Of a stretch of 64,000 bases of DNA, positions 1 to 64,000 are shown in pieces. The stretch comes from Cymodocea nodosa. Taxonomy: Eukaryota; Streptophyta; Magnoliopsida; Alismatales; Cymodoceaceae. Within the stretch, counting starts at the first letter, position 1. Every line of letters starts with the position of its first letter. The position numbers were made by a program, and so were the translations under genes. The DNA lies in the NCBI GenBank assembly GCA_036874045.1, contig JAZBRI010000008.1:7269001-7333000 (forward strand). Reading direction: 5' to 3'. The notes beneath the pieces were generated by a model. It did not search any database and was not told where the DNA came from. It was given only the letters and a program-made list of their open reading frames with translations.

Positions 1-164
1 TTGGAAGTGCTGCAATTCAAAATCAGAATAGAAATATACCACTTAGACAGAAGGAACCAATGGAAGTTAGACCTACTAGAGGATTGCCAATACAAGCTAT
101 ACCTAATCCTGTCAATAAAACTGTTAATGAAATTGATACCTCTTCTAGGAGGATAGCTGAATGA
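1..164 (+). CDS. gag C-terminal end, gypsy-type unit 1 (partial)
   Basis: This is the last 54 codons of a Ty3/gypsy-type gag; the rest lies left of the window. The frame starting at base 3 is open to a TGA at 162-164. It matches the end of the second gag (about 13285-13446) almost codon for codon, including RNIPLRQK and the final EIDTS..R.AE. That second copy carries the Retrotrans_gag region and an NWRNHPN motif, which fix the family. Gag would form the virus-like particle. An F-box reading frame begins 190 bases downstream, so gag and F-box share one element. The part seen here has no lesion. Confidence 0.75.
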   Translation, partial: GSAAIQNQNRNIPLRQKEPMEVRPTRGLPIQAIPNPVNKTVNEIDTSSRRIAE

Positions 165-354
165 AGCAGCTTATCTGAAGCAACTATCTATATGTATATA
201 TGTTTTTATTTTTAGTTACTAGTATCGTAGAGTTAGTTCTTAACTCAACGAACTTAGTTCGTTGAGTTATTCCTTAACTCCACGAGGGTGTGCAGTAGTT
301 ATGTTAATTTTTTGTCTCTACTAAATTTGTGTGTGTGTTATACAGAATCAACAA
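165..354 (+). other. gag to F-box spacer with palindrome and splice-acceptor-like site
   Basis: This is non-coding spacer between gag and the F-box frame. It holds a near-perfect palindrome at 241-269: arms TAACTCAACGAACT and AGTTCGTTGAGTTA around one base. A pyrimidine-rich stretch then runs into TTATACAG, ending at 345, nine bases before the F-box ATG at 355. The same arrangement is kept in unit 2 (13447-13664, acceptor ending at 13653). It reads like an intron end brought along with the gene or used for a spliced subgenomic mRNA. That interpretation is inference. Confidence 0.5.
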
Positions 355-1492
355 ATGGAATTGATGCAATTACCGTTGGATGCACTATGGGAAGTACTGA
401 GTAACTTGTCAGCTAAAGATCTATGCAGGCTATGTTGTGTATCAAAGGAAATTAAAGACTGTATTGAAGAAAAATATTTTCAAGGACTACAAGCTGCAAA
501 AATGACTAAGATTAGAGATGGATTCGTATGGAGGTCATTTAATCGTAGTTCAATTAATCATGAATATCTTGCTATGGAAGAAACTACTGGAATTCCACCC
601 AATACATTAGAAGAAATAAATCATATTATGGGGATAGATGAAGGATTAATCATATACAGGACGAGACCAAGTTATGCAAGTTTATTATTACCTAATATTT
701 TGATAAGAAATCCTATAACAGGAGAAGAATGGAATATAGGAAGACCTAATAGATTTGAAGTACCAACTGTAAATTATGGATCGGCTTTAATATTTTTTGA
801 TAAAAATTCTACAATTCCTGAAAAATTATATTATTGGAGACCTACAGGAAATTGGGGTGAAGATTTATGCTTAAGTGTGTATAATTTTCTAAATAGATCT
901 TGGAATGAAAATATTATGATATATCTAGGACAGAAATCATTAATTAACCAAACACGTCATACTTGATGGATATATATATCTTGTCACAAATATATCAATT
1001 GCATTTAGATCTGATTTATACATAGTGAGCATAGACAGTTATGATGAATATATAGAAATTTTACCTATACCGAGTTATATAGCTAAACCACCATCTGCAG
1101 AATTTAATAAAATTCAAATAGGAATGTGGTATAATGAAGAAGATGATCCTACTTTATGTCTGATAAGATGGTGGGATGAATTAATGAAATTTCAAATATG
1201 GATTATGGAAGACATTAATGAATGGAAGTGGGAAGAGGAATATATTGAAATAGATGTAGAAATAGAAACTACTACATTACCCTAGAACCAAAAAGGATCC
1301 CTTTCTGCATTTCATATCATTAATGGTAATACACTTGTATTTGGAATTTATAATATATTACACGTTTACAAATTAAGAAGGAACAAGAACTACATGAAAA
1401 CAGAGTTAATAGCAAGAAGAACTATGCCTAAAAAGTTTGCTTGGACTGATACATTTATTCCATTCGTTCTTACTTTTCAATCATGTTCTTAA
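355..1492 (+). pseudogene. F-box / F-box-associated protein carried by gypsy-type element, copy 1
   Basis: About 379 codons encode an F-box protein, the substrate-recognition subunit of SCF (SKP1-CUL1) ubiquitin ligases. Residues about 5-40 form an F-box: LPLDALWEVLSNLSAKDLC, then LCCVSKEIKDCI. The middle and end resemble the F-box-associated repeat region (LDGYIYLV, LPIPS, FQIWIMEDINEWKWEEEYIE). I start it at ATG 355 rather than the in-frame ATG at 331, because 331 lies upstream of the acceptor-like TTATACAG and copy 2 also has ATGGAATTGATG here. Lesions are a frameshift near 950-966 and an in-frame TAG at 1283-1285; homology resumes after both and ends at TAA 1490-1492. It lies between an Athila-like gag and a retrotransposon 3' region, so it is cargo and not a host locus. 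F-box identity is firm; the target is unknown. Confidence 0.8.
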
Positions 1493-3280
1493 GTTGTGAT
1501 TTTGTGTGTTCAATGTTGTGTGTATTCTACGTTTACTTAAAAAAATATATATAGTTTTCATTTTATTTTATAAAAGAAAAAAACAAAAACAAAATATCAA
1601 TCCAGTTTGTTGGTATCTATTTTGGGAAACCAATTGGTTTGCTTGTGAGCCACCAAAGGCATAGGAGTCTGGGTTCCACACAAGACACTGAATTATCAAT
1701 ATCTGTTAAATGTTATTTTGTTATATACTTTTTGCTTTTATCTGTGAATGAAAAGTTTTCAGAATCAAATATCAGAATATGCAGAAGGAGATACAAACAA
1801 ATCAAGGTATGTAACTAATTACTTATCCTGAATTTTAAATCAACAAAATTGCATTCATGTCTGCTACAATTATTGTATTTACTATCGAATCTTTTACATT
1901 GAGGACAATGCAAAATGTAGGTATGGGGGGGAGGTAATTAAAGTAACAGTCGTGTAAGTTTGTTAATAAAAAAAAAAACTTAAAATGGTACCGCAAAGTT
2001 TTGTGGAAATTGAAAATTTTTATGAACTTGCTGTAACTATCCGATAATTGAGACTGTAAAATTTATAATCTGTAACTGCTTGAATGTTATATTTAGAAGG
2101 CTATATATGATGCTATAGAATTTACTATTTATGCAAATTTAGATATAGTTTCTTATGTTTTTTCTGAATTTCATGAGTTTAACAGTTTCACGATTTTAAA
2201 ATGAAATCAGAATGCTTAATGAAAAATTAGTAAATTATTTGAAGTCCTGAAGGAGCTGAGATGTGAATTCTAGATTAAATGAAACACATATGACTAAAGA
2301 TACATTTAATTTGATTGATTGAACTTGTAGAATGATTTATGTGTAGATCTTATTAAACTACAGAAAAAGTATGTAGCTCACTGTTATGGATTCATATTTT
2401 CAGTAAATGATAGAAGCAGGACTATATGAGATTGGTGTTTTACTTCATCTGTATTAATGAAATACGTACATATACAGTATGTGATTAATGCTTTGTTTTG
2501 TGTGTATTTTAAAAAAAAGAAAAAAAGAGAGAAAAATTTGAGAGTTTATTGACTTGTTTGATCACAAGCCTTTTGTACTTGAGCAGATAGGTTTGTAAGG
2601 ATTGTTGCCCTGAAAAAAAAAAAAAAAAAAAAAGGACTCTTGAAATCTGGCAACCTAAGATCCTGATCAGATCTGGGATTGTTGACTGAAAGCTCATTAC
2701 ATGGGTACATTAGAAAGCTCCTGTATGATTCAAGCTTGTCAAATTAACTTTTAAATAAAAGAAAAAAGAAAAAAAAGAGAAGAAAAGAAAAAAAAAAAAC
2801 ATATACTATTCTGAAAAGATACAAGTGTTTTGTGAAATACAGATATCTTATGAATCGAGTATATTTTCTGTTATCTAGAATTGCTGAAATATGAATCTGG
2901 AATTGACTTTTGAAGTTGTTTTAATGGAGATACAATTCTTTATTCTACTTGTCTTAATCATATTGAATTGGATTATACTTTGATTCGTTTGTTGTTGAAA
3001 TTTCTTCTAGAAATCTTATTGGAAAATTCAAGATGACAGATGATGAAAAGAAGAACAAACGAGAATATAATTAACACCTATGTGATGATGATATACTTCG
3101 TATGTAATTTGCATATATTCTAAGTATATTTGCAGGTTGATTACTGAAACATATAGAATATATTTTTTTTTTATGCTGAACGGAAGAAAAAAAAAAAGAA
3201 GAAAAGGAATTAATTCTAGCACTTTTTGAAAGACCAATTAATTAGATCTTAGTTTACTAAGGGACTAGCAAAATTTAGGT
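1493..3280 (+). other. 3' non-coding region of gypsy-type unit 1
   Basis: No coding frame is convincing here. At 1901-1910 GAGGACAATG is followed by a G-run at 1921-1933. This pair is typical of the end of the coding part of Athila/Tat elements. Bases about 2170-3150 are homologous to unit 2 (17290-18220) and, in the same sense, to the pol-ORF3 interval of copia B and C. Poly-A and purine-rich runs lie at 2607-2632 and 2755-2801. Confidence 0.65.
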
Positions 3281-3290
3281 ATGGGGGAAG
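3281..3290 (+). promoter_or_regulatory. polypurine tract, gypsy-type unit 1
   Basis: ATGGGGGAAG lies directly before the LTR start TGTTTAG at 3291, as expected for the plus-strand DNA primer. The same sequence recurs at 20594-20602 and 20714-20722. Confidence 0.7.
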
Positions 3291-4849
3291 TGTTTAGAAT
3301 GAAAAAGTGCATATTATTAACGGTGAAATGATGGCTAATTACATAATATTTAGCTTATCATATGAGAATTAAGCCATTATGTTATAATTGCACTATTATA
3401 TGCTTTAATTAAAGAATCTGCTTAATTTTAGGGAATTAATGTCAATTTAGTACATTTTTGAACTATCGGTAAGTTGCAGGCTGTGAAATTCTTAAGTATC
3501 CGAAATGCACCTAAGCATTAGATAGTTAAATTTATGCATGTGTTTTATAGTTAAATCAATGAAGAAAGTCCGTCGAGTTATGTGTAACTCCACGGACTAT
3601 TTATTTTCTAATATGCCACTGTAGCGGTTGCAAAAACAGGAAAGTTAGAAGAAAAATCACGATTGCATGTATTACGCAGGGAGAAGAAATCATCGCCATT
3701 GATATGAATGAAGGAAATCCAACCGACCATTCAAGCAGAAGTAGTTACTATTGAAGAAATATAAAAGAAAAGAAGAAAAAAAAGTGTGTGTGTGATCGAT
3801 GGACGGCTAGTGTGTATAGAGGAGGAGCACCGAGCTTTCTACAAGCAGTATCGGCAATTCTCCAAAGTACCACACCAACCATCATTACCACCACCATCAC
3901 CACCATAATCACCAACCATCAGAGGTCTGTGAGATTACTTTCTAGATGTCGGGTCGATTCTGAGCCAAACACGGTGCCTAACAACCACTGTGAGGAGTGA
4001 TCGCATCGCGGGAAGGGAAGCCATTTTCACCAAGCGTCGACTCATATTTCAGGAGATCGTAAAGCTTCTAGCCTTGACTTCAAGTTGATGCCTGTATGCT
4101 GAAGAGGAGATTATCTTGCAATTCTGGACTCGCGATTCTATAGGGAGAGGAGATAGGATTGTAAGTGGTTTAATTTTCAGTGGTGTAATCGCGTCGTATG
4201 TAGTGACGGAAGTATTTACTGTTGATTGAGATTACTTTACATTTCACCTTTCGCCCATTTCCATGTTCATATTAAACCAAAAATACCAAAAACAAGTTAT
4301 CTACTATTGTATGTTGTATTTGAGTGTTGTATTGTTTGTGTTGTATCGTGATTAATGTTATCTTTGCCAGTGTTGTGATTGCTTTATGTTTGTTTTAGTT
4401 TTGCAGTTTACTAAAATTGGTTCGTTCAAAAGACTTAAAGATTTTAATGGTTACTGTTTGAATTATCTGAATGTTAGTATGCTTAATGATAAATCCAGTG
4501 TTTACTAATATTAAAGAGCTTAATTGATGTTATTTACAATCTGTGGAATCGCCTAATGGTTGGCCGAATTCCTTTGTAAATAGTAGTATTTAAAAAGAAA
4601 AGACAGGCTCGTGGAGTTAACTTAAGTCCACGAGGTTAGTCCATTGAGTTAGCTATAACTCAACGAACTTTATCCGTTGAGTTAACCATAATTCAACGGA
4701 GAGCTTATTGAATATATAAATTTGATTGTTAACAAATGGACAGTTCTAAACTTTTAAGCAATTCCCTATGGGATCGACCTGTACTTGCACATTGATACAA
4801 TAGACACTGTGCACATGCAGTTAAAGTACAAATTAGAATTAATATCTAA
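3291..4849 (+). repeat. gypsy-type LTR 1 (3' part lost)
   Basis: It starts TGTTTAGAAT after a polypurine tract and aligns along its length with LTR 2 (18364-20178). It includes a TATA box (TATAAAAG at 3760-3767, matching 19041-19048) and the segment around CGGGAAGGGAAGCC. The terminal TAAACA is missing, because alignment stops at about 4849 where copia element A begins in antisense. The tail (4610-4700) contains TAACTCAACGAA/TCCGTTGAGTTA inverted motifs. Confidence 0.75.
3760..3767 (+). promoter_or_regulatory. TATA box of gypsy-type LTR
   Basis: TATAAAAG inside LTR 1, at the same alignment position as TATAAAAG 19041-19048 in LTR 2. It probably sets the transcription start of the element. Assigned by motif and conservation only. 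Confidence 0.45.
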
Positions 4850-5210
4850 ATTGTCTTTAATAATATCAGAAGGCAAATTCAGAATACAAATGGATCCTTC
4901 CATGTATGTAGTGAATAAAATTTCGTTTATAGACATGTCCATAATTTTACAGGAATCTTTTTCAAAAATTACTCTGTAAAACTTCATTAAAATAGGAACA
5001 CTCAATAAATTAAAACCTAAGTTTTCCACTAATAAGACATCACTTATAAAGCATTTCTTAGTTATCTAAACCTTGCCAGACCCAAGGATATTTGTTTTAC
5101 TTTTATTTCCAAAGGTAACATGTCCATTCTTGGTCTTTGTTATTTCTTTAAGTAATCGTATATCTCTAGTCATGTGGCTGTATGCTCCACTGTCCATTAT
5201 CCATTTTGAT
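4850..5210 (-). pseudogene. copia A protease fragment
   Basis: The minus strand encodes an aspartic-protease start with DSGAYSHMTRDI (catalytic Asp kept), then VENLGFNLLSVPILMK and a segment ending SDIIKDN. There it runs out of retrotransposon sequence into the gypsy-type LTR. The protease would cleave Gag-Pol. At least one stop or frameshift separates the two halves. The catalytic integrase core is absent. Confidence 0.65.
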
Positions 5211-5269
5211 TTGTGCACCTACAAAATAGTCAAAAAGAGATTTTATCTCTTGGAACCCATTTTTGAGTG

Positions 5270-7193
5270 GGTCCAAGAATTTTAGAGAGAGTCATATTGG
5301 AATAATCAATATTTTTAAACTTCAACTTATCTATTTTCTAATAATTATCCTTGCGTTTCTTTCTCTTAGTGTTATAATTATCAGAACATTTATCTCTATG
5401 TAAACCAGAGTTGAAATTTTCATTTCTGACATTATTTGATTTCTGATTCCAATATCCGATATTCTTTAAATATGAAGAAAATTGATCAAGAATATTAAAA
5501 TTCTCAAATGACTTAGCTTGATTTTTTTGAAAATTTCTTTTGACATTCTTGCATTGTGTACTATCATTTATATGCTGCATTTTATCAATTTGCACATATT
5601 TATCTCCCTTTTTAATCACACATGGAATAATTTGTCTTTTACTATTCTTAGTACTGGAAATAAAGACATTATTTTTAGTAGTACCATCATGTAATATATA
5701 ATTTTCAGAAGATGCATCGTGTAAACCAACACCATGTTTTTCTACATCTGATATTTTACTACTAAGTTCATTTGTTATAGTTTGACTATTATTCCATTTA
5801 TTTAATATAGCCTTTTGATCGCAGACCTTAATCTTTAACATATCAATTTCTTAATTTAAATCAGTAATAGTTAGTTCCAGTTTTTCAATTTCACAGATCA
5901 TTTTCTTCTTATCAGTAATTAAATTTCCTGTGCATGCCTTTGATTTTCTTTTTTAAATTTATTGAACAAAGAGTTCAGAAAATCAATCTTATTTTCAGAT
6001 TCATCTAGCATTTTCTTAGTGTTCTTTCTTTCTATTTTGACTTTCTTATATTTTCTGGCCAGTCAATTGTATTCAACAAGTAATCCATCAAAACTATCAA
6101 AGTTAGCATTTTGATTAGAGGATACCTCACTAGATTTTGCCATGAAGCATACGTTTGCTAGATTTTCTTCTGATGTTGATGAGGATTCATTGTCTGATGT
6201 TAAATCCTTTGTTTCTTCACTTTGTGAAGTTGAAGAGTCATCCCATGTCACTTTAAGTGCCATTCTCTTTCTGAATTTCTTACTCCTAAAATTCCTCCTC
6301 GAATTCTTCTTATCTTTGTTGAGTGGACAATCAGTTTGAAAGTGACCCAGTTTGTTGCACTTGTAGCATATACTTTTGTCTTTCATGAATGACTTCTTCT
6401 CCATATCTCTAGATGTCTTTGCTGACCTGAAGTTCTTGCGTTTATTCAACAGATTTCTAAATTTTCTGGTCAACAACAGTAAATCATCGATAGAATCAGT
6501 AGTGACTTTTGAGACTTTATCAGGCTCAAAAGCCAAATCCCTTCTAGGATTTTCCCCTTTTGAATCTAAATGTTGTACTTCATAAGCTGTCAGATTTCCT
6601 ATGAGATCATCGAGAGTATATGTATTTAAATTTTTGGACTCTTCAATAGATGTTGTCTTTTGAGCCCAAATTTTAGTTAAAGATCTAAGGATCTTTCTTA
6701 CCAAGTCTTTTTCCTCGAATTTCTTGCCTAAAGATTTTAATGAATTTACATTCTCAAGAAAATGGGAAAACATGTCAGAGATACATTCATTTTCATGCAT
6801 TTTAAAAAGCTCATATTTATGTACTAACATATTAATATTAGATTCTTTGACCTGGTTAGTACCTTCATTGGTAACTTCTAATGCATATCATATCTCATAT
6901 ACAGTTTGATATGTAGAAACTTTATTAAATTGATCATGAGATAAAACACAAAACAAGATGTTTAAACCTTTAGCATTTAGTGTCATTCGTTCCTTTTCAT
7001 CAAAAGTCCAAGTATCATATGGAGTCTTAACTAACACTATAGGATTGCTAATTATATGTCATAGTTTGAAATCAATTGACTGAAAGAATACTTTCATCCT
7101 ATATTTCCAATAGCCATAATTGCTACCTTCGAACATAGGAGGACGATTAGTGATCTGTCCCTCAGTCATAACTAAGATTTCAGTATTATCCAT
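5270..7193 (-). pseudogene. copia A gag
   Basis: The start is ATG 7193-7191, as in element D (MDNTEILVMT, then RPPMFEGSNYGYWK). The UBN2-type gag core is followed by an intact CX2CX4HX4C zinc knuckle (CYKCNKLGHFQTDC, around 6310-6370) that binds RNA, then an acidic/serine stretch and a coiled-coil tail ending PTQKWVP. Open pieces are 6063-6830 and 5338-5841; stops and frameshifts lie between and upstream. D (38151-40163) is the better-preserved sibling. Confidence 0.8.
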
Positions 7194-7288
7194 TTTAAAC
7201 AGATGATCTTGAGTAAATGATAGGAAAAACCGATTCCTAAATAATGAAATAAAAGCTCTTAATTAAGATAAAATGCTTTTATACCAGT

Positions 7289-8497
7289 TGTAGGATCGTC
7301 TGTATCACAAGAGGGAGGGTGAATTGTGTCTTTAGTAATTAAACTACCAGCGGATAAAACAAGAGCACAAAACACTTGTAAATGAAATTCTATTCTTTGT
7401 TTAAAGACAAAATTTACAATATCTTTTCAGCTCAATTCCCTTCTTAACGATTTTGATACAGTAATGTTCAATATACAATTCAAATAGAAAAATGAAGCTC
7501 TTATTCAAAACTAATTTCGAATTGTATAAAACCTGATCTTTATGCACACAGCTTCTTTCCTTCTCTTTGCTCAGCTTTTGTATCTCTTCTTCTCCAATTG
7601 TCGAATTTCCAAACTTCTTATGTTTGTAACTCCTTTTCTGAAATTGCTTGAAATTTCAAACTTCTTTTGATGTTGGAGATTTTTTTTTTTTTTTTGGAAT
7701 ATGAATATTCAAACTTAACTTTTCAGTTAGGGATCCAGATTGAATATTTAGACTTGATTTTTGAGATTGGGATCCTTTATTGTAATGTAGCTCGTACTCT
7801 CTATTAGTAGTCGAATTCTGTTGTCTTTCACGTTCAGCATGTTCATCCACTTAATCCATAATCCATAATCCATGTACTAATTTTTTCTTTAATCCAAATT
7901 ACTATCTTTTTGAGTTTCCACTTTCTCCACTATAATTTTGAATTTCCACAATCTCCACTCATAGATTCACTGAAACTTTATTTTCCTAGAGTCTTGTACA
8001 ATATCTTCTAGGTCTTCGATTTAGTTGAACACTTATCCTTTAAGTCTTGTAAAAACTCGAACACTTATCTGTAACTCTTTGAGTTTTTGTACATGCAAAA
8101 CATGTGACTAAACATAGCAAACTTATCTGTTTGTTAGTCATTTTATAAAACTTGAAGACTTATCTATCCATGTGTATAAAAACTTGAATGGTTATCTAAT
8201 TATTCGATTTTCATTACCGAACACACATGGAAAACACATGACAACTTAAAACATTAAAAACACACGTGTAGATAACTTAACTATACGAGTTTTTAACATA
8301 AACTATTCGACAAAAATGAAACATTAACTATCTGAAAGTTTAACTATCAAAAATCTAACTTTTCGGAAAACGTTAACTTATCTAACATAAAAATGAAACT
8401 TTCTAATAATATGTTAACTATTATACTTAGAGAATATTATTTAGACTTATTTAAAAACTTTAATAAAGCATATATCATCAAAACAAAATTCCTAATA
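7289..8497 (-). repeat. 5' LTR of copia A
   Basis: On the plus strand it runs from TGTAGGATCG...AGAGGGAGGGTGAATTGTG to ...AAAATTCCTAATA; the terminal CA has become TA. The 1209 bp compare with 1233 (D) and 1255 (E). The primer site lies immediately to its left. It contains many TAACTATC/CGAA and ACACGTG motifs. Confidence 0.8.
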
Positions 8498-8831
8498 ATT
8501 TTTATTAGTTATAACTTTACGGGAAGTCTGTTGAGTTATGCCTAACTCAACGAACATACTCCATTGAGTCTAGGATAATTTAACGATAACTCAACAGAGT
8601 ATCATAGTTAAGTTCACAGACTTAGTCCGTGGAGTTAATCGTAACTCCATGGAGAGGTAAGTGAGAGAGCGAGAGTTTGCGTAGGAAAATAACCCAATTA
8701 CCCGCTTAAAACTTAGGGTTTATTTATACTAAAACTTAGGATTTGGGGGTATTATCCGTAGAATCATTTAGAACTTAGAACAGTAGAGATTAGAGTGATT
8801 TCATTCCGTTTCGTCACACCACAAAGACAAG
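8498..8831 (+). other. Leader of gypsy-type ORF3, inverted motifs
   Basis: No gene is visible. At 8525-8650 there are repeated GTTGAGTTA/CTCAACGAAC and GTGGAGTTA/CTCCATGGAG inverted motifs, then TTAGGGTTTATTTATAC (8710-8726), which combines a telo-box and a TATA-like string. It stands directly before the ORF3-like frame, as TATA-like strings do before ORF3 of copia B and C. Confidence 0.4.
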
Positions 8832-11058
8832 ATGATGCCAGAGTTTTAGGAGGAAATAGACACCATGAGATTTCTCAGAGAATCAGAAGAATGGCATACG
8901 AGACAAAAGATGGGGAACACAACACATGAAAAAGAACTAGAAAAGGTAGAAGCTGACATTTTCTACTAGAGGAGAGTTTTAGTAGATTTAGATATTACCA
9001 TACCTCAGATTGTAGAAACAAGGATAAAAGTAGCAACAGAAGTTGTTGTGAATAGAGAATGAAAGATTCAAGCCAAACAACGAGGTTGCCCTAGAATTGA
9101 TCCGATGCAAGGCTAGATTATGGTTCTTACGAGAAATTGCTGGTTGTGCAAGGGGTGTAATTAGGCAGCAATAGCAATAGAGGAAAGTAGCTGAAGAATC
9201 AACAGTAGAAATGTCAACTATAGCTACAGAACAAGTCAGACCTTCAATTCCACCAATAGAGCCATTACCATGAGTAACATTTGCTTGACTAAGAACTGAA
9301 GAAGAAGACAAGGAGTTTGCTAACCTGGTCAAAACAACAAAAGACCAAGGAGACGATGAAGAAATGGCTATGGCCAAGGCACATTTGTTGTATGATGCCA
9401 TAAAGAAAAGGCAGGTTGAAGAAAAGTTGAGAGCCTAGTATAAAATTAAAGTAGAGTAGCATTAGGAAGCAACTAGATCAATGGCTATAAGAGGAACTGA
9501 AGTTGGTCCTTTGAGACCAGCAATTATAGAAAGAGTAAAACAAGAAGAGCTAATACCTATGGCTTGAGGGCCTGTAGAGCTTATTTTTGTAGATTTAATC
9601 TCAAAGGAGGAAGAGGAAGACCAGGCATAGCTATTTAGAAAAAGAAAAGAAAAATAGAGTGTTTGAAGCTCCTATAGAGATTAAACCTAAACCTGTAATA
9701 ATAGAAGGGCCTATAGAGCCCATTTTTGTAGACCTGCTATCCGAATCTAAGGAGGAGCAGGAGCAGCTACAGCAAGAGCAAAGAAAAGAAGAAAAACAGG
9801 CTGAAATTAGTTTGCAGCCTATAGAAAGAGAAGAAACTGAAATTAGGGCAGAAGTTGATTTGCCCGTGACTCCATCCCAATTTGCCACAAAATCAGAAAG
9901 AACAATGACAATGTAGATTGGTAGTTAGGAGGAAGAAGAAAGAGAAGAAACTGAAGAAGCTGAACAAAAGCATATGGAACAAGAAGGAAATATCTCGATA
10001 GATTCCACTAAAGAGGGAGAGACTCTTCAGCAAATTTTTCAAACGATTCAAGAAAGAAGAGTGAAGAGTTCTACCGACTCTCCACCATAGATAGAAGTAG
10101 AAACAAGAGTGCAGGAATCTCCGGATCATTTCCAACAAATTCAAGCTCAACATATTGAAGAGGAAATTCAAGAACAAACCCCTCTAGAGCAACAAATTCA
10201 AATTCCTGACCTTGTTGAAGCAACAATTCTGAATGAATTACTTGGAGTCAGGAAACATACAATAAATATCAAGAGATTAGGGGTTATGATATTATATATA
10301 GCAGACCAGTAAACTAGGATGGTATGTAGGAAATTAAAGAATTATTCGAGTTCTAAGGTCTACTAAAATTTATTTCTCAATAGAGAGGGCATGTAGTATA
10401 CAAAAATCTAGTGCCCTGCTTTTATAGAAACTTGAGAGAGGAAGAAGGAAAGTTAATTTCTAACATGGAGCAAGCTGATGTATAGATAGCATTAGAGCTT
10501 CTCCACAATATTTTTGAATTGAAAAATGAAGGGATAGAAATTCTGGAGAACACAACTACAATTGAGTGGACAGAATAGGAAATAAAGGATTGTTTAGCTA
10601 TCAATCTTGGTGTGCCATTATTAAATAGATTAAAGCACTTAAATGGTAAAGCACACATGGTAGTTAACATTTTGATTAAAAATGTCTACCAACGACAAGG
10701 CCATGATATTGAACTAAGTCAGTTTGTTAAATGGGCCACATATGTAGTTGTAAACAAGATTCAAATTAATTGGTCTGCAATTTTTATCTCCAAGTTGAGA
10801 GCAGCAAAGAAGAAATTATTTTATGGAGATCTGATTCCACTATTGATGATGGACAGTATTGACTTCACAAAATAGACGTCTAAAAGGATAAGATCTAGAG
10901 CCATTTCAATGAAGGAATACAGAAATTACAATGTTGTAGCTGCTGAGGTATCTGGACCTTCCAAAGACATTATAGGAGCTGTTGAATGGATAAATCAATT
11001 AGAACAACAACTAGAAAAGCTCTAAAAGGAAGTAGATGAACTTAGGAAAAAGGACTAA
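8832..11058 (+). pseudogene. ORF3-like protein upstream of gypsy-type gag
   Basis: This is a decayed gene of about 740 codons, homologous to the extra ORF of copia B, C and E. The N-terminal helical region (ELEKVEADIFY.RRVLVDLD) aligns with copia C LEELYRDYFFSQDIIDEV. A Glu/Gln-rich middle follows (open piece 9659-9916). The globular part includes LNRLKHLNGKAHMVVNI and VNKIQINWSAIF (10612-10875) and resembles the 'putative plant transposon protein' family (Pfam Transposase_32, by recollection). A coiled-coil end (INQLEQQLEKL) closes at TAA 11056-11058. Many TAG codons stand where Gln is expected, and at least two frameshifts are present. Function is unknown. Confidence 0.6.
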
Positions 11059-12100
11059 ATGTATTGTTCGTCTACTTATGTTTGTATTGAAAAATATCTA
11101 ACTGTATGTAAATGTAAACTATTCATAGAAATGAATGTTTTAATTTCATATGTTTTTGAATTCGTGTTTGAGAATGAATGATATAATTGAGAACTGTATT
11201 GAATATTATACAACTGTTTAAAGATGTGCAAGACTATTTAAAAGATTTATAAATTTTATGATTGACATGGTTAAATGCATGATAATTAGTTAATGCCTGA
11301 ATATATCTGCATGCTGAAAAGTAAAATGTAAATTCTACATAATAGGAAGTTAACTATAAGTTAAATATGCATATAATATTTAGATTTAAATGAGTTAAAT
11401 TAGAACACTACATTAATGACATGTATTTAACTTTAATTAAGTTGACAAAATATAGAAAAAAATTTTATATAGAAGTTAAGATGAGGAGTAAGTTTTAGGA
11501 AAAATTTGCTAAGTGTTAACTCAACGAAGTAAGTCCGTTGAGTTAACCTTAACTCCATGAGGTCAAGAATAAAATATAAGGTCACTCCGTTGAGTTATCT
11601 ATAACTCAACGAAGTTAGTCTGTGGAGTTAGCAACGAAGCTAGTCCATTGAGTTAGCTGTAACTCAATGAGATTAGTTTGTTGAGTTAGAAATAGTAACC
11701 GAAGTTAGTCCGTTGAGTTAACTATAACTCAATGAGGTTAGTTCATGGATTATGCTGAACGGTTATTCTTTTAGCCACGAACGAAACTTCGTAGGTTTAG
11801 CAATTACGAAAATTTGAAATTTGAACACCTACATGTATCCATAAAAATAGGAACCATACTACACGTTACAAGACACGTTCTTGTAATGAGATTCATTTGT
11901 TTTATGGATGTGCATTATAAATATAGAATAGAATGTTATTTACGAGTTACCAGCACTTGAGGAAGAAAAGAAAATTCGTTGGGGAACTGGAAGGGGAAGC
12001 AGCTGATTCAACTTCATCTGTCAACAACTATTTACTAAGAACAAAACATCAGATTAGTATGTAATTAATCTTCTACTATTTTACTTTATGTTAAGAGTTT
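11059..12100 (+). other. Non-coding leader before gypsy-type gag, palindrome cluster
   Basis: No coding frame. 11059-11500 is plain AT-rich DNA. 11515-11760 packs repeated GTTAACTCAACG/CGTTGAGTTAAC inverted motifs; the best, 11515-11547, has 12-base arms and a 9-base loop. TATAAATATAG lies at 11929-11939, and CGTTGGGGAAC at about 11978 faintly resembles a primer-site remnant. I could not place a 5' LTR boundary here. Confidence 0.4.
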
Positions 12101-13446
12101 ATGAGCACATGGATTCGTTCTCCTAGCACTAAACGATTAGTAAGAACACCTACACAGGATTATTCAACATAGAGGTATACTGAAATATTTTCTAAATTAG
12201 ACTTTAACAAAATCCTTAAAGGTATAGCTAACCTTTCTTTAAAAGAGAATGAAGATATAGCTACTACAATAGAAAAACCATTAGGGGAAATTCTGTATCC
12301 TGAACTAGTTGATGAACCTTTATGTATTTGATTGCAAAACTTTGAAGGAGATAGGTTTGAACTGAAATCTAATTATATTAGTCAATTGCCACACTTTCAT
12401 GGATTAGAAAGAGAAGATGCCTATTATTTCCTTAGAGAATTTAATGAAGTTTGTCAAATGATGAAAATGCCGAACATGAGTATTGATGCTATTAAACTTA
12501 GATATATCCATTTTGCTTTAAAAGACATAGCTAAGAGATGGTTATATACTCTATCGCCTGATTCAATTTCTGCATGGACTGAATTTTGCTCTATTTTTTT
12601 GGGAAAATATTATCCAACACATCAAACAATTAAAAAGAAGGAAATACTAATGTGTAGATAAAAACAGGGAGAATTATTTTAGAAATATTTTGAAAGATTT
12701 AAAGATTTACTAACTCAATGTCCAAATCATGTAATGAGTAAAGCACAATTAATAGGTATAATTTATGAAGGCATAGATGTTTCTACGAAATCTTTACTAG
12801 AATCTACTTGTCAGAATGGATTTTTAAAACTATGTAGTGAAGAAGCATGGGCATATTTAAAAAACTTTGCAAAAAGAATTGCACAGTGGGAAACTCAACT
12901 AAAGCTATTACAGATAAAAGAATATTGCCAAGGGGAATGCATGAAATAGATTCAAGCACTATGCTTGAAGTTAAATTAACTGAATTAACAAAGAAAATAG
13001 AAGAGTTATCATTAAATCAAAAACTAGCATAAAAGAATGCAAACGTTAGTGACTTAGATATTATTTATGCTAAAAACCAGAAAGATAACTTTGGAAATTC
13101 TTATAACTTTAATTGGAGAAATCACCCGAACTTATCTTAGAGAAATAACAATTTACAGGGAGGGGAAACTATAAATGATAAAAATATAAATTATGAAGCA
13201 TTAATTGAACAAGGATCTAGAATAGAGAAGTTAGAAAAGATAATTCAACAATTAAACAATTATCTAGATCATGTATTTGGAAATGCTACCATTCAAAATC
13301 AAAATATGAATAGAAATATACCCCTTAGACAGAAGGAATCAATAGAAGTTAGACCTATTGGAGGATTACCAATACAAGCAGTACCTAACCTTGTCAACAG
13401 AATTGTTAATGAAATTGATACCTCCTATGGGAGGGAAGCTGAATGA
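12101..13446 (+). pseudogene. Athila/Tat-like gag, gypsy-type unit 2
   Basis: About 448 codons from ATG 12101 (MSTWIRSPSTKRLVRTPTQD). Residues about 90-190 form the Retrotrans_gag region: LPHFHGLEREDAYYFLREF, then LKDIAKRWLYTL and W..F...FLGKYYP. The C-terminal part has NWRNHPNLS, the hallmark WRNHPNFSW motif of Athila/Tat Gag, then a coiled-coil stretch. It ends at TGA 13444-13446. Lesions: TGA at about 12329, TAA 12659, TAG about 12680, a frameshift near 12900, and TAG/TAA beyond 13030. No protease, RT or integrase follows; an F-box gene does. The element therefore needed a partner for reverse transcription. Confidence 0.8.
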
Positions 13447-13664
13447 TGTAGCATAACTAAAGTAAATATGTATAATATAGTAAGTAGAAAAATAATAATA
13501 ATAATAATGTAAGTTTAATTATAGTTAGTAGTATCATAGAGTTATTACTTAACTCAACAAACTTAGTCCGTTGAGTTATGACCTAACTCCACGAGGGTAA
13601 GTAAGTAGCTATGTTAATTTTATTTCTGTTAAATTTTTGTTTATGTTATACAGAATCACAACAG
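13447..13664 (+). other. gag to F-box spacer, unit 2
   Basis: Counterpart of 165-354: TAACTCAACAAACTTAGTCCGTTGAGTTA-type palindrome at about 13551-13580, then a T-rich tract and TTATACAG ending at 13653, just before the F-box ATG at 13665. Spacing and acceptor are conserved in both copies. Confidence 0.45.
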
Positions 13665-16556
13665 ATGGAATTGATGAAATTACCATTGGATGCACTTAGG
13701 GAAGTACTAAGTAACTTATCAGCTAAAGATCTGTGCATATTATGTTGTGTATCAAAAGGAATTAAAGACTGTGTTAGAGAAAAATATTTTCATAGACTAC
13801 AAGCTGCAAAAATGACTAAGATTAGAGATGGATTTTTATGGAAGTCATTTAATCATAGTTCAATCAGCTATGAATATCTAAATATGGAAGAAAATGTTGG
13901 AATTCCACCCAATACATTAGAAGGAATATGTAGGATTGTATGGCTACACAAGAGGGGGGTGAATTGTGTATTTTTAATATTTTCTGAAATATAATTGAAA
14001 CTTTAAAACTCAAAAACAAGTCGAGACATTGTTTTCATAAAATCATTTTTATTCAAGGTTTCAATTACAATATACAATTCAATTCTCCTCAGAAATTGTA
14101 GATGCAATTATATCTCGATACCATGTATCATCTAAACAATTTCATAACTACAAATAGAGAAAACTAATTTGCGAAATTTAAAACATTTCTCCTTGTTTGA
14201 GATCTTTCTTCTTCTTCTTCTTTCTTCTTCAGCAATTCTTCAGTGACAAATATCTTGTCTTTTTATGCTTCATCGAATTTGCTTTCTTCTGATACTTCAA
14301 ATCTTCAGTGACGAAAATCTTACATTTTTATGCTTCACTAAATTTTCTTCCACCTGAGAGATTTTCCCAAAGGGGTGTTTTTGATCCCTGAAAAAGATTT
14401 TTCTTTTGGTGTGTAGGGATAGTTTGATCCTTGAAAAGATTTTTCTTTTTGTGTGCAAGGATTGTTTGATCAACGAGAACTCTATGCCTTTTATACTATA
14501 TCTTCATTTCATGCATATCCTTCACATTTAACTACTACTAGTTTTTCACTTCTTCAAGTCTTTTCTTTTTCCTTCATTGAAACACACACGTTCTGACCAA
14601 CGTTTACATTTCGAATTTTCTTTAATCATCATTCCTAGATATCTGAAAAATTTTCTGCAAAATAAACTTTCTCGTCCAAAATCTTTCATCAAGCGTAATA
14701 AGAAGTCGTTACTTTAATGTTAACTAAACGAGTAACACAAGTATATATATATAACTTAACGTTTCTTACTTAACGAGTTCCTCATGTGCCATTTCACGTG
14801 ACAAGTACTATAGCTAACTCAACGAACTAAGTCTGTGGTGTTATGCTAACTCAACGAACCAGCTTAACCTTTCTTTTGGAAGGTTAAACGATAACTCACC
14901 GAAAACAGTTTAAGTTTCAAATAGTTACAGTTGTAAGTCTCCGAAAAACTCTTTTTACCATAAAACTAGCGTGTCAAGACCTGAAAACATGACTTAAGTT
15001 ACCTTTCGGATAGTTACGACTATAAGTCTTTGAAAAAAACTTTAACTCACCGATTCAGTAATAAACAAATGTTTTTATAATAAGAATTTTACCACGTGCA
15101 AAAATAACAACTTAAGTTTATAACGCTAACCTAACGCGTTGCCTTAGTGTTTAATATAGCAACTCAATGCGTTTAGATATGTTAACTTAACGAGTTAAAC
15201 ATGTGTACCTCACGTGATACAATACAACATTTGTAACTTATAATTTCACCACGTGTATAACACTAACTTAACGAGTTCGTCTCTTCTTTTACTCACTAAC
15301 TTAACGAGTTCTCACGTGACTTATTTTAACCTTTAAGCCTCTAACTTAATGAGTTCTCACGTGACCTCTATACAAACAAAACTCTAACTTAACGAGTTAT
15401 CTAAATCGTGCACTGTTCATGATACAGAAGATATAACTTTAAAACATATCATGCTTTTCAATAAAAACACACGTTAACTTAACATTTAGTTAAATGAGAA
15501 ATTAATGCAATGAAACGACTAGTTATTAACTTTAGATCCAATATAGACAAGTATTTATATCAGTAAGCTTTTTCTACATTAACTGATGATTTTAATTTCT
15601 TTTCACAAGCAATAGTAATTGAGCAAATATGATTATTTTCATTCAGCACACATCATCAAAACAAAATACTCAACAGAATAGATCATACTATGGGGATAGA
15701 TGAATGATTAATTATTTACAAAACCAAACCAAGGTATGCAATTCTGTTACCCGATATTTTGATTAGAAATCCTATCACTAAAGAAGAATGGAATATAATA
15801 AGGCCTAATAGATTTGAAGTACCAACTAAAAATTGTGGGTCAACTTTAACATTTTTTGATAAAAATTTGACCATTCTTGAAAAATTGTATTACTAGAGAC
15901 CAACTAGAAATTGGGATGAGGATTTATGCTCAAGTGTATATAATTTTCTAAATAGATCTTGGACTAAAAATACTATGATATATCTAGGAAAAAAAGCATT
16001 AATGAACAACATACATGTTATACTTGATGGATATATATATTTAGTGTCAGATATATCAGTTGCATTTAGATCTGATTTATACATAATAAGCATAGATAGT
16101 TATGATAATGACTTTATAGAAATGTTGCCTATACCGAGTGATATAGCTAAACCACCATCTACACAATATGATAAAATTCAATTAGGAATGTGGTATAGTG
16201 AATATGATGATCTTACTTTATGTCTAATAAGATGGTGGGATGAATTAATGAAATTTCAAATATGGATTATAAAAGACCTAAATGAATGGAAGTGGGAAGA
16301 GGAATATATTGAAATATATGTAGAAATAGAAACAACTACATTATCTTGGAACAGAAAAAGATCCCTTTCTGCAATTCATTTCATTAATGGAAATACATTT
16401 ATATTTAGTATTGATAACATATTGCAAGTTTACAAGTTAAAAAGGAAAGCAGACTATATTAAAATAGAATTAATAGTAAGAATAATTATGCCTAAAAAGT
16501 TTGCTTAGACTGACACGTTTATTCCATTTATTACTACTTTTCAATCATATTCTTAA
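13665..16556 (+). pseudogene. F-box protein copy 2, split by a solo LTR
   Basis: Same F-box gene as 355-1492, in two exon-like parts (13665-13928 and 15676-16556) separated by a 1747-bp solo LTR. The F-box reads LPLDALREVLSNLSAKDLC, LCCVSKGIKDCV. The second part contains LDGYIYLVSDISVAFRSDLY, LPIPSDIAKPPS and FQIWIIKDLNEWKWEEEYIE. It lacks the frameshift of copy 1 but has TAG near 15894, TGA near 15705, and TAG 16506-16508 where copy 1 has Trp; the homologous stop is TAA 16554-16556. Both copies descend from one intact cargo gene. Loss happened independently, since the lesions differ. Confidence 0.8.
13929..15675 (-). repeat. Solo LTR, copia family II, with target duplication
   Basis: It runs TGTAGGATTGTATGGCTACA...ACTCAACA on the plus strand. 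The 1747 bp match the LTR of B (1746 bp). It is flanked by GAATA at 13924-13928 and 15676-15680, a perfect 5-bp target duplication, with the F-box gene continuing on both sides. No internal region is left, so LTR-LTR recombination removed it. TATA box (minus strand) at 14487-14495. Six CACGTG sites lie at 14795, 15093, 15211, 15250, 15313 and 15358, separated by TAACTTAACGAGTT units. Confidence 0.9.
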
Positions 16557-18353
16557 ATTGTGATTCTATACTTTTAATGTTGTGTGTACTCTGTATTTAT
16601 TTTTAGAAAAGAAAGGAAATTTTTAGTTTTTGTTTTATTTTATAAAAAAAAAACAAAATATCAATCCAATTTGTTGGTATCTATTCTAGGAAACCAACTA
16701 GCTTGCTTGTGACCCACCAAAGGCATAGGAGCTTGGGTTCCATACAAGACACTGATTTAACAATTTATGTTTTGTTATATATTTTGCTTTTATTTGTGAA
16801 TGAAAAGTTTTTTAGAATCAAAAGTCGAAAGATATTGAAGGAGATACAAAAGAAAAAGGTATGTAATTGATTACTTATCCTGAATTTACATTTAAACTCA
16901 GCTCGTGGAGTTATTCATTAACTCAACGAATTAAGTTCATTGAGTTAGGTGCTAAGTTAACGAAACAATATTCATGCCTACTAACATTTACTGTATTTAC
17001 TATAAAATCTTTTACATCGAGGACAATGCAAAATGTAGGTATGGGGGGAGGTAATTAGATTAAAAGCCAAATAATTTTGTTAAATTAGAGGAATTAGAAT
17101 GGTGCTGCAAAGTTCTGTGAAAATTGAAAATTTTTTATGAATTGCTGTAACTATTTGATAATTGAGACTATCAAATTTTTAAGAATTGTAACTGCTTGAA
17201 TGTTATATTTAGAATCTTATATAAGATGCTACGAAATTCTACTATTCATACAAATCTAGATATAGTATCTTATATTTTTGCTGAATATTATGAGTTTAAT
17301 AGTTTCACGATTTTAAAGAGAAATCAGAATGCTTAACGGAAACTTAGTAAATTATCTAAAAACCTGAAAGAGCTAAAATGTTGATTTTTGGATTAAATGA
17401 AATACATATGATCAAGGATACATTTAATTTGATTGATTAAACTTGTAGAATGATTTATGTGTAAATTTTATTAAACTATAGAAAAAGTATGAGCTTATTG
17501 ACATGGATTCATATTTTCAGTAAATAATAGAAGCAAGATTATATGAGATTTGTGTTTTTTTGCATCTGTATCAATGAAATATGTATATATACTATGTTGA
17601 AAAGAAAAAAAGAGAAAAAGAGAAAAACTTTGAAAGTTTATTGACTTGTTTGATCATGAGCCTTTTGTACTTGAGTAGATAGGTATGTAAGGATTGTTGA
17701 CCTAAAAAAGGATTCTTTAAATGTGGCAACTTAAGATCCTGATCAGACTTGGGATTGTTAACTGAAAGCTTGATACATGGGTACACTAGAAAGCTCTTGT
17801 ATGATTCAAGCTTTTTAAATTAACTTTTAAAGTACAAATATACATATACTGTTCTGAAAAGATAAAAGTGTTTTGTGAAATATAGAAATCTTTTGAATCA
17901 AGTATATTTTCTGTTATCTAAGATTATTGAAGTATGAATCTAGAATAGACTTTTGAAGTTATTTATTTGAGATAAAATTCATTATTCTACTTGTTTTAAT
18001 CACATTGAGTTGGATTGTGTTTTTGATTCATATGTAGTTGAAATTTATTCTAGAAATCATATTGGAAAATTTAGGATAACAGATGTTTAAAAGAAAAGAA
18101 AAAAGATGATAATATAATTACCACCTATGTGATGCTAATATATTTTGTATGCAATTTACATTTGTTTTAAATATATTTGTAGGTTGAAGAGGAGAAAACA
18201 ATGTTAAAATAGATTACTGAAAAATATAGAATATCTTTATAGTAATCTAATTTATGTATTTTGAAAAAAAAAATGAAGAATTAATTCTAGCACTTTAGAA
18301 AGACCAACTAGTTAAATCTTAGTAGTTTGCTAAGGGACTAGCAAAATTTAAGT
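16557..18353 (+). other. 3' non-coding region of gypsy-type unit 2
   Basis: Counterpart of 1493-3280. GAGGACAATG at 17019-17028 is followed by a G-run at 17042-17050. 17290-18220 aligns with unit 1 and, in the same sense, with the pol-ORF3 interval of copia B (45715-46650) and C (56515-57450). The polypurine tract before LTR 2 is mutated (TATCTAGGAAG, 18353-18363). No gene seen. Confidence 0.65.
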
Positions 18354-18363
18354 ATCTAGGAAG

Positions 18364-20178
18364 TGTTTAGAATGGAAAAGTGCATAATATTAACGGTTAA
18401 ATGATGGTTATTTGCATAATATTTATCTTATCATATGAGAATTAAGCCTTTATGTTATAATTACATTGTTATATGCTTTAATGAAAGAATCTGCATAATT
18501 TCAAGGAATTAATGTTAATTAAGTACATTTCTGAACTATCGGTGAATTACAGGCTTTGAAATTCTGAAGTATCCGAATTTTCTATTATTTCAGAGAGTTA
18601 TATTGAATGTACCGGATAGTTATGTTCTAAATGCTTAAAAAATATTTTATTATTTCTTGGAGTACACGTGTTGAAACATCAATGCATGACTTAAGTGAAT
18701 TTTTGGTAAGTTACCTGGTAACTATCTGAAATGCATCTGAGCATCGGATAGTTAGGTTTGTAAGTATCTAGAATATTTTAACTAGTTATTGTCTTTGTTG
18801 TACATGTTTTATAATTAAATCAACGAAGTAAGTCTGTTAAGTTATCTATAACTCCACAGACCATTTATTTTCTAATATGCTACTGTAGTAGTTGCAGAAA
18901 CAAGAAATTTGAAGGAAAACCACGATTGCACGTATCACATAAGAATTTACTCGTGGAAGGAAGAAGAAATCACCATTGTTGATATGAATGAAGGAAATCC
19001 AACTGATCATCTAAGTAGAAGCAGTTACTACAGAAAGTACTATAAAAGAAGAGGAGAAAGACAAAGAAAGGGTGTGTGTAGAGGTGGAGGATCGCACTAA
19101 CTGCAGGAAGCATCGGAAGTTCCCTGAAACTCCACACTACCACCAAAATCACCAACCATCGGAGATCTATGAGGATACCTTCCTGATGTCGGGTCGATTC
19201 CGAGCCAAACATGGTGACTGACAACCATTATGAGGAGTGATCGTGTCACGGGAAGGGAAGCCATTTTCACCAAGCACCAACTCATATCTCAAGAGATCGT
19301 AAAGCTTCTAGCCTTGGTTTTGGGTTGATGCTAGTATGTTGAAGAGGAGATCATCTTACCATTCTTGATTCATGATTCTATAGGGAGAGGAGGCAAGATT
19401 GTAAGTGATTAAGTTTTCAGTGGAGTAATCGCGTCACATGTAATGACAGAAGTTTTTACTATCGATAGAGATTTTTACATTTCACCTTTCATTCATCTTC
19501 AGGAACATATCAAAACAAAAATACCAAAAACAACAAATTATTTGTGTTTACATTTAGTATTAAAGTGTTGTATTATTTGTTTTGTATCGTGATTAATGTT
19601 ATCATTGTTAGTATTGTGAATGTTTTATGTTTGTTTGATTCAGAAAATAAAAAATAGTTTTATTGTTTACTGAAATTGATTCGTTCTAGATACTTAAAGA
19701 TTTTAATAGTTACTGTTTGAAATATTTGAATGTTAGTTTTGCTTAATGATAAATCTAATATTAACTAACATTTAAGAGCTTAATTGATGTTATTTACATT
19801 CTGTGGAACCACCTAATGCTTGGCCAAATTCCTCTGTAAATAGTAGTATTTAACTGGAAAGGTAGGCTCATGGAGTTAACTTAAGTCCACAAGGTCAGTC
19901 CGTTGAGTTAACCATAACTCTACAAACTAAGTCCATTGTGTTAACTGTAACTCAATAGAATGCTTAACTGAACACATATAAACTCCAATATAAAAATTGA
20001 AACAATACACAATTCTTGCTCAATCTTTGTGGGATCAACCTATACTTGCACACAAATACAATATACATTGTGCACTTGCAGTTAAAATACAAATTGGAAT
20101 TAATATCTAATTTGTGTGAAAGGTTGTTTGTTACTTTTAAAAGTAATTATTGATATAAGCATAAAAACAAATTAAACA
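18364..20178 (+). repeat. gypsy-type LTR 2 (complete)
   Basis: It is bounded by TGTTTA and TAAACA, a perfect 6-bp inverted terminus; 1815 bp. A polypurine remnant precedes it and a primer-site remnant follows at 20187, so it serves both as 3' LTR of unit 2 and as 5' LTR of the deleted unit 3. TATA box TATAAAAG at 19041-19048. The first 420 bp carry TAACTATC/CGGATAGTTA motifs, and 18440-18780 is also found inside copia E. Confidence 0.75.
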
Positions 20179-20186
20179 AGTTTTTC

Positions 20187-20199
20187 TGGCACCGCTGCA
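20187..20199 (+). promoter_or_regulatory. Primer-binding-site remnant, tRNA-Asp type
   Basis: TGGCACCGCTGCA, nine bases after the LTR end, resembles TGGCGCCGTTGC, the tRNA-Asp-complementary primer site usual for Athila/Tat elements (two mismatches in 12). Position and similarity support it; it is degenerate. Confidence 0.5.
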
Positions 20200-20722
20200 T
20201 AAACAAGTTTAAGATTTAACTTTTCACAACAATACATATGTAGTTGAAATTTATTCCAGAAATCATATTGAAAAATTCAGGATAACAGATGTTTAAAAAA
20301 ATTGATAGTATAACTACCACCTATTTTATGTAGTATATTTTGTATGTAAGTTACGTATGTTTTTAATATATTTGCAGGTGGAGGAGGAAAAACAATGTTA
20401 AATTAGATTATTGAATTATAGAGAATATCTTTATATTAATCTAATCTTAGTATTCTAAAGATACAAAATGAAGAAATATTTTTTTTTTCATTAGGAATAT
20501 TGATTTCTAAAGAGAAGAAATAGTTCTAACACTTTTGAAAGGCCTATTAACTAGATCATATTAGTTTGCTAAGGGATTAGCAAAAGTAAAGTATGGGGGA
20601 AGTGTTTAGAATGAGAATATTGATTTCTAAAGAGAAGAAATAGTTCTAACACTTTTGAAAGGCCTATTAACTAGATCATATTAGTTTGCTAAGGGACTAG
20701 CAAAAGTAATGTATGGGGGAAG
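20200..20722 (+). mobile_element. Internally deleted gypsy-type unit 3
   Basis: After the primer site about 35 bp of leader remain. From 20237 the sequence jumps to the 3' non-coding end (CATATGTAGTTGAAATTTATT, as at 18028). Gag, F-box and ORF3 are all gone. The end is duplicated: block 20495-20610 recurs at 20615-20730 with a 120-bp period, so two polypurine tracts, each followed by TGTTTA, stand in a row (LTR starts at 20603 and 20723). Confidence 0.7.
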
Positions 20723-20730
20723 TGTTTAAA
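20495..20730 (+). repeat. 120-bp tandem duplication spanning PPT and LTR start
   Basis: Two copies with a few base differences (GGGATTAGC / GGGACTAGC; AAGTAAAG / AAGTAATG), each ending GTATGGGGGAAGTGTTTA. Confidence 0.85.
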
Positions 20731-21362
20731 ATAAAAAAGTACATAATATTAATGGTTAAATAATGGTTAATTACATAATATTTAGCTTATCATATAGAAT
20801 TAAGCTATTATGTTACAATTGCATGATTATATGCCTTAATTACAGAATGTGCATAATTTCAAGGAATTAATGTTAATTGAATATCATTTTTGGAATATTG
20901 AAAACCTAATTTAAGTGTGGTTTTATAGTATTAAGCATGATCTATTTTATTTACACATATTTATATCATGTATAGTGCATGGTAGCAACTCATTAAGTTA
21001 GTGTTCTTTTTGTTAAAAGATCACAAGCCAACTTGTTGAGTTATAGGTTTAAAGGTGTAAAAAGATCATGCGAGAACTCATTGAGTTAGTGAGTAAAACT
21101 ATAAGTTGTATATGTAAACTCGTTAAGTTAGCATAATTGTACCTATTGAGTTACTTGATTACACAATAAGGTAACGTGTTGTGTTAGTGTTATATGCTTA
21201 TACGTTATTTCTTTATTTCACATGATATATTATATCAAGTCCATTGAGTTAACAGTTAAGTCAATGGAGTATGTTTGTTGAGTTACACTAACTTTGTAGA
21301 TCAGCTATTTTCTAACATACCACTGTTAGCAATTGTAGAAAAAGAAAATTCGAAGGAAAACC
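20723..21362 (+). repeat. gypsy-type LTR 3, left part
   Basis: It starts TGTTTAAAAT after the second polypurine tract and aligns with LTR 2 up to GAAGGAAAACC, where copia III interrupts it. Differs from LTR 2 in a middle stretch rich in AACTCGTTAAGTTA and GTTGAGTTA motifs (20980-21300). Confidence 0.7.
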
Positions 21363-22853
21363 TAAAAGGACCTCTAGATTTCGATAATGCAAAAATCAAT
21401 GTGAGGTTTTGAATTGTATTTCTTAGGTTTAGTCAATGCAGCAAAAGATCAAAAGGTAGACAATTCTAAGCAGCAAACAAGTTGTAGTTAATCCCAGAAT
21501 GTGCTGCTACAGAAAATTGGACAGTTAAGAAAGGATTGAATGATCGAAAAGTTAAGGAATTAACTATACGGAAGCTTAAAGGACTTTTCAGAGAGTTAGA
21601 TAACTATTCGAGTTTTTCAGAGAGTTACAGGTATAACTATCCGAAAGTTAAGTCATTCAATTAACCACGTGTAGAAATACAGAACGAAAACTTAAAGGAC
21701 TTTTCGGAGAGTTAGATAACTATTTGAGTTTTTCGATGAGTTATAGGTATAATTTTCCAAAACTTAAGTCATCTTATTACGCACGTGTAGAATGGTGAAG
21801 CCGATAGTTAAAAAGCTTAAAAGGAAAAATCAGAGAGTTAGATAACTATCCGACTTTTTCGGACAGTTACAAGTATAACTATCCGAAACTTAAGTCATTG
21901 AATTTCCCCCGTGTAGAAATCCAGATAGAAGCTCAAATAAGTTTTTGGAGAGTTAGAAAGATAACTATCTGAAATTTTGAAGCGTTTCGATGAGTTACAG
22001 GTATAACCATCTAAAACTTAAGTCAGTCTTTATGCACGTGCTGAATTAAAGCAATCAGAAAGTTAACGGAGGGTTACTGTAGCTAACTATTCGATAGTTA
22101 AACAACTGTTCAGTAAGTTACAGTTACAAGTATCCGATTGAATGATAGCTCGCATTATATGATCTGGAATCCTACATGGTAGAAAGACTTAAGTGATCTT
22201 TTAGTAAGATACAAACATTCTTCGAAGAGTTACACAGCTAACTATCCAAAAGGTTAAGAAAATTAGAAGGATATCTTGAAATATCTTTCTGAACGGTAAC
22301 TTACCGTATTTGGGACTAAAGTCTAATCAAGTACAGTAGAATATATCTGTTGGAAGAAAAATATAATCATTATACATGTTTTGTATATATACAAGATATA
22401 GACAATGGAATTACATAGCTTTTGCTCATACACATACTTACACCAAGCTCAATAGAAGAAAAGCTTTAGAGATCAAATCATCTTCAACGTTTATAGACTG
22501 AATTTCAGAAGCTCATCACGCACGCAACTCTGTTACTCACAAGCTAGTGTTTACTAATGTACATGGATCAAAACTTCAAAGAAAGGATTGGTTGGAGCTT
22601 CAACTAGGAAGCTCAAGTAAATGGTTGGTTCTTGCTTAAACCCTAAAGCAAGTGATTGTAAGTTTGCAAAAGTTTAATGAAGCCCAAGTATCCCTTGGGG
22701 GTGGACTAGCCATTAGTGGTGAACCACCTAAAATCTTTGTGTGTACTCTTTTATCGTGTGCTTACTATTTCTTTATACTAATCTACTATTAAAAGGTTAA
22801 GAAACAAATTATTACCATTCACCCCCCCTCTAGTAAGCCATAAGGTCCTAACA
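21363..22853 (+). repeat. 5' LTR of copia III
   Basis: 1491 bp, starting TAAAAGGACC (TG mutated to TA) and ending GGTCCTAACA. Over its first 155 or so bases I count ten differences from the 3' LTR, nine of them transitions. It is full of (T)TTCGGAGAGTTAGATAACT and CACGTG strings. A TATA-like TGTATATATAC lies at 22382-22392. Confidence 0.9.
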
Positions 22854-22854
22854 A

Positions 22855-22867
22855 TTGGCATTAGAGC
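22855..22867 (+). promoter_or_regulatory. Primer-binding site, tRNA-Met type (copia III)
   Basis: TTGGCATTAGAGC directly after the 5' LTR, two transitions away from the copia standard TTGGTATCAGAGC, which pairs with initiator tRNA-Met. Confidence 0.75.
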
Positions 22868-22905
22868 AAGGTTGATCTCGCAAATAGATTTAACCATCTA
22901 AGATC

Positions 22906-24450
22906 ATGGCTTTCCACATTGCAGAGGGTCAGAATATCCATCGACCTCCCCTCTTTGATGGTAGCAATTATAGCTACTGGAAAAATAGGATGGAGTGCTT
23001 TCTCAAGAGTACAGATGTGAAACTTTGGAGAATGGTTGTACATGGTACACCAACTCCAATCAATCATGAAAGTGACTGGACTGAGGAGGATGAAAGAATC
23101 ATCGAGATGGATGCTTGTGGGCTTAATTCCATTTACTGTGCACTAACTAGTGAACAGTATAATAAAATATCTGCTTGTAAATTCTCCCATGAAGCTTGGA
23201 AGATCCTTCAAATTACATCTGAAGGAACCAGCCAAGTTAAAGATACTAAAATCAACATTTTATTAAGAAAATATGAACTATTCAAAATGCTTGAAAAAGA
23301 AAGGATCATTGAAATGTTTTCTAGATTCACAGAAATTGTGAATGAACTAAGAGGCCTTGGAAGGAGTTTTTCTAATCGTGAACATGTACAAAAGATCCTA
23401 AGGAGCCTGACAGTCGAATGGAAGCAGAAGTCTACTTCCATACAAGATTCAAAGGATTTGAACAACTATTCAGTTGAAGATCTGTTAGGAAACCTTCTAG
23501 CCCATGAAGTCCAAATGAAGGAATGGAAAGAAGGAGTCACTGAAAGAAAGGCAGAGAAAAAGAAAGAACTAGTTTTTCCCTCAATAGAAGATCAACCAAG
23601 CTCGGATGAGGATGAAGTGTTACTAATGGCCAGGAACTTCAGAAGGATGATGAGACAAGGAGGCAAAGCCAGCTCCTCAAAATCAAAAGTCCCTACATGC
23701 TACAAGTGCAAGAAACTGGGACACATTCAACTTTACTATCCTTTTCAACAGGAGGAGGACAAACAAAAATGGAAGAGGAAGAATAAGAAGAAAATGGCCT
23801 TGAAAGCTACTTGGGATGACAGCAGTTCATCCAGCAGCTCATCAGACTCAAATGAGGAGGCATCTGCAAACGTGTGCTTTGCTACACAAGAGGTATGTTC
23901 TACATCTCCCTATTGCTCAAAAAAAGAAAATGATGATGTAGATATAGATAGTCTTCTCTGTACAGTAGATAACTTATATGTAAAATGTAAGAAGTACAAG
24001 AAAGAATTAAAGAGTTTAAATTCCTATCTAGAAGATGTTTTTGCTGAACTAGAAAAAGTCCTAGTTGATAATAGGGAATTAAAAACTAAAGTGGATAGCT
24101 ATAGTTGTAAAAATTTTGATCTGAAAGAAGAAAATAAGAATCTATTATCTGAAGTTATTGATTTAAAGAAAACTGTATGTAAATTTACTAAGGGTGAAAA
24201 TAGTTTAAACAAAATCATAGGATCTCAAAGAATAGGAAGAAGTAAATTTGGCCTAGGGTATGCTGTACCACAGGAAACTCCTTACTGTGGTGGAAAAAAT
24301 AGATCTTACAGAGATGGCACAACTGTGTTTGTCATTAAAAAGAGATCTACTTCTATATGGCTACCAAAAGGCAATAGGTTCAATATACAGAGGACTAACA
24401 CTGATGGACCCAAGAAGATATGGGTACCAAAAGTCTTAATTTCAACATGA
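22906..24450 (+). CDS. Gag, copia III
   Basis: 514 residues, the one long intact frame of this element, from ATG 22906, 52 bases after the LTR. It begins MAFHIAEGQNIHRPPLFDGS (gag N-terminal, DUF4219-like), then a UBN2-type core (residues about 30-200; KYELFKMLEKERIIEMFSRF). A zinc knuckle sits at about 265-278 (CYKCKKLGHIQLYY): the last Cys of CX2CX4HX4C is Tyr, which should weaken RNA binding. A Ser/Asp-rich stretch and a coiled-coil tail follow (about 355-440). It ends IWVPKVLIST with TGA 24448-24450. The pol frame starts one base later in a different frame. Confidence 0.85.
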   Translation: MAFHIAEGQNIHRPPLFDGSNYSYWKNRMECFLKSTDVKLWRMVVHGTPTPINHESDWTEEDERIIEMDACGLNSIYCALTSEQYNKISACKFSHEAWKILQITSEGTSQVKDTKINILLRKYELFKMLEKERIIEMFSRFTEIVNELRGLGRSFSNREHVQKILRSLTVEWKQKSTSIQDSKDLNNYSVEDLLGNLLAHEVQMKEWKEGVTERKAEKKKELVFPSIEDQPSSDEDEVLLMARNFRRMMRQGGKASSSKSKVPTCYKCKKLGHIQLYYPFQQEEDKQKWKRKNKKKMALKATWDDSSSSSSSSDSNEEASANVCFATQEVCSTSPYCSKKENDDVDIDSLLCTVDNLYVKCKKYKKELKSLNSYLEDVFAELEKVLVDNRELKTKVDSYSCKNFDLKEENKNLLSEVIDLKKTVCKFTKGENSLNKIIGSQRIGRSKFGLGYAVPQETPYCGGKNRSYRDGTTVFVIKKRSTSIWLPKGNRFNIQRTNTDGPKKIWVPKVLIST

Positions 24451-27342
24451 TTTGCAGGACTGCATGGACAAGAAAGCTCAAACGTCCAAGTGGATCATTG
24501 AGAGTGGATGCTCAAAGCATATGACAGGTAAGAAAAGACTTTTGGAATCTATTAAATCAATAAATTTAGGATCTGCTAAGTTTGGTAATAATGAAAAATG
24601 TAGAATTACTACCATAGGAAATATTGCATCTAAAAATGGAAAACTAGAAAATGTCTTACATGTAAATGGTTTAAAACAGAATCTGCTAAGTGTAGGTCAA
24701 TTATGTGACAAAGGTTACAATATACTCTTTACTGCAGAAAACTGTTTTATATTATAACAGGATACACATGAAATCAAATTTACTGGATATAGAAATAATT
24801 CAATTTATGCTTTGGAATTTCCATGTGATAATATATCTAGTGATGCATGTTTAGTTGCTTCTAATGAAGATGAATGGTTATGGCATAAAATATTAAATCA
24901 TGCAAACATGAAACTTATAAGAAAATTGACCAAACATGATATTGTTAGAGGTGTGCCTAAGCTTAAATTCAAGAGAGATAAATTGTGTACTGACTATACA
25001 ATTGGAAAATAAAAGAAATCAACACACAAGAGTATTGAAGACATTGCCACACGTCAACCATTAGATCTATTGCATATGGACCTATTTGGTCCTACACAGA
25101 CAACCAGTTTAAGAGAAAGAAAGTATACCTTAGTGGTAGTTGATGATTATACAAGATTCACTTGGGTTATTTTCTTAACACACAAGAATGAAGCGTATGA
25201 TGAATTCAAACATCTCTATATTAGAATTCAAAATGAAAAAGAATCAACTATGAAGAAGATCAGAAGTGATCATGGAGGTGAATTTGAAAATTATGAATTT
25301 GAAGAATTATGCAATTCTTTTGGCATACTACATGAATTCTCATGTCCAAGAACTCCTGCTTAGAATGGAGTTGTAGAAAGGAAGAATAGATCAACACAAG
25401 AAATGGCAAGGACAATTCTTAATGCATCTGATCTACCAAAGTCTTTATGGGCTGAAGCTATAAATACTACATGTTACTCTATAAACAGAACTCATCTTAG
25501 ACCTATTCTACATAAGACACCTTTTGAACTATGGTATGGTAAAATACCAAATGTTGGATATTTTAAAGTCTTTGGATCAAGATGTTTTGTGCTTAATACT
25601 AAGGATCAAAAGGACAAATTTGATCCAAAGTTTGATCCTGCTCTACTTGTTGGATACTCTTCGAGAAGCAAGAATTACAAGGTCTATTTTGAACATGAAA
25701 GAAGAGTAGAAGAGTCAATGAATGTATTCTTTGATGAAGACATGGTAGGAAAATTGAAGAGGCTAAAAATAGACAGTGAAAGTGAATTAATAAATCAGAA
25801 AATTTCTCAGAAAAAGGATAGTTCAACAATGCCTACACCTTCTGTGACAAAAAAAGCATGGAAGACAAAGTCTGAACATCCCATTGGACAAATAATTGGG
25901 AATATAAATCAAGGTGTTCAAACAAGAAGAAAAATTCAAAATATTTGTAATTATTGTGCTTTTGTGTTTGAACTTGAACCTTCAACAGTTGAAGATGCCT
26001 GCAATGATGAATACTAGATCATGGCCATGCAAGAGGAACTAAATCAGTTCAAGAAAAATGAAGTTTGGAATTTGATTGAAAGGCCCATCGAAAAATCAAT
26101 TATTGGTACTAAATGGGTGTTTAAGAACAAACTTGATAATAATGGTAGTATTATCAAAAATAAAGCTAGACTTGTTGCTTAGGGATACAACCAATAGGAA
26201 GGAATCGACTATGAAGAAACTTTTGCACCTGTTGCAAGACTTGAAGTAATTAGAATGTTACTTGCCTTTGCAAGCAGTATGAAAATCAAGCTTTATCAGA
26301 TGGATGTCAAAAGTTCATTTCGTAATGGCATTCTACAAGAAGAAGTATATGTAGAACAACCACAAGGTTTTGAAGATGAAGAAAAACCAAACCATGTATA
26401 CAAACTGAATAAAGCTCTCTATGGTTTGAAGCAAGCACCACATGCATGGTATGATAAACTGAAGAGTTTCCTTCTTGAGAATCAGTTTAACATAGGAACT
26501 ACAGATAACACCTTATTCATCAACTTTAGCATGACATTTTCCTGATTCAAGAAAAATTTTGCAAAGAGATACTCTTAAAATTTGGTATGGATAAATCCAA
26601 AGCAGCAGGTTCTCCCATGAACTCAAATGAAAAACTTGATAAGGGCATTTCTAGCATTCAAGTAGATCAAAAGAAATACAAAGGCATGATTGAATCACTT
26701 CTATATCTAACAGCCAGTAGACCAGATATAATGTTTAATGTTTGTGCTTGTGCAAGATATTAAGCCTCTCCAAAAGCATCGCACTTAAAAGTAGTTAAAC
26801 GTATATTTAAATATCTACAGGGTACCAAAGATTTTGGCTTATTTTATTCTTCACAGAATCATTTGATATTAGCAGGATACAGTGATGTAGATTATGTAGG
26901 ATGCAAATCAGATTGAAAAAGCACCAATGGGACATGTCAGTTGCTTTGTCATTCACTTGTTTCTTGGTTCAGCAGGAAACAAAACTCTATAGCTCTATCC
27001 ACCACTGAAGTTGAATATATGGCAGTAGACCTATGCTGTGCATAGATCTTATGGATGCAACAAACTCTAGCAGATTATAAGCTAAATTTTCAGAATACCA
27101 TTATTTACTGTGACAACAGTAGTGCCATCAATCTTTCCAAAAATATAGTTCTACACTCTAGAGCAAAACATATCAAGATTAGACACCACTTTTTAAGAGA
27201 CCATGTTGAAAAAGGTCATATTTCCTTAAAATATGTCTCTACTAAAGAACAACTTGCAGATATCTTCACCAAACCATTATCTGAAGCTGCATTTAATCAT
27301 ATTAGACGAAATTTAGGGATTTGCTCTTTATATGATTTATAA
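24451..27342 (+). pseudogene. Pol (PR-INT-RT-RH), copia III
   Basis: It follows gag after TTTGCAG|G. Protease has ESGCSKHMTG, where the catalytic Asp of DSG is Glu. Integrase zinc region WHKILNHAN...LCTDYTIGK has lost its second Cys; the core shows HMDLFGP, RSDHGGEF and VVERKNR (D, D, E kept) with TAG 25363 replacing Gln. RT is readable from GTKWVFKNK through YQMDVKSSF to ALYGLKQAPHAWYDKL, then breaks at about 26530; the YVDD segment is deleted. RNase H resumes (GYSDVDYVG, YCDNSSAINLS) and ends GICSLYDL at 27340-27342. In-frame stops near 26015, 26181, 26197, 26761, 26917 and 27043 are mostly TAG or TGA at Gln, Trp or Arg positions. Confidence 0.88.
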
Positions 27343-27640
27343 TTTCATATCTCTACTCTCCAAGCTCACAACTAGGAGCTTGTTCTACTAACATCTTTAT
27401 TTTGTAGCAACTTAGCCATTTTGACAATCGGTAAAAAAGGGGGAGCAATATCATATTTTGGTAAGCAAAGCTGCAGCAAAGTATGGGGAGAAATTCAAGG
27501 GGAGTGATTTCAAAAAAACAGGGGGAGTTTCTAAATTTAATTATTCTGTATTCCTTGTGTGCTTTTCTAAATAGATATATAGGGAGAGAAATACATGTAA
27601 TACATTGTAAGGTTTTTGCCATTATCAAAAAGGGGGAGAT
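27343..27640 (+). promoter_or_regulatory. 3' untranslated region with several polypurine tracts (copia III)
   Basis: AAAAAAGGGGGAGC (27434-27447), ACAGGGGGAGT (27520-27530) and AAAAAGGGGGAGAT (27628-27640, directly before the 3' LTR). Multiple tracts before the LTR are common in SIRE/Maximus-like elements. No ORF here. Confidence 0.7.
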
Positions 27641-29164
27641 TGAAAGGACCTCTAGATTTCGATAATGCAAAAATCAATGTGAGGTTTTGAATTGTATTTC
27701 TCAGGTTTAGTCAGTGCAGCAAAAGATCAGAAGGCAAACAATTCTAAGCAGCAAACATGTTGCAGTTAATCCTAGAATGTGCTACTACAGAAAATCGGAC
27801 AGTTAAGAAAGGATTGAATGATTGAAAAGTTAAGGAGTTAACTATCCAGAAGCTTAAAGGACTTTTCGGAGAGTTAGATAACTATTCGAGTTTTTTAGAG
27901 AGTTACAGGTATAACTATTTGAAAGTTAAGTCATTCAATTAACCACGTGTAGAAATACAGAACGGAAGCTTAAAGGACTTTTCGGAGAGTTAGATAACTA
28001 TCCAAGTTTTCTTTTAGGAGAGTTAGATAACTATTCGAGTTTTTCGATGAGTTACAAGTATAACTTTCCGGAACTTAAGTCATCTTATTACGCACGTGTA
28101 GAATGGTGAAGTCGGTAGTTAAAAAGCTTAAAAGGAAAAATCAGAGAGTTAGATAACTATCCGACTTTTTCAGACAGTTATAGGTATAACTATCCGAAAC
28201 TTAAGTCATTGAATTTCCCACGTGCAGAAATCCAGATAGAAGCTCAAATAAGTTTTCGGAGAGTTAGAAAGATAACTATCCAAAATCATGAAGTGTTTCG
28301 GTGAGTTACAAGTATAACCATCTGAAACTTAAGTCAATCTTTATGCACGTGCTGAATTAAAGCAATCAGAAAGTTAACAAAGGGTTATTGTAGCTAACTA
28401 TCCGATAGTTAAACAACTGTTCGGTAAGTTACAGTTACAAGTATCCGATTAAGTGACAGCTCACATTATATAATCTGGAATCCTACATGGTAGAAAGACT
28501 TAAGTGATCTTTCGGTAAGATACAAACATTCTTCGGAGAGTTACACAGCTAACTATCTAAAAGGTTAAGAAAATCGGAAGGATATCTTGAAATATCTTTC
28601 TGAACGGTAACTTACAGTATTTGTGACTGAAGTCTAATCAAGTACAGTAGAATACATCCGTTGGAAGAAAAATATGATCGTTATACATGTTTTGTATATA
28701 TACAAGATATAGACAACGGAATTACATAGCTTTTGCTCATACACATACTTACACCAAGCTCAATAGAAGAAAAGCTTTAGAGATCAAATCATCTTCAACG
28801 TTTATAGATTGAATTTCAGAAGCTCATCACGCACTCAACTCTGTTACTCACAAGCTAGTGTTTATTGAAGTACACAGATCAAAACTTCAGAGAAAGGATT
28901 GGTTGGAGCTTCAACTAGGAAGCTCAAGTGAATGGTTGGTTCTTGCTTAAACCCTAAAGCAAGTGATTGTAAGTTTGCAAAAGTTTAGTGAAGCCCAAGT
29001 ATCCCTTGGGGGTGGATTAGCCGTTAGTGGTAAACCACCTAAAATCTCTGTGTGTACTCTTTTATCGTGTGCTTGCTATTTCTTTATACTAATCTACTAC
29101 TAAAAGGTTAATAAACACATTATTACCATTTACCCCCCCTTTGGTAAGCCATAAGGTCCTAACA
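27641..29164 (+). repeat. 3' LTR of copia III
   Basis: It starts TGAAAGGACC and ends GGTCCTAACA; 1524 bp. The 33-bp excess over the 5' LTR is a local duplication of GAGAGTTAGATAACTA at about 27995-28035. Confidence 0.9.
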
Positions 29165-30163
29165 AAACTACGATTGCACGTATCACACAAGATTTAACTT
29201 GTGGAATGAAGAAGAAATCACCATCATTGATACGTATGAAGGAACTCCAACCAATCATTTAAGTAGAAGTAGTTACTACTGAAAGAAAAGGAAAAAGATG
29301 AAAAAAGGTGTAGAGAATCGCGCTAACTATAGGTAGCGTTGGTAGTTCCCTGAAGCTCTACAACACCCCCACAATCACCAACCATCGGAGGTTTGTGAGG
29401 ATACTTTCCAAATGTCAGGTTGATTTTGAGCCAAACATAGTGACTGACAACCACTATGAGGAGTGATCGCGCCACAAGAAGGGAAGCCATTTTCACCAAG
29501 CACCGACTCATATCTCAAGAGATTATAAAGCTTCTAACCTTGGTTTCGGGTTGACGCCAATATACTGAAGAGGAGATCAACTTACAAGACTCGATTCACA
29601 ATTCTATAGGGAGAGGAGGCGTGACTGTAAGTGATTAAGTTTTCAGTGGTGTAATCGCATTGCATGTAGTGATGGAAGTTTTTGCTGTTGATAGAGAATA
29701 TCTACATTTCACCTTTCGTTCATCTTTAGGAACATATCAAAACAAAAATACCAAAAACAAACTAGTTGTCTGTGTTTATAGTTAACATTTATGTGTTGTA
29801 TTGCTTGTTTTGTATTGTGATTAATGTTATCATTGTCAGTATTATGAATGTTTCGTATTTATTTGATTCATAAAATAGAAAATAGTTTTATTAATTACTG
29901 AAATTAATTCATACAGAATACTCAAAAATCTGAATGGTTACTGTTCGAAATATCTAAATGTTAGTGTTGGTTGATGATAAACACTGTATAAACTAACATT
30001 AAAAGCTTAATTAATGTTATTTACATTCTGCAAAACCAACCAATGGATGTCTAAATTCCTTTGTGAATAGTAGCATTTAACTGGAAGTTAATAGGTAGGC
30101 TCGTAGTGATAACTTAAGTCCATGAGGATAGTTCGTTGAGTTAACTGTAACTCCCTGAACTAA
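29165..30163 (+). repeat. gypsy-type LTR 3, right part
   Basis: It resumes at ACGATTGCACGTATCACA exactly where LTR 3 stopped at 21362 and aligns with LTR 2 18920-19920 (CATTTTCACCAAGCACC, TTTCAGTGGTGTAATCGC). It stops at CTGAACTAA, where a Tourist-like end begins; the last 260 bp or so are missing. Confidence 0.75.
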
Positions 30164-30320
30164 GGGTGCATTTGGTAGAGGAGCTGGAGTGCACCCCTAC
30201 GTTGGAATGTGTGTTAGGAGCGTGCTTTAAACAAGCAATCGCGCTCTTCATCGACTCTAGAAGCACTGGAGCTATAGTGACGACCAACAAAGCATATTTT
30301 TGGGCACTGTATTTTCCTAG
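30164..30320 (+). mobile_element. Tourist/PIF-Harbinger-like fragment, left end
   Basis: GGGTGCATTTGGTA follows TAA within the LTR, and TAA is the usual 3-bp target of PIF/Harbinger MITEs. The terminus resembles GGG..G.TTTGGT Tourist ends. Only the left part is seen; copia E enters at 30321. Identification rests on the terminus and TAA only. Confidence 0.35.
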
Positions 30321-31575
30321 TGTATGATCGTTGTATCATAAGAGGGGGGTGAATTGTGTCTTTAGTAATTAAAATTACCAGTGGATAAAACAAGAGCACA
30401 AAACACTTGTAAATAAAATTTTATTCTTTATAAACTTTAAAGAAATAATTTACAATATCTTTTCAGCTCAATTTCCTTCTTGACGATTTTGATACAGTAA
30501 TGTCCGATATACAATTCAAATAGAAAATGAAGTCCTTATTCAAAACTAATTCCGAATTGTATAAAACCTGATCTTTATGCACGTAGCTCCTTTCCTTCTT
30601 TTTGCTCAGCTTCTTTATCTCTTCTTCTCCAATTGTTGAATTTCCAGACTTCTTGCGTTTGTAGCTCCTTTTCTAAAATTGCTTGGAATTTCGAACTTCT
30701 TCTGATGTTGGAGAATTTTTCAGTTTGGGATCCAGATTTAAAATTCAGACTTTGTTTTTGAGATTGGGATCCTCGATTGAATATTCAAACTTGGTTTTTG
30801 AGATTGGGATCCTCATTGTAATGTAGTTCATACTCTCTATTTGTAGTCGAACTATGTCTTCACATTCAGCATGTTCATCCACTTAATCCACAATCCATAA
30901 TCCACGTACTAATTTTTTCTTTAATCCAAATTACTATCTTTTTGAATTTCCACTTTCTCCACTATCATTTTGAATTTCCACGATCTCCACTCGTAGAATC
31001 ACCGAAACTTTATCTTCCTGGAGACTTGTAGAATATCTTCTAAGTCTTCATTTTAGTCAAACATTTATCCTTTAAGTCCTGTAAAAACTCGAACACTTGT
31101 TTGTAACTCTTCGAGTTTTTGCATTTGCAAAACACGTGACTAAACATAGAAAACTTATCTATTCGATAGTCATTTTATAAAACTCAAACAGTTATCTATC
31201 CATGCGTATAAAAACTAGAACAGTTATCTAACTCTTCGATTTTCATTACCGAATGCACATGGAAATCACGTGACAACTTAAAACATTAAAAACAAACATG
31301 CAAATAACTTAACTATACGAGTTTTTAACATAACTCTTTGACTAAATCGAAACGTTAACTATCTGAAAGTTTAACTGTCTGAAATGCTAACTATCCAAAA
31401 ACTTTACCTATTCAAAAATTTTAACTATCCAAAAGTTAACTATCCAAAATTTTAAATGAAACTTTCCGATAACTTGTCAACATTTAATTACGTGACTATT
31501 ATACTTAGAAAATATTATTTAAGCTTATTTAAAAACTTTAAAAAAGCATTCATCATCAAAACAAAATTCTTAACA
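30321..31575 (-). repeat. 3' LTR of copia E
   Basis: TGTATGATCGTTGTATCATA...AAATTCTTAACA on the plus strand; 1255 bp. Very similar to the LTRs of D and A. The polypurine tract (plus-strand ATCTCCCCCTTTTTG) adjoins at 31576. Confidence 0.85.
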
Positions 31576-31900
31576 ATCTCCCCCTTTTTGATGATGTCAA
31601 AACCTAATAAGTCAAATAATCTATCTTCTCCCCTTTTTTGGCATTATAAAAAAGTAAATAAAATGTAAGAAAGAAAAACGTGCTAAGTATATATTGTTCA
31701 AAAAGACATTTTTTAAGCATGCATAACTTTTGTGGATAAGAATAAACTATTTAAATAAAACTATTTTAAACATAAATTGTCAAAAACAATTATATGATCA
31801 TTAAATGCAGTAAGCAGTTTACATAATGCAATTGCTTTACATAAGTAATTTATGATAACAAATTACAATAAATAAAACATGCAATACATAATTTGTATAA

Positions 31901-34468
31901 TCAGAAGTCTCTTTGTCTTCGAAAAATATTGACTAGAGTATCTGAAATTTGCCTTGCAATTTCTATACTTACTCTATTGATCTGATCAATTATTGCTTGA
32001 TCTAAATCAGTTTCTGAAACTTGTGATGGTTGTTGTAAAAATTCAGTATTTATGTCTGTATGCGTACCTGTATTTGTATCTGTGTGTTGCTATTGTTCTA
32101 AAAACTGTGTCGACTATTGTTGTTGCTGTTGTGACTGAGTTTGTCGATCCTGTTGTTGTTGTTGCTATCGAATTACAGGTGTATCTGCTTCCTAGTATTT
32201 TTGTAGTTCCTTTGTAGAGAAAGATCTTGACTTTAATCTTTTCTATGGCCAAGGTGTAATATCTGTTTGACTTGCCACAATTCTCAAAAGTATATCACCA
32301 TAAAATAATTTACTCTACAAGTTTAAGATATGAGAAACGAAAATATCATACCAGTTCACCTGTATATGGTTAATTATTGCATATGTAGCATAAAGACAGC
32401 ATCTGCCAACCTCTGCACCATGACCAAACCTCTGAAAGAGTGAAGCATGCTGTATTTTTGCAATAAAACGTGCTTGGTCATTTAAATCATTTAGTAATCT
32501 CATTGGATTGTTGGCAGTCAGATCTTTATCTAAACTTTTAATGTCTCATCCCAACTAATAAACATGTTTTCTTTTTGATAATTTAACTCTTTCATTTTTC
32601 AGACCAAGTACTTGATAAAGTAATTCTGGAGTTAAATATGTATCGCAATCTTGTATATTGGAAATAGGAGTACCGTCTTCCATTGTTAAGTTTGAGTAAA
32701 AACAACTTATAAGTTCTAGTATAACAAGATGGCCTAGCTATTTTGGAAGCAAAGTCAACAAGCCTTGAAATTCAAACATTTCTCGTATATGTGCCATCCA
32801 TTCAAACTTAACTGGTCTTGAATATAAAACTGTAAAAATTTTATATGTTTGAAATTTTTCATAACAGGAATTATTTCTGAACCATAACAATGTATTTTCA
32901 TCTAAATTCTGTTCAGGATTAAGTATTTTCTTGTCATGATGTTTTGATTTGGGACTTGTTTCAATATTATCAGTAGCATCTATATTTTCAGATCTTTTAG
33001 AATTGGTGGAATTTCTATCAAAGCTAGTATAAATGTCTGAAATATCTATTATTGTCGTATCAATAATCTACTGAAATTCCTATGTGTGATCTTCTTGAAA
33101 CATATCAATATCAATAGTCTTTGTATTAATCTGTCTATTAGCAACATTTATTTCTATGATTGATCTATACAACAACGGTCGTTGTATGAAAGAATGTTGT
33201 ATATCTATCTATGTAATAGAGTCATTCTGTATTTCTGAAATTTCTATACTTGAGACATTGGCAGTATTATATTCTATTTGTAACTGTGTAGTTTGTTGAT
33301 TATATACATTTATCAACAAATGTACTTTATACTGTAACAAACATAACCACATGTATAAAGTGTAGTATAAGCAACTATACCAAAAATTAGAAATCTCTAT
33401 CTAAGATAGAGTAAGAGGAAGAATATCTGTGCATTCCTCTTCAGATGAAATATCTTCAAAATTCATAAACTTAGTGTCTATGTCATCAAAAAAATCATCA
33501 AAATTGATATCATCTATATATATATCATCAAAATTTCCTACATGTTCTCTTTCCGTAGGAAAAGAATGTTGGCTTGCAACATGATGTGAAAAACTGTCCA
33601 TTGTATTAAAAGAAACATTATACACTAATGTGACACAATACCTTAGAGTGTATGCTTGTAATCCAATATTTGTCACATCTATTGGGATTCCTAAAACAAA
33701 ATCCTGTCCAGCTTGTGCAATGGAACATAGTTTTCCATTTTTCAATGATTCTTCTCTTTGCTGCAATATGCCTTGTACACCTGTAGTCAGTCCAAAATAT
33801 TCTAATGTCTTATTCTTTTTCCAACTATATGTCTGCAATGTTTCTGGTTGTTCAGGAGATTCTAAATTTTTCTTAATTTCTCCTGTTAAAGGCACCTGTG
33901 ATCTTGATGGTCCTTCACCATGATGCCTAGGTTGTAATAATGGAATATAGAGTTTTAAGCTCTCAACCTCTACCATTTTTAATTGATAAACTTTTTGTCC
34001 TTCACTTTGAAGACCCATTTTCCAAATGGCAATTTTCTATTCATCAATAAATTGTTGGATGTCATCTAAAACAGTCGGGGAAAAATAATGTTGGGAATAC
34101 AAAGATTCTAATTCCCTATTGGCATTTTCTATCATTGGTCCCCATTTCTTTCCATAATAAGTAATAGATTGTACCAATTTTTCAAGTACTTGTCTAGAAC
34201 TTGTAACAACCTCAAGGTTAGGTTGTAAAGTTCATTTCCACATTTGTAACGTGGAAAGTTTGGTCTGTTTTAGTCTAAACTGTGTTTCAACATAAATTTG
34301 GATAAATTTCCAACAGAAATTTTTCTCGTCTTGAACAACTTTTCTAATTTCATGTAGTACTTCGTTAGAAAAAGTATACCTTGAGTAGATGTCGTTGATT
34401 TCATTTTCTATCTTCTAAAGTTTCATATCTCTTTTCTGCACTTTTGTCATTCTACCATGTCCTAACAT
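31901..34468 (-). pseudogene. ORF3 of copia E
   Basis: 856 codons from ATG 34468-34466 (MLGHGRMTKVQKRDMKL) to TGA 31903-31901. Start, the open pieces 33401-34018 and 32315-32503, and the end all lie in one frame; only stop codons interrupt it. N-terminal helical region (IYSRYTFSNEVLHEIRKVV), a divergent long middle, an acidic stretch (FDDIYIDDINFDDFFDDID), the globular part LNDQARFIAKIQHASLFQRF and INHIQVNWYDIFVSH, a Gln-rich linker, and a final helix (DQINRVSIEIARQISDTLV). It matches B and C in order and in the globular part. I see no signal peptide or membrane segment, so an envelope role is not supported. Confidence 0.65.
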
Positions 34469-35715
34469 TGTCGATTAATCTTCGTTGTTCATTGTAGAAC
34501 TTAGTGGAAGTAAAGATTGTGAAACTAGGGTTTTACCAAGGTAGAAACACGAAAGGTTGTCAGTAAAACATTTATAACTCTTCGAGTTTATAAACGGATA
34601 AATGGATTCAATCATTGAAATCATGAATATAAGATCTGTTACTAATAAATAACTCGAATGCTTAGAATAACTATATGAGTTTTACAATCGACAAAAGTAG
34701 AAGACTTAATGTAACTATTCGTGTAAAGAAAATAACTATTGGCTAAGTAAAAATGAGAAAACTTGAAGACTTATGATAACTATTTGAGTTTTATGAGTAG
34801 TAAAGCACATAACTATATGACAAACTAGAATAGTTATTATCAGATATTAAGTCTTTTAGAAAAATATAATAATATTAAGTTAATTGTTTGAGTTTCTCGG
34901 ATGGATATGCGTAAAAGTCGAAGACTTAAGCATAACTGTTCGAGTTTCAACATGAGACAGAATAAAGCAATTAAATTCAACACGTGCATAATTCTAACTT
35001 AAGAAGTTTAGATATTTCAGATACTTACAAACCTAACTATCCGATGCTCAAATGCATTTCGGATAGTTACCAAATAACTTACTGAACATTCACTTAAGTT
35101 ATGCATTAAGGTTTCAACACATGTACACCAAGAAATAATAAAATATTCTTTAATCGTTTAAAACATAACTGTCTGATACATGCAATATAACTTTCTGAAA
35201 CAATAGACAATTCGGATACTTACGAATTAAAAAACTTGTAATTCACCAACAATTCAGAAATGTACTTAAATAATGTTAATTTCTTGAGATTATGCAGATT
35301 CTTTCATTAAAGCATATAATAATTCATAATGGTTGAATTCTTATATGATAAATTGCTCCCCCTACATAAATGTAGTCTAGAGAATCTATGGCGTACTTAA
35401 ACTGAGTTGCCAAGCCCCAATAGATTTGTCATTAAAGTCTAAGATTAGTTGACTTATGTTGGTTGCTAAGCCTTAAATAGATTTGTCATTTAAGTTCAAA
35501 ATCTAGCATACTTAAATTGGGTTGCGAAGCCCTAAATAGATTTATGTCTCTCTCTCTCTTTATATATATATATATATTTAATTTAAATATAGAAATAAGT
35601 AATAGATTTAACAATTTAAACTTTCTGGCTTTTATTTTATTCAGTTTACAAAAGAAAATTCAAAAAGATATACCAAATTAAGCATCTTCAAAAGATGTAC
35701 TTAAGATTAGTTGAC
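34469..35715 (-). other. Copia E pol-ORF3 interval with gypsy-type LTR segment
   Basis: Non-coding. The minus-strand sense of 35010-35360 matches gypsy-type LTR 2 18440-18780 (for example ATGCTTTAATGAAAGAATCT and GAGCATCGGATAGTTAGGTT). A polypurine-like TGTAGGGGGAGC (plus 35357-35368) stands just upstream of that match, as in the gypsy-type element. 34600-34960 holds TAACTATTCGAGTTT-like motifs. AAAACCCTAGTTTC (telo-box) lies 60-75 bp before ORF3. Confidence 0.65.
35395..35543 (-). repeat. 57-58-bp tandem repeat, about 2.6 copies
   Basis: Units start at 35395, 35452 and 35510 (plus strand ACTTAAACTGAGTTGCCAAG, ACTTATGTTGGTTGCTAAG, ACTTAAATTGGGTTGCGAAG); the third is partial. (CT)n(TA)n follows at 35547-35578. 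Confidence 0.85.
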
Positions 35716-36817
35716 TTAAGCATCTTCAATTTTCTTAGGTTCTAGTAAAGAAACAAATGAATAAGCACCACAAATGTTGACTACTGATGACCTAGTCCTA
35801 ACTCCTTGATTAGGATCGCCTATTATCTAATCAATAGGATGAGATGAAGCATAATGCCAATTTCTATGTTGTTCCACATTTTCTATAGGTATGACATTAG
35901 TTTCTTCTAAATCTTCATCATTTAAGTTTATATTTCTTATTCCATTAGATAATCTCTCAATTTCTCTGTCCACATCATTTGGTACCATTTCTAGGAGAAT
36001 TTCTGAATCAAAGTTTTCAACATGTCTAAAATCCAAATGAGAATTTTCATGAAATTTCACATGCAAGGCTTCCTCAATGGTTTTTGTTGATTTGTTATAA
36101 ACTCTATATGCCTTACTTCTAATGGAATAACCAACAACAATACCCTCATCTGATTTGGCTCTAAATTTGTCTCTACGTTCCTTAGTATTTAAAATAAAAC
36201 ACTTGCAGCCAAAGGGTTTTAAATAACTTATCTTTGGAACCCTGTTATACCATATCTCATAAGGAGTTTTATCCAAAATTGGTCTTAGATGTACTCTATT
36301 TATAACATAACATGCTGTATGAACTGCTTCTACCTAGAGAGATAGGGGTAACTTATTTTCATTTAACATGGTTCTAAACATTTCCTGAAGTAATATGTTT
36401 TTATGTTCTACTATCTCATTTTGTGAAGGAGCTATTAGAAATGAGTACCTATGATCTATGCCTAATTCTTCACAAAAGTTGTCCATTTGACCATTATCAA
36501 ATTTTGTACCATGATGACTCTTAAGTTTTTGAATTTTAACATTTTGCTCATTTTGAACTTTACTACAGAATATCTTAAATATTTCAAAAACTTCAATTTT
36601 ATTAGCTAGAAAATAAACCCAAGTAAACCTAGAATAGTCATCAACTAGTACAAAAGCATAATGTTTACCTCCTAGACTGGTTGTCCTAGTAGTTCCAAAT
36701 AAATCCATATGCACTAGTTCTAATATTCTTTTGCTTGTTATTTCATTTAAACTTTTAAAGGATGTTTTATGTAATTTACCTAGTTGACATGCATCACACA
36801 AACTATTTCGAGTACTT
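35716..36817 (-). pseudogene. Integrase C-terminal part, copia E
   Basis: Reads CDACQLGKLHKTSF (second half of the HHCC zinc region), HMDLFGTTRTTSLGG, LVDDYSRFTWVYFLA, then KSHHGTKFDN, where the second catalytic Asp is His, and IVEHKN keeping the Glu. The C-terminal GKGF-like part (TPYEIWYNRVPKISYLKPFG) lies in 35827-36276. One stop separates the two halves. It ends ASSHPI..IIGD and KKIEDA; no RT follows. The first catalytic Asp is present; the His substitution alone would abolish integration. Confidence 0.8.
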
Positions 36818-38050
36818 TGTTAGGTATTTAACTTTGATGATATATGCTTTATTATCGTATTTAAATAAGTCTACATAATATTCTCTAAGTATATTTCTCT
36901 AAGTACAATAGTTAACAAATTATCGGAAAGTTTCATTTTTATGTCGAATAAATTAAAGATTTCCGAAGAGTTAGATTTGCAATAGTTAAACTTTCAGATA
37001 GTTAAACTTTCGAATAGTTAACATTTCATTTTTGTCAAATACTTTATGTTAAAAACTCGTATAGTTAAGGTTATCTACACGTGTGTTTTTAATGTTTTAA
37101 GTTGTCACATGTTTTCCATGTGCGTTCGGTAATGAAAAATCAAATAGTTAGATAACTATTCGAGTTTTTATACGCATGGATAGATAACTGTTCGAGTTTT
37201 ATAAAAAGACTAACGAATAGATAAGTTTCTTTGTTTAGTCATGTGTTTTGCAGGTGCAAAAACTCGAAGAGTTAAAGGATACGTGTTCGAGTTTTTACAG
37301 GACTTAAAGGATAAATGTTCGACTAAATCGAAGACTTAGAAGATATTCTACAAGACTCCAGGAAGATAAAATTTCGATGAATCTACGAAGTGGAGATCGT
37401 GGAAATTCAAAATGTTAGTGGAGAAAGTGGAAATTAAAATAGAAAGTAATTTAGATTAAAGAGAAAATTAGTACGTGGATTATGGATTGTGGATCAAGTA
37501 GATGAATATGCTGAAGGTGAAAGACAACAAAGTTCGACTACTAATAGAGAGTACGAGCGACATTACAACAGAGGATCCCAATCTCAAAAACCAATACTGA
37601 ATATTCAATCTGGATCCCTAACTGAAAAGTTAAGTTTGAATATTCATATTCTGAAAAATTCTCCAACATCAGAAGAAGTTCGAAATTCCAAACAATTTCA
37701 GAAAAGGAGCTGCAAACGTAGGAAGTCTGAAAATTCGACAACTGAAGAAGGAGAGATACAAAAGCTAAGCAAAGAGAAAGAAAGAAGCTATGTGCATAAA
37801 GATCAGGTTATATACAATTCAAAATTAGTTTTGAATAAGAGCTTTGTTTTCCTATTTGAATTGTATATCGAACATTACTGTATCAAAACCGTCAAGAATG
37901 GAATTGAGCTGAAAAGATATTGTAAATTCTGTCTTGAAATAAAAGAATAGAATTTCATTTACGAGTGTTTTGTGCTCTTGTTTTATCCGCTAGTATTTAA
38001 TTACTAAAGACACAATTCACCCTCCCTCTTGTGATACAGACGATCCTACA
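36818..38050 (+). repeat. 5' LTR of copia D
   Basis: TGTTAGGTATTTAACTTTGA...CAGACGATCCTACA; 1233 bp. The end carries TTCACCCTCCCTCTTGTG, the reverse of the G-rich terminus seen in the minus-strand siblings. Confidence 0.88.
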
Positions 38051-38065
38051 ACTGGTATCAGAGCT
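38051..38065 (+). promoter_or_regulatory. Primer-binding site, tRNA-Met type (copia D)
   Basis: ACTGGTATCAGAGCT directly after the LTR, one base from the LTR end; TGGTATCAGAGC is the standard plant copia primer site. Confidence 0.85.
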
Positions 38066-38150
38066 TTCATTATTATCATAATTAAAAGCCTTCATTTCTC
38101 TATTTAGGAATCGGCTTTTCCTGTTATTTACTTCGGATCATCTGTTTAAA

Positions 38151-40163
38151 ATGGATAATTCTGAAATCTTAGTTATGACTAAAGGACAGACCACTAATCG
38201 TCCTCCTATATTCGAAGGTAGCAATTATGGCTATTGGAAATATAGGATGAAAGTATTCTTTTAGTCAATTGATTTCAAACTATGGCATATAATTAGCAAT
38301 CCTATAGTGTTAGTTATGACTCCCTATGATACTTGGACTTTTGATGAAAAGGAGTGAATGACACTGAATGCTAAAGGTTTAAACATCTTGTTATGTGCTT
38401 TATCTCATGATCAATTTAATAAAGTTTCTGTATATCAAACTGCATATGAGATATGACATGCCTTAGAAGTTGCCAGCGAAGGTACTAATCAGGTCAAGGA
38501 ATCTAAGATCAATATGTTAGTACATAAATATGAGCTTTTTAAAATGCATGAAAATGAATGTATCTCTGACATGTTTTCCCATTTTCTTGAGATTGTAAAT
38601 TCATTAAAATCTTTAGGCAAGAAATTCGAGGAAAAAGACTTAGTAAGAAAGATCCTTAGATCTTTAACTAAAATTTGGGCTCAAAAGACCACATCTATTG
38701 AAGAGTCCAAAGACTTAAATACATATACTCTTGATGATCTCATAGGAAATCTAACAGCCTATGAAGTACAACATTTAGATCCAAAGGGGAAAAATCCTAG
38801 AAGGGATCTGGCTTTTGAGGCTGATAAAGTCTTAGAAGTCACTAGTGATTCTAACGATGATTTACTGTTGTTGACCAGAAAATTTAAAAATCTATTGAAG
38901 AAATGTAGGAACTTTAGATCAGCAAAGACATCTGGAGATATGGAGAAGAAGTCATTCATGAAAGACAAAATTATATGCTACAAGTGCAATAGGCTGGGTC
39001 ACTTTCAAACTGATTGTCCTCTCAACAAAGATAAGAAGAATTCAAGGAGGAACTTCAGGAATAAGAAATTCAGAAAGAGAAGGGTGCTTAAAGTGACATG
39101 GGATGACTCTTCAGCTTCACAAAGTGAAGAAACAAAGGATTCAACATTAGACAACGAATCCTCATCAACATTAGATTCAAAAGAAAATTTGGCAAATGTA
39201 TGCTTTATGGCAAAATCCAGTGAGGTATCCTCTGATCAAAATGCAAATTTTGATAGTTTTGATGGATTACTTGTTGAATACAATAGACTGGCCAAAAAAT
39301 ATAAGAAAGTCAAAATAGAAAGAAATGACACTAGGAAAATGCTAGATGAATCTGAAAATAAGATTGATTTTCTGAACTCTACGTTCAATAAATTTAAAGA
39401 AGAAAATCAAAGGCATGCTCAGGAAATTTTAAAGTTCACTACTATAGAAAGAAAATTGCATGTTGATTGTGAAAATTTAATTGTTAATAAGAAGAAAATG
39501 ATCTGTGAAATTGAAAAACTAGAACTGACTATTACTGATTTAAATTCAAAAATTGATGTGTTAAAGATTAAAGTCTGCGATCAAAAGGCTATATTAAGTA
39601 AATGGAATAATAGTCAAACTATAACAAATGAACTTAGTAGCAAAATATCAAATGTAGAAAAACATGGTATTGGTTTACATGATGCATCTTCTGAAAATTA
39701 TATATTGCATGATGGTACTACTAAAAATAATGTCTTTATTTCCAGTACTAAGAATAGTAAGAGAAAAACTATTCCATGTGTGATTAAAAAGGGAGAAAAA
39801 TATGTGCATGTTGATAAAATGCAGCATATAAATGATAGCACACGATGCAAGAATTTCAAAAGAAATCTTCAGAAGAATCAAGCTAAGACATTTGAGAATT
39901 TTAATATTCTTGATCAATTTTCTTCATATTTAAAGAATATCGGATATTGGAAATCAAGTAATGTTAGAAATGAAAATTTCAACTCTTGTTTACATAGAGA
40001 CAAATGTTTTGATAATTATAACACTAAGAGAAAGGAACGCAAGAATAATTATCAGAAAATAGATAAGTTGAAGTCTAAAAATATGGATTATTTTGATATG
40101 ACTCTCTCTAAAATTCTTGGACCCACTCAAAAATGGGTTCCAAGAGATAAAATCTCTTTTTGA
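38151..40163 (+). pseudogene. Gag, copia D
   Basis: It starts at ATG 38151 (MDNSEILVMT); after three early stops (about 38262, 38355, 38454) the frame is open from 38514 to TGA 40161-40163 (549 residues). UBN2-type core, an intact zinc knuckle (CYKCNRLGHFQTDC, about 38977-39020), a basic stretch RRNFRNKKFRKRR, a Ser/Asp-rich stretch, then a coiled coil (about 39280-39640) and an Asn/Lys-rich tail ending QKWVPRDKISF. The stop lies in a strong pyrimidine run that leads into TTTTTTGTAG|G, where protease begins in another frame. Family Gag packages RNA in particles; here the 5' stops make the copy inactive. Confidence 0.85.
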
Positions 40164-40734
40164 CTTTTTTGTAGGTACACAAATCAAAATGGATAATGAA
40201 CAGTGGAGCATCCAGCCACATGACTAGAGATATACGATTACTTACAAAAATAACAAAGACCAAGAATGGACAAGTTACCTTTGGAAATAAAAGCAAAACA
40301 AATATCCTTAGGTCTGGCAAGGTTTAGGTAACTGAGAAATGCTTTATAAATGTTGTCTTATTAGTGGAAAACTTAGGTTTTAATTTATTGAGTGTTCCTG
40401 TTTTAATGAAGATTTACAGAGTAATTTTTGAAAAAGATTCCTGTAAAATTATGGACAAGTCTACAAACAAAATTTTATTCACTACATACAAGAAAGGATC
40501 TGTTTGTATTCTAAATTTGCCTTCTGATATTATTAAAGACAATGCTTGCTTAAATTGCAAAATCGGATGAAGTCATTTTATGGCATAGAAGGCTCGAAAG
40601 AGTTTATGTGTGATGCATGTCAACTAGGTAAATTACATAAAACATCCTTTAAAAGCTTAAATGAAATAACAAGTAAAATAGTATTAGAACAAGTGCATAT
40701 GGATTTATTTGGACCTACTAGAACTGTAGGATCG
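40164..40734 (+). pseudogene. Protease and integrase start, copia D
   Basis: Protease NSGASSHMTRDI: the catalytic Asp is Asn. VENLGFNLLSVPVLMK follows (40364-40570). The integrase zinc region is shortened by a deletion joining the WHRR part to CDACQLGKLHKTSF, so the middle of the HHCC module is missing. The frame stops at HMDLFGPTRT where the LTR of B begins. Dead copy. Confidence 0.75.
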
Positions 40735-42480
40735 TATGGCTACACAAGAGGGGGGTGAATTGTGTATTTTTAATATTTTCTGAAATATAATTGAAACTTT
40801 AAAACTCAAAAACAAGTCGAGACAGTGTTTTCATAAAATCATTTTTATTCAAGGTTTCAATTACAATATACAATTCAATTCTCCTTAGAAATTGTAGATG
40901 CAATTATATTTCGATACCATGTTTCATCTATACAATTTCATAACTACAAACAGAGAAAACTAATTTGCGGAATTTAAAACATTTCTCCTTGTTTGAGATC
41001 TTTCTTCTTCTTTTTCTTCTTCCTTTTTCAGCAATTCTTTAGTGACGAATATCTTGTCTTTTTATGCTTCATTGAATTTTCTTTCTTCTGATACTTCAAA
41101 TCTTCAATGACGAAAATCTTACCTTTTTATGCTTCAATGAATTTTCTTCCACTTGAGAGATTTTGCCCGAAGAGGTGTTTTTAATCCTTGAAAAAAAAAT
41201 TTCTTTTGGTGTGCAAGGATGGTTTGATCCTTGAAAAGATTTTTCTTTTTGTGTGCAAGGATGGTTAGATCAACAAGAACTCTATGTCTTTTATACTGTA
41301 TCTTCATTTCATGCATATCCTCCACGTTTAATCACTACCAGTTTTCCACTTCTCCACGTCTTTTCTTTTTCCTTCATCGAAACACACACGTTCTAACCTA
41401 CGTTTATATTTCGAATTTTCTTTAATCATCAGTCTTGGATCTCTAAAAATTTTTTTGCATAATAAACTTTCTTGTCCAAAAATTTTTCATCAATGTAATA
41501 AGAAGTCATTACTTTAATGTTAACTAAACGAGTAACACAAGTATATATATATAACTTAACGTTTCTAACTTAACGAGTTCACCATGTGCCATTTCACGTG
41601 ACAAGAACTGTAGCTATCTCAACGAACTAAGTCCGTGGTGTTATGCTAACTCAACGAACCAGCTTAACCTTTCTTTCGGAAGGTTAAACGATAACTCACC
41701 GAAAACAGTTTAAGTTTCGGATAGTTATGGATGTAAGTCACCGAAAAACTCTTTATATTATAAAACTAGTGAGACACGTGTCAAGACCTCAAAACATGAC
41801 TTAAGTTACCTTTCAGATAGTTACAATTGTAAGTCTCCGAAAAACTTTAACTCACCGATTCAGTAATAAACAAATGTTTTTATAATAAGAATTTTACCAC
41901 GTGCAAAAATAACAACTTAAGTTTATAACGCTAACCTAATGCGTTGCCTTAGTGTTCAATATAGCAACTCAACGCATTTAGTTATGTTAACTTAACAAGT
42001 TAAACATGTGCACCTCACGTGATACAATACAACATTCGTAACTTATAATTTTACCACGTGTATAACACTAACTTAACGAGTTCGTCTCTTCTTTTACTTA
42101 CTAACTTAACGAGTTATCATGTGACCTATTTTAACCTTTAAGCCTCTAACTTAACGAGTTCTCATGTGACCTCTATACAAACAAAACTCTAACTTAACAA
42201 GTTGTCTAAACTTGCACTGTTCATGATATAGAAGATATAACTTTAAAACATATCATGCTTTTCAATAAAACCACATGTTAACTTAACGTTTAGCTAAATG
42301 AGAAATTAATGCAACGAAACGACTAGTTATTAACTTCAAATCCAATACAGACAAGTATTTATATCAGTAAGCTTTTTCTGAATTAATTGATCATTTTAAT
42401 TTCTTTTCACAAGCAATACTAATTGAGAAAATATGATTATTTTCATTCAGCACACATCATCAAAACAAAAATACTCAACA
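40735..42480 (-). repeat. 3' LTR of copia B
   Basis: TGTAGGATCGTATGGCTACA...AATACTCAACA; 1746 bp. TATA box on the minus strand at 41288-41295. Several CACGTG sites (for example in ATTTCACGTGAC, GACACGTGTC, ACCACGTGCA). The polypurine tract adjoins at 42481. Confidence 0.9.
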
Positions 42481-42978
42481 ATCTCCCCCTTTTTGATGAT
42501 GACAAAACCATATTAAATCAATTATGAAATATGTTTAACTCAACAAAGCTCCTTCGTTGGGTTCACTTTTAATTCAACAAACTTATTTGTTGACTTAAGT
42601 TCACTTAAGCTTATTTCTATTATTTATGTAAATTTTACCTCTCAGAACTAAAACTTCTCAGATGTCAATAATTATATAAGTATCAGTTTTCTAATTATCT
42701 TCTGTCAGATTACAATAACCATTAAATAGCATCTCCTTTTATAATATATATATGCAATTAAGATCATAATCATCTTTTTATAATATTTCTCCCCATTTTT
42801 GTCATTAATCAAAAAGATAATTACAGAGAATATATATATATATATATAAGAGAATTACAACAACGATTTCTGTAAACAAGAATAATAATTGAACACATTT
42901 ACAGAAAAATGTATTGTTCAATGAATCAAACAAGTAATAAAAACATTACATTTTGTATTCAGAAACAAACAAAAACAG
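42481..42978 (-). promoter_or_regulatory. 3' untranslated region and polypurine tracts of copia B
   Basis: The minus-strand AAAAAGGGGGAGAT at 42481-42494 primes the LTR; a second purine run (ATGGGGAGAAATATT) lies at 42784-42798. (TA)n at 42829-42847. No gene. Confidence 0.65.
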
Positions 42979-45228
42979 TTATCGAGCCCTCCTAAGTATA
43001 TCACTTATAGCATTACATATTTTATCTCCTAGATGCCTAATATCATTTCTAATGTCATTAAGCACTGCATCTAAGTTAGGAGGTAGCTGGGTTTGCTGTT
43101 CTGCTTGAACTAAATAACTTTGTTGTTGTTGTATATGGTCTGTATCAGGTTGTTGTTGTTGTTGTCGTTGAGGTTTATGCATGGCCTAGAATTTTTGCAA
43201 ATCTTTAAAATTAAATGCTCTCATGCCTTTAGTTTCAGAGGGCTAGTCGGATAAAGTCAATTTGCTTGCAAGGATTCTACATACAGCATCACCATAAAAT
43301 AACTTTGAACTCATATGCTGTAGTTGAGACATAAATACATCAAACCAATTTATTTGAATTCTATTCAGTAGGCCATAAGTTGCATATAAACAGCTTCTGC
43401 TAACTTCCAAATTGTGTCCAACTCTCTGAAATAAATTTGCATGCAATATATTTGCAATAAATCTTGCCTCTGCATTCAGATTTTCCATTAATCTCATTTC
43501 AGAATATACATTTGGAATTTTTGATAAAGACTGAATGTTCCATTCCAGTTGCCTTATCATGTCAAATCTGTTGGTAACAACAACACCTTCATTCTTTAAT
43601 CCTAAAACTTCAAAAATTAACTCAGGAGACAATATAAACTCTTGTTCATTTATTTGAGTTTTCAAAAAATTTCCATTCTTCACTAGATTGCTATAAAAAG
43701 CTGCAATAAGCTCTGTGTATTGCTTCCATTTCGTTCCTACTAGAAAGAATTTAATGAGGCCTTGAAACTCAAACAGATCTCTTATTTCCATTAAATGTCT
43801 GAATTTTATTGGACGAGCATGTAGAATCTAACATGGTATCAGATTATTGTATTTCTGCAATGCCTTTTCAGATCTAAAATGAATTGCATTACCTTGAATG
43901 TTTAATATTGTACACAAAGAAGGTGATACCTAAAGTCGTGATTCAGAGTTTAATTCATCTTCAGGAACCTCTTCTTCAAAATGAATGTTATGTTGTTCCT
44001 CTTCCAAAATATTATCTTGAAGCTGCTCAGGTAAGCTTGATTCTTCAGCTTCAACAGAGTTAGGAACATTGTCAATATGCTCAACATTCATCGGTTTAGT
44101 CTCTATAGAATGTTCAGAGTTCAATTTTTCCACAAATTCTACAGCTGGTGTATCTGTCTGTAATTGTTCATTTTGTTCAACAAATAATTCCATTGATTCA
44201 TGCTGTGAATTCTCAAACTCTGCTTCTATAGATTCTGCAGAAGGCTGGTTAACTTTTAGCTCTTCTGGAGTCTTAACATTTTCAATATCTGCTACTCCAG
44301 ACAATTCAGCCTTTGAACTAGTTACGACTTCAACATTGTCAATTATATCTGCAATAACTTGTTCAATGTCAAGTGCCTGATGCTCTGATTTGTCAATTTC
44401 TGCATCATCAGGATTTGTACTAATAGAAAAACTTGAGCTCATATTTGACTTGGATTTCTTCTCAAGTTTTCTAGCAAGGGAAAATAAAGGCTCATTATCT
44501 TGATCAGTTTCAGTGTGTTCGGAACTGATGAGTTTATCAGATGCATAATAAGGTACAATGTCCTTTGGAAATAAATTTTCATCTGATTTTCCTTTTTCAA
44601 TAGACTTTGTTTTCTTAGACATAATTTTTCTAACTTTCCTTCTTCTATAACATTTCTATTTCTCCTTTTCAAGTATTGCTGTTTTCTTTTCAAATTGCTC
44701 CATAAAAGTTTTCTTCTTTAATTCTTTTAAGGCACTTTCTATTGCAATGGCCTTTCGAAGACTCTCAACTTTTGTTTTGTCTACAACAATATCTGATTCT
44801 ACTTGTTTTGAAAATAAAGGAGTAGGGATAGCTGATTCATGCTCTTCCTCAAATGCATGTAGTCTTATACCGTTTATAGGAGTTTGAGGAGTTCTATTTG
44901 ATGAACCTACACCTTTTTCCAAATATTTTGCATACTGTTCCAAAAATGCAATCTCAGCACATTTCATTCTGTATTCTCTATCAAATTTACTATGAATACC
45001 CATGTATGTAATACTAGCATCAGTATTTTGGAGATCTTGTCTAACTTCATTTAGTATACCTTCAGGAAAGAAATATTTACTATAAATTTCTGATAACCTT
45101 TTGTCCACTCGAAATATTTTCTTGAACCAAGTACGTGGAACTTCATCATTCTCTATTTTTTTTCCTTTTGCATCTCTTTTGCTTTTGCCTTTTCCTCTGC
45201 CACGACCTTCGTAGAACTTGGAGACCAT
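42979..45228 (-). pseudogene. ORF3 of copia B
   Basis: 750 codons from ATG 45228 (MVSKFYEGRGRGKGKSKRD) to TAA at 42979, all in one frame over 2.25 kb, broken only by stops near 44653, 43927, 43822, 43240 and 43189. Order: basic N-terminus; helical region about 35-110 (VDKRLSEIYSKYFFPEGILN, CAEIAFLEQYAKYLEKG); Glu/Ser-rich linker; globular part about 470-660 (EIRDLFEFQGLIKFFLVG, ILSPELIFEVLGLKNEG, LNAEARFIANILHANLFQRV, LNRIQINWFDVFMSQL); Gln-rich stretch; last helix DIRHLGDKICNAISDILRR. No signal peptide or membrane segment. The globular part resembles Transposase_32, a family known next to plant retrotransposons. Its role is unknown. Confidence 0.75.
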
Positions 45229-46819
45229 CGTCGCAGGTTGTAACAGCAACAAGCGGGAAAGATTTTCTTGACAAAGTTTACAAATAACCTACATGCCCGT
45301 GTAATAAGTGTTTAAATAGGGTTTTTAGGAGTATAACTTAACGTGAAGAGAAGTCGGGTTTAGAAATAAAATAAATATTGAAAGTTTATTCAATCAAGGT
45401 ACTCGAAATAGTCAAGTATAACTCGTTGAGTTAACTAACCTAACGAGTAAAACGCTATCTAGAGACATTTTTACATGTTACCTTATCTAACATAACGTCT
45501 AATTAGTACATGAAACAATTTTTGGATGCTTCCAACTAAAACGTTCCGAAAACAACACACATACTAAACTTAACATTATCTTGAGAACATTGTAAACTAT
45601 TTGAACATTTTTTCTTTTGAATCTAAAATAGTTTATTTGTCTTTTTAAATTATCTCATCAAGATTTTAAGAGGACATTAATTCAGATTAACTAAGAATTG
45701 TATTCTAAATTATATTAATCTGTTTTCGACATTGTTAATCCTCCCCCTACAAATATACTTCAAATATATTCAATCAACATACAAAATATACTTGTAGTGA
45801 CAATAGATGTTAAGTATAACTATACTTTTAAATTTTCTTTTCAGAGACTTCCGTTATTCTAACATCATCAAAAATGATTTCCAGAATCAATTCCTACTCT
45901 ATATGAATCAAAACACAACTTTCAACACAATGTGATTAATTCAAGGAGAATAAAAGAATGTATCTCAAATAAACATTTTCAAAATTACTAATGTTGATTC
46001 AATAAATCAGTAGTCATATTGGTAGAAACTAAATGCGATTGAAAGATATCTGTAATTAATGAAATAACATTTTTTTTTTTTTTTTCAAAATAGTGAGTAT
46101 TGATAATTTTCTTTAAAAGTTAGTTTGAAAAGCTTGAATCATACAAGAGCTTTCTAATGTACCCGTGTAATGAGCTTTCAGTCAACAATCCTAGATCTAA
46201 TCAGGACCTTAGGTTGCCAGATTTAAAGAATCCTTTTTCAGGACAACAATCCTTACATACCTATCTGCTCAAGTACAAAAGGCTCGTGATTAAACTGATC
46301 AATAAACTCTCAAAGATTTTCACTTTGTAAGCACTTTTCATTTTAAGTACAGTATATATGTATTCCATTAATACAGATGCAATAAAACACAAATCTCATA
46401 CAATTTTTACTTCTATGATTGTACTTAGAATATGAATCAGTTTCAATAAGCTTATACTTTTGATTAACAGTTTCAGATGAGTTACATATAACTTATTCCA
46501 CAAGTTTAATCAATTAAGTCAAATTTATGCATGATCATATGCATTTTCCTTGATTCAAAGAAAACATTTAATCAAAATTTCAAAATGTCAGAAGTATTTA
46601 ATGTTTTTCAATTACACTTCCACTTAAAATTGTAAAAACCATTAAAATTGATAAACTACTTTAAAATCAATAAGATACTACTATGATTTTACAATAAATA
46701 CATAGTATCTTAAGTAGTAGTTTAGATATTACTTTAGATATTTATAATAAGTATATAATATCTATGAGGTGAACAACATCATCAATAATATTTATCTTTT
46801 TATGTGGAGTTTAAGCATT
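45229..46819 (-). other. Copia B pol-ORF3 interval, homologous to gypsy-type 3' region
   Basis: Non-coding. The minus-strand sense of 45715-46650 aligns with gypsy-type 17290-18220 (for example CTTTTGTACTTGAG.AGATAGGTATGTAAGGATTGTTG). It ends in a purine run GTAGGGGGAGGATTAACAATG. Just before ORF3, CTATTTAAAC (plus 45310-45319) overlaps a telo-box AAACCCTATT (plus 45315-45324), about 85-95 bp from the ATG. Confidence 0.7.
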
Positions 46820-47593
46820 TTACACATCACATAGCCTACAAATACCTAAATTTAATCTAATGTTGTAGAATGTATTTTCGTCTAGAGGTTTTTTAAATAT
46901 ATCAGCTAATTGATTTTTACTAGACACAAATTCTAATTTAATTTTTCCTTTAATTACGTTATCTCTTAGAAAATAATGTCTAACCTCTATATGCTTTGCT
47001 CTTGAATGTAATACAGGATTTTTGGAAAGATTTATTACAGAACTACTGTAACAATAAATCTCAGTTGTATCATAAGATAATCCAAAATCTTCTAAAGTTT
47101 GCCTTATCCATAGAATCTGAGTGCAACACAGTGCACCAGCAACATATTCAGCTTCTATAGAAGAAAGTGCTACACAGTTTTTCTTTTTACTAAACCATGA
47201 CACCAAATTATTTCCCAATAATTGACATGTGCCACTGGTACTCTTTCTATCAGATTTAGATCCTGCATAATCAGCATCAGTATATCCTATAAGATCTATT
47301 GAACTATCCTTAGAATAATACAGTCCAAAAATTTTAGTTACTTGTATATATCTAAATATTCTTTTAACTGCAATTAAGTGTGATTCTTTAGGATTAGATT
47401 GAAATCTAGCACAAACACACATAACAAACATAATATCAGGTCTACTAGTAGTCAAATAAAGTAAAGAACCAATCATACTTCTGTATTTTCTTTGATCTAT
47501 AGATTTTCCTATGTCATCAATATCTAACTTTAAAGTAGTACTCATAGGAGTTCCTTGAATCCTTGTATCATTAAAATTAAAATTCTTAAGCAT
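46820..47593 (-). pseudogene. RT end and RNase H, copia B
   Basis: An open frame of 257 residues. It starts in the last part of RT (MLKNFNFNDTRIQGTPMS, RPDIMFVMCVCARFQSNPKE) and continues through RNase H: GYTDADYAGSKSDRKSTSGT, SWFSKKKNCVALSSIEAEY, then ..CYSSSVINLSKNPVLHSRAKH, where the active-site Asp of CDSSSA is Tyr. It ends RLNLGICRLCDV. The upstream YVDD part is missing with the deletion. Confidence 0.8.
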
Positions 47594-47910
47594 TTCATCT
47601 ACATATTTTTATCAATTATTTTGCATACATTATCTTCAAACACTACATAATATCCATTTTCAGTTAGTTTTATGACACTCAGCAAATTAAATCCTAGGTT
47701 TTCTACATATAGTACATTCGAAATAACACAAGTAGGAGTTATTTGAACATTGCCCATACCTATGATTTTATCTTTGCTTTTGTTTCCAAATATTACACTT
47801 CCTTTCATGGTATTTGTAAAATTTTGTAGTAGACTTTTCTGTCCGGTCATGTGACCTAACGCTCCACTATCAAAGATCCATTTTGATGTTGTTTCCTCCT
47901 GCAACACAAA
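47594..47910 (-). pseudogene. Protease, copia B
   Basis: Protease with FDSGALGHMTGQK (catalytic DSG kept), GMGNVQITPTCVISNVLYV and VENLGFNLLSVIKL. It begins in frame with gag after a single TAA and TTTGTGTTGCAG|G. Near 47600 it fuses directly to the end of RT. The two junction sides in copia C are 60400-60412 and 58395-58407 and share TATTTTT, so the deletion is about 2.0 kb with short microhomology. Confidence 0.75.
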
Positions 47911-50150
47911 TTAAGAAAAACTTTTTCTTGGTACCCAATGTTGTTGAGGACCAAGTTCATTAAATGCATATTTCTTCTTTTTGTTTAAAAATAGTTTAAC
48001 ATTATCATTTATATTCTTATTAGTTGTAAGTACTATTGATTTATCATTAGCTTCATACTCACATATAGCATTATTGCTTTTACAATCATTCTTTTTGTTT
48101 TCAGATGTAGTATAATCAAGACCAAATAGATTTTTATCAGATGTTAATTTATTTTGGTCATGCTTATACATTTCAGTAAGTTCATACCAAGATTTTGTAC
48201 TTGTATTAACATTTTTCATACATACAAAATCTTTTTCTACACAAGAATTTTTAGTTTTATCACATGCAGAATGAGTAATTGGTCTAATACTAGTGTATTG
48301 AATTACATGCTCAGGTTTCTGAATTTTCAGTTTACTACAATTGTCTGAAACATTAGAAATTGAATTTCCAGAACAAGAAACAAGATTTTTAGAAACATTT
48401 ATAGTCATGTTAGAAGTACAATTTGACAAATCACATTGATTTATATTATTACTGCATGATTCATCCCTTGAAGTACCTACTTCTACATATTTATTACCTT
48501 GTTTCATAATAAAAGGAATTTTAGTCTTAGATTTACTTGAACTGCAACTAATAAATCCTTTATTGGCTTGAGATTCAGGATAATCAAATCCTAAGCCAAA
48601 TTTATAAGACACCGCAGGGGTACTAGTTAGTTTGTCTAACTTAGTTTGACTTAAATTCCATTTCTCAATGGTAGAATTTAAATCTTGCTCTCTTAATTTT
48701 AATTTATCTATCTCTAATTCAAGTTCATTTATATTGTTTCTCAACATTTCATTTTCAGATTCTATCTTTAATTTTTCATCATTTATATTCTGTATTTGTT
48801 CATGCAAGATACATTCATTAAATCTAAATTTTTGCAAATCTCTAGCATGATTTTCATTATCACATTTAAACTATTCTAAAGTAGTAGACAGGAAACAATT
48901 TTCTTCTTCCATAATGGATGAAGATTTTCTAATATTCTTATTTTCCAGTTTACATACTTTAAGTTTTTGTAATAATGCATGATAAGCACATAATAATTCA
49001 TCAAAGTTGAAATCTAAATGACTTTCAGGATCAGATATTACCTCATACTCATCTGCCATGAAGCACACATGAGCAACGTCTTCTAGCTCTTGTTCTCCTT
49101 TTGAATGTAAAGATTTTGATGCTGATTCCTTAGATTCAAACTCTTCAGACGTGTCATCCCAAGTGACCTCAAAGCCTTTTTATTGTAAAACTTTTTATGA
49201 GTTTTCTGAGCCATCTTCTTCTGATTTGTCCTACTTTGCTTTTCATTTTTCCTCATAGGACAATCTGGAGAAAGATGTCCAAGTTTCTTACAGTTGTAAC
49301 ATACATACTTTCTAGATGAAGAATTCTTATCATTCAGTGATTTTAACGTTGAGGGTTTATCATTTTTGTTCCTTTGCTATTTCCTAGCTTTCCATGCTTT
49401 CTTGAATTTCCTAGTCACCAAAATCAAAACGTCGTCAAAATCAGTAGATATATCAGAATCTGAATTAATTTCGAAGGCTATATCTTTCTTCATTTTTAGT
49501 TTGTTGTGACTGAGTGATTCATTTAATTGAACTTCATAAGCTGTTAAATTTCCTATAAGTTTATTCATAGTATAAACATTTAAATCTCGTGATTCCTCAA
49601 TTGATGTAACTTTCTAAGACCATTTAGAACTTAGGGATCTGAGAATTTTCCTCACCAAATCCTTCTGTTCAAAATTCTTTTCTAAACATTTTAAAGAGTT
49701 TATGATATCAAGAAATCTGGAAAACATCTTAGAAACATTTTCGTCTTCATGCATCTTAAAGAGTTCATACTTAAGAATCAACATGTTTATTTTGGTCTCT
49801 TTAACTTGAGAAGTACCTTCATGTGAAACTTCTAATGCATGCCACACCTCATAAGCAGATTTATATGCCGACACTTTACTAAACTGTTCATAACTCAATG
49901 CAGAAAATATAATATTTAAGCCCTTAGCATTCAGAGTTTCATTTTCTTTTTCAGTAATTGTTCAAGTATTATAAGGAGTAGTTAACGGAGTATATGGTTT
50001 AGAAATCATGAACCACAACTTATGATCTATACTTTGAAGAAAAATAGTCACCCTATATTTCCAATATTCAAAATGTATTCCATCAAATAAAGGAGGACGA
50101 TTAAGATTTTGGCCTTCATATAAAGAAAAATTACCATTTCCAATAGCCAT
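47911..50150 (-). pseudogene. Gag, copia B
   Basis: ATG 50150 (MAIGNGNFSLYEGQNLNRPP). Pieces 49962-50150, 49614-49898, 49377-49568, then one frameshift near 49180 and 48871-49068, 47911-48837. UBN2-type core; a perfect zinc knuckle (CYNCKKLGHLSPDC, about 49258-49300); acidic stretch; coiled coil (about 48640-49050); Asn/Ser/Cys-rich tail ending QQHWVPRKSFS then TAA 47913-47911. Copia C carries the intact equivalent. Confidence 0.85.
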
Positions 50151-50350
50151 CTTACCTTAGATTTTTCAACCTATTTGATTTTAAACAGTCTAAAAGCTTT
50201 AAAACAACTTGAGCCTTAAATCAAGAAAGTTAAACGTATGCTTAAATATTAATTTCTATTTAAAAACAAGGAAGGTAGAATAAGCAATGAAATTAAATAA
50301 GTTGGTATCGATTTTATATCAAAGATTATTAACAAAGCTCTGATACCACT

Positions 50351-51731
50351 TGTAGGATCGTATGGCTACACAAGAGGGGGGTGAATTGTGTATTTTTAAT
50401 ATTTTCTGAAATATAATTGAAACTTTAAAACTCAAAAACAAGTTAAGACAGTGTTTTCATAAAATCATTTTTATTCAAGGTTTCAATTACAATATACAAT
50501 TCAATTCTCCTCAGAAATTGTAGATGTAATTATATTTCGATACCATGTTTCATCTATACAATTTCATAACTACAAAAAGAGAAAACTAATTTGCGGAATG
50601 TAAAACATTTCTCCCTGTTTGAGATATTTCTTCTACTTTTTTCTTCTTCCTTCTTCAGCAATTCTTCAGTGATGAATATCTTGTCTTTTTGTGCTTCACC
50701 AAATTTACTTTCTTTTGATACTTCAAATCTTTAGTAACGAAAATCTTACCTTTTTATGCTTCACTGAATTTTCTTCCACTTGAGAGATTTTGCTCGAAGA
50801 GGTGTTTTTGGTCCCTGAAAAATATTTTTCTTTTGGTGTGTAGGGATGGTTTGATCCTTGAAAAGATTTTCTTTTTGTGTACAAGGATGGTTTGATCAAC
50901 GAGAACTCTATGCCTTTTATACTGTATCTTCATTTCATGCATATCCTCCACGTTTAATCACTACCAGTTTTCCACTTCTCCACGTCTTTTCTTTTTCCTT
51001 CATCGAAACACACACGTTCTAACCCACGTTTATATTTTGAATTTTCTTTAATCATCAATTCTGGATCTCTGAAAAATTTCCTGCATAATAAACTTTCTCA
51101 TCCAAAAATTTTTCATCAGTGTAATAAGAAGTCGTTACTTTAATGTTAACTAAACGAGTAACACAAGTATATATATATAATTTAACGTTTCTAACTTAAT
51201 GAGTTCACCATGTGCCATTTCACGTGACAAGTACTGTAGCTAAATCAATGAACTAAGTCTGTGGTATTATGCTAACTCAACGAACCAGCTTAACCTTTCT
51301 TTCGGAAGGTTAAACGATAACTCACCGAAAACAGTTTAAGTTTCGGATAGTTACGGATGTAAGTCACCGAAAAACTCTTTATATTATAAAACTAGTGAGA
51401 CACATGTCATGACCTGAAAACATGACTTAAGTTACCTTTCGGATAGTTACGACTGTAAGTCTCCGAACAACTTTAACTCATTGATTCAGTTATAAACAAA
51501 TGTTTTTATAATAAAAATTTTACCACGTGCAAAAATAACAACTTAAGTTTATAACGCTAACCTAACGCGTTGCCTTAATGTTGAATATGGCAACTCAACG
51601 CGTTTAGTTATGTTAACTTAACGAGTTAAACATGTGCACCTCACGTGATACAATACAACATTCGCAACTTATAATTTCACCACATGTATAACACTAACTT
51701 AACGAGCTCGTCTCTTCTTTTACTCACTAAC
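50351..51731 (-). repeat. 5' LTR of copia B, interrupted by copia C
   Basis: It starts TGTAGGATCGTATGGCTACA, adjacent to the primer site, and aligns with the 3' LTR up to TTTTACTCACTAAC, where C begins at 51732. The missing 360 bp or so should continue TTAACGAGTT beyond base 64000. Confidence 0.88.
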
Positions 51732-53268
51732 TGTAGGATCGCATGGCTACACAAGAGGGGGGTGAATTGTGTATTTTTAATATTTTCTGAAATATAATTG
51801 AAACTTTAAAACTCAAAAACAAGTCGAGACATTGTTTTCATAAAATCATTTTTATTCAAGGTTTCAATTACAATATACAATTCAATTCTCCTCAGAAATT
51901 GTAGATGCAATTATATTTCGATACCATGTATCATCTAAACAATTTCATAATTACAAACATAGAAAACTAATTTGCGGAATTTAAAACTTTTCTCCCTGTT
52001 TGAGATCTTCCTTCTTCTTCTTTTTCTTCTTCAGCAATTCTTTAGTGACGAATATCTTGTCTTTTCATGCTTCACCGAATTTGCTTTCTTCTGATACTTC
52101 GAATCTTTAGTGACGAAAATCTTACCTTTTTATGCTTCACTGAACTTTCTTCCACTTGAGAGATTTTTCCCGAAGAGGTGTTTTTGATCCCTGAAAAAGA
52201 TTTTTCTTTTGGTGTGTAGGGATGGTTTGATCCTTGAAAAGATTTTTCGTTTTGTGTGCAAGGATAAATTGATCAACGAGAATTTTATGCCTTTTATACT
52301 GTATCTTCATTTCATGCATATCCTTCACGTTTAACCACTACCAGTTTTCCACTTCTCCACGTCTTTTCTTTTTCCTTCATCGAAACACACACGTTCCAAC
52401 CCACGTTTATATTTGGAATTTCCTTTAATCATCAGTCTTGGATCTCTGAAAAATTTCCTGCAAAATAAAATTTCTCGTTCAAAAGTTTTTCATCAGTGTA
52501 ATAAGAAGTCGTTACTTTAATGTTAACTAAACGACTAACACAAGTATATATATAACTTAACGTTTCTAACTTAACGAGTTCCTCATGTGCCATTTCACGT
52601 GACAAGTACTGTAGCTAACTCAACGAACTAAGTCTGTGGTGTTTTGCTACCTCAGCAAACCATCTCCGTTGTGTTATGATAACTCAACGAATTATTTCCG
52701 TTGTGTTATGATAACTCAATGAACCAATAATAAACAAATGTTTTTATAATAAGAATTTTACCACGTGCAAAAATAACCACTTAAGTTTATAACGCTAACC
52801 TAACGCGTTGCCTTAGTGTTCAATATAGCAACTCAACGCGTTTAGTTATGTTAACTTAATGAGTTAAACATGTGCACCTCACGTGATACAATACAACATT
52901 CGTAACTTATAATTTCACCACGTGTATAACACTAACTTAACGAGTTATCACGTGACCTATTTTAACCTTTAAGCCTCTAACTTAACGAGTTGTCTAAACG
53001 TGCACTGTTCATGATACAGAAGATATAACATAAAAACATTTCATGCTTTTCAATAAAAACACACGTTAACTTAACGTTTAGCTAAATGAGAAATTAATGC
53101 AACGAAACGACTAGATATTAACTTCAGATCCAATACAGACAAGTATTTATATTAGTAAGCTTTTTCTATATTAATTGATGATTTTAATTTCTTTTCACAA
53201 GCTATAGTAATTGAGGAAATATGATTATTTTCATTCAGCACACATCATCAGAACAAAAATACTCAACA
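51732..53268 (-). repeat. 3' LTR of copia C
   Basis: TGTAGGATCGCATGGCTACA...AATACTCAACA; 1537 bp. Shorter than B's (1746) because a middle stretch is replaced by two CCGTTGTGTTATGATAACTC units at 52666-52718. TATA box on the minus strand at 52290-52298. Very similar to the visible part of the 5' LTR. Confidence 0.9.
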
Positions 53269-53767
53269 ATCTCCCCCTTTTTGATGATGACAAAACCATA
53301 TTAAATCAATTATGAAATATGTTTAACTCAACAAAGCACCTTCGTTGGGTTAACTTTTAATTCAACAAACTTGTTTATTGACTTAAGCTCACTTAAGCTT
53401 ATTTCTATTGTTTGTGTAAATTTTACCTCTCAGAACTAAAACTCTCAGATGTCAATAATTATATAAGTATCAGTTTTCTAATTATCATCTCTCAGATTGC
53501 AATAACCATTTAAATAGCATCTCCTTTTATAATATATATATGCAATTAAGATCGTAATCATCTTTTTATAATATTTCTCCCCTCTTTTGTCATTAATCAA
53601 AAAGATAATTACAGAGAATATATATATGTATATAAGAGAATTACAACAATGATTTCTGTAAACAAGAATAATAATTGAACATATTTCCAGAAAAATGTAT
53701 TGTTCAATGAATCAAACAAGTAAAACAAACATTACATTTTATATTCAGAAACAAACAAAAACAGTTA
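53269..53767 (-). promoter_or_regulatory. 3' untranslated region and polypurine tracts of copia C
   Basis: AAAAAGGGGGAGAT on the minus strand at 53269-53282; a second run (AGAGGGGAGAAATATT) at 53572-53587. Otherwise AT-rich with no ORF. Confidence 0.65.
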
Positions 53768-56032
53768 TCAACCCCTCCTAAGTATATCACTTATAGCATT
53801 ACATATTTTATCTCCTAGATGCCTAATATCATTTATGATGTCATTAAGCACTGCATCTAAGTCAGGAGGTAGCTGGGTTTGCTGTTCTACTTGAACTAAA
53901 TAACTTTGTTGTTGTTGTATATGGTCTGTATCAGGTTGTTATTGTTGTTGTCGTTGAGGTTTATGCATGGCCTAGAATTTTTGCAAATCTTTAAAATTAA
54001 ATGCTCTCATGCCTTTAGTTTCAGAGGGCTAGTCAGATAAAGTCAATTGGCTTGTAAGGATTCTACATACAGCATCACCATAAAATAACTTTGAACTCAT
54101 ATGCTGTAGTTGAGACATAAATACATCAAACCAATTTATTTGAATTCAATTCAGCAGGCCATAAGTTGCATATAAACAACTTCTGCTAACTTCCAAATTG
54201 TGTCCAACTCTCTGAAATAAATTTGCATGCAATATATTTGCAATAAATCTTGCCTCTGCATTTAGATTTTCCATTAATCTCATTTAAGAATATACCTCTG
54301 AAATTTTTCATAAAGACTGAATGCTCCATTCCAGTTGTCTTATGATGTCAAATCTGTTGGTAACAACAACACCTTCATTCTTTAATCCTAAAACTTCAAA
54401 AATTAACTCAGGAGACAATATAAACTCCTATTCATTTATTTGAGTTTTCAGAAAATTTCCATTCTTGACCAGATTGCTATAAAAAGCTGTAATAAGCTCT
54501 GTGTATTGCTTCCATTTCATTCCTACTAGCAAGAATTTAATGAGGCCTTGAAACTCAAGCAGATCTCTTATTTCCATCAAATTTCTGAATTTTATTGGAC
54601 GAGCATGCAGAATCTTACATGTAATCAAGTTATTGTATTTCTACAATGCTTCTTCAGATCTAAAATGAATTGCATTACCTTGAATTTTTAATATTGTACA
54701 CAAAGAAGGTGATACCTGAAGCCGTGATTCAGAGTTTAATTCATCTTCAAGAACCTCTTCTTCAAAATGAATGTCATGTTGTTCCTCTTCCAAAATATTA
54801 TCTTGAAGCTGCTCAAGTAAGCTTGATTCTTCAACTTCAACAGTGTTAGGAACATTGTCAATATGCGCAACATTCATCTGTTCAGTCTCTATAGAATTTT
54901 CAGAGTACAATTTTTCCATAAATTCTACAGCTGGTGTATCTGTCTGTAATTGTTCATTTTGTTCAACAGATATTTCCATTGATTCATGTTGTGAATTCTC
55001 AAACTCTGCTTCATTAGATTATGTAGAAGGCTAGTTAACTTTTAGCTCTTCTGGAGTCTTAACATTTTCAATATCTGCTACTCCAGACAATTCAGCCTTT
55101 GAACTAGTTACTACCTCAACATTGTCAATTATATCTGCAATAACTTGTTCAATGTCAGGTGCCTAATGCTCTGATTTGTCAATTTCTGCATCATTAGGAC
55201 TTGTACTAATAGAAAAAAAACTTGTGCTCATATTTGACTTGGATTTCTTCTCAAGTTTTCTAGCAAGGGAAAATAAAGTCTCATTATCTTCATCAGTTTC
55301 AATGTGTTCGGAACTGATGAGTTTATTAGATGCACAATGAGGTGCAATGTCTAGACATACATTGTCCTTTGGAAATAAATTTTCATTTGAATTTCCTTTT
55401 TCAATAGACTTTGTTTCCTTAGACATAATTTTTCTAACTTTCCTTCTTCTATAACATTTTTGTTTCTCCTTTTCAAGTATTGCTGTTTTCTTTTCAAATT
55501 GCTCCGTAAAAGTTTTCTACTTTAATTCTTCTAAGGCAGTTTCTATTGCAACAGCCTGTCGAAGACTGTCAACTTTTGTTTTGTCTATAGCAATATCTGA
55601 TTCTACTTGTTTTGAATATAAAGGAGTAGGGATAGCAAATTCATGCTCTTCCTCAAATGCATGTAGTCTTGTACCATTTATAGGAGTTTGAGGAGTTCTA
55701 TTTGATGAACCTACACCTTTTTTCAAATATTTTGCATACTGTTCAAAAAATGCAATCTCAGCACATTTCATTCTGTATTCTCTATCATATTTACTTCGAA
55801 TACCCATGTATGTAATACTTGCATCAGTATGTTGAAGTTCTTGTCTAACTTCATCTATTATATCTTGAGAAAAGAAGTAATCTCTATAAAGTTCTTCTAA
55901 CCTTTTGTCCACTCAAAATATTTTCTTGAACCAAGTACGTGGAACTTCATCATTCTCTATTTCTTTTCCTTTTGCATCTCTTCTGCTTTTGCCTTTTCCT
56001 CTACCACGACCTTTGTAGAACTTGGAGACCAT
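53768..56032 (-). pseudogene. ORF3 of copia C
   Basis: 755 codons from ATG 56032 (MVSKFYKGRGRGKGKSRRD) to TGA 53770-53768, again in a single frame; about ten stops interrupt it (for example near 55913, 55033, 54637, 54434, 54327, 54293). Same layout as in B, with high identity in the helical N-terminal region and in LNAEARFIANILHANLFQRV. Several stops correspond to Gln, Glu or Ser codons in B. Although C is the youngest element here, its ORF3 has more stops than B's, so a defective ORF3 was probably already present when C last moved, or was supplied in trans. Confidence 0.72.
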
Positions 56033-57617
56033 CGTCGTAGGTTGTAACAGCAACAAGCAGGAAAGATTTTCTTGACAAAGTTTACAAATAACCTAAGTCC
56101 CCGTGTTATAAGTGTTTAAATAGGCTTTTTAGGCGTATAACTCAACGTGAAGAGAAGTCGGGTTTAGAAATAAAATAAATATTGAACAAAGCTTATTCAA
56201 TCAAAGTACCCAAAATATTCAAGTATAACTCGTTGAGTTAACTAACCTAACGAGTAAAACACTGTCTAGAGGCAGTTTTACACGTTACCATATCTAATAT
56301 AATGTCTAGTTAGTACACAAACAAGTTTCGAATGCTTCCAACTAAAACCTTCCGAAAACAATACACATGCTAAACTTAACATTATCTTGAGAACATTGTA
56401 AACTATTTGAACATTTTGTCTTTTGAATCTAGAATAGTTTGTTTGTCTTTTTAAATTATTTCATCAAGATTTTAAGAGGACATTAATTCAGATTAACTAA
56501 GATTTGTATTTTAAATTATATTAATCTGTTTTTGACATTGTTAATCCTCCCCCTACAAATATACTTCAAATATATTCAATCAAAATACAAAATATACTTG
56601 TAGTGACAATAGATGTTAAGTATAACTATACTTTTACATTTTCTTTTCAAAGACTTCCGTTATCCTGACATCATCAAAAATGATTTCCAGAATCAATTCC
56701 TACTGTATATGAATCAAAACACAACTTTGAACTCAATTCGATTAATTCAAGGAGAATAAAAGAATGTATCTCAAATAAACGTTTTCAAAAGTACTAATGT
56801 TGATTCAATAAATCAGTAGTCATATTGGTATAAACTATATGTGATTCAAAGATATTTGTAATTAATGAAACAACTTTTTCTTTTCAAAACAGTAAATATT
56901 GATAATTTTCTTTAAAAGTTAGTTTTAAAAGCTTGAATCATACAAGAGCTTTCTAATGTACCTATGTAATGAGCTTTCAGTCAACAATCCCAAATCTAAT
57001 CAGGACCTTAGGTTGCCAGATTTAAAGAATCCTTTTTCAGGACAACAATCCTTACATACCTATCTGCTCAAGTGCAAAAGGCTCGTGATCAAACTGATTA
57101 ATAAACTCTCAAAGACTTTCACTTTCTAAGCACTTTTCATTTTAAGCACAGTATATATGTATTCCATTAATACAGATGCAATAAAACACAAATCTCATAC
57201 AATTTTTACTTCTATGATTGTACTGAGAATATGAATCAGTTTCAATAAGCTTATACTTTTGATTAGCAGTTTAAGATGAGTTACATATAACTTATTCTAC
57301 AAGTTTAATCAATTAAGTCAAATTTATGCATGATCATATGCATTTTCCTTGATTCAAAGAAAACATTTAATCAAAATTTCAGAATGTCAGAAGTATTTAA
57401 TGTTTTTCATTTACACTTCTACTTAAAATCGTAAAAACTATTAAAATTGATAAACTACTTAAAATCAATAAGATACTACTACGATTTTGCAATAAATACA
57501 TAGTATCTTAAGTAGCAGTTTAGATATTACTTTAGATATTTATAATAAGTATATAATATCTATGAGGTGAACAACATCATCAATAATATTTATCTTTTTA
57601 TGTGGAGTTTAAGCATT
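56033..57617 (-). other. Copia C pol-ORF3 interval, homologous to gypsy-type 3' region
   Basis: Non-coding. The minus-strand sense of 56515-57450 aligns with gypsy-type 17290-18220, including TTGATTAAACTTGTAGAAT and GATTCATAT.....GAAATTATTC-like stretches. Purine run GTAGGGGGAGG at about 56547-56557. CTATTTAAAC (plus 56114-56123) lies about 85 bp before the ORF3 ATG. GTTAACTCAACGAGTTATAC near 56225-56245. Confidence 0.7.
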
Positions 57618-60600
57618 TTACACATCACATAGCCTACAAATACCTAAATTTAATCTAATGTTGTAGAATGTATTTTCATCTAGAGGTTTTTTAAATATAT
57701 CAGCTAATTGATTTTTACTAAACATAAATTCTAATTTAATTTTTCCTTTAATTACGTTATCTCTTAAAAAATAATGTCTAACCTCTATATGCTTTGCTCT
57801 TGAATGTAATACAGGATTTTTAGAAAGATTTATTGCAGAACTACTATCACAATAAATCTCAGTTGTATCATAAGATAATCCAAAATCTTCTAAAGTTTAC
57901 CATATCCACAGAATCTGAGTGCAACACAGTGCAGCAGCAACATATTCAGCTTCTGTAGTAGAAAGTGCTACACAGTTTTTCTTTTTACTAAACCATGACA
58001 CCAAATTATTTCCCAATAATTGACATGTGCCATTGGTACTCTTTCTATCAGATTTAGATCCTGCATAATCAGCATCAGTATATCCTATAAGATCTATTGA
58101 ACTATCCTTAGAATAATACAGTCTGAAATTTTTAGTTCCTTGTATATATCTAAATATTCTTTTAACTGGAATGAAGTGTGATTCCTTAGGATTAGATTAA
58201 AATCTAGCACAAACACACACAACAAACATAATATCAGGTCTACTAGCAGTCAAATAAAGTAAAGAACCAATCATACTTCTGTATTTTCTTTGATCTATAG
58301 ATTTTCCTATGTCATCAATATCTAACTTTAAAGTAGTACTCATAGGAGTTCATCGAATCCTTGTATCATTAAAATTAAATTTCTTAAGCATTTCAACTAC
58401 ATATTTTTCCTGATTTAAAAATATACCTTTATCCATTTGCTTAATTTGAAGTCCTAGAAAATATGAAAGTTCTCCTATCATACTCATTTCAAACTGATTA
58501 GTCATCTCTTCAGAGAATATTTCTATCAACTTATCAGAGGTTGCTCCAAAGATTATATCATCCACGTATATTTGAACAACAATCTGATCTTTACCATCTC
58601 TCTTAATAAATAGAGTATGATCCACTTTTCCCATGATATAGCCTTTTTCTATTAAAAAAGTAGACAATCTTTCATACCATGATCTAGGTGCTTGCTTCAA
58701 ACCATATAAGGCTTTCTTCAATTTATACACAAAGTCAGGATTTTTAATATCTTCAAATCCAGGTGGTTGTTTTACATAGATTTCTTCATTAATTAAAGCA
58801 TTTAGAAATGCACTCTTTACATCCATTTGATATAATTTAAAATCCATATAACAAGCATAGGCCAATAATATTCTAATACTTTCTAACCTAGCCACAAGAG
58901 CAAATGTTTCGTCATAATCTAATCCTTCTTCCTGTGTATACTAATCTAGCTTTATTCCTTATAATTTGACCAGTTTCGTTAGTTTTGTTTCTAAAGATCC
59001 ACTTTGTACCTATTATGGACTGATTTTCTGGTAGAGAAACTAATTCCCATACATCATTTCTGATGAATTGATTTAGTTCTTCTTGCATTGCCACTATCCA
59101 ATTTTCATCAGATAATGCTTCTTGTATATTCCTTAGTTCCACCATAGAAACAAACATACACATACTATTTAAATTTACTGAAGCTCTAGTTTTAACTCCC
59201 TCATTAATATTACCAATGACTTGGGTAATGGGATGTGATGAAGAATAACGCCAATTTCTCTGATTTTCCTCGATATTCTCATCAACATCTAAAAGTCCAT
59301 CACTTTCATCATTAGTTTGATCATTTAAGTTCATATTTTTGATTTTCTCAGATAAATCATCAATCTCTCTATTGATCTCTAACTCATTTGGAAAATTGAT
59401 CATATCATCATTATCAGCCTCTAAGAGAATTTTCATTGAAGCTTACATGGAGGGTTTCTTCAATAGTCCTAGAAGTCTTGTTATATACTCTATAGGCTTT
59501 ACTTCTAGTAGAGTAACCTACAAAAATTCCTTCATCCGTTTGGCTTGAAATTTATCCCTTTTATCCTTAGTATTAAGAATAAAACACTTGCAGCCAAATG
59601 GTTTCATATAGGAAATTTTTGGAACCCTATTAAACATAATTTCAAAAGGAGTTTTATTAACATGAGGTCTTAAATGACTTCTGTTAATAACATAACAAGC
59701 TATATTTACTGCTTCAGCCCAAAGATTTTGAGGTAACTTATGTTCATTCAACATAGTTCTGGCCATTTCTTGAAGTGATCTACTCTTTCTCTCAACAACA
59801 CCATTTTGACACGGTGCTCTTGGAAAAGAAAATTTGTGATCAATGTCATGCTCATTACAATAGTTATCCATTTGATCATTATCAAATTCAGTTCCATGAT
59901 CACTCCTAAGTTTTTGAATAGAGACACTTTGCTCATTTTGAACAAAATTGCAAAACATTTTAAATTTTTCAAAAACTTCTGTCTTAGATGCTAGAAAATA
60001 TACCCAAGTGTATCTAGAGAAGTCATCTACTAAAACAAATACATACCGTTTACCACCAAGACTCATGATTCTTGTTGGTCCAAATAGATCCATATGTATA
60101 AGTTTTAAGACTCTCTTGCTTGAAATATCAGTTTTGGATTTAAAAGAGTTTTTGTGAAGTTTACCTAACTCACACGCATCACACATAAAGTTCTTTGAGT
60201 ATTTAATCTTTGGTAAACCTCTCACTAAATGTTTTCTAGATAGTTTATGTAATAGTCTCATATTCATATGCCCAATCCTTCTATGCCATAGATATGCATC
60301 ACTAGTTTCAGCTAGCAAACATGAATTTAAATCAACTACACCAAAAGGTAAAGATAAAATACATATAGAACCTTTTCTTTTAGCAATAAACTTAATTTCA
60401 TATGTATTTTTATCAATTATTTTGCATACATTATCTTCAAACACTACATAATATCCATTTTCAGTTAGTTTTATGACACTTAGCAAATTAAATCCTAGGT
60501 TTTCTACATATAGTACATTCGAAATAACACAAGTAGGAGTTATTTGAATATTGCCCATACCTATGATTTTATCTTTGCTTTTGTTTCCAAATGTTACACT

Positions 60601-60711
60601 TCCTTTCATGGTATTTGTAAAATTTTGTAATATACTTTTTTGTCTGGTCATGTGACTTGACGCTCCATTGTCCAAGATCCATTTTGATGTTGTTTCCTCC
60701 TGCAACACAAA
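57618..60711 (-). pseudogene. Pol (PR-INT-RT-RH), copia C
   Basis: First frame 59518-60711 continues from gag across one TAA. Protease LDNGASSHMTRQK (DSG is DNG). Integrase zinc region WHRRIGHMN...CDACELGK and core HMDLFGP, RSDHGTEF, VVERKSR are all intact. Frameshifts lie near 59525, 59432 and 58925. RT: GTKWIFRNK, YQMDVKSAFLNA, ALYGLKQAPRSWYERL and IYVDDIIFGA, intact YVDD, in 58350-58895. A TGA at about 58350 and further stops near 58199 and 57897 precede and interrupt RNase H (GYTDADYAGSKSD, YCDSSSAINLS), which ends GICRLCDV. The lesions are few and recent-looking. Confidence 0.88.
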
Positions 60712-62970
60712 TTAAGAAAAACTTTTTCTTAGTACCCAATGTTGTTGAGGACCAAGTTCATTAAACGCATATTTCTTCTTTTTGTTTAAAAATAGTTTAA
60801 CATTATCATTTATATTCTTATTAGTTGTAAGTACTATTGATTTATCATTAGCTTCATACTCACATATAGCATTATTGCTTTTGCAATCATTCTTTTTGTT
60901 TTCAGATGTAGTATAATCAAGACCAAACATATTTTTATCAGATGTTAATTTATTTTGGTCATGCTTATACATTTCTGTAAGTTCATACCAAGATTTTGTA
61001 CTTGTATTAACACTTTTCGTACATACAAAATCTTTTTCTACACAAGAATTTTTAGTTTTATCACATGCAGAATGAGTAATTGGTCTAATACCATTGTATT
61101 GAATTACATGCTCAGGTTTCTGAATTTTCAGTTTACTACAATTGTCTGAAATTTTAGAAACATTAGAAACTAAATTTCTAGAACAAGAAACAAGATTTTT
61201 AGAAACATTTATAGTCATGTTAGAAGTACAATTTGACAAATCACATTGATTTATATTATTACTGCATGATTCATCCCTTGAAGTACCTACTTCTACATAT
61301 TTATTACCTTGTTTCATAATAAAAGGAATTTTAGTCTTAGATTTACTTGAACTGCAACTAATAAATCCTTTATTGGCTTGAGATTCAGGATATTCAGGAT
61401 AATCAAATCCTAAGCCAAATTTATAAGACACCGCAGGGGTACTAGTTAGTTTGTCTAACTTAGTTTGACTTAAATTCCATTTCTCAATGGTAGAATTTAA
61501 ATCTTGCTCTTTCAGTTTTAATTTTTCTATCTCTAATTCAAGTTCATTTATATTGTTTCTCAACATTTCATTTTCAGATTCTATCTTTAATTTTTCATCA
61601 TTTATATTCTGTATTTGTTCATGCAAGATACATTCATTAAATCTAAATTTTTGCAAATCTCTAGCATGATTTTCATTATCACATTTAAACTTTTCTAAAG
61701 TAGTAGACAGGAAACAATTTTCTTCTTCCATAATGGATGAAGATTTTCTAATATTCTTATTTTCCAGTTTACATACTTTAAGTTTTTGTAATAATGCATG
61801 ATAAGCACATAATAATTCATCAAAGTTGAAATCTGAATGACTTTTAGGATCAGATATTACCTTAGACTCATCTGCCATGAGGCACACATGAGCAACATCT
61901 TCTAACTCTTGTTCTCCTTCTGAATGTGAAGATTTTGATGTTGATTCCTCAGATTCAAACTCTTCAAACGTGTCATCCCAAGTGACCTTCAAAGCCTTTT
62001 TCTTGTAAAACTTTTTCTGAGTTTTCTGAGCCATCTTCTTCTTATTTGTCCTACTTTGCTTTTCATTTTTCCTCGTAGGAATATCTGGAGAAAGATGTCC
62101 AGGTTTCTTACAGTTGTAACATTCATACTTTCTAGATGAAGAATTCTTGTCATTCAATGAATTTGACGTTGAGGGCTTATCATTTTTGTTCCTTTGCTGT
62201 TTCCTAGCTTTCCATGCTTTCTTGAATTTCCTAGTCAGCAAAATCAAATCCTCGTCAGAATCAGTAGATATATCAGAATTTGAATTAATTTCGAATGCTA
62301 TTTCTTTTTTCATTTTTAGTTTGTTGTGACTGAGTGATTCATTTAATTGAACTTCATAAGCTGTTAAATTTCCTATAAGTTCATTCATAGTATAAGCATT
62401 TAAATCTCGTGATTCCTCAATTGATGTTACTTTCTGAGACCATTTAGAACTTAGGGATCTGAGAATTTTCCTTACCAAATCCTTCTGTTTAAAATTCTTT
62501 CCTAAACATTTTAAAGAGTTTATGATATCAAGAAATCTGGAAAACATCTCAAAAATATTTTCGTCTTCATGCATCTTAAAGAGTTCATACTTATGAATCA
62601 ACATGTTTATTTTAGTCTCTTTAACTTGAGAAGTACCTTCATGTGAAACTTCTAATGCATGCCACACCTCATAAGCAGATTTATATGCTGACACTTTACT
62701 GAACTGTTCATAACTCAATGCACAAAATAAAATATTTAAGCCTTTAGCATTCAGAGTTTCATTTTCTTTTTCAGTAGTTGTCCAAGTATTATAAGGGGAA
62801 GTTAACGGAGTATATGGTTTAGAAATCATGAACCACAACTTATGATCTATACTTTGAAGAAAAACAGTCATCCTATATTTCCAATATTCAAAATGTATTC
62901 CATCAAATAAAGGAGTACGATTAAGATTTTGGCCTTCATATAAAGAAAAATTACCATTTCCAGTAGCCAT
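60712..62970 (-). CDS. Gag, copia C (intact)
   Basis: 752 residues, the longest intact frame in the window, from ATG 62970 (MATGNGNFSLYEGQNLNRTP). N-terminal gag region with FEYWKYRMTVFLQS; UBN2-type core (about 70-215; KYELFKMHEDENIFEMFSRF); basic stretch; zinc knuckle at about 285-298 (CYNCKKPGHLSPDI) whose last Cys is Ile, while B has the perfect motif; acidic/Ser stretch; coiled coil about 395-500; a long Asn/Ser/Cys-rich tail that ends QQHWVLRKSFS with TAA 60714-60712. The tail makes it much longer than a typical plant copia Gag of 300-400 residues. It is in the same frame as pol. Confidence 0.9.
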   Translation of the reverse strand: MATGNGNFSLYEGQNLNRTPLFDGIHFEYWKYRMTVFLQSIDHKLWFMISKPYTPLTSPYNTWTTTEKENETLNAKGLNILFCALSYEQFSKVSAYKSAYEVWHALEVSHEGTSQVKETKINMLIHKYELFKMHEDENIFEMFSRFLDIINSLKCLGKNFKQKDLVRKILRSLSSKWSQKVTSIEESRDLNAYTMNELIGNLTAYEVQLNESLSHNKLKMKKEIAFEINSNSDISTDSDEDLILLTRKFKKAWKARKQQRNKNDKPSTSNSLNDKNSSSRKYECYNCKKPGHLSPDIPTRKNEKQSRTNKKKMAQKTQKKFYKKKALKVTWDDTFEEFESEESTSKSSHSEGEQELEDVAHVCLMADESKVISDPKSHSDFNFDELLCAYHALLQKLKVCKLENKNIRKSSSIMEEENCFLSTTLEKFKCDNENHARDLQKFRFNECILHEQIQNINDEKLKIESENEMLRNNINELELEIEKLKLKEQDLNSTIEKWNLSQTKLDKLTSTPAVSYKFGLGFDYPEYPESQANKGFISCSSSKSKTKIPFIMKQGNKYVEVGTSRDESCSNNINQCDLSNCTSNMTINVSKNLVSCSRNLVSNVSKISDNCSKLKIQKPEHVIQYNGIRPITHSACDKTKNSCVEKDFVCTKSVNTSTKSWYELTEMYKHDQNKLTSDKNMFGLDYTTSENKKNDCKSNNAICEYEANDKSIVLTTNKNINDNVKLFLNKKKKYAFNELGPQQHWVLRKSFS

Positions 62971-63171
62971 TTTACCTTAGATTTTTTCAACCTATTTGAT
63001 TTTAAACAGTCTAAAAACTTTAAAACAACTTGAGCCTTAAATCAATAAAGTTAAACGTATGCTCAGATATTAATTTCTGTTTAAAAACAAGGAAGGTAGA
63101 ATAAGCAATGATATTAAATAAGTTGGTATCGATTTTATATCAAAGATTATTAACAAAGCTCTGATACCACT

Positions 63172-64000
63172 TGTAGGATCGTATGGCTACACAAGAGGGG
63201 GGTGAATTGTGTGTTTTTAATATTTTCTGAAATATAATTGAAACTTTAAAACTCAAAAACAAGTCGAGACATTGTTTTCATAAAATCATTTTTATTCAAG
63301 GTTTCAATTACAATATACAATTCAATTCTCCTCAGAAATTGTAGATGCAATTATATTTCGATACCATGTATCATCTAAACAATTTCATAACTACAAACAG
63401 AGAAAACTAATTTGCGGAATTTAAAACTTTTCTCCCTGTTTGAGATCTTTCTTCTTCTTCTTTTTCTTCTTCAGCAATTCTTCAATGACGAATATCTTGT
63501 CTTTTCATGCTTCACCGAATTTGCTTTCTTCTAATAGTTCAAATCTTCAATGACGAAAATCTTACCTTTTTATGCTTCACTGAACTTTCTTCTACTTGAG
63601 AGATTTTTCCCGAAGAGGTGTTTTTGATCCCTGAAAAAGATTTTTCTTTTGGTGTGCAGGAATGGTTTGATCCTTGAAAAGATTTTTCGTTTTGTGTGCA
63701 AGGATAAATTGATCAACGAGAATTCTATGCCTTTTATACTGTATCTTCATTTCATGCATATCATTCATGTTTAACCACTACCAGTTTTCCACTTCTCCAC
63801 GTCTTTTCTTTTTCCTTCATCGAAACACACACGTTCCAACCCACGTTTATATTTCGAATTTCCTTTAATCATTAGTCTTGGATCTTTGAAAAATTTCCTG
63901 CAAAATAAAGTTTCTCGTCCAAAAGTTTTTCATCAGTGTAATAAGAAGTTGTTACTTTAATGTTAACTAAATGAGTAACACAAGTATATATATAACTTAA
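63172..64000 (-). repeat. 5' LTR of copia C (cut by window end)
   Basis: It starts TGTAGGATCGTATGGCTACA next to the primer site at 63158-63171 and aligns closely with 51732-52560. The last bases (ACACAAGTATATATATAACT) match 52540-52558; the outer part lies outside the window. Confidence 0.9.

Follow-up and report, generated by a model that had tools for sequence, protein, structure and literature searches.

Two gypsy-type units in the window

The window, by which the whole analysed stretch of 64,000 nucleotides is meant, holds two retrotransposon units, each with an F-box reading frame. The original prediction had placed these frames at 355-1492 and 13665-16556, and there they are indeed found, with PF00646 matches at 325-963 (E 5e-10) and 13605-13991 (E 6e-11) that both lie above the curated cut-off. 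The parts of the two units and their surroundings are as follows.

1..164, plus strand: end of the gag of unit 1, the rest lying beyond the window (reading frame; 82% DNA identity of 14-618 to 13296-13928)
338..345, plus strand: 3' splice site TTATACAG ahead of F-box copy 1, equal to the joining place in spliced copies
355..1492, plus strand: F-box gene copy 1, disrupted by a frameshift and a stop (PF00646; reading frames)
1493..3278, plus strand: 3' non-coding region of unit 1 (~78% to 16560-18363)
3279..3290, plus strand: polypurine tract of unit 1 (tract-LTR junction)
3291..4857, plus strand: LTR_A, right end truncated, end approximate (76-89% match to LTR_B)
4850..8450, ends approximate, minus strand: copia 5' LTR and gag fragment breaking into the unit (inverted matches to 36884-40543; frames)
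8660..11060, plus strand: PF20167-like additional ORF (aORF) of unit 2, decayed (30-35% amino-acid identity to copia-borne PF20167-like ORFs)
11061..12056, plus strand: leader ahead of the gag of unit 2, its end being exon 1 of spliced copies (comparison with these)
12057..13653, plus strand: intron GTATGT...TTATACAG containing gag and spacer (missing between these sites in L010, L031, L038 and others)
12101..13446, plus strand: gag (capsid), broken (PF03732, E 3e-6 at 12332-12658)
13665..16556, plus strand: F-box gene copy 2, interrupted (PF00646; second half FBA_1-like, under the cut-off)
13929..15675, strand not assigned: solo copia LTR in F-box copy 2, with 5-bp duplication GAATA (92.5% match to 40725-42480)
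16557..18351, plus strand: 3' non-coding region of unit 2 (DNA match to unit 1)
18352..18363, plus strand: polypurine tract of unit 2 (tract-LTR junction)
18364..20178, plus strand: LTR_B (LTR comparison)
20187..20198, plus strand: primer-binding-like site TGGCACCGCTGC (one match, about one expected by chance, the argument being its position behind LTR_B)
20723..21362, plus strand: left part of LTR_C, whose right part lies at 29164-30164, past an inserted copia element

LTR_A, LTR_B and LTR_C are copies of one LTR, and spacer, 3' region and LTR are common to both units at ~76-89% identity, so that comparisons within the window bear out the claim that the same gag precedes, and the same 3' region, polypurine tract and LTR follow, both F-box copies; the tract-LTR junction occurs four times in the window versus no time in 100 shuffles. 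The copia element inside LTR_C spans 21363-29163, LTR positions 553-558 being present on either side of it.

The two F-box copies lie 13 kb apart, agree at 74-78% of amino acids between frames and carry, as had been noted, different lesions: a frameshift near 950 and a stop near 1283 in copy 1, the solo copia LTR and three in-frame stops in copy 2. Since LTR_B is followed by the primer-binding-like site, the units appear to be adjacent members of an array with common LTRs, and both are dead, rearranged copies in it. Two mobilisations, which had been deduced from the lesions, cannot be shown by such an array alone; it is the genome that shows the dispersal. Comparable arrays, in which one LTR seemingly serves two neighbouring F-box units, were seen in L012, L015, L017 and L013 as well as in the window. 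The aORF upstream of gag, recognizable in L010 with E 2.4e-6 (under the cut-off), adjoins the gag leader in L009, L023 and L024, and by this contiguity is part of the element.

A palindrome-like motif (AACTCAACGAACTTAGTCCGTTGAGTT and variants) is found at 222-290, 4620-4690, 8500-8640, 11516-11740, 13547-13595 and 16900-16950; repeats of this type occur in the gypsy LTR, leader and spacers, and partly in a copia LTR. Copia elements on the minus strand, which we take to be SIRE-like, contain at 46569-45674, 57478-56480 and 35351-35005 pieces that match the gypsy 3' region or LTR at ~75-85% identity, placed between pol and a PF20167-like ORF. This suggests that copia and gypsy elements have exchanged sequence.

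The F-box frame and its protein

The search for intact copies in the genome, which the original prediction had proposed, was successful, as the frame is whole from its ATG in seven loci (L030-L036, 376-379 codons), including the gag-less spliced copy L031 (379 codons); it reaches 348-363 codons in L029, L037 and L038 and 348 in L140. L029-L038 were chosen for long frames, and accordingly demonstrate the existence of whole copies, not their frequency. In three whole copies scanned PF00646 gives E 4e-11 to 1.7e-10, and the F-box-associated part matches FBA_1 (E 0.026-0.074) and TIGR01640 (E 4e-7 to 1.6e-5), both under the curated cut-offs, as are the matches of the window copies to FBA_1 (E 0.007 and 0.015) and of the copy-1 read-through to TIGR01640 (E 1.5e-6).

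Similarity searches returned little. The copy-1 read-through had no protein neighbour at E 0.01 among 1,556 candidates, one piece of copy 1 had no relative in viral or GTDB contigs, and a PDB sequence search with a copy-1 piece gave no match; with alignment A1 the PDB gave four matches of E 0.058-0.66, two of which bear the name F-box only protein 4, none being significant. The AlphaFold model of L036, built with 13 aligned copies, has a pLDDT of 41.7 and is too poor for use.

Occurrence in the genome

A Ty3/gypsy LTR retrotransposon of high copy number carries the F-box as a standing component. The assembly (374.6 Mb, 28 contigs) was searched with the profile PF00646, and of the best 150 of 4,220 first-look candidates 139 places were read: the first 28 rows, one row inside L013, the ten longest-frame rows and 100 rows as 271-bp windows. 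All but one of these 139 belong to the F-box-carrying gypsy element, the F-box adjoining the same gag or leader, spacer and 3' region (on the upstream side only in the 100 short windows); the 138 include L026 and L027, repeats of L025 on small contigs. The sole exception, L005, holds no near relative of the element F-box. Being the best scores, the 150 tell what top-scoring F-boxes are, not which share of all F-box genes is borne by the element. An F-box standing beside gag in the window only, through a nearby unrelated insertion, is not what these neighbourhoods display, and the view of the F-box as mobile cargo of a gypsy-type element holds in the genome, where whole frames exist besides.

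Pattern counts, with at most two mismatches permitted, gave 1,959 unspliced sites for the subfamily with the copy-1 acceptor and 1,351 for that with the copy-2 acceptor, versus none in either reversed control, and the listed spliced sites alone spread over 20 contigs. In many loci inspected the LTR starts with TGTTTAG after the purine tract. Three loci (L001, L002, L008) represent a diverged F-box subfamily with ~60% amino-acid identity, and L001 has an LTR nested within gag. The same module matches in L025, L026 and L027 lie on one large and two small contigs, a likeness that probably stems from assembly repeats.

Spliced copies

From L010, L031 and L038 gag and spacer are absent exactly from ...CAGACTG/GTATGT to TTATACAG/AATC..ATGG, slashes marking the borders, and the F-box start codon lies just behind the 3' splice site. 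Among 100 further rows 88 retain the spacer, ten have this first-donor junction and two (L078, L107) the junction of a second donor, CAACTATCT/GTATGT, which is situated right after the gag stop and joined to the same acceptor. In all 13 first-donor copies read the junction falls at one and the same GT and AG; L131, L133 and L048 have an altered base next to it. Genome-wide, 206 first-donor junctions of the copy-1 type and 13 second-donor junctions were counted (reversed controls 0 and 0), and the copy-2 type junction was seen once, in L048, among the rows read. The exact GT/AG junctions argue that, more than once, RNA with this splice was produced and copied back into DNA, from which it follows, as read from DNA copies, that the F-box protein would be made from a spliced, env-like RNA that underwent reverse transcription.

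On an F-box tree rooted with L001, in which L141 and L010 are the same place, spliced copies fall into seven separate clades, or six once branches below 80 are collapsed, and L048, of the other subfamily, stands among unspliced copy-2 types on an exon-1 tree with a clade support of 100. As splicing is irreversible in DNA, the F-box tree is most simply read as several independent events of splicing and reverse transcription; template switching could act as a shortcut, spreading one spliced form and mimicking independent events. On the exon-1 tree (22 copies, few unspliced copy-1 types among them) three changes of state suffice and none of 1000 label shuffles needed so few, which means that spliced copies cluster. 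An extra C in exon 1 is common to L038, L108 and L131-L135, and at least one gag-less form has thus probably been amplified.

Pol and gene order

For the family as a whole, the description as gag-only proved unfit, as a number of copies have pol on the same strand as the F-box and upstream of it. An RNase H piece precedes the F-box in L010 (PF17919, E 6e-23), and the best 150 of 5,729 candidates from a genome search with the L010 piece were paired with 332 distinct F-box places, comprising the listed PF00646, first-donor-junction and copy-1-acceptor sites, with copy-2-acceptor sites left out. Fifteen of the 150 reverse transcriptase (RT) matches, 14 without the query locus L010, have an F-box 1.5-12 kb downstream on the same strand, versus two upstream on the same strand and one and none on the opposite strand, 0.7 being expected per class. 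The two lie 5.66-5.89 kb apart in five spliced copies, against 7.48 kb in the unspliced L009, a difference of about the intron length; the remaining spacings range over 3.3-9.6 kb, some of them far from this main class.

One copy, read in two pieces (L147, L148) as far as the first part of the aORF, ~2 kb short of an F-box junction at C5:13457553, presents in order an LTR, a primer-binding site (PBS) TGGCGCCGTTGCCGGGGA behind the LTR end, an open frame with a CX2CX4HX4C motif 56 nt from the PBS, protease, RT, RNase H, integrase, repeats and the aORF start, with domain matches to RVT_1 (4e-18), RT_RNaseH (5e-18) and rve (2e-14) and a protease match under the cut-off (E 1e-4). LTRs, PBS, polypurine tract and, in this one copy, the order protease-RT-RNase H-integrase are those of Ty3/gypsy elements; the usual gag upstream of pol is not found in L147/L148, where a capsid piece has no match at E 10. 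The PBS TGGCGCCGTTGCCGGGGA would match a tRNA, and the PBS and gag motifs suggest the Athila/Tat lineage.

Behind their PBS, L013 and L019 start as L147/L148 does, and in L009 the capsid lies behind the aORF, with an RT match 7.5 kb upstream of the F-box. Pieced together from L147/L148, L009, L013 and L019, the capsid appears to be located between aORF and F-box, behind pol. Neither this position of the capsid gag, nor the splicing, nor the PF20167-like ORF before gag had figured in the original prediction.

Units of other build exist as well. Between LTR_A and LTR_B of the window no pol frame of at least 100 aa is found, in L021 the PBS leads, without pol, directly into repeats that elsewhere precede the aORF, and in L012 and L015 the LTR leads to leader or gag; the pol-less units look like derivatives. 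A splice origin of L021 was considered and is unsupported, there being no clear GT-AG.

Selection on the F-box frame

Changes shared among copies were set against singletons in 37 copies (L005, L026 and L027 dropped), with 5000 draws and sites treated as independent. For changes present in at least three copies the observed/expected N/S is 0.54, with 214 amino-acid changes versus 248.6 expected (p 2e-4) and 11 stops versus 24.6, whereas singletons are near neutral (N/S 0.91-0.92; 25 stops versus 28.2). By class, N/S is 0.53 for changes in two copies, with no depletion of stops (11 versus 11.6), a weak 0.84 for three to five copies and 0.38 for at least six. Constraint is tightest in the F-box domain (residues 1-45), with an N/S of 0.27 and no stops on 44 changes.

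Wrong-phase controls for changes in at least three copies gave 0.97 and 1.09, and 3' region controls 0.92, 0.72 (p 0.07) and 0.95, none of the latter being significant. For gag the value is 0.50 in the main phase, a rough figure, as the copy used for coordinates shifts frame part-way (19 majority stop codons), and 0.84 and 1.06 in the others. A pairwise omega of 0.39 between the window copies (bootstrap 0.27-0.56) was discarded, as the wrong phases also gave 0.54 and 0.68. Together, the shared changes suggest that the F-box gene has been kept working by selection.

A spliced F-box gene and its possible function

We consider it likely that the family is a high-copy Ty3/gypsy element in which the gene closest to the 3' end encodes an F-box protein of ~376-379 aa, expressed via splicing and acting as an SCF receptor. 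Unspliced RNA would supply the capsid and spliced RNA the F-box protein, as with env in retroviruses; the F-box end would bind SKP1 and the C-terminal FBA-like part would pick the target, whereby the element would make its own substrate receptor for the host SCF ubiquitin ligase, a product that may be used against host control of the element. Of the candidate targets a host protein limiting the element, such as a silencing or restriction factor, would be the most likely, a proposal that is nonetheless tentative, followed at some distance by the element's own proteins. Somewhat more speculative than the host target is the scenario in which the capsid has moved behind pol into the intron before the F-box, splicing toggles between capsid and an SCF receptor directing the degradation of a host silencing or restriction factor, and the spliced RNA has become a successful gag-less parasite of the family.

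The strongest competitor, doubtful but with an appreciable chance, is an action of the F-box protein on its own element, for instance by setting capsid or polymerase levels through degradation, splicing picking capsid or F-box. As the capsid lies within the intron whose removal puts the F-box ATG beside exon 1, capsid and F-box products would be alternatives, and self-regulation fits this arrangement as well as action on the host does; the F-box plus FBA type of protein is uninformative on the target.

Improbable is a mere passenger, a host F-box gene captured once that just rides along. The full frame is present in only seven of 37 F-box loci read, even though long frames were the criterion for choosing ten of these, 11 stop variants are common to at least three copies, and the class of three to five copies reaches only 0.84; against this, changes in at least three copies favour silent ones and singletons do not, off-frame and 3' controls are not significant, and the gag-less L031 keeps its frame open. 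More improbable still is an element of TR-GAG type, with gag and F-box cargo and with pol borrowed from other elements. The absence of pol between LTR_A and LTR_B and the starts of L021, L012 and L015 would agree with it, but it stands only for derivative copies, given the 14 RT matches besides the query locus with a same-strand F-box downstream and the series PBS-CCHC-PR-RT-RH-INT-aORF in L147/L148.

That gag-less copies arose by DNA deletion instead of splicing is very hard to believe: other deletion derivatives do exist in the family, but the same GT/AG recurs in 13 of 13 first-donor copies read, the second GT in two, and the junctions at 206 and 13 places genome-wide. Local duplication, or a chance insertion beside an F-box gene, for which the 13-kb distance in an apparently single array might speak, is refuted by spliced sites on 20 contigs and thousands of unspliced sites.

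Should the F-box protein be functional, the transposon would bring along a tool of its own for diverting protein degradation in the host, in parallel to viral F-box suppressors, and would offer a handle on the host proteins that restrain plant transposons. A single element can also leave thousands of F-box frames in a genome, and these might be mistaken for host genes, a risk illustrated by the 138 transposon copies among the 139 F-box places read (best 150 of 4,220 candidates). The spliced copies are a DNA record of reverse-transcribed splice forms, and a capsid located behind pol, should further copies confirm it, would break with the gag-pol order typical of LTR elements.

Comparison with known systems

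The polerovirus protein P0 is a viral F-box silencing suppressor and, likened by description only, likewise an F-box protein encoded by a genetic parasite. TR-GAG elements resemble the derivative copies in having gag without pol, but here pol-bearing members and an F-box gene exist. Ogre/Tat elements are gypsy elements with partially spliced RNA and an additional ORF, as is the case here; Ogre splices at a different place, between protease and RT, and is not known to carry an F-box. In maize, Bs1 is present in few copies with fragments of genes, unlike the whole reading frame in thousands of places described here. Bs1 is also an LTR element with host-derived coding sequence, as mentioned in PMC7264820.

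Env-like genes of plant LTR elements such as Bagy2 lie 3' of pol and are expressed from spliced RNA (as described in PMC7264820), and the F-box shares with them both this position and the splicing, seen here as DNA copies; in contrast, the F-box replaces the env-like protein, the capsid lies in the intron, and there are hundreds of spliced genomic copies. Gypsy elements of Phalaenopsis carry an AlkB m6A demethylase ORF, and are alike in that a host-type protein, argued there to affect host control, is fixed as an extra gene (as described in PMC9289625), but the protein is a different one, AlkB there and F-box here. The screen of 121 angiosperm genomes in that study used RT-marked regions, and its main text does not mention F-box (PMC9289625), nor do the main texts of PMC3726574 and PMC11963269; in the literature searched, mainly by title, no LTR retrotransposon with an F-box among its fixed genes is on record.

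Plant LTR elements with additional genes, among them a host-type enzyme (PMC9289625), and with spliced env-like genes (PMC7264820) are already known. New are the type of gene, an F-box, unreported as far as searched, the unusual gene order and the record of splicing kept in DNA.
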